In this document: positions 1 to 64,000 of the stretch, piece after piece
Layout: every line of letters begins with the position of its first letter
How positions within the stretch are numbered: the stretch's first letter is position 1
Notes under the pieces: model-generated
Seen by the model: the letters and a program-made list of their open reading frames with translations, nothing else
Told to the model about the DNA's origin: nothing
Databases searched by the model: none
Program-made: the position numbers and the translations under genes
From: Phialocephala subalpina
Taxonomy: Eukaryota > Ascomycota > Leotiomycetes > Helotiales > Mollisiaceae
Direction of reading: 5' to 3'
DNA length: 64,000 nucleotides
NCBI GenBank assembly: GCA_900073065.1
Contig: FJOG01000008.1
Location: forward strand, 810,985 to 874,984

Positions 1-891
1 ATCTGCCATGAAGTAATCCTTAGACTTGGTGTAGGTGCCAGGAACAGGCGTCTCGCCAGCCTCAGGAACATCCTCCATTGAGTCCTGTCTCTCACTCGGT
101 GGTGTATTTCCAGAGCTCCATCTGCCATGTATCGAGCTGGCACCGGATTGTCGTGAATAAGTGAGACCCCGTCTGCCACTTCCCACACTACTCCTTCCAC
201 TGCCAGTTCTGCGGTGATATGCTCCACCGTGTGGCCCATTCCCACTATCAGCATCATCGTCACTGTCTCCTCCTTCCACTTCACTAGCACTCAACCGCAT
301 GGGCACACCTCCCACGCCTCCAACCAGATCTCCAGGACTGTACCCCACCAAGCCTGCCTTGCCATGATGTCTGATCTTTGCCGTGACCCTGTTGCTACCT
401 GCCAAATTGCCTGAACTGCTTGAGGATATCCGTCCGCCAGAGGTCGTTATTGGGCCGCCGATCACTTCCATGGTCGCTCGTGCCTTCGCAGCCTTCTGCT
501 GTGCCAATAATCGTGGATCTTCGTGCTGCGCTCGATCACACCAGACCGTAGCCTTTTGTTTCCTCATCAGGGCGACATAGCTTGTAGGAGCACCGCCAGA
601 TCTTGAAGATGTCGAGCGTTGCAGATCCTGTGAGCTATTTCGGAAGGGCACAGGGCCATTGCCACTGCTGGCAGTCGTAGAAAAGGTAGCTGTGGAAGGG
701 GTTCGTCGAGAAGTGTACGATTGCACCTGCATGTTGCTTGGGTAGAGTTGTTGAGGTTGTGGCGGATAGATGGAAGCAGGGAATGTATTTGAAGAAGTCG
801 TGCGAGCCCGACTGTGTGAATAGACGTTGGAGGGTTGCGGGCCTTGATAGCCAGCAGGCATAGGTTTCCGACGAGGAAGATCGGCCATCAT
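1..891 (-). CDS. Conserved ascomycete protein of unknown function (C-terminus beyond window)
   Basis: An uninterrupted reading frame of 297 codons runs from ATG at 891 (a second ATG follows at once, at 888) to the left edge of the window with no stop, so the C-terminus is missing. The N-terminal ~110 residues are rich in Ser, Thr, Pro and Gln and look disordered. A compact charged block follows (KQKATVWCDRAQHEDPRLLA, then QQKAAKARATMEV), the kind of short conserved patch seen in uncharacterised ascomycete proteins. After it come Gly/Ser-rich sequence, an acidic stretch (EGGDSDDDADS) and a motif DSMEDVPEAGETPVPGTY near the edge. There is no signal peptide or membrane helix. I recognise it only as a conserved fungal hypothetical protein and give no function. 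The frame is well supported by its length and absence of stops. Confidence 0.8.
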   Translation of the reverse strand, partial: MMADLPRRKPMPAGYQGPQPSNVYSHSRARTTSSNTFPASIYPPQPQQLYPSNMQVQSYTSRRTPSTATFSTTASSGNGPVPFRNSSQDLQRSTSSRSGGAPTSYVALMRKQKATVWCDRAQHEDPRLLAQQKAAKARATMEVIGGPITTSGGRISSSSSGNLAGSNRVTAKIRHHGKAGLVGYSPGDLVGGVGGVPMRLSASEVEGGDSDDDADSGNGPHGGAYHRRTGSGRSSVGSGRRGLTYSRQSGASSIHGRWSSGNTPPSERQDSMEDVPEAGETPVPGTYTKSKDYFMAD

Positions 892-3800
892 GGTGGGAGA
901 GAGAGAGAGCGGATTGCGGACAGGGTGACGAGTTTGAGGTATTTTATTGGCGGGGGAGCTTTTCGATTGTTTCCTTGCTATCGTGAAGCACTAGATCGCT
1001 CTATGGTTCTTCCTCCTGCGAGGCGGGGACTAGAGGATTGTGAAGTGGCTAAAAGACAGTAGCTCGTTGATAGGATGCGTGGATTTGGTGAAGCGTCGGC
1101 CGTAATGTATGCAATGCACCCCTTGTTGATCTGCCGCTGGGGTGAAGTGAGGGAGGTGAGAGGGAGAGTTGGGCGACGGTCAATTGAGAGCGTGAGGTTG
1201 TTGAAATATATTCAAAGGAGTGGATGTCGGACGCTGCTCGTGTTGACGACCCGATTTGTGAAAGCAAATGCCTCGCGCAGCCGGGAAGGTGTGGAGACTG
1301 TTCTAAGCTCGTTCGTCTTCTTCGCTCGCGAGATTCGCCGGATTGTTTGATGACTTTAGCGCGAGTCTAACCATACCACCAGAGCAGAACCACACCCACA
1401 GGCGACACGAAGATATGCGATGCACGATATGCACGAAATCTGGACAAGACCAAGAAGACGGATACGGGATCCTGGCAGAGCTGGACGATGGGGGATTGAG
1501 TGTGCAGGTTGGGAAAGCTCTGCCTTTAGCTTTTGGCCGTGTAGGTACGGCTCAGGAGTCCAACTTCAAGAAGTCTTGGGGGTCTTGGGAGTCTTGGAAC
1601 TATGAAGCAAGTTCAGTTCAATATAATATAATATAATGTAATGTAATATAAAAAGCAAGACTGCCGCGATGGCTTCACCAACAACAAAGTTTAAACGCAA
1701 AGACAGGAAAGTCTCACATTTAGATTTCCCGCGCGCAACAGCAGAGCGTGTTCGCGCTTTTTAATCCGCTGTGCGATGCACTGAGCTCAAGCCTCACAAC
1801 CCCACCTCGACTCTTTTGGGATGTCTCCTGGGCTGGTCCTGGTCGTTGGCGGTCTGCAGTCAGCTCCAGGTCCGCAGTCTGCGCGAGGAGTCGAATCGGT
1901 TATCTCGCCCAGACAAACACGATGCGCGACGGTGGGCAACGTGGATTCAATAAAACTCGATTGGGCGTGCAGAATGTCTCGAAATCATCACAACAAATAC
2001 TGCAGAAGGAATCCGAAAGGCTGCTGCTGGAGATTGATGACGGGTGGGATGTTTTGTGAGTATTCCGTGAAGTCGGCCTTGTTGACGTAGCGTAGCGTAA
2101 GTTTCGAGCGAAGCCACTTGCTCAAGATTCATGGTTTTGAGGGGTTCCGAGTTGAGTGCATGTCATGGACAGATCATTTGTGGAACAAGCTTTTTCTATC
2201 TAACATTACAGTAGGAGCGGCCATACGCGAGCGTTCAGATTTCAGGAACTGAAGCGATATTATTTTGTTATATAGAGCGTTTGAGCTGGGTATCTTCCAA
2301 GTCTCCAAGATGTTCACACAACTCCAAGAGTTCCCCCCCTTTCCCACCCCCCGACGTCCCAGCGGGGTGTTCCCCAAATGCAGCGACCAAGATCGCGTCC
2401 ATGCCCTGGTGGTGTTCTGGCGGCTCTTTGGCAACAGCAAGGTGGGCAAAGAGCTAGGGCATGCTGCAACCCAGTGGAGATATGTGCTTACTGACGTAGC
2501 ATCAGTAACAGCTTCCGCCCTTGACCAGTCCTGACCCCGGCCAAGAAACGTATCTTCGGGCCTTTGTCCACATCGTGTCAACAACCTCGTGAAAGTGGCG
2601 CAACCAGATTCCATTTTCGGGATGCCCGAGTGTCTTTACGTCCATTCAGAAGTGCCGTATCGCGACATAAAATAAGCATGTTGAGGTACATCCCAAAACG
2701 TACTTCTGAAGCCGTCAACAACACCACGGGACACAGCAACAAGCTCTGAGACGCCCTGATCGCCTGCAAGTGCGATGATCCTGAAGTTTCTTATCGACAA
2801 AGTAATTTATTCCCTATCTTTCCCCTCTTCCAAAAATCCACAAATCCAGTTCCACCTGTCATGCAATATTCCCAGCGTCCTATCAGGTGAAAATTCCTGT
2901 TTTCTCCCTAGCAAGCGCTCTCGGTTCCAAACTTGAACACGCCAGTAAAGGCACAATCGCATCTTGGATTCCTGTCAATGCCATCCGATCCTTCGAAAAT
3001 CCCAACACATTTCAAACAAAGACCATGACGTCGAAATGCAAATTTTCCTCCCTCGTAACGTCACTGGGAACCCCGTATCAACCCCCGGTACGGAAGTAAT
3101 CGAACCAGCGCCTCACCATCTCGTAATATTCGAGGATTCCTCCACGTGAAAGCCGGTCTTGTTATTCACACAGCCACATTGCCATAACCACTATCCTTCA
3201 TCGAGACACACAAGCCACATCTACGGTCCGAAAGGGCTGACACCGCGACGCTTCCGTTCGGCAACAACTGTGGCTCACGAACCGAGCCATAGTCCCCCTC
3301 TTATAATTGAGGGGAACCTCGAGCATTATTGGGCGCCTTGCAGCTTCTTCCGACGTTTAACTGGTGTGGACCCCTCATTCCTTTATCCGCGATGGCTTCA
3401 TGAACATGATGTGTGAGGAGTACATATGTATCATGCAGTACTTACAGCTGTACATGCACACTGCACAGATAATCACACCTTATCCATTTCGTCTCCTCGT
3501 ACGATTTCAACATGATCACAATCACTTACCGGTATTCACCCGATGCTCATGGCAGCTCTTATCCAAAGCCCGAAACGCAACCCCGATCTGCTTTTTGAGT
3601 TGCGCCCTCAATCTCCCTGCAGAGATGTACAGGATGTACATGCACGATGGCTGTGTAACCTGTTTTTTTCCCCAGCTGCATTTGGGAGTGTACTGCACAC
3701 AAACACAGGTATTTCTTCACCGACTTCCTGCTGTTTCGTCCCCGTGGCTTCTTATCAAATCCTTCTCGAAGCCGGCATTTCCGCTGGAACTCAATCGAGG

Positions 3801-6800
3801 GATTCGAACTGCTGTTGCGATTCTCACGTACCATGGTACCATCACCTGTCAACCTGTCCATTTTAATGTTTGCATTTTCATATCCCTAGTCACGTATTCG
3901 CTGATCCTCATCTTCACGCTTTTGTTTTTTGTTTTTCTTCCCCAACGCACTTCCTTCATATTTTGCTTTTTCCCGACCGGTAAACTGGTTCGGGACAAGG
4001 AAAAAACACGTGGCGCCAGGTATGGTGCCCTAAAAGGTCGCGATTCAAGCTGCAGATTTGACAGCCTGTATTTCTTATTCTCAACCCACCATATTTCTGA
4101 GCCGCAGGGGAACCTTTTCGGTCCAAAGCTTGGGGAAATCCGAACGGGTTAAGCGACCCATAAGATCTGAGAGGTCGAGACCTTTGTGAGGCTGGATGTG
4201 GATGTTTGTGGAGTCGCGATGGGGAAGATGCGTGGTTGAGTACGCGTCTCGCCGGCATATCATGTGTCCCGCGCTTCCGGAATCGGGTGGTTCGGCTGCT
4301 GCATGAGCGGTAAACATTAGGGTTTGAGTTTTACTTTTTTGATGGTGCATTGCATGTGGGAATTGGATTTGAGGATCTGCAGCTGGCATCGTTCCCATTG
4401 AGTAATTGAGAACCGTTGGGAGGAGCGCCAAGCAGAATTGCGCGGCCATGCCGTGAGTGATCTGCAAAATCACTGTATTGTCTGAACGACAGGGTCTATT
4501 TACCTCGATGACTCCGATAGAGGAGCAAGTGCTGAGATTCTCCTGAAATTAAGACTGAATTTCTTCAGTCACGTGGTGCCAAATTTCGTTCCAACAGCTT
4601 GTTGCACCTTCATGTCCAATCCTGTTCCTCGAATGCCTATAAATATTCTGCCGTCTAGAGCCTAGAGATCTTCCCTAATCAAACTCTTCGATGTCCTCAA
4701 CCTCTTCAACATGAATTACCAGAAAGTCAAGAACCAGGAAAGGATATGACCATATGAGGCCCTGGTCAGTCTCCTTTATGGCCCTTTAACGCCTGGTCCA
4801 TTGCATCTTCAAGTTTAGGTCTCGTCCTTTGTTTCGCGTAGAAGTAATTACCTTGCTTGACAGTAGCTGTCATATAGCTTCAGACGAAAGGTAATCAAAG
4901 ACCTGACAGCAATGACTTTCCTTCCAAACCATCTCATTGATGCTCTTCCTCGTGGCGGAGAGGTCGTGGGAGGCGAGCTTATACCATCGTCGTCAGGTTC
5001 TTCTACCTTTATTTCCACGTGGTGAAATAATCCAAGACATCAAGACGCAAAGTAGCGAGCGGAATCGTAGTGTTCGGATTAATTCCTCTCCTGGTAAGAA
5101 TTTCTTGCTGGCTCTGAGACAAAGGAAGGAGTCTTTTTATATCCAATTCAAGCTCTTATCCACGCTCCTATTCATGTTCCTATTCGTGCTTTGCATGCTT
5201 CTTTTGAGTGATGAAGGGGTCGTAGAAATTCAATATGGCATTGTTGAAAGTAGTGAATGTCCAGGACTGGTTCCTCCGACTCCTTCGTCTGCCCAAGCTT
5301 CTCGATGGGTATAAAAGACTATAAATGGTCGTTGCAAGCATAGTATAACGATCGAAATCAGACAACCGAAATGTGGCATTAGAGTCGATTGATATATCAT
5401 TTGTTATCATGAGAAGGATGCGAGCAGCTTGAGTTTTCACTGCTTTGGGAACATGTTCCTGGTCAGTGCAAGAACTCTACCTTAAAACCAGAACAACCTG
5501 CATCTAATGCTGCTATCTCAAGTTACACTAGAAACCGTTTGAGGCTTGGCAACAAAATCACAATTGACAACAAACCTGCTCATCCCTCGTAATATAGTAG
5601 AGAGTGAACTGCATGAGCCTAGTGCATTCTACACGGCCGTCCTACCATGCGATTTTCATCAGATCATTCGTGATATTGCCAAAGGCCACTCCCTCCGATC
5701 TGGCTGCTATGGTACCTGCGAAGATTGCCAGAATCCCGCTGGTCTTTGTGTGAGGGAGTCTATCTAAAAATGGATAGACGGGACTGCTTGCTGCATGAAA
5801 GGAAGCAAAGTCTTACTTTCTTAGACTAACAAATAGGTCCCAAGTGTGATTCTGCATAGTGAACACACCATGTGAAGCTCTTACGAGAGACTGCTTCCTA
5901 CAAATGCAGTAAAAGAAGTCGCGAGACGACAATTCCTTCCCAAAGGAAAACAAAGGATGTCTCTCCCCTCCTTAGATCTTTTACTGCTCGAGACAAGTAT
6001 AAAATACGATCCTCGTACGCCTCTCTTCTTTCTCTTCAACAAATAACTGCTACATTCTCTGACTCGTAGGAAAGACGATTTCTGTCCAACGATGCATATT
6101 CATTGTCCTCCCCAGCATTACTTCTACCTCAGAACACGGCATCCGCGTTCGGCTGAACTTTGAAATGTCCCAAGCAAAATACCACTGTCACTGGGACAAT
6201 TATTATCAACTTTATGCAAGCGCCTTTTTACCATATGAAAGTGCGAAATAGTTTTGATTCTGCGGTCTTGGTTCTGCTGACTTGAATCTCCCGTCAGGGC
6301 CTCGACGCTGGTGCTTCTTTCCCTTCTTGGAAGAATTCCGCCTGCTGGGCATTGAGGTATCCTCGAGTCTGCGACTATCTGCTGATGATCTAGTCGGCGT
6401 CGGTCTAGTCTCTATAAGAGGCGTTGATGTATGACTTTGACTGAATATATGGTGACGTTAGAGTAGGTGAGTCGTGAAGTCTCTCTACGAGCTCCAATAA
6501 GTCTAACCGGCCTGGTGTTGCTGTACTCTTGACGAGTCGGCAATGGTCGCGGCGCTGGAATGGTCTCCCAATGGATCGAAAAAACTACTAGACGTACTCT
6601 CACTCAACCCCAACAGCTTGAGAGTTTCTGTGTATCTCATGTTAAGCTTACTTCCTATAACCATCCCAGTTTTAGCACCACCTTCTTCTGTTGCGTCCAG
6701 TTCCTTCCTTCAACTTGGGGCTGGGTTTACTAAAGCGAGTTAATTGAAGATTAAGATTGTTTGGGAAGAAATTTGTGTATATACCCCGCGGTTGACGAAG

Positions 6801-7996
6801 GCAGTAGTCGCAATATATTATTTTGAATAAGTTACAGTACAAAGAAGTTCACCCAAAGGAGTCTTTGCACGTATTCTGGTTCATGTCTCCTAATTCACTT
6901 GTCCCTATTCATGAGCCCCATTCGCGCATTCATATTCATGAAAAGAGGGTGTTCTAGGGGAAGTGAACATCCAAGATAGATCTGCCCTTTTCCTAGTCTG
7001 GCGCACAATGAGCTGTTGTAAATGCAAATTATAGAACCTGATTAAATAATTGCAAAACTCGCAATATTTAATTAGCCTTTCTCTCCGTTGCGGGTGTCAG
7101 CAAATCCGAAAACGGATGGGACGGTAAATCAACGAAGATAGGAGGCTGACGTGTTTGGGTTGGCGCAATATTAAGCGGATTCACTCTCAAGGCATAAACG
7201 TGCAGGCTGCATGTGCTTTGGATCCTGTTGCAAACTCTCAAAGCTGCAAAGACGTCTTCTTTTAGCTCTGTGAATGTTTTCAAGTGACAATGACAGGGCT
7301 TTGTTGTCAATCATTTCAGACGAATCGTCGTCTGGATGCGCTTGGAGTGAGATATCAAAGCATTGGCAAGAATGGTATATTTTCTCGCCCCATATACCTA
7401 GCATGTTATGTTCTCGAACCCAACCTCAAGGTGTTTGATAGCTTCGATTTGTTGGAAGATTTGCTTTCCTATCACGATGCACGCATCCGTAGCATCTTTG
7501 TTTGTTGTCTCCAGAAGGAATAGGATGCTAGTTAGAAGCTTATATAGGCGAATTCGGTGGATATTTGAACACCGAGTAAAGTTCCTTTATTATAAACATA
7601 TCGAGAAATGAATTGCTAAGGTCCAAGTAAGACGTTCACGAGTCGTTGTGGATCTTTTGAGTCAAATGAAACAATTTTTTTACGCTATTTTGGCCGTTTG
7701 AGCAGTATATCCGATAGTAAGAAGAAGATTCTCTCAGCATCAACAATTCAGTCTGCCTTGCATTCACTACAAGAGCTTGGTGATGTAAGTCCAACTCCAG
7801 GGTTCAATGGATTTAAAAGTGGAAAGTGAACCAGGTAACTTTTTGCCGACAATTAAAGGAAAGACTCTGGACCTGGCGCCTCAGCTTCAAATCGATAAGT
7901 TTGGTCTCTATTCATATTATGACCTTGGAATTGATCCTGATAGACCATGACCTAGGTATCGTCAAGTGAACGATCACGTGCTGCCCAGAAAGCACC
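892..7996. other. Gene-poor stretch, about 7.1 kb
   Basis: I see no convincing gene here. The longest frames (3364-4152 +, 2174-2614 -, 4081-4473 -, 4937-5314 +) lack recognisable domains, convincing fungal-type exon structure and a good start context. The first few hundred bases must contain the promoter of the leftward gene ending at 891. One gene-like start appears: a TATAAATA box at 4638-4645, a CT-rich leader, and ATG at 4710. It opens a frame of only 12 codons (MNYQKVKNQERI then TGA), so it is either a micro-ORF or the 5' end of a decayed gene. There is no obvious transposon structure. Confidence 0.5.
1620..1650. repeat. AT-rich pentanucleotide microsatellite (TATAA-type)
   Basis: A short run of imperfect TATAA/TGTAA pentamers lies in non-coding sequence. 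It has no gene association that I can see. Confidence 0.8.
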
Positions 7997-8496
7997 AAGA
8001 TTCCAACTAGGAGTCCCCAAGTACAACTCTTTTAACATTTAATACAATATTATTCATCAACTACCTTTCTTAAACAAGCTGCAATGCTACTCACCAAATC
8101 CACGATCTCTCACCTCATCGACCCTCTTAGCTTTCTCCATATCCGCACTCCCAACCATTTAATCCTCCTCAATTTCACGAACAAGCTGCCTTCCACCGTC
8201 CCATTACTCCCGTCCTCAGAAATCCATTCTCAACCCTTTCCCCATTAAGATTCCAACTAGGAGTCCCCAAGTACAACTCTTTTAACATTTAATACAATAT
8301 TATTCATCAACTACCTTTCTTAAACAAGCTGCAATGCTACTCACCAAATCCACGATCTCTCACCTCATCGACCCTCTTAGCTTTCTCCATATCCGCACTC
8401 CCAACCATTTAATCCTCCTCAATTTCACGAACAAGCTGCCTTCCACCGTCCCATTACTCCCGTCCTCAGAAATCCATTCTCAACCCTTTCCCCATT
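7997..8496. repeat. Perfect 250-bp tandem duplication
   Basis: Copy 1 (about 7997-8246) and copy 2 (about 8247-8496) match base for base across the unit, with a constant offset of 250. The unit starts at AAGATTCCAACTAGGAGTCC. Each copy carries about 85 bp of upstream sequence and an identical 54-codon ORF whose TAA stop falls at the repeat junction. The identity means a recent duplication, or an assembly artefact. Confidence 0.95.
8084..8248 (+). CDS. Short ORF in tandem duplication, copy 1 (54 aa, hypothetical)
   Basis: ATG to TAA gives 54 residues, MLLTKSTISHLIDPLSFL at the start and HSQPFPH at the end. It is rich in Leu, Pro, Ser and Thr and ends exactly where the repeat unit ends. About 35 bp upstream the sequence is AT-rich (TTTAATACAATATTATTC). 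No domain is recognisable. A frame this short can occur by chance. It is listed because the whole ORF with its leader is duplicated intact. Confidence 0.25.
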   Translation: MLLTKSTISHLIDPLSFLHIRTPNHLILLNFTNKLPSTVPLLPSSEIHSQPFPH

Positions 8497-8498
8497 AA
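8334..8498 (+). CDS. Short ORF in tandem duplication, copy 2 (54 aa, hypothetical)
   Basis: This is an exact copy of the ORF at 8084-8248, displaced by 250 bases, including its TAA stop. The sequence after it differs from the sequence after copy 1 because the duplication ends here. The same caution applies: no homologous family is recognised and the length is marginal. Confidence 0.25.
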   Translation: MLLTKSTISHLIDPLSFLHIRTPNHLILLNFTNKLPSTVPLLPSSEIHSQPFPH

Positions 8499-8966
8499 AG
8501 AAGTACGGCATCCCGAAACCAAGAATGATTGATTTTGAAAAGGAATAAGTTGAAAGCGTCGAGTTTGGGGAAGGCTGAGGAGATGTTGTTCAAGTGGGAT
8601 GCGAGATGCTCGTGAAGAGTGATGTTGACATGTCAAGTGTGAGGAAGAGGGAATTTTAGTAAATACTAAGGACAGAATATGCGTGACCACCTCTTCCGAT
8701 TTAGGATTTTGTGCAAGGTCTTTAGTACCACATATTTGTAAACGATACTTGCGTAGGAGACGTGGAAGGCGTTGTGAGACAAGCGTTGAATTCAGACTCA
8801 CGAGGCTGAGGCGAAGAGTTGTCACAAATGGGCTGTCTTCGAAATGTCTCATCTGCCGGGCGAGAATCTCATCAAGCTCAATCCTACTATCTATAGCCTC
8901 GAAATCCGTGCCAAACACTTCCGACTTGAACGTCTTGACTGCCCTTCCTTTCAGAGTTCGTAACAT
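8466..8966 (-). CDS. Possible small gene, structure uncertain
   Basis: A frame from ATG at 8966 begins MLRTLKGRAVKTFKSEVFG and continues with a charged, helix-like segment (RIELDEILARQMRHFEDS). That segment looks more protein-like than the Ser/Leu-rich remainder. A GTGAGT donor lies in the frame near 8805, so the true gene may be spliced there and the tail may not be coding. The listed end falls inside copy 2 of the tandem duplication, which argues against the full frame. I recognise no family, and the call is weak. Confidence 0.25.
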   Translation of the reverse strand: MLRTLKGRAVKTFKSEVFGTDFEAIDSRIELDEILARQMRHFEDSPFVTTLRLSLVSLNSTLVSQRLPRLLRKYRLQICGTKDLAQNPKSEEVVTHILSLVFTKIPSSSHLTCQHHSSRASRIPLEQHLLSLPQTRRFQLIPFQNQSFLVSGCRTSLMGKGLRMDF

Positions 8967-9005
8967 CACTCTTTGATATCAAAAATCAAACACCCTCTTT
9001 CCCCC

Positions 9006-9383
9006 TCAGCCTTCCATTCTCCCCATCTCCCTCCGCCTCACCCCTTCCCACCACAGCATGAGCGGCCCAGAAACCCATACAAACACCCTCCTCAACAAGC
9101 CTTCATTCCCGAAATCGTCCCAAAGTGACTTCAATAAGTGGCAAACAAGCGGAAGAGGCCACAGAATGGCTAGAACAATTGCCCATAGAATTCGATCTTT
9201 GCCCCGCTGTATGGAATAAGTACTGACGCCGAGGACAATGTAGATAAAGCCGCCGATGGCGATTAGAATTATCGTACCTGCGTCGGAGGTATTGTTGGAT
9301 GGTGGTGCGGTTGGAGTGGCCGTGGAGAGGGAGGTAGTGGAAGGTTGGCTGGAGAAGGCTGTGCTCAGGAGGATGGTTGACAT
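9006..9383 (-). CDS. Small two-helix membrane protein, unknown function
   Basis: A single exon encodes 125 residues from ATG at 9383. The first ~35 residues are Ser/Thr/Ala-rich with one N-glycosylation sequon (NNTS). They are followed by a hydrophobic helix at about 36-57 (starting GTIILIAIGGFIYIVLG), a short basic loop (QRGKDR), a second helix at about 65-85 (LWAIVLAILWPLPLV) and a charged C-terminus ending RRREMGRMEG. This layout suggests a small integral membrane protein with a low-complexity N-terminus. It resembles in plan, though not clearly in sequence, the small proteins at 38695, 40522 and 62773. No function can be assigned. Confidence 0.55.
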   Translation of the reverse strand: MSTILLSTAFSSQPSTTSLSTATPTAPPSNNTSDAGTIILIAIGGFIYIVLGVSTYSIQRGKDRILWAIVLAILWPLPLVCHLLKSLWDDFGNEGLLRRVFVWVSGPLMLWWEGVRRREMGRMEG

Positions 9384-10135
9384 AGCTATTTTGAATACCA
9401 GAAAATCGAGGGCATGTTGTGTATATATTAGGAAAGTGTTGAATACATTATCAAGATGCCAGGAAATATAAGTTGCCTTTAAAGAACAGACTTGAAGGTG
9501 GTGGCGTTTTGGTAAGGCAGACCCATTGAGACATCAGCTGAAGAGTGCAGCTTCGAAGCTTGAATTGTTCTGAGTTTGTAGTATGAGAGGTTATCATATC
9601 CAACAACACTCCAGTAATAGTCAGTTTTGACGACACATTTTAAGGGGCCCTAAGGTAATAATCCAAGCTTTGTGAAATTTCAAATGTATCTGCGCGTGAG
9701 AGAACTTGATGTTCAAGGCGCGAGGTAAGGGGTAGCAGCAAGCGGAACATTTTCCCGGGGTTACTCGCTAGAATCTAGAGGACGTATCGCCCACCACAGA
9801 GACGGAAACGGCTACCGTGTGAAAGTGATCAGTAAGCATCCAAAGAGTTCAGTGATCGAGTCGCTAGATTTTCAGGCTTTGGCACTGAGCTCACGATCAA
9901 CCATCTGCAGGTCTGCAGTACTTCACGGGTTTGCAACGCCTCGTGATTCACCATCGACACAAAACAAATGAAAGAGCGCATGACGACGCGCTGAATGCAT
10001 CAAGGACTACACTTCCAACTTCTGACTTTTAGCGGCTCCGACTCCAATTCGAGTCACAAAGCAAGCGCATCAAGTAGCTGCGAAGTCGACGGCTAACGAA
10101 GGCGATCGGACGAAGCTTTCCAACGTCATCTATTT
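9384..10135. other. Intergenic, 0.75 kb
   Basis: This lies upstream of the small membrane protein gene and downstream of the PGAP4-like gene. It contains the 16-mer TCGCTAGATTTTCAGG at 9861-9876, which recurs at 15532-15547. I see nothing else. Confidence 0.5.
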
Positions 10136-11410
10136 CTACTGGTGGCTCCTGCCTAAATGCGACTTCTGGTATAATTCAAATCCAAAATTCCAAAGATGTC
10201 CTGCTGTATTGTCAAACCCGTATCCTTTTGAACTTGTCGTTCCAATATGCTGAAGCAAAGCAGGCGCTCTCGCCCATCTGATCCATCCTTCCTGATCCGA
10301 GATCTTCTCCACCATCATGTCCACAAGCCAGTCCGTCACCAAATCAGTCCTTTCAAGGAGAGGCGCAACGATCTCCCGTGGATAGATGTAACCTTGAGAG
10401 CAGCAGCCATTTTTATTCATCTCATGTACGCCGGGCGCAAGTGGCCAAATTGAGTTTCTGCCAGATGCGAAGAACAGCGCAACGAGAGCTGGGATGCAAA
10501 GTCCTGATATTGCCAGCATAGATTCATTTGACAGAAAGTTCTGCAATGATCTTGATCTGTTTCTCGCGAAAATCAAGGAGCCTGAGGTAATGGCCCAGGT
10601 TACGAAAGACCAGAAAAGATATGTCGGCCAGTTCTCACTGTTCCATCCGAAGAGGTCTTCAGCATAGAAGAGTCTCATGAACACCCATTTTTTGCCTATT
10701 CGGCGTGCCATCTTCGCCTCAACATTCCTCAGGGCCTCTAGCGCACGAGGATACCATCCCTCTACTGCAAGCGTATCATCTTCCAACATAGCGATATATT
10801 TGGCGCCTGTCGCATAGCAATCGTTTAACAAGTATGTATAGTCAAAGATCGTTTTGTTTCGGTACCATCCACCTGCCTCCCATTCTTTGATTCGAGAAAA
10901 GTCTGTCTCTTCATATGTCAACACTTTGTTCGGTAACGTCCCAACCCATTTCTCGCCAGATATTGGATGCGTCGAACGATTGGTATGGCCAATAAGGATA
11001 TCGAGGTATATGCTGTGTCGTTCTTCGTGAGTGAGGCCGTCGAGGAGAGACCCGATCGTTCGCCTTACGTATTGTTCTCCTCTCCGTGTCACTGTTGCAA
11101 CCCCAATACACATCACCGGCGGCTGTTGTGAGGGGGTTGGGCCGCTCGTAAGGAGCTCTGCAGATCGGATGAAAGCATCTGCCTCCCTTATTCTGTCTGC
11201 AGAGTACATTCGCTCGTACGCATGGGTCGGATCGAAGAAGTAGGACGTGGGATCGCGGTAGTTGGCATGGCTGTAGTACTGTATGAGGAGCAGGTAGAAG
11301 ATTGAGAAACCGGCCAGAATCTTGACCGGAGGTCGACTCGTCAGATATCGAAAGGAAAACCGTCCATCACTCTCATCTCTTCCCAACAAGATACTCGGTC
11401 GCGTTCGCAT
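10136..11410 (-). CDS. PGAP4/TMEM246-like Golgi glycosyltransferase (GPI-glycan modifying)
   Basis: A single exon of 424 residues starts at ATG 11410. Layout: a basic cytosolic N-terminus, a signal-anchor helix at about 30-47, and a glycosyltransferase-like region with MCIGVATVTRRGEQYVRRTI at 100-119. An EDD metal/nucleotide-sugar motif sits at 210-212 in the context IAMLEDDTLAVEGW. Two adjacent membrane helices at about 262-282 and 298-316 interrupt this region, and a Cys-containing C-terminal part (NGCCSQGYIYPRE) completes it. A GT-A fold split by a tandem helical hairpin plus an N-terminal anchor is the hallmark of PGAP4 (TMEM246). PGAP4 adds GalNAc to the first mannose of GPI anchors in the mammalian Golgi. 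The family assignment rests on this architecture. The sugar donor and acceptor in this fungus are not known from the sequence. Confidence 0.8.
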   Translation of the reverse strand: MRTRPSILLGRDESDGRFSFRYLTSRPPVKILAGFSIFYLLLIQYYSHANYRDPTSYFFDPTHAYERMYSADRIREADAFIRSAELLTSGPTPSQQPPVMCIGVATVTRRGEQYVRRTIGSLLDGLTHEERHSIYLDILIGHTNRSTHPISGEKWVGTLPNKVLTYEETDFSRIKEWEAGGWYRNKTIFDYTYLLNDCYATGAKYIAMLEDDTLAVEGWYPRALEALRNVEAKMARRIGKKWVFMRLFYAEDLFGWNSENWPTYLFWSFVTWAITSGSLIFARNRSRSLQNFLSNESMLAISGLCIPALVALFFASGRNSIWPLAPGVHEMNKNGCCSQGYIYPREIVAPLLERTDLVTDWLVDMMVEKISDQEGWIRWARAPALLQHIGTTSSKGYGFDNTAGHLWNFGFELYQKSHLGRSHQ

Positions 11411-12421
11411 GGCTAGGAAATATATACGACGAAAATATACAAAGGAGGAGCGAACGTCAGCGAGTTCTTGCTCTCATTTCGTCAATCTCTGAGTCTCTCA
11501 TGCTCCAGTCGGAGTAAATGATATTGTTGTAGGGCATGGGAATTGACAAAGGGATTGTTCGATTCTGGTGAGTGCTGTCGTGACGCGGTTTGCCGCGACA
11601 GTGAGGCATTATCCCTCTTTTTTTAGGCAGAGATTACGCATCAAAGGCACCATGAAAATCCCTACCGCGCGTGTCAAACACCCCCATGCTTCAGCAGCCG
11701 CCGGGGGGCTTTCCGGTAACGGCCACCCACTAAAACTCTCCCCTTGCTGAGCTTCTTGGCAACACAACCTCATCCTCTTGCATCTCCAACACCCGCAGAA
11801 AAAGTCAGATGTGCAAAATGGCCAATACTTCCCTCATTCTGTCAAACAAGCAAGTGGCAGAAGACTCTGGCGACGGCCTCCTGCGTCTCTCGCGCTAGAT
11901 CTAGTGATCTGAGTCGTCTGGACATCATTCGAGTACACCGAAGCCTCAGGTCGAAGCCGATTGTTACCTTCCAAGTACGGACGAGTGCAGGTATTTGTTT
12001 TCGCTGCGTTTCATCAAAGTCCAATCCTCAAGATGACTGGGGAGTGACCCTGTTTTGTGTCGATTTTGTGTCGATTTTGCGGGCGCCTGCTGCCACATCC
12101 TACATGGGTTATCAAATGTTGGTTTTGAACGTCCAATCAACGAACTCTGTACTCAGTATTCTAGAGATCAAAGCGATCAAAGCGATCAGGGGGGCCTTTT
12201 CCATCGAGCCCTTGCCGCCTTCCTAATCTATTGCTGTCAGTGTTGGGAGCGGGGTGACCTTCAGTACGTTATAGAATGTGCTAGTTTCTCCTCTGATTTT
12301 GACCGCACTACTCTGCGGCTCCTCGTTACAACAATCCACCTTCTCCTGAACTTTCACTGTTATATATACAGTTGTTGACGACAATTCAATTCCACAACTG
12401 TTTCACGAGTTTTACTACCCA
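11411..12421. other. Divergent intergenic region, 1.0 kb
   Basis: This separates two genes pointing away from each other, so it should hold both promoters. A TATATATA-like stretch at about 12359-12366 lies about 55 bp upstream of the ATG at 12422. Small direct repeats occur (TGTCGATTTT twice at about 12057-12077; GATCAAAGC twice at 12166-12185). No further gene is seen. Confidence 0.5.
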
Positions 12422-14935
12422 ATGCCGATCGCAATCGGACAACTTCGAGATGCTCCAAATCTGTTCGCGAAACCGTCTCCATTCATCCGAATTTCCGAAA
12501 ATTATGGCCCGAATGCTATAACCAAAGCCGAATCGAAAAAGAAGATCATCGAAAAATCTTTCTGGGTCGCCCTACGACGTTGTGCTGTCCATTTAATTCC
12601 CGTCACCTTTTCCTTGGTGATCATTACACTCAACCTCAAAGGATATTATATTGGTGCGGACTTCGTTAGCCCGATACATTCTGAGACAATCAATCTGTTG
12701 CTCTTCCAAGTTGCTGCTAAGGCTCAAGAAATCCTGGTCATTGCCAGCCTTACAACGATCATATTTCATATCGCCCGGCAAGAGCTGCTTTTTGGCAATG
12801 GGTTACCACTTGGTCTCATCGGCTCTGGCCTTCTCTTCAGCGACTTCAGCTACTTCTTTTCCAAAGAGTTTCTGGGCAGTCTCAGCTACCAAGCCGAGAA
12901 TATATGGAGGAAATGGAGCTTTGTGGCTGTTTTAGTCGCCGCAGGCCTAACGGCAGCCCTCGCTGGACCATCTAGCGCGACACTGCTGGTCCCAAAATCT
13001 CAGTACTGGCAGGCCGGGGGGACCTCATTCTACCTCAATGGCAACACGAGCGACTTCTGGCCGACATACTTGACATCCAATGAGGCTGCAAGCCAGCCTT
13101 ACTGTTTTGGTCCAGATGCAACAAGATATGGAACATGTCCGAGCGGGGGATTTCATTCTCTTTGGCAGCATTTTGGCCAAGTCGACTCCTCAAATTTTAT
13201 GAGCGCAGGTTACCCTCCTTCCTACGCCAAACCGCTCTCGGGATCTCCATTCTATTGGTCAATCGACAGCCCTCTATCGCAGGTGCCTCCTGTTTATACT
13301 TTAGGCGGTCCGCGGCCGCTGACAAACGACAAAGTCCAGGACTATACATTTTTCGTTCAACCTCATGCCGCTACAACGATTATGCTACAACAAATAACAA
13401 CGGATTGGTGGGATGCATTCTTATCCAAGGACAGGATGGACCCTAACAGAATCGACGACCGACTAGCGCAGACGAGGGTGCTCAGCCCCCTAGCCCAAGC
13501 CAGATGTTCTGCCCCGCAGAATCTCTCATCTACCGATCTCAACATCCAGTTCCCTACGTTAAGCGGCGATGGTTGGGTATGGCGTGTAGCTGCAAGCCTC
13601 CCGGTGAATACTCTTAACACTACGGCGTCCGATCACTTAAGGTTCCAGTGGGTTCATCTACCTGATCAATTTGGGGCTGCCACGATCGGAGCTGTTTTCG
13701 AGTCACCATGGACCTCCGATAATTCCTCTCGTTTCGTTATTGGGTGTACTGTGTTCAGTGCATATTTCAATGCCTCTCTATTTACCGATGAGTATTCCTT
13801 CTGGTCCGGATGGTACCCATGGGACGTTGATTTCGGTCATCGGTATCCCGCGTTTGATCCTGGGCTGCAAGGAAACCCAGCAAATGGACGCATTGGAGTT
13901 AACGACACCTGGCTCAACCTACTGACACCTCCCACCCCACCAGATGGTCCAGGATATTACTCATGGCAGCCGTCAACCATCGAGAGCATCATGATGAATG
14001 CAGGGCTACAGAATACTGCGCTTCTCAACAATCAGACTTTGTCGCCATCGAGTGAGAGCAGCGAGAGCTCAACCCCAGATCGCCAATCAGTGCTCCTCGA
14101 AACGATCATCTGCAGCGTTTTTGTTGATGGACTCTCACGATCTGGCAGTGCCAAAGTATACAATAACACAGGCTCGGTATATGACTGGACACTTTCCGCT
14201 TACAACAAAAAACCTGATTTCGAAGCACGGATCGTCAAAGGGCAGGATGCCCTCAATCCTCCCATTTCTCCCTCTGGGGACTTCACAAAGCTGCGAATTA
14301 ACATGAAGATTTCTGGCTTTGCATACCAAGGCTCCATAGCTGAATACCTCTCGATGGTGGTACTTCTCGTTCATATCGCGTTTGCGTTGTCCCACACAGT
14401 CTGGATTCTTTCTACGAAGCAGACATCGGATAGTTGGGACTCTGTGTCGAAACTCCTGGTTTTGGCTCAGAACTCACGCCCTTTTGTTGGTGTCCTGAAG
14501 AACGCCTCGGCAAATATAGACCATCTTGCAACGTATTCACAGAAAGCCAAGATCCGGGTTACACAACCGCCAGGCTCTGAAAAGTGTGACCATGTTGAGT
14601 TGCTATTTTCTGGTGAGGACCGACGTCGCAAAAATTCCAAAGCTCGCTACGATTCCATCGAAGGTGTCGATCTGTCCGATGTGCCCGCCAACGAGACTTC
14701 CATTCAGCCTCCTATTTTTGAGGAGCCAAGTGAGGACCTTCACTTCAACGATCAACATCGCTATCCCCAAACCTGGCCCGGCATCTCTTCGTCAGATGAT
14801 TCCTCCACAACGACGCTGTCAGAACTAAGGCGTCCAGGACGACAAAATTCTACGGCAAGTCTATTGAGTAACAAGACCAGCGCTTCATTTCGGGATATTA
14901 CTACGGAGGTCGAGCGTGATCAGGAGTATGGCTAA
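12422..14935 (+). CDS. Large multi-pass membrane protein, fungal hypothetical (837 aa)
   Basis: A single uninterrupted frame from ATG at 12422 encodes 837 residues. Predicted helices by eye are at about 54-77, 97-118 and 166-190, with a fourth at about 640-664 (EYLSMVVLLVHIAFALSHTV). Between the third and fourth lies a long hydrophilic segment of about 440 residues. It carries several N-glycosylation sequons (for example NGNTS, NLSS, NASL) and many aromatic residues, so it is probably extracytoplasmic. The C-terminal ~170 residues are Ser-rich, acidic and probably cytosolic. This layout is common in a family of uncharacterised ascomycete plasma-membrane proteins. I know of no assigned function. 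The long intact frame makes the gene itself secure. Confidence 0.85.
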   Translation: MPIAIGQLRDAPNLFAKPSPFIRISENYGPNAITKAESKKKIIEKSFWVALRRCAVHLIPVTFSLVIITLNLKGYYIGADFVSPIHSETINLLLFQVAAKAQEILVIASLTTIIFHIARQELLFGNGLPLGLIGSGLLFSDFSYFFSKEFLGSLSYQAENIWRKWSFVAVLVAAGLTAALAGPSSATLLVPKSQYWQAGGTSFYLNGNTSDFWPTYLTSNEAASQPYCFGPDATRYGTCPSGGFHSLWQHFGQVDSSNFMSAGYPPSYAKPLSGSPFYWSIDSPLSQVPPVYTLGGPRPLTNDKVQDYTFFVQPHAATTIMLQQITTDWWDAFLSKDRMDPNRIDDRLAQTRVLSPLAQARCSAPQNLSSTDLNIQFPTLSGDGWVWRVAASLPVNTLNTTASDHLRFQWVHLPDQFGAATIGAVFESPWTSDNSSRFVIGCTVFSAYFNASLFTDEYSFWSGWYPWDVDFGHRYPAFDPGLQGNPANGRIGVNDTWLNLLTPPTPPDGPGYYSWQPSTIESIMMNAGLQNTALLNNQTLSPSSESSESSTPDRQSVLLETIICSVFVDGLSRSGSAKVYNNTGSVYDWTLSAYNKKPDFEARIVKGQDALNPPISPSGDFTKLRINMKISGFAYQGSIAEYLSMVVLLVHIAFALSHTVWILSTKQTSDSWDSVSKLLVLAQNSRPFVGVLKNASANIDHLATYSQKAKIRVTQPPGSEKCDHVELLFSGEDRRRKNSKARYDSIEGVDLSDVPANETSIQPPIFEEPSEDLHFNDQHRYPQTWPGISSSDDSSTTTLSELRRPGRQNSTASLLSNKTSASFRDITTEVERDQEYG

Positions 14936-15677
14936 AATTGTGCTTCTTGGATCGCATCGCAAGATGCTTGGTCTCATAGCTGGCCACCTTAGTCAGTCCT
15001 GCCTTCTGGTTACGACGTCGCCCTTTCCTTGACGAAACACAAATTCAATTGGTCTCACTTTTTGACGCATAACCAATGGCTCAACTCGCAGGCACATAAG
15101 ACCGTTTGAAGCACGAGCCTATCGGGCAGTCAAAATTGCAGATGAGACGTGGTTTCACCACGGCAAGACACATCTGGCAACTTTGATTGTGGGCCGAATG
15201 ATCCCAGCCTGAGACACAATGAGCCAGTCTCTAATATAGTAATCGTCGAGCATATGGCCAAGCTTGATATCGTAAGTGTACCAAGTGTCTTGCAACCTAC
15301 GAAAAACTAATTCAGAATAGTGATAAATCAAGCTCGACATTGAGGAAAATGTTCACGCCCTGCGTTTCTGATGGAGGTGGGCCTACCAGCACGACTCTCA
15401 TGTAAAGGATCATGAATAAAAAATTGAGGAAAGTTGCAAGTGGCGATTGAAATTTCATCAAAAAGGCATTATTCATGAGTGCAAATTGGTTGAGGGTTGG
15501 TACTGTTAGCGATAGTTGTCTCAGGCGCCAATCGCTAGATTTTCAGGGGCTCATCGGCTGATTTCAGCCTTCCCCTCGCTAAGTTTCTAGCGACTATCCA
15601 CAGACGTCACAGTGTATTGCCCACTAGGTTTGCGTGCGTCAGAAGCACATGCCCTCCCAGGCTTCCGTTGCCTGAGC
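14936..15677. other. Convergent intergenic region, 0.74 kb
   Basis: This lies between the 3' ends of the large membrane protein and the P450. It contains the second copy of TCGCTAGATTTTCAGG (15532-15547). No gene is seen. Confidence 0.5.
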
Positions 15678-17335
15678 TCATGATACAAATCCAAGCACGA
15701 CTCCATTCCCATTACACATCGTCAACTTGATCTTCTCCAACCAAGGCCTCTCATCCCTACTTTCAATTGTCTTGAATTCTTGGAGAAGTCTTACCAGGAC
15801 GTAAGAAATCTGAGTCAGAACCAAGCCCTGACCAGGACATGTCCTTGGTCCCCTGGGAAGCAATTCGATTAGTGGCTACATGATGAAGGCATGAATACAA
15901 CAACTTACCCTCCAAATGCTTGATAGTGCCAGCCTTGTCTCTGCGTCTCCCATCTCTCTGGCTTGAATTCGTCCGCATCCGTACCCCAAAGATCCTCGTC
16001 ACGATGGAGAATGTAAGAGTTCGTGATATACATCATGCCCTTCTTCACGAATATTGGCGCTTTGCCATCGGATCCTCCACCAGTAGGCAGCACGGTATCT
16101 TTCAATGCTACTCGACTGTTGTTTGGAGGTAGTGGCAGCAAGCGGAGACCTAGAAAAAATCAGTAAGTGCACGCAAATTAGATCAGATAGTTACTCGTAC
16201 TTTCGTTGATGACCCGCCTGAGATACTTCATGCTCTTGAGTACATCATATGTGGGTGTCTGCCCACCAATGGACGCGACCTCTTCTCGAAGAGTCTCTAG
16301 GACTTTAGGGTTCCTACTCAAAAAGAAAAGCGTGTTGCTAATGACGATCGATGCTCCATCTTCCGCAGCTTGCAGAACGTTGAGGACTTGGGATCGAATG
16401 AGTTTCCTGTCGTCTGTCTGCTTAGCCAATTCATTCAATAAGACAAGTCTTTCATTCTCATCTGCTGTGTTCTTGCCATCAGCCACAGACTTGAAATACG
16501 CATCAATCTTTTGGTCCACATAGCTGTGGACAACTTCGCAAGCCTTGTCGAATTTCTTGTCTGGGAAGAAGACTCTCAATTTTCCCAACAGAAACCGCTT
16601 TCCACAACCCGCATCTGCATCTGACAGTGCTGACATGAACTCTTTCTGATCAACTGACGAGTTTTCTGTAAGTAGGCCAATCGATTCTCCCAAAAGAAAC
16701 TCAGAGACCACATCTGTGCCCTACAGACGTATCAGCAAAAACTTAACTTGGCTTTCAATGTGAACTAATACCATTTGCTCCAGAAGTGGTTGTACATCGA
16801 TCGGTGATCCATCTCTCGGTACCAAGTGAAGAAGATTTTGGAAGTGATGTTCCAACCGGCTCAAGTCGCTGAACTCTCCCTTGCTCAGAATTGGCTTGAC
16901 TTGCGCTCGTGCATGACTCCAGAACCGTCCGTCAGTCGTAAAGACTCCAGGTCCTATGTACGGATCCACGGCAGGCAGCCGCAAGGGCTCCAGTCCCCAG
17001 CTCTCGAAGTCAAGTGCCATGACAGACTGGACGTTGGTGGGCTCGATCGTGAATATGAATTCCTTACCAAAGTTGGTCACTTGAAAAGTGCGACCGTGTT
17101 TTAGGAATAGACTTCGGGTCCATTCCATACGGCGGCGTCCCAATGATGCTTTCATGGACTGGACGAAGAAGTCAAGGCCGAAGAATGGATCTCGTTGGCG
17201 ATGGCGCGGTGCCGGCTTGCAACCTCTCGAACGGGCTACTGTGAAGGTTCTCCATCGTTGAATTAAGGAGTTGATGACAATGATGGCCGCAAGTGCGCCA
17301 AAAGTGTTCCAAATAGAGATGAGCTTGTACTCCAT
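15678..17335 (-). CDS. Cytochrome P450 monooxygenase (499 aa, four exons)
   Basis: The exons, read leftward, are 17335-16772, 16720-16201, 16149-15909 and 15852-15678. All junctions are GT-AG and the phases close to 500 codons including the TGA. An N-terminal membrane anchor (residues ~8-25) fits ER attachment. P450 signatures: the I-helix region around DGASIVISNT, the K-helix ExxR motif in INESLRLLP (formed across the second intron), the PERW motif in DEFKPERW, and the heme loop FGGGPRTCPGQ (formed across the third intron) with the ligand Cys near residue 447. The I-helix shows AAEDGAS in place of the usual AGxDTT. The general layout resembles the CYP52-like clan that hydroxylates alkanes and fatty acids, but the substrate is unknown. 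No biosynthetic partner genes flank it. Confidence 0.92.
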
Positions 17336-18707
17336 AATTATCGTGAGAAGCAGAGAAGTAATGCTGAAAGTGCCGGATTGATCTTCGCTTCATTCAGCAG
17401 CGCACCGAAGTAAAGTAAAAAGAGCTTCAGGAGTCGCACATTATTTATATGTTCAAACAGACGGTTATTTCATCATTATTAATTTGTAATGAGATAAAGG
17501 AACCCGAGGATACGCGTGTTAGTCTTCGGTGGTAAACTTGACTTTGACGGTCCTGGCTGACGCTGAGTAAGACTTTAGCATTCCCGAACGCGCATCACGG
17601 CAATTGGCTCTTGGTATCTAGGATACCGAAACGTCCGATAGAAGGAAAATATAAAGATGAAACATTGTGCGACGACAGAGCTTCAACAAAGGGTTCTGTG
17701 CCCCTGAAGATGCTGGTGCAAGCGAGAAGTGGGGTTGGTGCGGGGTTGGCGTCGACTTCGACAATACTTCCTCGAAGCACGCTATCAGCAGAGTCTCGCT
17801 GGATTTGAATTATTGCCAGATTCTTCGAAGAAACTCCAGTCGAAAAATGATGGCTTGACCCGTGCATATTACTTAAAGGGCACATATCGCTCCCATCATC
17901 GTCTGGACTGGACCAAGGCATTTTCCCGACGGCCGTATCTTCTACTCGTCAGACAATCAGTTGAAACATTTCAGTGACTCTCACGATCAAGGACCAAGTA
18001 TATATATAGAGTACAACAACTAAATTTTGGGCAGATGTTGCTTTATATCTCTTATTCTGCCAATGTCCGAACGCAACTGAATTTTCTTGATGTGACGACT
18101 CAACGTCGCGCTTGCGAGCTGTACTACGATCTGCCTTTCCGTTGCCGAGTTTCACTTTGCTTTGAAGTTACATTATCCTCTCGATGCTGCGATTGGGAGA
18201 CCGATCATCTGCTGCAAGTTATGCCGATCTAAGACATGGACGAAAAGGCAACGATACAAAATATCTCGAGTATCGTCACACGTGGATGTCTTACTTCACT
18301 TTATTAGATGTTTCCTTCATGGATTGTCCCATACTTGTGCCACTTATGGAGATATCGGCTTTCCCAAGAGGGTGATATACTGTAAGATCTTACAACCATG
18401 GAGTTCAAGCTCGGGACCGAACTTTAGTGGCAGACGACTCACATATCAAATTATGCATTTTCCTTCCAAGAAATATCTCAAGGTCATTCAGACAATGATA
18501 TCAACATATGATGCTGAATTCAAGGATAGGTATCAACATACGAGCAATTCTCGTCTCGGCATTAGTTGGAGGTGGTGTCGTGATTCAGAATTGTGCGAGG
18601 AAAGTCTTCGCCAATGTTGCACGATGGTCTAGGCGAGAATTGAAGGTGTACACATGTCACGTCAGTTGCGAATCTTGTAGCTTCGGGTAGGCAGCTATTG
18701 GCCATCA
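17336..18707. other. Intergenic, 1.4 kb, no convincing gene
   Basis: The left part must contain the P450 promoter. Frames at 17595-17921 (-) and 18162-18632 (+) have no recognisable domain. The latter has Cys-rich and charged portions (DAEFKDRYQHTSNSRLG) but no clear start or splice structure. I do not call them as genes. Confidence 0.4.
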
Positions 18708-19199
18708 ATGGAAGACGATCAAAGGGAGCAGTCTGCCCAAGAATCTCGGGTTACCTTCGGGGATGGCGGTGGCCGGGCCTATCACTTGTGGCAATATGGA
18801 TATTCGCCCGATCACAAAGTATATGAGGACTGGTATCTGCCTCATGGTCTACCTCTCGTTGGCGGAGCAATGGCGACTGTGGCAACCGTAACAGCATCGA
18901 AAGTTGAGTGGAGTTATTGGTTAGAAATATGTTATCCAACCGTCAATTCCCGTCCTTCCACTCCTGATAAACCACGACCTTCGAAGATGGTCGTCGATGC
19001 ACGAGGCAAAGCTTCATACAGATGGCTTTTGACTGAAGCTGAAAGGAAGCACATTGCAGCACTGCTGGACATTGATGGTGCGCAATTGATGGATCTTCTC
19101 TCCTTGATGGATCTTCTCTCCTTGATGGATCTTCTCTCCTTGATGGATCTTCTCTCCTTGATGGATCTTCTCTCCTTGATGGTTGCTGACGATATTTGA
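18708..19199 (+). CDS. Hypothetical protein with MDLLSL hexapeptide repeats (163 aa)
   Basis: The frame from ATG at 18708 encodes 163 residues. The first ~125 are of mixed composition (MEDDQREQSAQESRVTFGDG, later RWLLTEAERKHIAALLDIDG) and match no family I know. The C-terminal part consists of five perfect MDLLSL hexapeptides produced by an in-frame 18-bp minisatellite, then MVADDI. Whether this is translated is uncertain. The frame stays open through non-repetitive sequence and the repeat unit is a multiple of three, which mildly favours coding. Start context and transcription are unverified. Confidence 0.3.
   Translation: MEDDQREQSAQESRVTFGDGGGRAYHLWQYGYSPDHKVYEDWYLPHGLPLVGGAMATVATVTASKVEWSYWLEICYPTVNSRPSTPDKPRPSKMVVDARGKASYRWLLTEAERKHIAALLDIDGAQLMDLLSLMDLLSLMDLLSLMDLLSLMDLLSLMVADDI
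19086..19182. repeat. 18-bp minisatellite, five perfect units plus partial
   Basis: The unit TTGATGGATCTTCTCTCC is repeated exactly five times (19086-19175) and followed by a seven-base partial copy. In the + frame of the ORF at 18708 it encodes MDLLSL. On the opposite strand a frame reads a charged repeat containing SRRED. Confidence 0.97.
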
Positions 19200-19232
19200 T
19201 TCTAGTGACTACCATTACATTTCGAGGCTCCA

Positions 19233-19465
19233 CAATGAATCGAGAGAGACAGATTTGCAACGTCTGCGGAAAAGCCTCAGGTTTGGACGACATCGTTCAG
19301 AACTCTCTTGACCTCGGCATCCACACAAGAGATTTCATCCTCAATGCCTTCAAACTTGGCTTGCAAGACCCGAGTTCACTGCACGACATTTACTGCTCCG
19401 ATTGCGGAGAGAAGCACGGGTACCAGACTGGCTGGGCGGTGTATAACGACAGTTGGTTATTTTAA
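19233..19465 (+). CDS. Small possible zinc-ribbon protein (77 aa)
   Basis: The frame from ATG at 19233 begins MNRERQICNVCGKASG and ends with DSWLF. It contains two CxxC pairs about 48 residues apart (CNVC near the start and CSDC in IYCSDCGEKHGYQ). Four-cysteine spacing of this type can bind one zinc ion. Between them lies a predicted helix-rich segment. The two knuckle-like pairs are the only argument for a real gene. It is short, it lies immediately after the minisatellite ORF, and it could instead be part of a spliced gene. No family is assigned. Confidence 0.35.
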
Positions 19466-20467
19466 GAACGATGAAAAGGATGAAAGCATGGCGGTGAAGA
19501 ACATGTACGAGATGATGATTTTTCGAGGTTTTCACTGATGCGGTGCGGGGCATTGCGGGATTCCTTCTGACGATGATTTTGGTAGCCTATGTTCTGTTCT
19601 AATGCCCAAATTGAATCAAGAGAATCTGCAATGTTTGTTACAAACAGATCATCAATCAACAATTCCTAGCATCATGTCTGAGTAGCCTTGCCGCCATGAT
19701 ATGCTATCACCATTCCTAGAATTCATCTTGGCCAACCATCACTTCATTGTATGACGACAATGTAACCAGCTAAAGGTAAGAGAATGATTGGAGTACATGT
19801 AGTTCATGTTGAGAAAGGTTCAAGCTTTGCATAATACTCAGAAATGCTCGTCTACCTTCACATCGTCTTAAAGTAGCAACGCCTAGATATATTCGTAATC
19901 AGCCTACTTTCCGACGAACAGCTTACAAGCTTTGCTGCTGCTTTTGCGACGTTCATGATATAAAAGATGTTCCCCGTCTACCATTTCTTTCAGTGCACGT
20001 CGTTTAGAAGAGACAGCTATATCTGTGTCACAAAATCCAACCCGATCGCGCAATACTTCTCTCCCCTTTCTCCACTCGCTTAGCAAAGCCCTTTTCATTT
20101 CCCACTTCCTTCATCGCGGAAGATCATGTTCTTCTTTCTGCTTCTTCACTGTCTCATAGAATGTGAATTAGTGACACCCTTGCTCGATTACTCTCATACA
20201 CTCTGAACTTTTGAGGATGTCCAGGTGATGGAGACGCCTGCTGTCGGTGATTGGCCAGCCTGAGATCTCGATATGAAGTACCGAACGCTTGAAGCAGGGC
20301 GACAACTTTAGCCACAAAACATGTTGGTTTCGTATCATAGTACATCATGACAACGTTTGGCTTCATATATTTATGTTTGCGAGCACTTCTCCGAATACCT
20401 CCTAGGCACATCTCGCTCGTCATTTTACTTCGAATAACTGGTACTTTGACCACCATCCTCCCTTAAA
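19466..20467. other. Intergenic region upstream of sph3-like gene, 1.0 kb
   Basis: No gene is seen. The right end should hold the promoter of the spherulin-4-like gene. In A. fumigatus the epimerase gene uge3 lies on this side of sph3. Nothing resembling an epimerase (no GxxGxxG Rossmann start, no YxxxK) is present here. Confidence 0.5.
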
Positions 20468-21688
20468 ATGGGTCGCACATTCAATCAACTCCGCGATGCA
20501 GCAACGCCATTATCGTCACTCTCCAGGACACCAAACGAGTTTCCTCCCCGGCTGCCCCCCAGAGACCGAACTCGTCGAAACACATACTGCAAAACGAAAC
20601 TCTTCGGCATTCCACTTTGGTTTTTCTGGACCCTCCTGTTGATCGCGATCCTTGCCCTCATCCTCCCCGTTGCAATCATGTTTGGTAAAAAGAAACGGCA
20701 GGTTGGACCACCGACGGTCTTGGTGCCGTTGTATATCTATCCTGATCCTGGGGCATGGGATCCTTTGTTCTCTGCGTTCGTTTCCCTCCCCTCCCTGTCA
20801 AGAGGCTTCATGGGTTGAGACATAGAAGTTGATGAGAGAGAATAGTGTTGAGAAGTACCCCAAAATAAACTTCACAATTATCATAAACCCAAACAGTGGA
20901 CCAGAAGGCCTGGATGGCAATTACACACGCGACATACCCCCCTTGAACTTTTACCCCAACGTCCGAACAGTGGGGTACGTCTCTACGAACTATACGAACC
21001 GGAATTTCAGTTTGGTGGAAGGGGATATTCGAACGTATGCTAGTTGGGCTGGAAATGCGAGTATGCTAGGAATGGGGATGAGGGGTATCTTTTTGGATGA
21101 GGTGGTTAGTGGTTGGAGTGATGCTGCTGCGAATTTCTACGCGATACTCGCAGCAGTGATTCGGGACGAGACGGGATTGGGGAGGGATCCTTTGGTATGT
21201 TGCTTCACTTCCCTTTTTGGAGTGGTGCCGTTGGTCCCTTTTAGGCAATTTTGAAGCTCATGTCGGGAGAAGGGACATCGCATGCTCGCTTAACCCCGCA
21301 TATCGAAGACTAACTCACTCACTTACAGATAATCCATAATCCCGGCACCCTTCCTGATGCTAGGTACCTCACTTCTAGATCTAGTAATGTTACCGTCATA
21401 TTCGAGAATTCCTGGGACAACTACAATGCTGTCGATCTTCGAGCATCCATTCGAACGCTTCGAAAGACGGCGGGAGTTGGACGAGAAGCGCTCGCGGCAA
21501 TTATCTATGACGTTCCAGATGGAGAGCCGGATGTGGAGAGTACAAATGGAGATAATAAAGGGACTGTAGTTGGTAATTTGAGGAATGTGGTGGGTAGTTT
21601 GTACTTGACGGGAAGCGGAGTTGGTGGGGATATCTATGCGGGATTTTGGACGAGGTGGGGTGATTGGGTTGAGCAAATGGCGAGCTGA
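20468..21688 (+). CDS. sph3: Sph3-like spherulin-4 glycoside hydrolase (GH135), membrane-anchored
   Basis: Three exons (20468-20779, 20826-21194, 21329-21688) give 346 residues. A Pro/Arg-rich cytosolic tail is followed by one anchor helix at about 47-72 and then a spherulin-4 domain: VPLYIYPDPGAWDPLF, INFTIIINPNSGP, RGIFLDEVVSGW and VTVIFENSWDNY. The acidic residues in these motifs (D195, E196, E253) correspond to the active-site acidic residues of characterised Sph3, a GH135 enzyme that hydrolyses galactosaminogalactan (GAG) and is needed for GAG production in A. fumigatus. Intron 1 has a weak donor (GTTTCC), chosen because it keeps frame. Nearer GT sites produce a stop. The gene converges on the ega3-like gene 0.5 kb away. 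The family call is firm; the role in GAG metabolism rests on family and neighbourhood. Confidence 0.92.
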
Positions 21689-22200
21689 CGGAGGCAGGAT
21701 AAAGGAGATGTAGATAAAGTGAAGGAAAGAACTGTGTTGTAGACTGCTGGCCATTAGCTCTGATACGTGACCTTCAGGATTGTTTCCTAGCTTCCACGGC
21801 CCTGCCAAGACTTCAGGCCCAAGCTACCATTCGACATTTCCCCACGCGAGGGCGTCCATCAAAATGTATGAACCTCATCGGGCGCGGAGCCTGGATCGCG
21901 TTCGGCGATACTAGATGCATCTCGAATCGTAGATCTTGATCTCACAGAAGAACGGGACGATATCTCAAAACGGTAGAAATGCCCTGATGCTTCCGGACAA
22001 GGGCGGGTATTGAAGCCTTTCTTGAACATAGAAGAGATTGCACCAAAACTGTATCGTTGAACTCATGTCGGAAGACCCCTCGAAGATGACGTTGAAAGAA
22101 TTCGTCCGAGTTGGGAGAATGACCTCGACTTGAGATGACTGGGGCGGAATGCAAAGTAGACGACCAAAATGATATACATTGAACTCCAAACTTGATTACC
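21689..22200. other. Convergent 3' region between sph3- and ega3-like genes
   Basis: This 0.5-kb stretch between two tail-to-tail genes should contain both transcription ends. No gene is seen. Confidence 0.5.
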
Positions 22201-23181
22201 TCAACAACTATCCACCCAATCATCCAAGCTCATATTCTTGATCACAGTCGAGAATCCTTCAGCCTCCGTGTTATTGCAGATACTCTGCACAGTCGCCGTG
22301 CTGACTTCCGGCGTCGAATTCGGATACTCAATCCTGAAAACAGGCTTCCCAGCATCAATGAAAGGCCGAAAGTCCTCACACTCGCCATACTGTCCACACT
22401 GCTCATTAACCTCCCACTGCAACATTTCCACCGTCGCATTAACAATCGCCCCCGCATTCTTCAACCCAATACTCATATTAAGCGCATGCGCTTCGATAGT
22501 AAGGAAAGTGAGATAATTGATAGCGGTATCGGTAGTGAGGTCAATACCGGAATCATTGTCGTAGCCATCGACGTTATCAGGGTCGACACCATCGCACCCT
22601 TTGGATGCGGCGAGAGCGAGACGCGAACTCATGATTGAGCGGACGTTGGAGGAGTTTGTGTTGAGCCAGTATTCGCCTGGCCAGCCTTTGAGGGGTTTAG
22701 CGTAATCGTCTTTTGTAAAGTTGGATGAATCGGGGCGAAAATCCTCGTAAGATCCAGCAGAGAAGTAACAGATGACGCTCCGATTCATAGAATGGAGATT
22801 ATCGATGGTAGATTTCGGGTTCGTGAAGAGATCGATGTCGTAGACGGGGACGTCGACGGAGGTGTCGTTCAGTGCATATTGGAGGACGATTTGCCATGGT
22901 GTGCCAGCGGCGGGTTTCCAATAGGTGCCAGCGGTGGTGTTGGTGTTGTTGCCGAGGGGTGGTGAAGGTTCTGAGGAGGCTGATCCGCCACTTCCGTTTC
23001 CTTGTGTGAGGCCGACGCCAAGACCGACTCCTAAGCCGATGGTGATGATTAAAAGAAGGACGCAGATGGAGATCCAGAAGCGTTTTGTTCGTTGGGAAAG
23101 AAAGGATTTTGGCGGTGTTTGGGAGCCATCACCTTGTTTGACGGGGTCGATGTGTTGGGTGGAGATCCAGGAGGGGGACAT
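22201..23181 (-). CDS. ega3: Ega3-like endo-alpha-1,4-galactosaminidase (GH114), type II membrane protein
   Basis: A single exon of 326 residues starts at ATG 23181; the frame continues further upstream but without another ATG. A short cytosolic tail precedes an anchor helix at about 36-59 (WISICVLLLIITIGLGVGLG), a Gly/Ser/Asn linker and a GH114 domain: PWQIVLQYALN, VYDIDLF, VICYFSAGSYEDFRPD, GCDGVDPDNVDGYDN, and WEVNEQCGQYGECEDF. The Asp cluster at 200-205 and Glu260 are the likely catalytic acids, since GH114 uses an Asp and a Glu in these motifs. Characterised Ega3 from A. fumigatus is membrane-anchored and cleaves alpha-1,4-linked galactosamine in deacetylated GAG. There are several N-glycosylation sites, as expected for a domain outside the cell. 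The position between sph3- and agd3-like genes supports the assignment. Confidence 0.93.
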   Translation of the reverse strand: MSPSWISTQHIDPVKQGDGSQTPPKSFLSQRTKRFWISICVLLLIITIGLGVGLGVGLTQGNGSGGSASSEPSPPLGNNTNTTAGTYWKPAAGTPWQIVLQYALNDTSVDVPVYDIDLFTNPKSTIDNLHSMNRSVICYFSAGSYEDFRPDSSNFTKDDYAKPLKGWPGEYWLNTNSSNVRSIMSSRLALAASKGCDGVDPDNVDGYDNDSGIDLTTDTAINYLTFLTIEAHALNMSIGLKNAGAIVNATVEMLQWEVNEQCGQYGECEDFRPFIDAGKPVFRIEYPNSTPEVSTATVQSICNNTEAEGFSTVIKNMSLDDWVDSC

Positions 23182-24213
23182 TTTGAGATCAGCGAGTGTG
23201 GGGCCGTGAATGTTTCGTTTTGGTCGATCTAGGGATTGCGGGGAAATGTTTCTCAGATATGTAGATAAATAACGTCCCGAAGATTCAGGAACTAGCAACT
23301 AGGAAACGTGATTCGTGATGGTGTAGTGTTCGTACATAGTGCCATCAGGCCTGAAAACAAAACATCGTGACCTTAAAAATTTTTCACAACAAATCAGACG
23401 ATGATGCCTTGGAGATTCCTTGGCGGCAAATTGGTACTGCGAGCAAGTACTGTCAGCTTCAGCTTGACAGGCTTGGAAACATCCATCACAAAACCAACAC
23501 GAGAGAGAACGAACATGGAAGAAACAGTTGCTAGTTTGACATCTTGGCCAGAATAGGCACGGAATGGGTTGAAGACTGTACCTAATACCACGCTGCAATA
23601 TCGCGATGCCTGAAACAGATTTCGCTTTTGCAGTGCCGAAGACTTCTATTCAGCCAATTCAGGGACCAAAGTGGCACTGTAAGACGACTCGTGTGATTTG
23701 ATCTTGCATGAGGCTGAGCTGGCAGACTCCGGGGTTAGCTTGGGCTCCCACCCATTGTCATGGTCCGGTCGAGACTGTTCGAGAAGAATGCTTCAGACGC
23801 GGAATGAGACATCGTGCAGAGAATTGGCGCTGATGGAATCGATGGTAAAGAATCTGCCACGGTGCAGATGTGGAGAGCATGAATGCAGGAGTCAGCGCAT
23901 GTGAGGTGTAGATTAGCCGGTAAGAGTCCGCAATGCTTTCTCGGCAAGTCTTGGCCAAGCAATATCGGAAAGAGTTCCGAAGGGTCTGAAAGACCGAAAG
24001 ACGGCATCTTCCCTTTTGGAGCGTCACCGAGGGCAGAAAATGTATTTATCCAAAGTGAATATTGGTACCATTGAAGGATGGCTATTGATTCTGTTACTTT
24101 TGAGGCTTCGAATTTTGAACTCCGTGTCACGTGAATATTACGTGATATGCTACTATGCTTTTGGTCCTGCCTCAACTCCTCCTGACGTGGTATTGACGAA
24201 ATCATGTAGTACT
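23182..24213. other. Region between ega3 start and agd3 end, 1.0 kb
   Basis: Both neighbours are on the - strand, so this holds the ega3 promoter and the agd3 3' region. A frame at 23735-24205 (-) has no recognisable domain. CACGTG occurs at about 24127-24132. Confidence 0.5.
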
Positions 24214-27002
24214 TCAGAGAGGGATCGGCTCACTCAAAGTAAAGGTGACCGGAGATCCCGACATTTTGACCCAAACTGAGAATGCATATCAGCACAGCTG
24301 AGGAGTGCGCGGGGAAGGAATCACTTTGGCACTTACTCGTCAATGGATCTGAACCAAGTTGCTCAGTCGTGAAACCCTTGGTATCCGTGACATTTCCTGG
24401 GACTGTGACCGGGATCAATGCTGTGCAGTTATTCTTCGTGGTTGTGAGAGTGATGCCTGTGATTGTCTGCTTCGTCGGGTTTGTCTTGAAGGCGAGCTGA
24501 GGGGAGCATCCGTCACGAGCCATGCGGGAAGCAAAGCCTGCTGCCATCTGAAAAGTTGTTAGAGAGATATCAGAAACATGAAGCTGATCGTGTTGCATAC
24601 ATCGTCGTGCTTTTGTGAGACGATTGGCCAATCGACGAGTCTGATCATCTCCTGAACAACAGTCTCAACCCATGCTTGAAAAAGTGAGAATTTTGCCGAC
24701 ACTCCATTGATGTCAGTTTCTGGTGCAGTAAGGTAATTCAAATTTGCTTGGTGGAACATGAAAGCATCATGATGAAGACCAAGAAGATGACGGGTGTTCG
24801 TTTGCTTCTCGAGCTCCAGAAGTGTGTACCAATCACCGTCACCAGCTGAAGTGTTGATCCACTCCAGGACGGTACAAGGAGGTAGTTGACACTGGACTGT
24901 ATTAGTATACCGGATCGACAGGGATACATGAGGAGATACTCACGTTGTAATAGATATTCGTAGCCCACCTAGGATTGATTTGTACACCAGCATATCCATT
25001 CTCGGCGACAGTTGAGATCAGCGGCCACATCTCGTTGACCTAGCAGAACGTCAGTCACCAATCAGTCAGAAGAATTAATGGCAACATGCCGAGTTCATCA
25101 AGACAGGTCTCGTGTTGTCACCAACGACATTCACGATCCCATTGTCAAGCCAGGCTCTAAGAGCATCGCCATTATGGAGCCCCGTGATCGCAGGAGGAAT
25201 GATTCCTTTCGGACTGAATCTGTCTGCGGCTGCAATACCGACTTGGGTGAGCCAGACTTGATTCCATGATATCTCTCGGGTGCAGTCGAAATAAGTTGCG
25301 TTGTCCTGATCTTCATGTGTGAAGGTGTGCGAGACATGGGCGAAGGCGTTGAGATTGGCAGGTTCAGCCCACCAGACCTTCAAGGCATCTAAGTTAGTGC
25401 AAGAAGTTGTATATGGGTATGCGGCTGGGCTGGAAGGCCAAAGGCTAGTGCCAGTTCCGATAGGCTTCGCAAATTCAAGAGGCGTGTCAATTTGATCCTA
25501 TCAACCGAGTCAGAAATCCTTGATGAGAGGGTAAAGGCCACAATAAGAACTATCTCCAGCTCCTGGGATATGGAAGAGAAAGTTTGGAGATAGAAGAGCG
25601 TACAGCATATTCGATGGAACCTGGATCACAGGTGTTGCCATCATCTACGTCTTCAGCATCCTGAAGCAAGTCAGCAACTTCCCGACAAAGATTCGAAGAA
25701 GCCTTACCTCAATATTTCCATTTCCATTATGTCCAACCTCAATAAACCAATCACTACCTTCAGGCATTCGAGAGTTGACAGTCGCCATCCACGTGACATG
25801 TTGAGCCAAATCTGCTGGGGTGATCTGGTAGGTTGTGCCGTTGGGACTGTAGATGTCCGACTCAAGGAACATATCATCAACTGGCAATATATCAGATCTA
25901 TGAAGGGATCATGCGACAAGCCACCAACCTTGCGTGTTGAGAGTTGCTCGACGATAGCCGGTATCTTTTACCCGTCAGTTAGAGATCTGAGTCTTGGCGC
26001 TCGGGACATACATAATCCTCTCGTCGCCCAATGGATCCATGCATGTTGTAGGAAGTTGGAAGTCGCGCTCCAATCCGTTGCGAAACTGGTGAAAAATACC
26101 ATCTAAAACTGGTGAGCTTTGCTCTATCTCCCTCGAAAGCACTTACCTGTTGCCGGCCATCAATCTTGTTGGTCACACCTGCTGTGGAAGCTTTTGCGAA
26201 GCCATTTGTTGGCGCAAATTGAGCAAATTCTGTCGCAATGGTGGCATTCGTGATAGATGCAGGATAGTGCCAGAAACCCAACGCGCTGATACCTGCTCCA
26301 GTTTTGAGCCCAGAGGTCGGGGACTCGGCAGTACTGGTGATGTTCACGTATTGCTCCACACCGTCATCACAGCATCCTCCAAGCGATGTGGTCCCGGACG
26401 TCGCTGATGGAAAGACGTCAAGGCGGACCATTCGGACACCGAAGCTGGCTTGGTATTGGTACAAGGTAGCCCACTGCGAAGCATTGAGGGCGCTCTGAAA
26501 TCCGAGAGTTCCGCCATAGTCATAACTGACTTCGGAAAGTACCACGATTACTCCATAATTGGCTGTGGTAGCGGTGCTGTTGAGTACAGGAAGGGCGATA
26601 CCAGCTTGAGGGACGATAACAACTTGATACGGTATCGCGTATGCATTGAGGCCTGAATATGCCGAGTACGCAGATGCGGAATCGCGAGCGAAGATCAAGA
26701 TTGTTGACGAAACGGTATCTGCGGAGACATGAGCAACAGGAGTAGTGATATTGGCGGCAGTTGTAGTGTTGGTGGAGACAGTGAGGCCATTAACTGAACA
26801 AAGTTAGGACATGCTTCCCCAATGGAAACAATAGCTCACTTATCGCAGACTTCGTGGCAACTACTGGCGCAGCTTGACGAACAGCCGTTTGTTGATTTGT
26901 ACCGACGACCTCGGACGCAACTGCTTTGGCTGCAGGAATTGCAATGACATTTGGGAGGAATATCGCCAAGACGCCTACCAAGAAAAGCACTTTGGAAAAC
27001 AT
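24214..27002 (-). CDS. agd3: Agd3-like secreted GAG deacetylase (CE18), 744 aa, 11 exons
   Basis: Exons, leftward: 27002-26840, 26793-26147, 26102-26012, 25964-25929, 25880-25708, 25660-25604, 25497-25090, 25039-24944, 24891-24601, 24547-24337, 24275-24214. They join in phase to 745 codons with stop. A signal peptide (~1-22) is followed by a Ser/Thr/Ala region, a domain with SALGFWHYPASITNATIATE, and the deacetylase domain. TQVDDMF (Asp314-Asp315) and HTFTH (446-450) are the metal-binding motifs 1 and 2 expected of this polysaccharide deacetylase fold. Agd3 of A. fumigatus is secreted and partly deacetylates GAG, giving the cationic polymer that adheres to surfaces. The intron after exon 7 must use a GC donor (GCATGT) to stay in frame. 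The last exons are short and rest on frame closure. The gene is divergent from gtb3. Confidence 0.92.
25040..25089 (-). other. GC-AG intron in agd3-like gene
   Basis: Exon 7 ends ...AAC TCG and the intron begins GCATGT. A GACTGAC branch-like site and the acceptor CTGCTAG follow. The next exon reads VNEMWPLIS. No GT donor in the neighbourhood keeps the frame, so a non-canonical GC donor is inferred. Confidence 0.75.
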
Positions 27003-28351
27003 GTCTGTGATATCGACAAACGAGTGGAAGCCTCAGAGCTGGGGATGACTTGGTGAAACCATGGACTTCTCATGGGGTGTCATACTTTAAACAAAATGAG
27101 GATGGACGAGAGAGGCAGGATGACGACGCCACTTGGTCGAATTCGTACACAGCAATTCAACCACCGCTGTGGTTCCGAACCAAAAAAGACTTAGAGGACT
27201 TTATACGAAGCGAGATGCTCTCTTCGAAGGGACTGCATGAACAGGCGCTTGCGAGCTTACCACGGTCTGCAGGAACGAGGACAGATGACAAGAAGCCTGT
27301 ACGAAAAATTGAACTACATATATTCTTCTTTCCTGGGAGAATGTGTTGCAAAGAACGTAGAGGCTTGTGAGGAAAGTTGGACTTTTTCCCGTGGATGGAT
27401 TCTTGTCAGCCTCGTCTTGGCACAGTTCGAGGCTCATCAATGCATGCTAAAATCTGAAGGGAGACTGGAACCTCGGGACCGATGCCTGGAGGGATATAAT
27501 TGTTGCGAACCGTGGCAAGGTTCGATATTAGCATAGCAATATATTACTCTTTTTGCCGGAAGGTAAAGATGCCAGCGGAGGATGATAAGGTCAACATTTT
27601 GATGCGGAGGAAGAGAGAAAGTGAGCTCGACAGGAGCGTGTATTTAGCCAAGCGTTAGCGCTCACGCTAGCGAGTCACGTGTAGCTATGAATATCATGCT
27701 GGGGTCGCAACTTCCAACCTCATCATTTCGGCCTGCATGGTCAGGACTCACTCAAATGCAACAATCCATCGCGAACCAAAAACTCTGCGAATACCCCGGA
27801 TCTGCAAAGAACGTCTAGAATATTGCCATCAAGCACGACCATCTTCCAGTACCCTCGTTCCGCGATATCATTTCTCCGATCGGTTGCGTCATGCAAGCCT
27901 TGCAGCACTCAATATCGCCGATATTTACCGCTAACCCTCATTGGCCGCTGCCTCGAGGTGGAGCAAACTGCATTCCTGACTCTTCACATCATCTTTTTCA
28001 GAATTAGGGCTCCCGATTTCACAAACCTTTGTGTGCACGTGGCCTCCGAATTCGAAGTCAACGAGAGCAGCGGCGTCTCGGCACGAAAATGTCTCACGGA
28101 GTCTTCTTCCAAACTCCTACTTCCTATGGTTGACAACCGAGGTCTCAGATCTCGGAGACTTCAGTTTGCAGGTTGAGCTCCTGATACGTGTGACTTCAGA
28201 GTGACCGCGAAGTTATCACCGTTCTCTCATGCCGTTGGACATCGAGGAGGCTAGCAAAGAAAGCGATAATCCCCGCCAGGCCCCCATTTTCGGCCACTCT
28301 CCATTCAAACTACCTTCAGTATGATCTTGTTGACGCTCAAATTGAGTGGCA
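27003..28351. promoter_or_regulatory. Divergent promoter region between agd3- and gtb3-like genes
   Basis: These 1.35 kb separate two head-to-head genes of the same presumed pathway. Possible elements: TCGCGAAC at 27769-27776, which fits the APSES/StuA response element WCGCGWNM; an E-box-like CACGTG at 27676-27681; and just before it an imperfect hairpin CGTTAGCG-ctca-CGCTAGCG at 27653-27672. StuA and MedA are known regulators of GAG genes in A. fumigatus. One 8-base match in a region this size is expected by chance, so this is only a candidate. ORFs here have no protein features. Confidence 0.45.
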
Positions 28352-31300
28352 ATGGTATATATAAGTGGCATTCATGCTGAGGACTGGTCTCACCTACACC
28401 AACATTGGTGGCAATTGGTAAGAAGCCTCAATCCTGAATGTAGCTTGTCAGTTGACGAAGAATAGGCTCTTATCGTGTTGTGCTTGGTATCAGGTTTTCT
28501 GGGTTTCGGTGTCATTGTATATGGACTCGGAAAGAAATTCTTTAAGCATTCGGCCTCCAAGGTTGAAGCACAAAAATCCAAATCCGCAATATTCCTTTGC
28601 TGACAGAGGATACAGGATAAGCTCTCACGAGGATTTCAAAAGAAACTATCAGACCATCTCCAGAAATATGCTACTTCAAGCTCCAAGTCAACCACTCGCA
28701 AACGGAGTCACGTCCGACCGACGACTTTGGGAATTTATCTGGGCCCCTTCAGCGCTCCAGTTCACGTTACCCATCTTGAGCTACTTTCCAAATCCGACTT
28801 GATAATTTTGGATCCACAGCAGCCAAATGTCCTCAGTTTTATCCTAGACTTGGAAGAGTACCGGGGTACGCATGCCCACGTCGTTGGCCGGCTTGATCTT
28901 GGACCTGCTCTACATTTCCCTTCAGGACTGAAAATCCCAGAGAAAGACATTTTGGCTTATCTTGACCGAAGTGTGGCTCTGGTCCTCAATCAGTTCAAAG
29001 GTCTCCAAGAAGGCAGCAATGGATTCACCGGCGTCTTGCTTGTGAGTTGGGAGATATTTCCGGAAGATGTATTTTATAAATTGTGTGGAGTGATATCCCA
29101 CACTGGCTTGAACGTGTACTTGGAGATATCCGGGCCCGATTTCTTAAAAGATTCGTCAATCCTCGCTTCAGACGCAGTGGCCGGACTCGTGATCCGCAAT
29201 GGATTAACGCACGCTAACGGAGAGCGACGAGATTGCTTCGAAATGGAATCTTTGCACACGACTATCAAAGCATTTGTCTCGCAAGCATGCCTACGAGACT
29301 TCGCTGTGTTGGTGTGGGAGACTTTTGACGATGATGAAAGTCCTTTAAACTCGGTATTGCAACGCGTCTACGCATGGTGCAATTTCTACAACGCAATCCC
29401 GTGGATTGGTTGCCATAGCGCTCTCGTGGACTCGACTGTAAATCCCATTTTGTGTGAGCCGCTGAAAGCTTTCGCTTGGTTGAAAGACCCGAAAGTCATG
29501 AAGCTCCATGATGCCTGGAAAAGCCAAAAAGTGGTAAGTTCTTCTTTCAGCAAAGAGCCTGACTACACTTTCATTGTGTACTGACTCGCGAATAGATTCA
29601 TTCAACCCATCATTATTCAATCTCTGAACGACTCAGTGACATGTTTCCAACCCTTGAGATGGCCGTAATGGACAGTTCCTGCAAGCACTCGAAAGCAGAT
29701 GTAAAACCTGTGGTTCATTTCATCACACCTTCAAACAACCTGGAATGGTTCTTACCTAGCAAATCAGCAGTGAGAGACGCCATGTCTTTTTCAGAATGGG
29801 GCAAGAGCTACGATGGACTTGGCTGCTTCCCATTAGGGATGGATGTGTCACGTGAAGACTTCGAGGAAATCGTCTTCTCACAGCAAAAGCTACGTAAGCT
29901 CGACTTACTAGATGTCATTAACCCTCAAGAGCTTCGAGAAATGGGTACCTTGCTCGCGAATTTTCTTACCACCAAAAACCCCTCCCAAGTGGCGCAAATC
30001 AACCCTCCATCTGTTCAAGAAGCAATCAGTGATCTTGCAAGCATACTCAAAATTTCACCTGATGATGCATCTGAGGGGATTCGGATATTTATTGGCCTTC
30101 ACTCTGGCTTTCAAAGGAATACAGAAAGGCAATTCTGGGCAGTTTTCTGTGACCATTCTTCCCAAGCAACTATGGATATTTTTATCTCCAAGAACGTTGA
30201 CGATGTTCTGGGAACTGTGCTTCACACATTTCTCTCCTCTCGAGGCTTTAGTCGACGCGAGTGCCTGATTGCCGAGATTTGTTTTGCAACCTGGAACAAC
30301 ACTCTGGTTTCAACTCACGAGATCCCTCCACGACTGGTTCAAGACCTTGACCTTCTCACTCCTAGGGACAACCTTTCATTACTTCAACGGGTATCACTTT
30401 CTGCAGATTGCAAGCGAGATCCACTTCTCCAGGGGATCAGATCTGCCATCACCGAAAGATTGCTGGACAACCCTACTTGGCGCCAATTGCAGAGTATCAA
30501 TTCGATGGATTACCTGAAATGTGATACAACCATAGGAGAGCTGCTTCGAACCAGACTTAGATGGCACTGTCAGGCAAAATATGACCACCCAAGTCTTGGA
30601 CTTGCCATTGCACTTTTCATGGAGATTCAAGGAACTGTCGCAAATGCGTTGAGACACAGGAATCGTGGCGATCTTGAAATGATTATCGATGCGTTGAGTG
30701 GAATGCTTCACTGCTCCTCAACGAGTGTTATTAGCGACATTTTCGCGCTCGCTTTCTTCTGCACAATGAGGAAATTGGCTTTTGAAGAAATCTACCTCGA
30801 GGTCACGGATCGAAACCCATTGTTCAACGATCAAACGGATCAAGCAGCTGCCTTTGCAGAGCTTTTCGCGCTGGGCTCCCGCTGCGGAGCATACTTCGAC
30901 GTCACTCCTAGTCAATTCGGAGAGCTCCTGTCAGCAAAATATCGGGCTCATTACGGCACACACCAGCCGCCGATGTTTCGAGAAACCCAGCAGCCTCTAG
31001 TTTCTGCGTATTCTGAGGCTCAGATTGACATTGACCCCAAATATAGACCGACTGGAATTCCAGCATACAAGCGTTTCACTTTTCTGAGCGTCTTCGCCAT
31101 CCCAGCTCTGATCGATATCCTGTTGTTGACGACTACAGGCCATGGACTTTATCTTAGCGGGACCAACGGCGAGGGTTACTTTTTCATGACGCAACAAGAA
31201 CAGCACAGCGCCACCGTTGCGTTAATGATCTCCCTCCTCCTATCTGGGGCAATTGGCACCTGGATCACGTGCGGCGGGACCTACTATCTTGCTTCAATGG

Positions 31301-34300
31301 CTTTCTCCGCCATGAACTACTTCGTCGTTACTCGCCTCCTCGGCGGCTTTGCTTTCACTTTAATCGTTGGACTCGTCGGCTTTGTTGCATTTGCGGCTAA
31401 TACATCGCCCTACGCAGGTTTGATCTTCTTCCTGTATCTGGTGGTGTTGACTTCGTACCTTTCGCTCCTGGCAGCTCTTGCCAATTATCAATTTACAGGA
31501 TCTGCCTTCCAATCCGGGCGCGCGGTCATCATTACTTGTATACCTATACTCTTCATTTCTCCAGTCGCCACAATTTTCATCCCATACCATGATATCACCA
31601 TCTACTTGGTTGTCCTTTACGGCTTTGTCACCTTGCTGTTGCTTGGGGTCGTGCGGACCGGAGCCAGATGGACGACTTGGTACCAGGAGATTTTCCTTCT
31701 AACTGACTCTGATCTGAGGACGTGGTACATAGGCAAGAAGCGTGCCGAAGGTGTAGTAGGCCTTGAGAATATGTCGGATCCTGCAGTTCTCAAATTGGCA
31801 CGCCAAGTGTTGCTACATGATGTTCTTGCAGAGCAAAAGAAGTTATTCTTTTGGCCGCGTACGAAAGATGCCCTGGTTCGAAAATTGGCTAAATCATTGG
31901 AACCAACTGAATTCTTGTTGGTAAGCTTCATGCTTCCCCCATCGAGACCTTCTGACTCTGGCAGAATTGGTACTCGCGAACTACGGGCAGTCCGAGGCCG
32001 ATAATATTCACATCATCGTGGAACCTCCAGACGAAGGTAGCTCTGTCATCTCTACAGAAGTCCCAGCTTGGGATCCGCTTTCATAATGGCTTCCTGCACT
32101 GGCGTCAAGCAGGTAACGAGGTAATCGAATCGGATTGAATGCGAGACAGCTAAGCTGACACTCAGGTAGATCGGCTGCACGATTTTGTACTTTGTGGTAG
32201 CACTGCTGGACAAATGGATCTCGCTCATCGATGGTGGCGACACCGTAGGATTAGGAAACGCGAATGTGTCCTTGACGATGCCAGTCGGTTTTAGCCTCGC
32301 CTACTACCTGATCGGGGCAGTTCTTCTCGATTATAATGCTCAAGCGCTGCACGAGGCCGCCTCGAACCAGACCCAGGAAGTCACTCATACCGACAAAGAT
32401 ATCGCCCATGCAGCAAAAGTCAAGTCCGATAATCGAAGAACGGTGTATTGGAGAATCCTTGCAAGTAATCTGGTGTGGCACATTTGGGGTCTTCCTGTTA
32501 CGACAGTGCTTCTGTGGATTTTTGACAGCACCAATAGGGATACTGGGGTGATTGTGTACCTCTCCTATGTTCTCGCATATACTGGTCTCTTGTGGTATCA
32601 GTATACCAAAGTGTTCTCGGGCCCTCGCGCTCTGAAACCCCTCCTGGTTGGTGCCGCTGCTGGTCTCATTGTCGGATTTGTACTCGGCCACCAATTCCCG
32701 AGATGGGTGTACTCGGACATTGTGGGACTTGGGACAGCATGTTGGATCTCAGCAATCTTGTCTCTGTGGGTAGGTAGGATCGTGGGCCCCGATGAGGATA
32801 CTCCGAAGACTTTCAAGTCATCGATAGGGACCTTTCGCTCATACTCCGGACCGGGCTCAGATCAATCGTGGTCACAAGCCGAGCTGCGAAGCCTTTACGA
32901 CCAGCTCTCCGACCTTTCCAAGAAAGAGCGACTCAAGGTTGAACCTCAATCCGAATTTGGAAGGCAGGTAAATTCGGTGCTTGCCCAATGCAGAGAAACC
33001 AACCTATCAGAGCTTGCAAAACGCGCCTTCCCCGATATCGAGGCTTTGTTGACTATGAGTACCAAGCATTTTAATGAGAAAGTAGTCATAGCGGAACTTG
33101 TATCTATCGACCATTTCTCCGAACCAGGGCGAACCATGAGAGCTATCAGTTTGGATGGCGAGGATGAATCTGTTCGATTGTTTATTGCATGCGAGGCCAA
33201 GCGCGTCAGCAAGGCTCAAGATCCGATGCAAAGCTTTTACTGGGAGTAAGTTGTTGACGCCATGTTTAAAGAAGATTGCTAATAAATTAACAGTGTGGCT
33301 GAGTTGGTAGTTCAAGTCACAGCAGAGAGACATTTTGGGTATACCACTGAGGATGCCCTCCTCGCCAGGATTCTTTGGCTGAGCAACAAGGGAGCTTGGA
33401 ACTCTGCTTCCGGACCAGACGTTCTCGAACGCCATTTCCGGATTCATACGCTCGCTGACACGTCAGGGCTCACCGAAATTTTGAAAAAACAGCTTCTGCA
33501 GGATTTGTGTCTCGGTATTGACGTTAACATTGAGTATGAGCAGCTTCCCGAAGAAATTCGCCAGCACATCATCAATAGATGCCTAGGATTCTCGGATCGG
33601 CTTTCGCATGAGCAAATTGAAGTCCTCGACGCTAAATTCAATCGCACACTTGGCTTGGACTTCGAGAACTATGTCGCACGACGAAATTTTGCAGCTTTTT
33701 CGGGAGCTCGGATGCTAGAACGCGTCAGGACCTGGGTCGTTGACGAAGCCTCACGAGAATCACTTGAGCGGAATCCCAAGGAGAAGTCACAGATTGTCCT
33801 TGAGCCTCCTTCTCTAGGGTCCACGATCAGATTCGTTGATCTGCTGGCCCAGCCATCGCCTCCCAAATATTCGCTCTACGGTCGAGTCGTGAAATATACG
33901 GGCGCAGTCTACCATTATGCTGGGAAATTTTGCAAGTTCCTTTCCATCGCACTTGTTGCGGATCCTGAGTATCAGAGAGAACTTGATTGTGCATTTCCTA
34001 AGAGCAAGAATCCGACCAACTCCGTCACTCGGGTCGTACTCCTGGCGATTTGGATGTGGGCAAAAGCATTTCAGAGGTGGTTTTTGCCCCTCTTCTTGGT
34101 ACGTCCAGCTAATCCCTCGCTATGCAATCCAACCTTCACAGAAGTAGGACTAATAGTGCCAGTTTCATCGCCGCAAGAGCGTCCTCACGACATGGAAGAA
34201 TATCCACGGAATGGAAGTCTCGATAATGAGGCGACGGATCTTGATTCGAAACCTTGACGGTGTCTCAACAGGCTTCATCCGTCCCATTGGCAACAAAACA

Positions 34301-37300
34301 TTTCAGATGCTACAGTATCGAGGAGATTATCTCCTCGAACCAACAACCATCGCTGAGTTGATGGCAACCAACACTTACTCGAAGTCGATGTGCTTGCTCC
34401 ATCGAGTGCAAACAGATCGTGGAAAGATTATTAATGAGTACACATACGAGTATAGGAAAGCGAATGAAAGCAAGCATTTATCAAAGTCAGACCTGCTTAC
34501 AGTGCCCATCAACAGAAAAGGAACCACAGGCCAGAACAAGTTCCAAGATTTGTCTTACAATATGCAGGGCCAGATAGACTCGGGCTCATATATCAAAGAC
34601 GGAAACCTTGTCCGCTTCAAGTATCATTACCAGAACACAGGCAGGCATGGTGGGGCACTACTTCGAGCGGAGTTTGTTCTCCCTCACCTGAGTTGCATGG
34701 TCTCGTGGTGTGCTCCGCCAAGGAAGCACCCAGAAAAGCTTGATACATGGGTAAGATGAATAGCGCTCATTGTCTGGGGTTCTGCTGACTGGCTCAGATA
34801 CCTCATTCACATGTGACTGAAGCAACCTTTGTTGTAGGTCCTGATGTCTGGGAGTGCAGATATGTTTACGATCATAAATTCCACCCCACCATTATCACGA
34901 CGCTTAACGGCAAAGGTGTTGAGACGCCGGACTTGGTAACACACGATCATTTGAACGTTCTCAAGAGACCCACCAACGTATCATTTCTTGACGACAATCC
35001 CTTGTTCGGGTTCAAATCGATTTCCTCGAATCCAATCACGAGGTTATTTCGAGGAAATACTCGACGATATCCGGTATCGACATCGCAGTCTCGTACTTTG
35101 CTATGGAAAGCATGGAAAGACAACCCGAAATTTGATGGAGTAATTGTTCGCTGGCTAGATGAGCGCCTTCTTCGCCGGGACCCCATCCTCAAGCGGTACT
35201 GGCGAAACCGCGATTCCTGCAATCTACCAGCTGCCGAAGAATATCTTGACAACCATCGAGGTGCAATCATGGCGAGTGTTGATATCGATAGCAGTATATC
35301 TAGCTGGTCATCTCTCGCAGTGAAGCTAAACGACCTCTACAGCTTTGGCCAAGGCGGGGACTCAGTCAGTAATACACGATCGAAGGCCATCGCAGAGGAC
35401 GATGATGCTGAGGCCCTACACGTCATTGCGATAGACACGGGTACATGGCCAAATGAGGTATGATTGTCTCGTCCTAATTACTTCCCACAAGACTTACTTT
35501 CATAGGGCGGAGGAGTTTCGGCTTGCAGAAGCGATGTCATAAACAACCTGCGGTCAATCAAATGGCATATGGTGGCCGAATCAGCTACTGACTTCGGTAT
35601 CCCTAAACGACAAATCGAGCGCAACGTTCACTCATTGAAGATTGTCCCATTATGGGGACTCGATCTACTAACACCCACTCACGGTCTCTTCAGAAATCGA
35701 CTGGAATCTGAGATTGATCACCTGGCTACACATATAACTCTTCTGGACGTTCAACGAACGTTTGTGCCGGTTCTGGAAGCCCTAGTACACGGTGCTAGAG
35801 CTTTGGAATTTAGAACGAGCGACGTGAAGCAGGCTACAAGAGCACTTGTCAACCTCAATGCGTATTTCAAAGATTCGAAGAATTGGAGTGCTGTTTGGAG
35901 GAGTGATGTCGTCAAGTCGGCCTGGAGGAAGCTTTGGCTTTCTCAATCGACTGATAACATGCGTCCATCATCGCACTGGTTCGATACCGAGCATCCCACC
36001 CTCGGTCAACTCGACCAGGGTCTCGAGCTGTGGTCAAGATACCTCTTCATATTCTCGATACCTATTCCGCAGAAGATGCCCCCTGTCTTTCAAGCCTCTC
36101 ATCATAGTGTCAGCGCTTCTTATGGTATCGTCTGCAAGATCAAACGAGGGTGTACGCTTCAAATTTGGGATCATGCTATAAGTTGGCGAGAGGCGAATTT
36201 ATATTTGTCCTCGGTGTTGTGTCCGTTATCACCGTTCACGAGAAACTCGCTTCTGGCACTGATGCGCATGACTTCTGTTCTTACACTGCATCACGCTGAT
36301 ACTATTTTGCCGTGCGCTGATTTCTTCAATCCGGATTGGGAGGTTGAGATTGGAACTTGTCAGGGCAAGATTGAGAATCGAGCTGCATTTAGAAGGAATA
36401 TTGATCCTGTTGTGAATGGGATCACTCAAATGGAGGTAATCTTACGTTCCATGGTCAGTCAACTCCTTCATCGCTAATAGCTTGGCAGCGATTCGCTCCC
36501 GTGAAAGACATCAAGACCAAGACACCCACTGTCACGATGCTTTCTCATGTGTGGTAATCGTCATTTGAATCTTGAGATCTGCCGAGCTCCACTGACCTTC
36601 GTCAGGTACGCAAAGGATATCAAGACTGCGTTGCTAGCTGCCGACATCATTATCAATGAATGGGGCTTCAAGGACTATACGCTGGAAATATATGGTGCGC
36701 TTGATAAGGATCCATCATACGCAACAAATTGTCAGGAGATCATTGCCACAAAGTCGTTGCGTCAAGTTGCCATGAAAGGCGAAGCAGATCCTATCCACGT
36801 TCTTGAGCGAACAGTAAGTCCCTTCACCATCCGCAGACCTGGAGCTTTGCTGATAGCTTGTAGTGGGTGTTCCTAAACTCCTCAATCTCAGAAGGACTAC
36901 CCTTAGCTCTAGGCGAAGCTGCACTCACAGGAGCACCTGTCGTCTGCACCGACGTTGGAGCCTCTCTTCGAGTATTAACCGACCCCTCCACCGAATCATG
37001 CTACAGCGCAGTCGTCGCTCCCAATGATGCCCACGCCCTTGCTCGTGCACAAATCAAACTCCTTGCGCTGCTTGAGGAATGGAGTCGATACGCTGATCCC
37101 ACTGCCTGCTCACCTTCAGCGTTCGACTCCTCTTTTCCGGAAGCACCAACTCAAGACGATGTGGCGAGAATCACGAAGAGGATGTATGAGCAAAGCGATG
37201 CTCGTCGAAAGTTGGGAATGCACGCGAGAGAGACCGTGCAGAAGTCTTTCAGTGGAGAGAGGTATTTGCGAGAGCACGAGCAGATGCTTTGGATTGGCAA

Positions 37301-37637
37301 GGCGAAGAGAGATATGTCCTTACCAGCTCACGAACGCCCACCAGCAAAGAAAACAATTGCTGCTCCTACCACGGTGTCGAATCTTGCTCTCACAAGTCCG
37401 AGTTTGAATCAACAGAGTTCAATGAACGAAAGCTCGGTGCCGTCATTAGGATATGAGGGATCGAGCATCAGGCCGATTAGTCTGTTGACGAATAGGGCGC
37501 CGAGTGGACTTGGGGAATTTGTGCCTGGCGAGGAGGAGTGGGTTGAGAAGCCACAGAGAGCGGTGGTCGTTGGTGTTCCTGGTCAGTTGAGGAGGGAGTC
37601 GAGGAGGATAAGTGATTTGGGAGATGCTGCTGTTTGA
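28352..37637 (+). CDS. gtb3: Gtb3-like giant GAG glycosyltransferase (about 2893 aa, 13 exons)
   Basis: Exons: 28352-28417, 28466-28561, 28607-29533, 29596-31920, 31965-32120, 32170-33245, 33294-34098, 34157-34750, 34798-35457, 35506-36435, 36489-36553, 36606-36813, 36864-37637. All phases close (8682 nt). Layout: signal-anchor helix at 23-44; a globular domain to ~350 that alternates strands and helices and may be barrel-like; a second soluble region; about a dozen membrane helices between ~857 and 1397; further soluble sequence; and a C-terminal GT4 transferase. The GT4 part starts DTGTWPNEGGGVSACR near 2228-2243 and carries the EX7E motif E2646-GLPLALG-E2654 followed by GAPVVCTDVG. It resembles PelF-type GT4 enzymes. 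Gtb3 is the presumed GAG synthase and exporter at the plasma membrane. Exons 1-2 are least certain: the short introns were chosen because they give an ATG and an anchor helix. Intron 5 uses the later AG because the earlier one creates a stop. Confidence 0.88.
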
Positions 37638-38694
37638 GAGCTTGGAGCTGGGTGTCTTGGCTGTGGGTATTGTTTCTGGAGTTCCGCAAGGCGATGAATG
37701 GCAATATTTTGTTGAGTATCTCAAGATCCGGCATTGAGGGATATTGTTAGGGTCTAATATGCAGGTGAATGTCAGCTTTAATCGTGGACCACAGTTGTAC
37801 GCCTTCGGGATTGCTACCCCTCCTTCCCCTCGCTTGATTTGGAAGTGTACGCAAGTTCGTGTCATGTTATCACGACTTGAACTCTACATCAAACGATGCT
37901 CTTCGCTTTCAAGATTCTGGTATTGGGTAATGCGATGTACCCGTCCACCGACACGGAGCGATTGTAACGAGATGCAAGTGCACCGTCGTTCAATGCTCCA
38001 TAAGAGTGCGGGATTCATTGTTTAAGATCCTGTCACTTCCTCGAGACTCAGCACAATGTTTCATACTCTTTCTGCATCGGATATATGACTTCTCCATACA
38101 TCGAGTGGCGATTCGACGATGGTTTATTGATCGGCATGGACATTCCTTTCGGATGTGTCAGTGACACACCGCCACTTAAGGTTCAGCTGCAACACCTCGA
38201 TATTTTGACATTTGACTGCATACAAACTTTGAAACGGGTACAGAACATCTCAATTTTACTCCATCTTCTTCTCCATTCCTTGCCTTGCCTTCAATTTTAG
38301 TCCGCTGTATACAGTCAATTCTCACATCAACTTCACAGTGAAGTATCACGAACACGTTGGCAGTCCCAAGAACGTGTTCGCAATCCCTGCAATGACATTC
38401 TGCAGGTCTCATCCACTCGACGCCATTCACCTCACCCCCACGGCATCGTGGCATCCCCCATCCTCGTGACCACTTCACACCTCCACTTCGCATCTCCACA
38501 TCTCCTCTTCCTTACATAGCTCCCGTCCCATCCCCATTTCCCCATCTTTCTTGGCAAACGTGCCAATCTGCCGTATTTGGTCCAGACTCTCTTCGAACAC
38601 ATTCTCATTGAATCGAATTGAATCTCACACTGGCCCAAAGTGCTCCACGAGGACGAAACAAGCTTTTCAAAATACTTCAGACACTTAGCCCAAG
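37638..38694. other. Intergenic, 1.06 kb
   Basis: This is the 3' region of gtb3 and the upstream region of a small membrane protein gene. Short frames (for example 38085-38300 +) show nothing recognisable. Confidence 0.5.
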
Positions 38695-39105
38695 ATGTCG
38701 AGTGTACCAATCGTACTCTCCTTCCCCAGCGCAGCGTCCTCGGAGCAACGAGGTATATCTACCGAATCTGCGAGTTCAGCATCTGCGACACTTTCGAAAG
38801 CGATTTCGGATTTCGTGACTGTGACGGTTACTGCTTTATCTTCTCCCTCTTCCCCGTCCTCCATGTCTAAAATTGGTACCCCCACTGCAACAAATACATC
38901 TGCCGCTATCTCCACCTCGACATCTGCCGCTGCGACAACATACCAAGACAATAAGTTCTCGGGCGCAGATTGGGCTACGACGATTGTGATAGGAGGTGGG
39001 GGGATTATACTCTGTTGCATGATTCCAATTGTTATCGCTGTTTATTGGAAAGATTGGCAGAAGAAAAGGCAGGAGAGATGGGGGAATAGTAGTGAGGATT
39101 TTTGA
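38695..39105 (+). CDS. Small Ser/Thr-rich single-helix membrane protein (136 aa)
   Basis: A single frame from ATG at 38695 encodes 136 residues. The N-terminal ~85 residues are almost entirely Ser, Thr, Ala and Val (a likely O-glycosylated stalk). One hydrophobic helix follows at about 93-115 (TTIVIGGGGIILCCMIPIVI), then a basic cytosolic tail (YWKDWQKKRQERW) ending SSEDF. The positive-inside rule puts the N-terminus outside the cell. Mid2/Wsc sensors have this broad plan, but the protein is much shorter and lacks their cysteine-rich domain. No function is assigned. Confidence 0.6.
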   Translation: MSSVPIVLSFPSAASSEQRGISTESASSASATLSKAISDFVTVTVTALSSPSSPSSMSKIGTPTATNTSAAISTSTSAAATTYQDNKFSGADWATTIVIGGGGIILCCMIPIVIAVYWKDWQKKRQERWGNSSEDF

Positions 39106-40521
39106 CATGAGTTGAGTACCCCTAGTGATGGGAGGAGCCGGCAGCTTGATGGCACCTGCAGGCCGAGAGGAGGGAGGTTGAGGTTGGGGAGGACGGTTGG
39201 GATGTTAATAAGTGAGACGAGTATAAGAAGAGGTATGTTATTATTTCTCATTAACTTGGGAATCTGCGGATCTTGTGGGCTGAGCAGTCTTCATGTAGCT
39301 TTGAAACCGCCCCGGTTATCCGCACCGGGACCTTGCATTCTGGTGGAGTAGCATGGGATCCGATTTTGGGCTCGACTGAGTCCGACGAAATGGAAGCGAC
39401 GAGAATACGAAATTGACGAAAATGCACCAATTTTACTCTGCAAAAATCCCCGATTCACAACCTTGACCCAAAAATAGTCGAGTCCAGCAACCAAATTAAA
39501 CAAACACTCCCACAAATCACCCTAGATTATGCAATATCATCCCCCCTCATACAACACAGATTTCCTCTTGAACCGTGCAAACTTCATTGTGACTTCTTTA
39601 CGCTACACGAACCCCGCTTTCAAGTTGGTTTGGAAACATCCCACGTGCTCGATGAAATCCTTCAGTGTGCATGAAGAGGCGTCGTCTCTCACCGAATGCA
39701 CTCCCGTCTATGCGACGCACCCCTTCGAAGACGTGCCTGGGGCTCTGCTGTCTAGCTTCCTGTCACCCCGGGCTCGGATTGGGGATTCCGAGCGAGAGGT
39801 GACTAGTGAAGCGAGGGGGTTGATACCGAAGGGCTGCTTTAGGATGAGGTTGCCGCTGAGGCTTGTCATATGCTTGGCATGAACCTAATGCTAATCCTAG
39901 AGAACAATCAAGGGTATTGGCATATTTTTCTACAGTAAAACGAAGCGTAAATGTTCCTCGAGCTTCGTTTGATCCAATCTTGAAAGCTCCTGCAATTGCG
40001 GGATCAATCAGAAAGATTCGACAACTGATCATCACTTCAAAATAATTCTATATTTGTGCACCTTTATGCATCAAAAGCAAACAAAAACCAACCCTCGATA
40101 ATTTGAGCCAATCATCATCCACTCACCTTCAAACCTTTCTCATTGGCCAAGACCAAGTCCTTCACCGAACCCCTCAACCCCTTTTACTAGTGCTATCTTA
40201 AGCGAGCTCCTCCAAAACAATGGTCCAATCGAAGGCATGAGACGACAATAAATCTAAGAGAAAAATAAAGGTGAATGGAATAGGACTTTCTTTTCGTTCA
40301 AGGACTCTGAAATTGCCGACAGCCTTACCGCCATGGCTTTTCGCGGCGCTCTCGCGACAACGAAGCCACCACAGCCTTGCGCCCCGCTGTCTGCCTAACC
40401 AAACGCCGAGAACCTTCAAATATCTTTCAGCCTCCAACATTTCATCCTCTGAACTTATGTACCACCACTTGAGAAGTCTTCAAACAACAATTGCGGGTAT
40501 CGGTGCGAAGAGCTTATCATC
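39106..40521. other. Intergenic, 1.4 kb
   Basis: A frame at 39529-39882 (+, 117 codons) starts MQYHPPSYNTDFLLNRANF but has no recognisable domain. I do not call it. Nothing else is seen. Confidence 0.4.
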
Positions 40522-41002
40522 ATGCAAGTATCCACCTACCCCTGTCCCTCCCTCACCATCCCCGCTATCCTCGAACTCCGCGATGCCCCAACACCCAGCC
40601 TCACGACATCGATATCTATGGCCAGCAACACCACAGCCCCTATACATTTAACATCAACGCAAGTTCTTGCAGAAGAATTTTGGCCTTATGGTGCAGGTTC
40701 GTCCTTCCATCTCTTATCTCAGCACCATCAACAATATCTGACATGTGACAGGAGTACTCATCCTAGCAGGCGTATGTCTTGTCATTTTTCTGGCGATATG
40801 GTTCCTGGATAAGAGTTATGAGGCGAAAGAGTTTGGGTTGAGGTTGTTGGTTTGGGTTTGGGGTATGTGGTGGAGTTTATTGTTTTGGCCGTTTCAGATG
40901 TTGGGGAAGGTTAGTAGGCTGTTGGATAGGGGGATGGGGAGGGAGAGGGATACGAACGGAAGGGTGATAAGGAGGGTGCAGGCTGAGATGGATGAATGTT
41001 GA
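40522..41002 (+). CDS. Small two-helix membrane protein (one intron)
   Basis: Exons 40522-40696 and 40752-41002 join across a 55-bp GT-AG intron to give 141 residues. Starting at the internal ATG at 40621 gives 108. Both are in frame and the start is undecided. After a Thr-rich N-terminus come WPYGAGVLILAGVCLVIFLA (helix 1, formed across the splice), a charged loop (DKSYEAKEFG), helix 2 (LLVWVWGMWWSLLFWPFQML, very Trp-rich) and a basic, charged tail. The plan is close to the protein at 9006-9383, including a WP motif in helix 2. No function is known. Confidence 0.55.
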
Positions 41003-41790
41003 TGAAGTGAAGCGAAGGAGAGTGAGTCGGACATGAGTTGGGATTTGGGAGGAGATAGGAGTCGGGTTGTTTGTGAGGGAAGTGGGCGAACTGGGACAAG
41101 GCGAAAGACTTGAATTTTGGGAGCGACTTGGAGCATGGTGATAGTGACATGGTTGGATCTTTCATCGAAGTCCAGAAAGAAGGGTGTCTTCAGGAGTAAG
41201 ATCATTATAGGAGGATGAGAATCATGAAGATACATTATTCAACGTCCCAAAAATCTACTGCCAAAAATCACCCGTTCCGCAGCGCAATGTTCAGTCAGCT
41301 TCATTCCCGCGACGATTCTTAAGATTTCGCGACCCCTCAAAAATAAAAAATTGAAAATAACGACAAGATTCAATATTGAGATTGCTTCATTTTTGTTCTG
41401 AAAAAAGAAAAAGAATGAAGTGGCAAAAATTTCCACTCTAATGAACCCGACAGTTTTGTTTGAAGATCGACGGCCGTGTCCTGGGATCCGATCCGGGATG
41501 AGCCGCAGAGGACGTGGAGATTTTGCTTATTTATATATATGTAGACGGTTGTAGAGATGTGGGGAACCTGGGGATTTGGAGCTAGTGGGCCGGTGTCGAG
41601 CCGAGGGAGTCACCTTTGATCAGAATGATGGAGCAGGCAGAATCGAGGAGAGGCTCTATGTGTGTGCTTCGATTTATTGCTGAAATGAATGAAGTCAAAC
41701 TCTAAACGGGTCCTATCTAGAAAGGATGTCGCTCCAATGTCGGCGAGCGTCTATGTATGTGTTGATAAACTTCTGTCACAAGGCACCAAT
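41003..41790. other. Intergenic, 0.8 kb
   Basis: This lies between the 3' ends of two convergent genes. It contains no gene that I can see. Confidence 0.5.
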
Positions 41791-43931
41791 TTACTCCTCC
41801 GTCTCAGCCTCCTTCCTCTCAACATTCAACACCGTTCTCAGATGCGAATACTGGAGTGGCACACCCTTGTGACAGGCAAGCAGCTGGCCAGTCTTAAGCA
41901 CATTCTTAATCTGCCTCCCATTAATCTCCACATCCGCCAGCTTCCCAATCTCCTCCTCAGACAACTCATGACTAACACCCCTCTCAATGAAATTCTTCCA
42001 AACCGTCATCCTAGATGTTTTATCCAGACCTGGATACTCCATCGAAATATGGATTCTGCTTTGGAAAGCGGGATCCATGTTTTTGACTCGGTTGGTGGTC
42101 AAGAAGAGGATGCCTTCGTAGTATTCAAGTGTGCGGAGGAAGATGGAGACGATTTTATTGCGCTCCAGGTCGTGGGCTGAGCGTGCTTCGAGGAAGACGT
42201 CGCATTCGTCGAGGAGGAGGACGGCGTTCCATTTTGCGACCATTTCGAGGATGGTGGTCAAGCTACTCTCAACCTCTGAACTCTTGACACCGAGATCACC
42301 AGCGCTCATCATGTACAAGGGCGTCTTCATATTCTCGGCGACAGATTCTGCTGTAAGGGTCTTGCCTATGCCAGGACCGCCGGATAGGAGCATGATGATT
42401 CCTTTGCCTTTGCCGGAGATGACGTCGTCGAATGTGTTTTTGTATTTTACTTGGGATTCGGCGAAGGCGAGGATGAGCTCTTTTTGATCGGGTGGGAGGA
42501 CGAGGGAGGAGAAGGCGGAGGAGTTGAAGATGATTTCGGAGACGGAATCGACGAAGAATGACAACCAGCGCTTTGTCTTGAGGGTGTAACCTTTGAGAAG
42601 GGAAGTGCAGTGAATTAGTTGGGTGTCGGTGAGTGGGATACGTTTGATTTCCTTCCCAGCGACGGAGTCGTGGGAGTTGGAGGGAGTGTCGATGCCGTCG
42701 TCTTCATCATACTCAGAATCAAAGCAGTCTTCGTCTTCGGAGTCTTCTTCCTCGGTAGACGCCTTGGACTTGATCTTGAGAGGGCCGAGGTGAGGAAGGC
42801 TGTTCGGGTTGAACTTTCCATATGCAAACGTATCACTAGAAGGTTAGGTTGGTTGCTTGAAGGGAGGGGAGGGGAGGGGAGAACTTACATGATGATTCTG
42901 CTGTCGACGGTGACTTTGATGTCTTGACCACACATATTCTTGCCAATGGCAAAGCCTTTATAGTACTTGTAGTGGTAGCCATGGAACTTCTCGAACAGTT
43001 TGCCTCGCTTCAAGAGCGCGGCTTGGATCTTCTTCTGCTCAGGGTGGAACTCCAATGGAAAGGCATCCAGAGAAGCAATTGGTCTTGTCCCACCATAAGC
43101 CAAGACCAAATGCTGGTGGTTGGCATAACCGAAGCGGTCACCATCCCAGTCGACCTTCTGGGTATTCACGCCGTAGCATGGACCATACTTCGCATGCTCG
43201 AAATAATTCCCGTTGCTGAACTTGGACCCGCAATCGCGACCCCACTCCTCAGTGTAGAGTGTAGCTCCTGGTTGGAAGATAGTCCAAAGGTGCTCGAACG
43301 TAATGACTTTATTCTTGATATAGTCGGCCTTGGCTGCGATGATGTCTCTGAGCTCTGCCTCGAGGACGTTGTAGAGCAGTTGTAGATGCTTCCTAGTTTC
43401 CTTGTCTTCTTGTTGGTCGAGTGCTTTCGTGAGCTCGGTCCATCGATGAACGAAAGCGTTGAATGGGGCTTGGAAGATGAGTCGTTTGAGGGTTGGGGTG
43501 ACACCTAGAATGTTAGTATGAGTTGGGTCATTCATTCATTGAATTGACTTACCTGGATAGTCCTTCAAGACCTTAGTCAGGACGTTCTTCAAAAGAGGAC
43601 TCTGAATGACGATGCTGTCGATCTCGAGTTTTTTTCGAGAGTCGAAACTCTTCTTGTTGCGGACGAGAATGGCATAACGAGCTGTGATCTCGTTCTCAGC
43701 TGCCTCATCGAGATCATCTGGATACTTGTCGGTCCAGGTGTGACGACCTCGGTCATCCTCTTTCTGATAGAGATTCTTGAGGTCACACTCCATGCCGACT
43801 TTCGTGACTTCCTCTTCCTTGGTGTCGGTAGGCTTGTCCTCTGATTTGGTATGGCCATTGACAGCGCCATTGGATTTGACTTCTGTCTTCTCGACAGAAG
43901 CAATTGGAGGGGCATCCATAGTTCGAGCCAT
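41791..43931 (-). CDS. Fungal AAA+ ATPase with N-terminal DUF7025-type region (679 aa)
   Basis: Exons, leftward: 43931-43553, 43504-42889, 42835-41791. They join in phase to 680 codons with stop. The N-terminal ~45 residues are low complexity. A globular region follows with HLWTIFQPG, AKYGPCYGVN, WDGDRFGYANH and KFHGYHYKYYKG, typical of the domain found before AAA modules in many filamentous fungal proteins. An acidic linker (EEEDSEDEDCFDSEYDEDDG) leads to the ATPase: Walker A GGPGIGKT near residue 482, Walker B AVLLLDECDVF, sensor TTNRV, and an arginine-finger region FQSRIHISMEYPG. It is therefore a cytosolic or organellar ATP-driven remodeller. The substrate is unknown. The family is expanded in filamentous ascomycetes. 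The gene is divergent from the Crb2/Rad9-like gene. Confidence 0.9.
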
Positions 43932-44516
43932 TGTGAATTGCTTGTATGGAAACGGAATTGAATGAAGAAGAGGGGAAAATATTTGTGTGATCTGTTATGG
44001 AATACGAGCGAGCACTTCGACTTATATCCCAATGGGGGAATCGGACAACTTGACTAGCTCTAGGCTTCAACCACGGTAAGGCTGTCCGATTGACTCACCG
44101 ACGACTGGAGGCAACCTCCGAATGACAATGTGGGGAATCATGTAACTCCAGTGTTGGAGCTTTATCCAATAATGCAAATGAGGAGCCTGTGCCATGCCGC
44201 GAGAATCCTTCAAGGCTTCTGCCTTGTCGAAGGGCGGCAGTCTGCAGCCGCTTGGCCAGGTCCAGAGTCAGTGCTGGACACCGATACGTATCGAAGAACA
44301 TGACTGCCTGGTTGAGATGGCGATCTTTGAGTGTGAAAGTGAGAAGGGAGCGATGGTGAAGGCAGGGGAAGAGCTGGCGCTTGCCCCATTCAGCGTAAAA
44401 GCTCACGTGAATCGGCGAAATGCACTGGTCCATTTAGGCTCAGGACTTAGGTTAACTCCCATCGGCGATAATCTTCGCGTTTTGCCACTTCTCTCATCAA
44501 ACGCGACCATGATACG
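43932..44516. promoter_or_regulatory. Divergent promoter region, AAA ATPase and checkpoint gene
   Basis: These 585 bp lie between two genes pointing away from each other and presumably contain both promoters. No individual element stands out. Confidence 0.4.
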
Positions 44517-47500
44517 ATGCCGCACACAACCTTGAGGAAGGCAGAAGAGGCTGCAATGAATGGAGATGTTCCAGACTGGGACACTCAAAACTGCGAGGAT
44601 TTCCAGAGGACGTTGTTGGTGAGAGATCTGCAGGCGCCCCTCAAGCCTTCGACCAGGTCAGGGGCAAGGGAGCAGGCAGCTAACCGCTTTTGTAGTCGAG
44701 CCCTGCTCAGCCTACCAACACGCCCGACCAAATCGCGTCCGCCAGCCTCGACGCGATTGTCACCATCAAAACCGAGGTCGAAGTTGAGCAGCAGAGTGAT
44801 GATGATGCAGAAGAGCATGGCGACAATGGCGAAGATATCTCTCAACTGATACAAGATCTACTTTCGCAACAACCTGAGCCTGAGCCCGAAGAAACTCCCG
44901 CAGAGGATGCCACGCCACGAGCTGCTCCCATTCAATTTCGACGCGACAGTCGGGGAAAATTGAGAGCGTATACAGCCGCGGAGGATGCTACACCACCATC
45001 TGCTCACATTCGGGTTCGACGTGATAGCAACGGGAAACTGAGACCATACACAGTTGCGGGCGACGAGGCACGACCACCTAACTTTGCAGAGCAGTATCGG
45101 GTTTCTCTCGAAAAGGAGTCTCAACGTGTTCAAGCAATGGAGGACCTTACACAAAAAAGCTCGATGTCTTTGACACAAGAGAATTCTGAATCCGTGTACG
45201 AACACTTCGATATTCAACAACAGATCCCTGACGAATGCCCTTCAACTGCGACACCAGACGATGGCGATGCCGAGTTTCATGATACCATACCAAATCCGCC
45301 TCATGACGCCTTACATTCGAAGCAGTTCTCTGCGCGGACAGAATCGACAGCATACACATACGGGGAGAACGACACTGGGCACGTCAAGATTGACTTCGAG
45401 CCAGACGCAATGGAAGAAGAACTTGATGACATGGATGACATGGACGACGAGCCTTCGCAAGATCCTTCCTTTGCAGCCCCGCAACTTGGTGTACACTTTT
45501 CTACCCCGACCTACGATCCGCAGACTCCAGCTGCACCCATCAATCCATTTGCACACAAAGGCTCTGTAATGAAGCCGTTAGATATGTTCGGAGCTACTCA
45601 ACCTTCATCAATTGCTCGTCATCGAGCCAGTCCCACGTCTTCTCGGCCATCGCCAGACGTCTACAACGACTTTTCTTCACCACCGAAGAGACAGCGAATA
45701 GGCTCCTCTCCATTGGGACGACTACAAAAATTGAAGGACCCAGAGACATCACCGCTACAGTCATCCGTTCGCAACATCTTGGCTGCTTCAAGCGATTTTC
45801 CAGATGCCGCGATCCCTAGGACCTCTGGCGTGCAATCTTTTGATGTGGGACCCAGATCATCTCGAATTGACGAGCCTCGGCCTTATGTCTCCATGAAGGA
45901 GTCACAGGAGAGGAGGAGACGCATGCACGCAGACTCGGACACCGATGGCTCAGATTTTGAGGCTGAACCGGCCCCAAGGAACAAGCGGAGGGAGAGGGAG
46001 GTCAGAATCCAAAGAGAAATGTCATCTGTTGCACTTCCTGCAAGACGACCTACGTCCAGTCGACCAACTTCATCGAATTCGCCAGGTATCGAAGTTCCAT
46101 CTACTGGGCGACGCCGAAGCGTCCAAGAAGAGTATCTTGCGCAGTGCGAGGGATTTGATGCTCGCGACACACAGCATACTACACAGCAAGACGAAGTTAT
46201 TGCTGATTCTCAGGGTCTACCGGGCCATCACCCTAATGCTGCCCCTCTTGATCGCGAAGAAGTTCAAGGATCGTTTGGTCAAGTCAAAGGTGCTGGTACT
46301 ATCCCTGAAAGTGAGCCAGACCTCCCGACATCGAACACTCCGTCGAAATCACGCAAACCTACACCCCAAATGGATCTGCTGCCAGAAAAAGGACCTATGG
46401 CTCACGATACCATGAACGTTGACGAAGAGACACAGGCAGAGGCACAGGCGGAGAATGCAGATGCAAATGAAAGCTCTCTGCCACAGCCGAGTCTGCCACT
46501 TCAAGAGATGTCTAGCAATCATCTTCGGACACCCATGGCTTCGAAATCCCACGTGCTTTCAGATAGCCTGGTCCCGGAAACTAGTCCACCGGAGGAGAGG
46601 ATTCGACCGATTGGCGAGATTGTTGCCTTTTCGTTCCGGGGGGAAACTCAAATTGATCTCAACGAGGTTCCTGGATTTACTCAAGATCCGAATTTTGATG
46701 AGAGGGCTGTGACCATGGTCTCGCCGCAACGGCCAGCTCCACGACCGCGCAGCTTTCGGAGAAGCAACGCACGTTCGGGCACTACTACGCCCGTTGAGCC
46801 CCCCACATCATCCGATGTTCCATCCACGCTCCCAGGACAAGGGCAGCCAAGTATTNNNNNNNNNNNNNNNNNNNNNNNNNNNNNNNNNNNNNNNNNNNNN
46901 NNNNNNNNNNNNNNNNNNNNNNNNNNNNNNNNNNNNNNNNNNNNNNNNNNNNNNNNNNNNNNNNNNNNNNNNNNNNNNNNNNNNNNNNNNNNNNNNNNNN
47001 NNNNNNNNNNNNNNNNNNNNNNNNNNNNNNNNNNNNNNNNNNNNNNNNNNNNNNNNNNNNNNNNNNNNNNNNNNNNNNNNNNNNNNNNNNNNNNNNNNNN
47101 NNNNNNNNNNNNNNNNNNNNNNNNNNNNNNNNNNNNNNNNNNNNNNNNNNNNNNNNNNNNNNNNNNNNNNNNNNNNNNNNNNNNNNNNNNNNNNNNNNNN
47201 NNNNNNNNNNNNNNNNNNNNNNNNNNNNNNNNNNNNNNNNNNNNNNNNNNNNNNNNNNNNNNNNNNNNNNNNNNNNNNNNNNNNNNNNNNNNNNNNNNNN
47301 NNNNNNNNNNNNNNNNNNNNNNNNNNNNNNNNNNNNNNNNNNNNNNNNNNNNNNNNNNNNNNNNNNNNNNNAACCAAAAATTGTCCCTGCGCCTCGAGAA
47401 TTAATCGCAACCGCACCAAACACGGTGCCCGAGCCAGAAAAAGGTGCTATGCCTCAAGAGACGACGACGCCAGCTATTGAAGCTCCAGTACCTCAATCTC

Positions 47501-49026
47501 CGCGGGACGACCAGGAAGAAAAGGCTGCCAGTGAGGAAGCACCAGCTGAGGCTCAAGAGAAAGAAAAGACTGTTGATAAAGAACCACTAGGCGTGGACGA
47601 AGAGCAGGAAAAGACTAGCATTAATGAAAAGCCAAGCAAAGCCCAAGAGGAACCTGTGATTCACACGAATAATGGCATGGCTCCTGAAACAACCTCCTTG
47701 GATGAGACAAACGACAAACCAATTGATGCTCCGGCTGGAGAGGAACAACCGGGACCGCCATCGACAAGACGATCGGGGCTAAGGACAAAAGGCGAGCTCA
47801 AAGAACCTTCGAAATCTTTGAGACGATCTAACGATAAGAAAACTACGACCCCGAGGCAAGCTTCTCGTGTTGCCAAAACCAAAGCTAGTACTGCTAGCAT
47901 GTCAAGCGCCTCGTCAACGCCTGCATCCACCTCAGGGCCTGTGCTACCTGATCCCGGCCCCTCTGAACGAGCCACGACCCAGAGTCAAGGCAAATCAGAC
48001 AACCCGTTTATACCAGCTCCTGCTCCTGTGAGGAGGACAGCCAAGCGAAAATCAGGCGCTACAGTCGTTGACGAAAAGCCCGTCTTACCAACCAGAGCCT
48101 CGAAGAGGCAATCTACTGCCAACCTAGTGCGAGACGAGAGTGAAGACCCTTTAGCACTTACGCCTATATCTGCCCACAAGGCTGGAAGACCGAAGAACGG
48201 GTCTGTATTGTTTGAAGGGATGGCCTTCGCGGTCTCCTACGTCAAAGATGACCATGAGAGGGATTGCGTCACGAAGCTGATTGTGGACAATGGTGGCCGC
48301 ATCCTTCAAGAAGGATTCGACGCATTGTTCAACGCAATTCCAAAGACTGCCGGCGAAGATGTCGAGCTCTCTCTTTCCGAGTCCGCAAGCCGACTTGGCT
48401 TTACAGCGCTCATCGCCGACGAGCACAGTCGCAAGGCAAAATACATGCAGGCGTTAGCACTCGGTCTACCGTGCATATCGGGTCGTTGGGTCTCTGCGTG
48501 TGTATCCAAGTTGTCCATCATTGATTGGACGCCGTATCTACTTTGTGCCGGTCAATCTTCATTCCTTGGCAATGCTATCCGCAGTAGAACGATTTCGCCT
48601 TATCCAGCTTCTGATGCTCAACTCGCAGAGGTGTTCTCTTCTAGGGAGAAGCTCTTGGCAGGGCGTTCTGTTTTACTTGTTACTGGCAAAGGCAGTACTC
48701 AAGAGAAGCGAAAGGCCTATCTATTTCTCACGAGAGCTTTAGGTCCAACACGAGTTGGTCAAGTTGTCGACTACCAGGAAGCGAGGAAGCGGCTTGCAGA
48801 GGCAGATGCACAGAACCAAAGCTATGACATTCTCTACGTTGAAGGCAACGAGAACGCGGCCGATAAAGTCGTCTTCGGCCCTCCACCTCCCAGTGGCGGC
48901 TCGAAGAAGAGGAAGAGAGGACCTACAGAGGCAGATGCTGATCTGCCGGCACCAAAGAAGATCCGCATCATTGTTGATGAGACGATGGTGCAAAGTCTGA
49001 TCTTGAGTCAGTTGCTGGAAGAGTGA
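44517..49026 (+). CDS. crb2: Crb2/Rad9-like DNA-damage checkpoint mediator with BRCT domains (interrupted by assembly gap)
   Basis: Exon 1 is 44517-44618. After a 77-bp GT-AG intron, exon 2 runs from 44696 to the TGA at 49024-49026, broken by 516 N. The N-terminus (QRTLLSSPAQPTNTPDQIAS) and a long, acidic, Ser/Pro-rich region with SQ/TQ sites suit a phosphorylated scaffold. After the gap comes more low-complexity sequence. BRCT-type repeats begin near 48200 (GSVLFEGMAFAVSYVKDDHE, GRWVSACVSKLSIIDWTPYL) and 48650 (KLLAGRSVLLVTGKG). A basic KKRKRG near the end may be a nuclear signal. The family bridges sensor and effector kinases after DNA damage. The frame before and after the gap differs, so the true gap length is not 516 modulo 3, or it holds an intron. 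A Tudor pair expected before the BRCTs is not visible and may lie in the gap. Confidence 0.85.
46856..47371. other. Assembly gap (516 N) inside checkpoint gene
   Basis: A run of N interrupts the coding sequence. The upstream frame ends on a codon boundary at 46855. The downstream open frame starts a codon at 47374, leaving a two-base mismatch, so the N count is an estimate. Confidence 0.99.
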
Positions 49027-50200
49027 ATTGTAGAAATAGGTTTGGAGCATCGGGAACAGCTGGAATACTATGCATATGTAGGAGGAGTATTTGCTAATGA
49101 TAATTGCTGGTTTGCGATGAGCTTCTGTCTGATTGATGGAGGCATCATGGAATGGAGTTTGGGGTTATGATACCAATCTATGGGAGAGGTCAAGACCTGA
49201 GGCGATTTGCTGGTAGGGCTAGATGTGCTAATCAAGAGCTTCATCCACCTCAATACCTGGGAGATAAATGTTCTCTCAATGCGTCGTGACTCCATGCTGC
49301 GTTTTGACTTTCCTAATCCCGACTCAATTCGGCAAGTGCCTTGAACAATCATTTCGTCACAGTACAGTCTCGCGATGCTTCCCTGTGATCGGGTAGCATG
49401 CCCATGGCGCCGAGCACTCACTACCACAATCCTTTATCAGCGGTATTACTTAATTATTTCATCCACACGACCTCGATTAGTGATCACAGCGTTGGGATGA
49501 TTCGATGTCTACGACGGGGCACCAGGGTGTCGGGGACCGACCAGGGATCGAAGTTTGAAGCACCATCGACGGCACAATCGATTTGAAATTTCGTATGCAT
49601 ATAATCCGTGGAGTTTTGATTTATTCAGTGCATTTGAGTGAGTTTGGAGTTCAAATTGCCTGTTCGCGATATAATTTCGAAGTTTTCTCATTGTGTAGCG
49701 TGAGGATTGCACTGCGAGGTCCTGGAAGCCCGGAATTGTAAGGTGCATGTAATATCTCTCCAGGTGGGAATGTCCCGACCACTTTTCTTCAGCGCCTCGT
49801 TTGAGGCTCTGATATCTAGCGAGCGCATTTGGCCCTCAACTTCAGTCCAGCATACCTTCGAGGCGCAACCTTCGATTCAAGCCGGAGCTGTCTCATTTGA
49901 AGATTCTTACTTTACGCTTTCCAATCGTGAAGATCTGTTTGTATTTAATGTATGCGAGGTTTCGCAGTGTTGTGAGTAATGGACTGGGGAGGTCGAATGA
50001 AGCTTTTGGTGGGCTCGTGGTAGGGGTTGACTAGCCCGCGGGTCGAGCTTTCTCAGGCCATCATCGCCGAAGTTGGGACATTAACCCTCCTGATGAGGCA
50101 GGTTCAGCGACCCTTCACTCGGTTCTCAGCGTGTTGAGAAGGCAGGGCTGAAGATTGCGACCACAAAGCCCAAGTCAAGCTATAAATCTAGGCAGCGAAA
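49027..50200. other. Intergenic, 1.2 kb
   Basis: No gene is recognised. Short frames at 49068-49427 (-) and 49707-49979 (+) have no protein features. Confidence 0.45.
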
Positions 50201-50948
50201 TTGTTTTGTCAAGACAGAACTATCGAAGATGGCCGGACCGTGCTTCATGACGCAATTTTCTACTCAAAGTGTCAACACTTCATCCCAATGATACTAGCGC
50301 ATAAACCACACCTAGAACTCAGAGATACAAATGGCCTCACGCCCCTTCTTCTAGCAGCCTCGAATGGGAGTCTGGCAGCTGCACGAGCTCTGGTGAAAGC
50401 TGGCGCTGAGATGGAGTTCCGCACTAGGTCTGGTCAAAGTGCTCTAGCGCTGGCAATCGAGGCTAGAGACCATGAGATGGTCATCCTCCTCGTTCAAAGT
50501 GGTGCAGATGTCCACAAGAAATGTGGTTCAGCACCCTGTGCCCTTATGTATGCCGTTCAAAAAGGAGGTGGTGCTGTTCTTCAAGGATCATATTCCGTTC
50601 CGATGCCTGTCGTGATATCAATGTCAAGGATTCTCAAGGCCGTAGCGCATTGCATATTGTAGCTAGCGGATCTTTCGGAGATATCGCGTTGAGTATGCAG
50701 CAGCTGTTGGGAATCCAGGAAGTCAACATTAATCTTGAGGACCGGCCGGGCAATACCCCCTCCACGAAGCTGCTAGAATGGGCAGCGTGCTGATGGCCAG
50801 TATGCTTGTGACTGTCGGAGCTGAAATGCATCGACAAAATCACTCGGGGATGACTGCTTTAGAGACAGCGACTTCGAAGAGGAATAGGGAGATTGTGGAG
50901 ATGCTTGGAGGGACTTGGGAACAGAAGAAAAGGGGATGGTTTAGGTGA
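50201..50948 (+). pseudogene. Ankyrin-repeat gene, frameshifted remnant
   Basis: Ankyrin repeats are spread over different frames. From 50201: GRTVLHDAIFYSKCQHFIPM, then DTNGLTPLLLAASNGSLAAA, then SGQSALALAIEARDHEMVIL, and on to about 50570. Then in another frame, from about 50610: INVKDSQGRSALHIVASGSF. After the C-run at 50756-50760, in a third frame: LHEAARMGSVLMASMLVTVG and HSGMTALETATSKRNREIVE, ending at TGA 50948. The last shift is explained by one missing C in ACCCCC, since six C would give TPLHEAA. The first break seems to need more than one indel. No ATG starts the first frame. This is most likely a decayed ankyrin gene or the 3' part of one. Sequencing error in the homopolymer could explain only one of the breaks. 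Confidence 0.7.
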
Positions 50949-52416
50949 TAGGGCGATGAGTTGATGAGTATTCCCTCGTTTATACTTTTCCTCCTCCAAC
51001 TTCTGCTTCCGTATATTTCTTCTGTGGCGATTACTGAAACTTTGTCGGTTGGCGACTGCATGTTTTACGGCCGATTACTTTGATGTCGTTTCTAATAGGT
51101 ACATGAAAGTATGCAGATCACCTATCCAATTACCAAGCCAAGGTTAAGTATCAATGACTCTGTCGAGCTCGATTCAGTGATCACAGCACCAATTCTTCTC
51201 CCTGACAAGACAACCAACTCATTCTTCTCGGCTACAAGATCTCGGCTGCGCTTGTGCAACGTTCTAACGAAAACCGGTGGCGGGCTGACGTGAAGAATTG
51301 GAAGTTCGCAGTGCAGGATCCGTCGTCGAGACGCGGCTTACAGGCGCGATGCACCCCATATCAGACCTGTCGCTCGTATCGCGAACAGGTCTACTACATC
51401 CGATTCATCCTGTGGAGGATTGAACCGGCAACAGGCCTTGACCCGAACCTGATTCTGGGGTCAGGGTAAGCCTGATTTAAAGTTCACAGTAGGGAGAAGT
51501 CGAGAATGTTCAACTTCAATAGTCTGATCCTGGGGTCCGGATTGCTGACCATGTTGGGAAGCTTACGTTGCTGTGCAATGTGGCGTACACTATCTGAATG
51601 GACATGGTGCCAATCTGGCCTGGCTTGAGTGTTTATTTGCGACGGATGCGAAGTCATAGAGCTGATTTGATAGATATAGTACATTCCGATGGTGGCGCAG
51701 ACAAAGTGGCACACGCGAATGATAAGTGCGAGAGTGCGAGATACGGACTTGCTTTTCATTGGCATGCAGTGACTTGAGGATCTCAAAACCGGCCTACTGG
51801 AAGGGGTGTCATGCATATCATCTACAGATTCGAGAGGATCTATCATATTTAAATAGCTGTGCCGTGATGCTGGTAAATTTAGCTTCTTTCTTTCTCGTTC
51901 CTTCCTAACAGTGTGCAACCACTGAGGCTCGAATAGCATTGATTACTCGACAAGTTTGCCAACATGCAAGTCTCAGAACTCCACCAACATTGATGGATGG
52001 GATCAACACACCGCACCATTCTGCTTTCTACTCACCGCGCCTCTCGCATTAATGGACCCCACAATACGATCTTATTGCGATATACTGTTGTGCTACTGGA
52101 CCTCACAATACGATCTTATCACGATGTCCTGTTGTGCTAGCACATTCTCCAAGCCACACCGAAAAGAGAGAGACGAGCATCTGCAATCGGATCTCCCAGT
52201 TAGTAAATTCACTATTTTGATATGCCAATGAGCAATACAGCAGAGTCAGAGGTCAGTCTCCGCATAACTCACCTTGAGTTGAGACATATAAAATGCGAAC
52301 TCCTCTCTCTCATCTATTTAATCCTCCTTCATCCATTTTAATCACGTATTTGCACTCCTGTTACTGTTTGCCTTGAACATCGTTAGCACAAACCTGCTTG
52401 GATAACTTCTTCACAA
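50949..52416. other. Intergenic, 1.5 kb
   Basis: No gene is seen. It contains an imperfect tandem duplication at 52053-52139. The right end is the leader of the FMO gene, with a TATAAAA-like box at about 52288. Confidence 0.45.
52053..52139. repeat. Imperfect 44-bp tandem repeat, two copies
   Basis: Copy 1 is 52053-52095 and copy 2 is 52097-52139. Both contain CACAATACGATCTTAT and end TGTTGTGCTA, with a few substitutions between them. Confidence 0.9.
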
Positions 52417-54316
52417 ATGAAGGTTGCCATCATTGGAGGAGGTCCATCAGGACTCACGACCCTCAAGCACCTGCTCACTGCTCATGAATTCTTCCCTGGT
52501 GCGGAGGCTTTTGAGGCAAGATTATTCGAAGCAGAAAGTTTTATCGGTGGTACTTTCAAGCACCGTGATTACGAAGATGCTGAGGTGAGTCAACAATACC
52601 TTCATCAATCAATACTAATAAACTTCTAGCTTGTGTCTTCTCGACAACTCACCACCTTCTCCGACTACCGCTACACCCCTGACTCGCCCGACTTCTTGTC
52701 AACCAAGGAGTACTGCACCTATCTCGAGGGCTATGCCAAGAAGTACAATCTCTGGCCTAGCATTCACCTTCAGACCACAGTCACCCGAATCCAACGCGGT
52801 AGCAATGGTGGTCACATCATCCAGTACATCGAAGCAGGAAAAGCATTCGAATGGCACTGTGATGCTGTTGCTATCTGCTCCGGGTTGCATGTAATTCCTA
52901 ACATCCCAGTCATCGATGGCCTGCAAAGCGTTCCACATGTGATTCATTCCTCGCGGTTCAAGGAGAGAAACCAGTTCGGTGATGGTAAAGACATTTTGAT
53001 TGTCGGGAGTGGGGAGACAGGCATGGATATTGCTCATTTAGCAGTTACCTCCAACACTAATTCTGTTACCCTTTGTCATCGAGATGGTTTCTTATGTGCT
53101 CCTAAGGTTTGTCAATTCTCTTGGTGCCGAAGGATAATTTCTGACGAGATACAGCGTGCTCCTGAGCCATCATGGTTCGGCATGAAGCCTACTGCCGCCC
53201 CTCAAGGTAATGTCCCGTATGATGTCGGTGCTGCGAGTTTGTTCGACACTGCATACGTGCACCCGCTTCTGCGAGATTCATTCCTGCCTTGGTGGTACTA
53301 TGACAGATTCGCCAAGTGGACGACTTGGTTGGTGTCTGGAACGAAAGCTGGTCTTGACCAATGGGTTGGCGAGATTTCTCCTGAACGCTTTCATGCTTCG
53401 AAAAGTAAGTTCGCTTTGGTCAAGAGACAAGAACGAGCTGATTCTGACCTGCCAAGTCTTCTTCAACAAATCCACCAAAGCAATGCCCTACATAACTTCC
53501 CAATACCGCACCTCATCAGCCCTCAACACCCTCCGCTCCTACATCGCTCAAGTCCCTCTCGTCTCCACGCAGGGTCGTGCCATCGACCTAGCCCCTTGGC
53601 CCCAATCCATCAGTGAGAAAGGCATCGTAACTTTCGTCGAGAACGGTCGTCCAGAAGCAGAAGTCATGAGATCCAAGACCTGCAAGCCAGATATATTGAT
53701 TCTGGCGACCGGCTACACTCAATCGTTCCCTTTTCTTGGTGAAGAGTATCTGTTGCCGAAAGATGCTGATATGAGGAGCATTTGGAAGAGCGGTGATGAG
53801 AGTGTAGCTTTCATCGGGTTTGTGCGTCCCAGTTTCGGTGCCATCCCTCCTCTCTCTGAGATGCAAGCACAACTCTGGATCCTCAATCTCCTCAATCGTC
53901 TCCCTTCCCCTCTGACCCCAACCTCACACTATCGTCTTCATCACCTAATCAGCAGCCGCATAACATACGGTGTAGACCATGAATCCTACGCCTATCAACT
54001 CGCTCTCGACATGGGCTCCGCTCCTTCCTTCACTGAAATCTTACCTATGGGGTGGAAGATGGTGCTGTGTTGGGCTTTGAGTGCGCAGGTTAATACTAAG
54101 TTTAGGTTGGCTGGCCCTTGGAAGTGGGAAGGTGCGAAACAGGTGATGGAAACGGAGATCTGGGATACGGTGGCGAGGAGAAGAGGGTTCTTTGGACATG
54201 TTACACTAAGTTTGGTGCCGATGATGATGTTTGGTACTTTGAGTGCAGTGTTGTGGGCGTTGGATGAAATTTGCAAGATTTTGAAGTGGGTTTGGAAGGT
54301 GATGATGCTGGGTTGA
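52417..54316 (+). CDS. FAD-dependent flavin monooxygenase (FMO type), 584 aa
   Basis: Exons 52417-52584, 52630-53106, 53155-53404 and 53457-54316 join in phase to 585 codons with stop. The N-terminus has the FAD-binding Rossmann motif GGGPSG (IIGGGPSGLTTLKHLL). A second dinucleotide motif, IVGSGETGMDIAHLA near residue 190, would bind NADPH. VPHVIHSSRFK occupies the place of the FMO-identifying motif (FxGxxxHxxxY/F) in diverged form. LILATGYTQSFPF is the conserved ATGY motif. A hydrophobic C-terminus (LSLVPMMMFGTLSAVLWAL) may sit at a membrane. Such enzymes oxygenate nitrogen, sulfur or carbonyl groups. The substrate is unknown. It is intact although its right-hand neighbours are pseudogenes. 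Confidence 0.9.
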
Positions 54317-54739
54317 GTGGTTGAGATATTAGAGGACTTAGAATGAATTCTATCAGTTGCTTGGTAAAGACTGCATTGGTGGTGAAAAGGGCTACAGAAG
54401 GGCTATATATACACAGAGGAGAGGGGTATCCCCCCTACTACCTAAAGGACGCGTATAGGCCGCGTCCTCAACTGACAAATTCGTTCGTTGGTTTTGCCGT
54501 CCGAGAACATTTTGCCGGGGTATATTGCGAAAGCAAGCACGCGTATAAATGTTCCAAAGGTCATGTCAAGACCTAGTTCCCCATGTCCGTCCCATCCATG
54601 AGCATTCTCCAAGCATTTTCACCCATTTAATTTATGCCCTCTATTTCGTCAATCAGCAACCGTCTCAGAGGGCAATAAGACTGTTGAGAGTCATATGTCA
54701 GGTTAAAGGAAGGGAAGCTTACAATGAGCTCTTAAATAG
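54317..54739. other. Intergenic, 0.4 kb
   Basis: This is the 3' region between the FMO gene and a gene remnant on the other strand. Nothing else is seen. Confidence 0.5.
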
Positions 54740-55109
54740 CTAGTCAGATTCTCCAACCTGCCCAATCTCCAACTTGTAGTTTGTGACGATGAACATCACA
54801 TAATCCATCAGTAAATTAGACTTCTTGACTACCTCTGCCGGAAATCGCTCGTACCGTCTGATAGCTGCTGGCACAGCCAATGATTCGGATGAATCGGGAG
54901 CTCGCAGCAATTGAACTGACCTTCTTCCCTGTGACTGGCGACAGACATTCAGATTGGCCAGTTCTCGATCGGTGATTCTGACAATCTGTATGGGCTCATT
55001 GGGATGGTCGGCATAAATGTCTCGTTACAGATGCTCGTAGAATGGTCTGATCCATTTGAGCTCAGCCTTGGACATTTGGAGCCGGGCAAGTCCAAATTCC
55101 TTGCGGTCT
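54740..55109 (-). pseudogene. Remnant of an unknown gene with a premature stop
   Basis: Read leftward from an acceptor-like TTTAG, one frame gives RDRKEFGLARLQMSKAELKW and IRPFYEHL, then TAA at 55027-55025. It then continues openly for about 95 residues (RDIYADHPNEPIQIVRITDR, ... LLMDYVMFIVTNYKLEIGQV) to TAG at 54742-54740. The composition on both sides of the stop is protein-like and continuous, so I read it as one broken exon, with CAA or CGA as the likely ancestral codon. The upstream exons are not resolved. I do not recognise the family. A plus-strand frame at 55004-55633 overlaps it and is judged a shadow. Confidence 0.55.
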
Positions 55110-55665
55110 CTAAATGTCTTGTCAGCTCTGGACTTTCTCGCGCTAACTTTCTGTTGATGCATAGGAGAATGGTACATAATGGTGAGCGGGCATTTATTTG
55201 CCACCTTTCTTGCCGTTGTCGATATTATGATCACCATTGTCCAGATTACCTTCAGCTGGAACCTAGAACCTTGTCAGAAACCTATGTTGGAGCAGTGCAC
55301 GTGATGGGGAATACTGACGTCTTGAAGTCGACGCTCTGGAGAGACGCCTCCTTGTTTACCAGCGACAGCTGGGCTCTTGGGCTAAGGAGGGTCAATAAAG
55401 AACCAATAAACGTCAAAGGAAACACAAACTTTGCTGCTTCGCAACATAGAAGCCATGTCAATGGTCATTGCGGGTTGGTGGTTTGGTGGTTGGAGGTTGG
55501 AGGAGAAATTGTAGATCGAGAAAGAAAAAAAAAATTGAGATACAGATCATCATCAGAGCGTAGAACAATCGAATACCTGAGTATATCGAAGTACCACGTG
55601 AGGAAACGAAACCAGTATTGTCGCACTGAATGAACCTCTCTTCCTCCTTAAAGGAAGGCTTCAGG

Positions 55666-57029
55666 TTACCGGAACGAACTAGTTGGCCGCAGTCCTAGCC
55701 CACTCTTCTCATAGGCCATATCGATCATCTTCATCTGGTTAGCTGAGTCATCTCCACCGACCCAGTACTGCGTCTGACGACCCTTGACCCGATTTACAAA
55801 CTCCTCAAGCTCGTAGCGAAACGATATCCACCAGTCCTCACCGGGTAAGTCCGCAAATTCACCACCAGCTTCCTTGTAGGTGTAAGCATTGTGTGACTTA
55901 GGCTCGACCCATTTCCTGACCGGCTGGTGATCCTCCTTGTTGCGGATTACATAGGAGTCCTTTACGTCGATTCGATGCTAGATGACGGCATTCATAAAGC
56001 CGTGCAATGTCACCTGTCTCGTCAGAACTTTTTCCTGGGCGGGCGGGAGCGTGTTGTCGAGGACCACGACCTCCTTGGTCGTCACCCTAGCCTCGGATGG
56101 CTTCCACAGAATGGGACCCCTCATAGTAGTAGTCGCCTCGCCTATGCCGCCGTTTGGGAACCGGAATTCGGCTTTGAAGTCGTAATCGCACTTGTCGTGG
56201 ATACCATCGCCGAAAATACTGGTATCGCAAGTCAAGCACTCCTCCGGCTCGTCGTCAAAGATCATGCGTAGCATGCCGAAGTTGTACGTGCCTAGCATCA
56301 TCATACTGCCACCGGAGAGATTGTAGTTGAACTCGATGTTACCTTTAGCAGTCATCAACCACGGGACCATCGAGTCTGTGTGGACGTGCACGACGTCAGC
56401 AGGGTTAATAAAGGATCGGAAAAGGTGGACGGCAGGGTGGAAGCGGTTGTGGAAGGCTTCCAGCAGGACCGGGGCGTTTGGTTGAGACAATTCCGGTAGA
56501 TTGAAAAGGATGTTGGCTTCGATTGCGTTGGAGACGGAGGGTTTCTCAAGTAAGACATGCTTGCCAGCACGGATAGCGCGGACGGCCCACTCAAAATGTA
56601 GACTGTTGGGCAGTGGGATATAGATGGCATCAATGTTCGGGTCGTCGAGAATTTCTTGAGTAAACACATGATTAGCACTCACTAGTCTGTGAAAATCGAC
56701 AGTCAAGAGTCCAACCCACCTTGATACGAGTGTCTGACATCGGGTATACCGTACTTTTTTGCGAATGCTTCGGCTCGGGTACGATCTCTAGCAGAGATAG
56801 CTTGCACAACGACTTCAGGATGTGACTTGGCTGGCGTAATCAGCGATAGGGGACTATTCAGTGTCAACAATGTACTGACGACGACACAGCTCAAAAGATA
56901 TTCCCAGGCTTCAGTGGACACTTACGCAGTTTTCGCGGCTCCTAAGATGCCGAACCTGATAGCGTCGCTCTTCTTCTGAACTGTCGGCGGGTCGAAAGCT
57001 GTCCAGACACGACTTACCAAGGATAACAT
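55666..57029 (-). pseudogene. Gfo/Idh/MocA-family oxidoreductase with in-frame TAG
   Basis: Exons, leftward: 57029-56926, 56853-56720, 56654-55666. They give 408 codons before the final TAA, with one in-frame TAG at codon 305 (55980-55978). The N-terminus carries the NAD(P) motif (IRFGILGAAKTAPLSLITPA). EKPS in KHVLLEKPSVSNA is the family's conserved catalytic-lysine motif. SGGSMMMLGTYNFGMLRMIF is in the substrate domain. After the TAG the sequence continues naturally (HRIDVKDSYVIRNKEDHQ ... DDSANQMKMIDMAYEKSGLG). The family contains dihydrodiol and D-xylose dehydrogenases. TAG replaces a residue that could be Trp (TGG). The break removes about a quarter of the protein. Recent nonsense mutation, sequencing error or readthrough are all possible. 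Confidence 0.8.
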
Positions 57030-57885
57030 CTTGTAACTTTCTTCTTTCTTTTTTAGCCAGTAGGTGGTTGCGATCCGACGGCTAAGGGAGGAGATGATGA
57101 CCGCTTGTTTGCAATTTCGTCCGCGAAGTTCTTGGTGCGCCGGTCTGTCAATGCATGAATAGTGCGTTGGTGAGAGGAATATATAGTGGACAGGCAGGGG
57201 GTTCGCTTACCTCTCCTTTTCCTGCCTGGCGTGTTTTCAACAGCTTTCGCTTTGTCAGTCGGATTCCAGTCAAATTCCGGTTAGGCAGGCAAAAACGGCA
57301 CCGGTCCATCAGTTCATCCGACAATTCAATCAATTCGAAAATATGTCGCCGCGAATGCTTATTCCTAGTAAGCTTAATATTCTGGAGACCAATTGTTTTT
57401 AAAGTTTATCTCTGCCTTGCTTCCTCATGAGTCTCAAGTGGTACCTTGAGCCTCAGCGAAGTCACCGCTCCTTCTAGCACGGCCCGGCTCGACCATTGCT
57501 GGGCCGAACACGTCGAGACAGAAGACTGAAAATAAGAGCCGAAGACAATTGAGAGAAATTTGACGAGATTTACTTGCCTTCTCACCTCTTGCGGCCAATG
57601 TGGAGGGAAGCAAAATGAAAAAGCGGCAGTGGACCCACAACAGTATCCTCCAAATATTTTCGCGACGTCACAACTTTGAATCAGAACTTGCTAAACAAGA
57701 GACAGAGCATATTACTGTAAAAACTCTTGAATAGACTTGAATTTTGACAATCGCGGATTTAAAGAGACTGTGAATGAGACATTGGCTGAGACATGCAGCT
57801 GCCACACGGAAAACTTTCCAAGCATCATCAACAACTTTTTCAAATTTCCGAAAGGCACGACGTAACAGAAAACACTTGATCATCC
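57030..57885. other. Intergenic, 0.86 kb
   Basis: This contains the presumed 5' regions of the oxidoreductase (-) and the 2EXR gene (+). No gene is recognised. Confidence 0.5.
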
Positions 57886-58691
57886 ATGGCTATCATCAGC
57901 TTCCCACAGTTCAGCAGCCCGAGAATTTCTCTCGAGATTCGGGACTTGATATGGGAAGCTGCCATAGCACTCGCTGAGCCCCGCATCGTCCACACCGGAG
58001 CTCGAGGGAGCCTCATCGAGGGGGACGAGCTGTCGAACTTCATTTCCTTGAGTCCTATCCCAGCACTTCTCCACGCCTGTTCTCGATCCCGTCAACTCGC
58101 TTTGAAGAGATGGAAGCCATACTTCATTGCTTCGCCCTCGGAATCACTCTCGACCCTCGGAATCACTCTCGACCCTCGGAATCACTCTCGACCCTCTAAC
58201 ACAAGACCTTCTTTGACCCACGACGTGACACACTGCTTTTGTTCAACGAATGGCAGCTTTTGGATATATTCGTCAACTACGTCAGCTTAGTTGAACGTCA
58301 AGAAGTCCAAAACCTCGCACTGTATCTCGACCACGACTCGTACGTAGTCGATCGGAGCGCGACCATCACAGACCAAAACCCTGGTTATTATTTTCCGTTA
58401 GCAGCTAAAATCTACCGAGAATTTCCTGGGGTGAAAACTTTGGCTATTATTGTTACCGAGTTGTATCAATTTCGACATTTGTGGGCTACGAGTGCGAAGG
58501 CGTTGGAGTTGGTGCTGATGCAGAATTGGGGATTGGGCGGGATTGTGGAGTCGACTATGAAGGATGATTTGGAAAGAACTTATGAGATGGATGGTAGTAT
58601 GGTGCCCGAAGTGAGGCTTGTTACTGTTGTTGGTACTGGGGTGGAGAGGCTGCTGACGCTGAAGGTTCTTTGTGGTGGATGTCAGCGTTGA
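57886..58691 (+). pseudogene. 2EXR-domain gene disrupted by a 19-bp repeat expansion
   Basis: ATG at 57886 opens a frame with FPQFSSPRISLEIRDLIWEA and PALLHACSRSRQLALKRWKP, the usual start of the fungal 2EXR family (F..LP.EIR..IW, CRESR...). At 58135-58191 three exact 19-bp units shift the frame. The rest of the protein (FFDPRRDTLLLFNEWQLLDI, VQNLALYLDHDSY, IYREFPGVKTLAIIV) continues in another frame to TGA at 58691. FDP.RDTL is the second 2EXR hallmark. Removing two units restores the frame but leaves a TAA just after the repeat, so a second lesion is needed. The combined length (about 265 residues) fits the family. A misassembled repeat is the alternative. Confidence 0.75.
58135..58191. repeat. 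19-bp minisatellite, three perfect units, inside coding sequence
   Basis: The unit CCCTCGGAATCACTCTCGA is repeated at 58135-58153, 58154-58172 and 58173-58191, then breaks off as CCCTCTAAC. The unit length is not a multiple of three, so copy-number change shifts the reading frame. Confidence 0.97.
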
Positions 58692-58881
58692 TAGTCGAAG
58701 GTCTGCCAGAATAAAGAGAATGAGGGCAAAAATCATGGTTTCAATCTGAAAATTGAAGAAAGAACTCCTGGCTCGTTATTCAAAAAGATAATTGTGTTAG
58801 AACAAACGATATACAGTCCCACTTCATGAACTCAATGAGGCACGTGACCATGCACGTCAACACTCCAGCGTTCTGCATTGC

Positions 58882-59717
58882 CTACTTATCCTCTCGTCCA
58901 TCCAACCAGCTCGTGCAGTTGACACAACGGACGGCCTGTTTTGGAGTCAGTACTTTAGTTGGGAGATTGCGATGAATTTGGGAGGGAGTGGAAGTTGGGT
59001 AACTACCTTTTCGCTGATTCGCTTCCTGCAGTAACGGCACTTCACTTGATACTTGATGACGGTATCTTTGCTGAAGAACTCGTAGATACTTGCAAGTAAG
59101 TACAACGCCAGCCCAACACCGATGAAATTGATGGTTTTGTTGAGGAAGCTCCTGCCCTTGAAGTCAGCTCCATTCAAATATAAAAATCTCAGTCCCTGAA
59201 GAAAAGATATGAAACTAGCATCAGGAAGCAGTAGGGTAATATGTAAAGGGACATAGAAGAAACGTAAAAAGTTTGAAAACAAGTAACTCACCCGTAAGCC
59301 AGAACCACTGCACCGTCGTCGGCTGCTTGCTGCATAGTATTATAACCGATTGACATAGTTTGATTGTAGTTTGGACCCTTTCTGAGGACCGCAAACTTCT
59401 CATCCATGTTGCGATTGATGAATGGAAGCAACGATAGGGGTGGCAAAAGGATATCTGAGACGAAGGAGGTGACCACCGTTGTGAAGGCAGCAGCAAGGCT
59501 ATGCATTGTCAGTATGAGGTTCCGAGATTCAAGGGTTGAGGCAGAAGTTATTGGCAACTTACATCAATCCAACAGCCACCTCAATAATATTATCTTGAAG
59601 CACCCAATCTGTAAACCCATGCCACATCCATGAGGCTCCTCTTCCAACAATCTCAACTGAATGTTCGATCAGCTCCTGACTATCATCTCTAATATCTTCT
59701 AGGCGGATTCGAGGCAT
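58882..59717 (-). CDS. mscL: Fungal MscL-family large-conductance mechanosensitive channel (186 aa)
   Basis: Exons, leftward: 59717-59563, 59498-59292, 59151-59007, 58935-58882. They join in phase to 187 codons with stop. A charged N-terminus is followed by WHGFTDWVLQDNIIEVAVGL, the conserved start of MscL helix 1, then LAAAFTTVVTSFVSDILLPP, a periplasm-like loop, DDGAVVLAYGSFLNKTINFI and helix 2 (GVGLALYLLASIYEFF). MscL channels open under membrane tension and release osmolytes. Fungal members are thought to sit in internal or plasma membranes. The C-terminal tail has two CxxC pairs (CRYC ... CVNC), a possible zinc-binding element absent from bacterial MscL. I chose the ATG at 59717 because the longer frame upstream begins with TTG. 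The gene is divergent from the Yar1-like gene, 250 bp away. Confidence 0.9.
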
Positions 59718-59967
59718 GATGAACGTTCTGAAGCCCTCGTCTAGCACTGAACAAACCTCTTCTTCAATATGTACAAAGAAAGTAAAGAGTTGAAGGTTTT
59801 CAGAATCCTGTTTTGATGTCTCGGAGATGAGTTGGCGCTTGGGGCGTTTGAAGAGGGGCCAACACGTGATCAAGATGGTTTGTCTTGGCAGCCACTATCG
59901 ATAAGCTCTTGCCAAAATATTTTGTTGTCCCCCACAAGAACACACATTCGAAGAGAAGCCAGCAAAA
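59718..59967. promoter_or_regulatory. Short divergent promoter, MscL and Yar1-like genes
   Basis: Only 250 bp separate the two start codons, so the promoters must overlap or abut. An ACACGTGAT E-box-like sequence lies at about 59863-59871. Nothing else stands out. Confidence 0.45.
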
Positions 59968-60654
59968 ATGGCGCCCAAACTGACCGAGGACGAGATCAAT
60001 GATCTTCTGTACTATGCGCGTACTGGTGACAAAGAGGAATTCGATATCTTGAAGAATGAGCTCTGCAAGAGAGGGAATGTTTCAGTGGTCGAGTTGGTGC
60101 GAGCTGCGAGGGACGAGCAGAGTGGAAATGGAGTATTGCATATGGCTGCTGCTAACGGTCATCATGGTGAGTTGAGATACGAGAGAGTCTCCAAGATGAT
60201 ATGAATAATAGCTGACCAGTGAATCATAGCTCTCCTCGCCGAACTCTGCAAAGCTCTCTCCGTTCCCTCACCCCAAAACCCTACGATGCTCTCGATCCTG
60301 AACTCGCAAAATAGTGCTGGAAATACGGCTTTACATTGGGCTGCTCTAAATGGACATTTGGAGTCTGTCAAGGTCCTTCTGGAGCAAGGATCAGACCCCA
60401 CAATTACAAATCAACGAGGTCACGATGCTGTCTACGAAGCAGAGCTGAATGATAAGAAGGAAGTCGTCGAATGGGTTCTGAAAGAGGGCGGAGAAGGACT
60501 TGAGGAGGGTGTTTCAGGAGAGACTGGTGAGGGGGAGGCTGAAACTGATGAGGAAATGGGCGAGGACGACAATACCGCCGAGGATGAACAATCGAAGAAG
60601 ATCGCGGAGGGCATGAAGCAGATGGGTCTTGAGGAAGGCAAAGGCAAGAGTTGA
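59968..60654 (+). CDS. yar1: Yar1-like ankyrin-repeat protein (207 aa)
   Basis: Exons 59968-60166 and 60230-60654 join across a 63-bp GT-AG intron in phase to 208 codons with stop. The N-terminus (MAPKLTEDEINDLLYYARTG) forms a helical cap. Ankyrin repeats follow: NGVLHMAAANGHH-ALLAELC (across the splice), then AGNTALHWAALNGHLESVKV and RGHDAVYEAELNDKKEVVEW. The C-terminus is highly acidic (ETDEEMGEDDNTAEDEQ) with a short Lys-rich end. Size, two to three repeats and an acidic tail fit yeast Yar1. Yar1 is a cytosolic and nuclear chaperone for ribosomal protein uS3 (Rps3), shielding its basic surface until it joins the 40S subunit. The function is inferred from family. Confidence 0.88.
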
Positions 60655-62772
60655 TGGATGCCAAGATACACGAAAATTACGAGCCTCGACATCGAGATGG
60701 GAAGCTGGTAGAAGCATCTGAGAGATACCCTCGGAGGTGCATTTCAGCACAACGTCTATGCTTGGTCCATTGCAGGATGAAAAGCGATTAGAAGACATCT
60801 TTCCGCGGCCCGAGCCTTGACTGCTCTTGAAACTACCGAGTAGTTCGCAGACATGGGCTTGGTTCTGATGGCATTGATAGTGATGGACGGCATACTTACA
60901 TTCGAGGTCTGCCTCGCAATGAAATACATCCACATCTTCGGACAAACTTCTTACTACAATTCATTACTGTTGGCTACTGTATTACTTTTTGATGTGGCAA
61001 GGTCGAGTGGCCACTTATGCCCATTCGATTACAGGTCAGTCTTACAGGACGCTCGCTGCACCCCGACCCCTTTTTCACCCTGCAAACGATTCGTTGCCCA
61101 TCATGCTGGGTGGAACGACTCTAGGACAGGCCTCATATCACCGTCCGAATTATCGTACCTCGCCACCTGTTAGGCTCTCCCACATCTTTCTAATTTATTG
61201 CTCTTACCGTGAACCGAAACAATTACAGATCGGTCTGCTTCTATTCATACTCCCCTTTTTCCTTCTACTCTTCGACTCGGTACGCTTCAGTCGCAGAGTT
61301 TACGACCTTTCTATACTCCAGTTCCAGACATAAGTAAGGGCAATTAGTACTGCTATTTCCGGATTCTTCGGCTTGCTCTCGGGATATTGCAAGGCTGATT
61401 CCCACGAAAGACTCAACCACAGCCTTGTTCCTCCACTATTATTCGCGGCTCTCGATCAAGCCACGTCGTATTTCTTAGCGTGTGGCATCGAGTCGGTCGT
61501 ATTTCTCATCCATAGAACTCCAACCTTTCGTTTCCGGAAGGGCGATAAGGGCCGCCGATTTGCATCTACCACAAGGCTCGGGATCGTGTTTCTTGAATGC
61601 CGTTCTTGCGTTCGCAGAAGGTTTGCCGATATGCATACATCTCACAGCGACTCAAGCCCAATGATTCGGGACCAGAATCCCAAAAGTCTTCTTTGGGCCG
61701 AGTACAGCTTCGATTTTTGGCGCAGTCGGGATGCTATTCATCCGCTAGCCCGCGTAATTTGGTAGCCTTACGCTCGACCCGTAACACACTTCTGGGCTTG
61801 GCGAGTACGTAGTTTGCAACGCACTGACTGATTACCTCACTTCTGATTGAGATTGTAAGCCGGCTGGGGGAAGAAGCTTATTCTGAATAAACGTCCAAAG
61901 CGGAGCAGGGAACACCGGCATTTGATCGCTTAAGCTTAATGTCACAAGTTAGCATGCATTAGTGACCAGATCTGTGGAATGACACTGCGCCTCTTCCCCG
62001 GTGAGGGCAAGCAGCGATTCGTTCTTTACTCGTATACATCCCATACCCGGCAAGTGCAAGGTTATCAACGAAGAGGCTGCACGTCGTGATTGGGTGCTGC
62101 TCGCTAGCTCTCTCAACCAACCATTAGAAGCGTACAATAGTCGTTCTCTCGACCAAACGTTGTCAGCTGGTCGTTCTTTCAGCCGATTATCTTCACCTTC
62201 TCGCATTTTCAACCAATCATTGCTCCTTCCGACAGAGGTGAGGGTTTGTTACCTCGTCGGATTCTGGGCCAATTATTGCTTCATCCAATAAAGATTATAC
62301 CCCATCAGCTTTACTGCGAAATATAAAGAGAAAGTCACAACCTGCATGGAACTCAGCATACGAACATCCTGTTGAAGTTGACAGCCATGTGGCGCTGTCA
62401 GCCTGCCTGTGTTTCAACACGCCAAACATCATCTTGAATTGCGAAAGTAATGAGGTACTTTCATATAAAGCCCAAGATGCATCCTTTGAGAAGCCCAAAC
62501 TCTACTCGCTTTGTCAAGCTTTAGTACCTTCTATTACACGCTCCAACACCTCACGGCCAGATCCCCAACTCCTTCACCATGGGTACGTACTTTGTGTGCC
62601 TTTTCGTGTATGTCCACCTCCTCCTCATTCCTTTGTGAGGAGAAGAGGACCTATATTGTATCAATTCTAGCGATCGAAGTTCAGCCTTATCATTGTGCAC
62701 CTCTCTCCTTCGGTCATGCGATGCTAACCTTCTTTTTCATGTCATATTTTGCTCGTCATTCCGCCATCCTTA
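60655..62772. other. Gene-poor stretch, 2.1 kb
   Basis: Frames such as 60989-61333 and 61373-61765 (+) lack recognisable domains. Near the right end, CCAAT-containing segments (about 62104-62275) and a TATAAAG at about 62465 precede an ATG at 62579 in good context (CTTCACCATGG). That ATG may be the real start of the next gene. Confidence 0.4.
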
Positions 62773-63134
62773 ATGTCATCAGCTTCTACTAAGGCCTCTC
62801 CAGTTACTGCAGATACAATTATCGCTATTGTCTTTGGACTGTTCGGAATAATGATCAACCTCCTTGCCGTCGTCCTCGCATACCTCACCCTTAGAGCAAT
62901 GATCATTGATGGCTGTAAGTCGCTATTCTTCTCACTTCCTGAAGATCAAATCCTCTTTTCGTGTCCTTTGTGTTCTGTCGTTGCTGACAGCCTCATTTAG
63001 GCAATGCATCGAAGTCGGCCCAAGTGATTGGGCAAGCACGCTTTTACCACGATCACATGCACGTGATTTCACTTACATCTTCTCAGCAAAGCTCAGACGG
63101 CGAGGGCGCTGGATGGAGAAGGAAAGAAAAGTAA
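62773..63134 (+). CDS. Small single-helix membrane protein (91 aa, one intron)
   Basis: Exons 62773-62914 and 63001-63134 join across an 86-bp intron (GTAAGT...TTTAG) to 92 codons with stop. The N-terminus MSSASTKASPVTAD is followed by one long hydrophobic helix (TIIAIVFGLFGIMINLLAVV) and a hydrophilic tail (CNASKSAQVIGQARFYHDHM ... RRKEK). An alternative model starts at ATG 62579 and splices a single G (62583-62782 removed) into the same frame, giving MASTKASPVTAD. The TATA box upstream favours it. Either way the product is a small membrane protein of unknown role. Confidence 0.55.
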
Positions 63135-64000
63135 TTGAGAGACGGTGGTGTTGAGTCAAGATTTTAGCGATGGTGTTTGGGGTCTTTGTAGGAGAGTACG
63201 ATGTGCCACGTGTGCTGGAACATTTGCTCGAGTCTTTGGATTTTCGGTCACAGGTTAGCCAGTGAAGGGAGTGTTCTTGTTCGATATGTAGTGGAGTCTA
63301 AAGGCTCTTATGATTTGTTAGGAATGGGTGCCAGCTACAAAAGAAGTCCCTAACTGTTCTGTATACTTCTTGCATCATCATCCTTCACATCATATTCTCT
63401 TCTATTCTTGGCCTCGCTAACATTCACCTCATAACGACCCAATGCTGTTTGAAGAGCATTTTGGTATTTTCCCTGAGCATCCTGGAGTCTCTTGCAAACG
63501 AGACGTTCGGACTAATTCTCAATCCTTTTCGAGCCCTTTTTATCTTTGACTCTAGTCCCACACGGTTGTCGATCTTTCGAATCTTTGCACAAGTAGTACC
63601 TGTAGCCGTACCACAAATGAATGCCACGTCCCTTAAGTGCGCATTGTGTTGAAGTTATTTCGTTACCTGGGGTTCTGTACCTCTTCGACTCTTTGCACGA
63701 TGTCTCAATCACTATAGCTCCAAAGTCAGCTTTAAGATAGTACAGAATTCACTAGGACATTCAGGCAGCACGCAATATCTGAGCCAGGCCTCATCAGCCT
63801 TCACTATCATGGAAGCTGAGTCACCATCTGGGGCATCATCCCATTTGACCGCCTTGCATTCAGGGGCTCGTAATGGGGATTTCCATCGTGTTTTCTCGCG
63901 ATTCCTCACTTCAAAAATGATCCCCTATTTCCACACAATCCAATATATACAAGAATTTCAAATATCAAGCATCTTCTCCAACGTAATATCAATCAGATCT
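63135..64000. other. Intergenic to right edge, 0.87 kb
   Basis: No gene is recognised. Frames at 63424-63652 on both strands overlap and carry no domain. TATATA at 63944 with a short leader near the edge could belong to a gene beginning beyond the window. Confidence 0.4.

Follow-up and report, generated by a model that had tools for sequence, protein, structure and literature searches.

An incomplete galactosaminogalactan-type locus of Phialocephala subalpina and the Pel-like domains of its giant synthase

A 64,000-nucleotide stretch of Phialocephala subalpina DNA (the window; contig FJOG01000008.1, here C14) was analysed. Positions 20468-37637 carry four adjoining genes, which encode a GH135 (Sph3-like) protein, a GH114 (Ega3-like) protein, a CE18/CBM87 (Agd3-like) deacetylase and a Gtb3-like synthase. 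Gtb3, Agd3, Sph3 and Ega3, components of the five-gene galactosaminogalactan (GAG) cluster, are thus all present in the window. The fifth gene, uge3, is absent, and the locus is an incomplete GAG cluster. The grouping goes beyond chance, because four uncommon families adjoin and subsets of three to four of them recur at both other gtb3 genes of the genome. We consider it probable that this is a true exopolysaccharide locus of the GAG type that belongs to a second lineage, within the Leotiomycetes, and would work through the pathway steps proposed below with UDP-GalNAc supplied in trans.

The locus extends from the start codon of the GH135 gene (20468) to the stop codon of the GT4 gene (37637), and all four genes have an open reading frame after splicing. 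The sph3-like gene (20468-21688, forward strand; exons 20468-20775, 20846-21194 and 21329-21688) codes for a 338-aa protein of family Spherulin4 (PF12138) with an N-terminal hydrophobic anchor. Its nearest solved structure is Sph3 (5d6t/5c5g, E 4.5e-56), and the GIF[FL]DE stretch is preserved. The ega3-like gene (22201-23181, reverse strand) is a single exon for 326 aa (GH114, PF03537, E 3e-86), also with an N-terminal hydrophobic anchor; the product is nearest to the solved Ega3 structure (6ojb/6oj1, E 9e-93), and VDPDNVDGYDND and VNEQC are preserved relative to Ega3 6ojb. The agd3-like gene (24214-27002, reverse strand; 744 aa) is split into 11 exons, one of which is 36 bases long (25929-25964), and has a GC-AG intron (25040-25089). 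Its product contains a CBM87 domain (PF25116, E 6e-80), a CE18 deacetylase domain (PF25115, E 5e-67) and a C-terminal domain (PF25117), and is identical to the P. subalpina public record at 732/732 aligned residues. With an earlier 717-residue model as query, the nearest solved structure was Agd3 6nwz (E 1.7e-241). The VDDM, SHTFTH, PRWA and FMFHQAN motifs are preserved, as are the catalytic residues named in the available part of PMC7229062.

The gtb3-like gene (28352-37637, forward strand) codes for a giant synthase of 2888 aa in 13 exons (28352-28417, 28466-28561, 28616-29533, 29596-31920, 31965-32120, 32170-33245, 33294-34098, 34163-34750, 34798-35457, 35506-36435, 36489-36553, 36606-36813 and 36864-37637). 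The final model shares 70% identity, end to end, with the Mollisia scopiformis protein (P0121), and its GT4 tail matches PF13692/PF00534. Profile searches and solved-structure matches therefore agree with the predicted assignment to GH135, GH114, CE18 and GT4, and the motifs, predicted to be intact, were found preserved in the Sph3, Ega3, Agd3 and GT4 stretches checked. The order sph3-ega3-agd3-gtb3 had been likened to that of Aspergillus fumigatus, and it agrees with the gene list gtb3, agd3, ega3, sph3, uge3 given in the available parts of PMC13202872 and PMC10485009.

A tblastn search of the 64-kb window with both Uge3 proteins of P. subalpina revealed no trace of uge3 (best E 0.29), which rules out a decayed copy there. 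On the whole 1.8-Mb contig no galE match exceeded the family cut-off, and one weak match (26 bits) was found at 1,433 kb. Hence the wording "hydrolase-deacetylase-synthase core" is literally correct, but the cluster is not "complete". The genome contains three GAG-type loci, each without a different gene: the window locus, C56 (uge3-ega3-agd3-gtb3), which lacks sph3, and C45 (gtb3-sph-sph-uge3-agd3), which lacks ega3. Both C56 and C45 carry uge3, and at the gatekeeper position their two Uge3 genes have Cys or Ser. A hidden sph3 at C56 was ruled out, since three Sph proteins used as queries found none at 239-263 kb (best E 0.22). The C45 spherulins are a slightly better match to A. clavatus Sph3 (209 bits) than the window protein is (194 bits). 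Doubtful stretches remain in the models of Gtb3 and Agd3 from C45, in those of Agd3 and Ega3 from C56 and in the guided models of the C45 spherulins, and the use of all these was limited to trees, identities, motif checks and thin profiles.

To place the locus, Gtb3 and Agd3 trees were built from 39 sequences taken from the best 120 of 344 matches and 45 from the best 120 of 725 matches, respectively, plus the three P. subalpina copies in each case. The homologue search for Gtb3 had started from a first-version gene model, and the Gtb3 tree was first built on a guided model mis-spliced at two inner places; when it was rebuilt with the final model the main clades were unchanged. In this sampled tree the window copy falls in a Leotiomycetes clade with ten other species, sister to the clade of the C56 copy, with A. 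fumigatus Gtb3 outside both. Over 2791 alignment columns the window copy shares 47.0% identity with A. fumigatus Gtb3, and the C56 copy is marginally closer (48.5%). This identity and the Agd3 tree point, as predicted, to kinship with genuine GAG genes and not to unrelated paralogues. The two trees separate window and C56 alike, but are incompletely congruent. Podosphaera falls on the side of C56 in the Gtb3 tree but closer to that of the window in the Agd3 tree, and only the Gtb3 tree places Pseudogymnoascus in the window clade. Gtb3 unites C45 with Glutinoglossum, a grouping absent from the Agd3 tree, in which C45 has a long branch. Within the window lineage, Mollisiaceae sp. (EG329_004143/004144) and Scytalidium (B7463_g9236/g9237) also have agd3 and gtb3 under adjoining locus tags.

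Three domains, all with approximate borders, were delimited in Gtb3: an N-terminal barrel (28739-29441, forward strand; residues ∼96-330) with a predicted fold like those of PelA (GH166), GH191 and GH114 hydrolases; a membrane domain (31051-32755, forward strand; residues ∼846-1382, spanning two introns) with a predicted MOP/MATE fold; and a PelF-like GT4 domain (35431-37067, forward strand; residues ∼2222-2699, spanning four introns), which contains SEGLPLALGEA (E-x7-E) at residue 2640. PelF (NF038011) was the top NCBIfam family for 3/3 whole Gtb3 proteins and matched all seven tail pieces (7 of 8 sampled, C45 being excluded; best E 3.9e-23). The scores, 63-77 bits where shown, lie below the curated cut-off of 100 bits. 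DUF3492, the Pfam N-terminal domain of PelF, was likewise found in 7/7 tail pieces at E up to 0.1 (best 2.9e-6), with shown scores of 11.7, 17.3 and 15.7 bits relative to a cut-off of 23.3, and was not found in whole P0121, of the window lineage. The tail aligned with nine PelF sequences at an hhalign E of 7.3e-16. As a control, four of these nine were scanned: all were PelF at 415-491 bits, and three also matched the GT4 family TIGR03088 with 78-80 bits. Since true PelF proteins reach such scores with TIGR03088, the 63-77 bits of Gtb3 point to a distant kinship with PelF. The tail may work like PelF, yet it falls below the cut-off of that family.

PelG is a member of the MOP superfamily, and in the predicted structures the MOP fold covers the whole Gtb3 membrane domain. 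However, no sequence homology to PelG was detected by hhalign with ten PelG sequences (probability <1%, best E 0.087), and the structure-match lists for the Gtb3 domains held no row titled PelG. The PelF and PelG samples (9 and 10 sequences) came from 10 loci, one of which (L053) had no PelF frame. The barrel gave no match to thin profiles of Sph3, Ega3, PelF and PelG (4, 2, 9 and 10 sequences), and Foldseek with the first barrel model returned nothing below E 0.001, triosephosphate isomerases ranking first (E 0.047). Its PelA/GH191 likeness emerged from re-ranking (VIA) of Foldseek's 1000 candidates. The fold models are of homologues from other fungi (P0030 and P0040; pTM 0.56 and 0.63), and the structure alignments comprised 60 and 58 hand-picked rows. 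A contig scan for Gtb3 relatives yielded 15 pattern matches and a single relative (L044), which comes from a MAG labelled 'Deltaproteobacteria'. It was rejected as a bacterial Gtb3, because its interrupted frames, an apparent HET-type protein (read by eye) and a spherulin-like fragment point to a fungal contig; among 52 genomes assigned to the phylum, this MAG alone has the Agd3 domain.

These likenesses suggest a broader reading, on which we find the balance even: Gtb3, here and in the other sampled fungi, would be a single-chain eukaryotic Pel machine of ∼2900 residues, in which a hydrolase barrel of the PelA type is fused with a polymer exporter of the MOP type and a GalNAc polymerase of the PelF type, and P. 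subalpina would hold three diverged sets. Because each locus lacks a different helper (uge3, sph3 or ega3), the sets may be interdependent. The Pel system shares with the window a PelF-type GT4, a MOP-type membrane fold, a PelA-like barrel and an alpha-1,4 GalNAc/GalN product, the last presumed here. It differs in that PelA, PelF and PelG are separate proteins and Gtb3 one chain, in that a PelA domain takes the place of CE18 as deacetylase, and in that the membrane side of the Gtb3 barrel is only putative.

For the window locus we infer the following route. At the cytoplasmic face, the PelF-like tail of Gtb3 would polymerise UDP-GalNAc and possibly UDP-Gal, and the MOP-type domain would conduct the growing chain across the membrane. 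Membrane-anchored Sph3 may trim the emerging, acetylated chain, secreted Agd3 would deacetylate part of it and render it cationic and sticky, and Ega3 would cleave the deacetylated stretches. Because the locus has no epimerase, UDP-GalNAc is presumably provided in trans by the Uge3 enzymes encoded at C56 and C45. A precedent is the pel operon of Pseudomonas aeruginosa, which, according to the available text of PMC9135694, also lacks a gene for its sugar-nucleotide enzyme.

The original prediction amounted to a canonical, self-sufficient cluster of the A. fumigatus type. In favour of this are the shared order and motifs, four of the five families and a homologous giant synthase, 47.0% identical over nearly its full length (cluster as described in the available parts of PMC4817252 and PMC7229062). 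The missing uge3, the placement of Gtb3 and Agd3 in a Leotiomycetes lineage of their own and the two further GAG-type loci set the window apart, and it is C56 that has uge3 and the marginally closer Gtb3. Furthermore, Lee et al. required the epimerase when counting cluster-bearing species (PMC4817252, available part). We therefore regard a canonical cluster as improbable. Somewhat less doubtful, though still unlikely, is a neofunctionalised copy, whose polymer would differ from GAG (e.g., a galactose-free, Pel-like GalN/GalNAc) or be limited to a life stage such as root colonisation. The distinct Gtb3 clade with its ten other species, and the copy's own hydrolases and deacetylase, all open, are consistent with it. 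The likeness to PelF cannot tell the copies apart, however, because the Gtb3 tail of A. fumigatus is just as good a match to PelF. Finally, the loss of uge3 and the two loci that might substitute could denote a redundant or silent duplicate heading for loss, but four open genes with preserved motifs, and the persistence of adjoining agd3/gtb3 tags in Mollisiaceae sp. and Scytalidium, make this very improbable. A GAG-type locus supplied in trans is the reading that we prefer.

Among known systems, the GAG cluster of Neurospora crassa shares its enzyme families with the window, but has six genes including the epimerase NCU05133; its synthase, NCU05132, is required for most of the GalN/GalNAc polymer (PMC11356417, available part). 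In the bacterial agd3 operons, set beside the window by their description in the available part of PMC7229062, the transferase and the membrane protein are encoded by different genes. In the parts of the cited literature available, GAG polymerisation and export are ascribed only to a putative transmembrane glycosyltransferase. If Gtb3 is divided into a polymerase of the PelF type, a pore of the MOP type and a barrel resembling hydrolases, export could be tested one domain at a time. The division would also give the bacterial origin proposed for the cluster (PMC4817252 and PMC7229062, available parts) a concrete hypothesis, namely an operon fused to one gene. The three loci, each missing another member, may represent a natural experiment in the sharing of pathway parts inside a root endophyte.

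The four genes predicted in the window are real. All four spliced to open frames (4/4) and matched their Pfam families. The Sph3-like GH135 gene (20468-21688, + strand), the Ega3-like GH114 gene (22201-23181, - strand) and the Agd3-like CBM87/CE18 gene (24214-27002, - strand) have as nearest structure by sequence the solved Sph3, Ega3 and Agd3, respectively; they are followed by the Gtb3-like giant gene (28352-37637, + strand). The divergently transcribed agd3 and gtb3 are separated by 1.35 kb, and are likewise divergent at the second locus, on contig C56. The motifs had been said to be intact, and this was borne out for those checked in two of the proteins: Gtb3 retains the E-x7-E motif of GT4 enzymes, and Agd3 retains the catalytic-residue motifs of A. 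fumigatus Agd3 (D377, D378, H510, H514, R613, M666 and H668, mapped by hand through the alignment). The roles of these residues are given in PMC7229062.

The original prediction of a complete galactosaminogalactan (GAG) cluster correctly recognised a GAG-type locus, but it has no epimerase and is one of three such loci. As described in PMC4817252, the known cluster comprises five genes, the epimerase gene uge3 included. The window's contig (C14) yielded no galE scoring above the cut-off of the family, and a search of the window with both Uge3 proteins of this genome revealed no trace of uge3 (best E 0.29). The genome searched was a 68.1-Mb assembly of 119 contigs; for P. subalpina, a member of Mollisiaceae (Helotiales), a genome of 69.7 Mb has been published (PMC5148876). 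Three gtb3 genes were found genome-wide, each within a GAG-type locus: sph3-ega3-agd3-gtb3 in the window, uge3-ega3-agd3-gtb3 on C56 (240,985-261,177) and gtb3-sph-sph-uge3-agd3 on C45 (552,155-571,470). Therefore, each locus is without a different member, namely uge3, sph3 and ega3, respectively. The single spherulin match on C56 lies outside the locus, at 974 kb, and GH114 had no match on C45. Genome-wide counts, which are lower bounds, were at least six GH114, six spherulin and six Agd3-domain loci (one of the latter resting on a single-exon match), and at least three galE loci over the cut-off. At the position of the gatekeeper residue Tyr299 of E. coli GalE, Uge3 has Cys (C56) or Ser (C45), which would fit an enzyme acting on GlcNAc/GalNAc nucleotides.

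A simple history would be that a five-gene cluster was duplicated, after which one copy lost uge3 and the other lost sph3. In a Gtb3 tree (42 rows, quick method, SH-aLRT support only, rooted for drawing only), the window protein falls inside an 11-row clade (100), joined next by Pseudogymnoascus (100), and this group is sister (100) to a 14-row clade to which C56, Ciborinia and another of the M. scopiformis copies (Mollisia) belong. Xylogone, Scytalidium and Pseudogymnoascus were confirmed as Leotiomycetes, as the remaining members of the window and C56 clades presumably are. Aspergillus and relatives form a separate clade, and Glutinoglossum and Peltula group with C45 (100). The main clades were unchanged with the final window gene model. 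Identity to A. fumigatus Gtb3 is 48.5% (C56), 47.0% (window) and 43.7% (C45). A 48-row Agd3 tree gave the same window/C56 split; Podosphaera and Pseudogymnoascus switch sides between the two trees, and the branch of C45 Agd3 is long and lies apart from Glutinoglossum. By locus tags, agd3 adjoins gtb3 in both the window-type clade (EG329_004143/004144, B7463_g9236/g9237) and the C56-type clade (LSUE1_G001269/G001270, VTL71DRAFT_1900/1901, G7Y89_g291/g292, NHQ30_000111/000112).

One annotated Cudoniella acicularis protein (P0280, 1095 aa) combines Agd3 domains with a GH114 domain, possibly as an Agd3-Ega3 fusion or a merged gene model. Besides a fungal gtb3, a contig in a Deltaproteobacteria-labelled MAG (NYXK01000054.1:27953-49739) has a spherulin-like fragment and further frames that look fungal, and is a probable fungal contaminant of this public prokaryote genome. 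Window Agd3 is identical to the public P. subalpina record P0241 over 732/732 aligned residues; 12 residues (VGDNTRPVLMNS) are missing from P0241 at the GC-AG intron 25040-25089. Because the other 119/120 homologues among the matches listed have a GDN[TS]R-like motif there, the public model probably overlooked the GC donor. No near-identical P. subalpina Gtb3 appeared in the best 120 of 344 matches, and P. subalpina Agd3 does appear in its own listing; the public gtb3 model may be split or truncated.

Elsewhere in the window, a 250-base unit at 7997-8498 is perfectly duplicated in tandem (2.0 copies, 100% matches); the duplication is either very recent or an artefact of the assembly. Between a P450 gene and sph3, an open frame that matches no Pfam family has towards its end a perfect 18-base tandem repeat (19086-19182, 5.4 copies), which translates as repeated MDLLSL. 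Two overlapping long + strand frames (902 and 742 aa) occupy 44696-49026, with a weak BRCT match in the second; GC is 39% and AT skew 0.24 at 46001-48000.

In the literature consulted, Gtb3 is described as a glycosyltransferase that is putatively transmembrane or predicted to be an integral membrane protein (PMC4817252, PMC7229062, PMC9030451), the chemical likeness of GAG to Pel, a bacterial exopolysaccharide, is known (PMC9135694), and bacterial operons in which agd3 stands with GH114 and genes for a membrane protein and a transferase have been reported, together with a proposed bacterial origin of the GAG cluster (PMC7229062). The terms GH114, GH135, galactosamin and biofilm are absent from the main text of the P. 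subalpina genome paper (PMC5148876). The portions of the open-access literature searched, in which such a report could have been missed, had no mention of PelF-, PelA- or MOP-like domains in Gtb3, or of three GAG loci in one genome. The window holds a real, epimerase-less GAG-type locus, one of three; the GAG cluster is already known, and what is worth pursuing is its occurrence at three loci here and the proposed Pel-like architecture of Gtb3.
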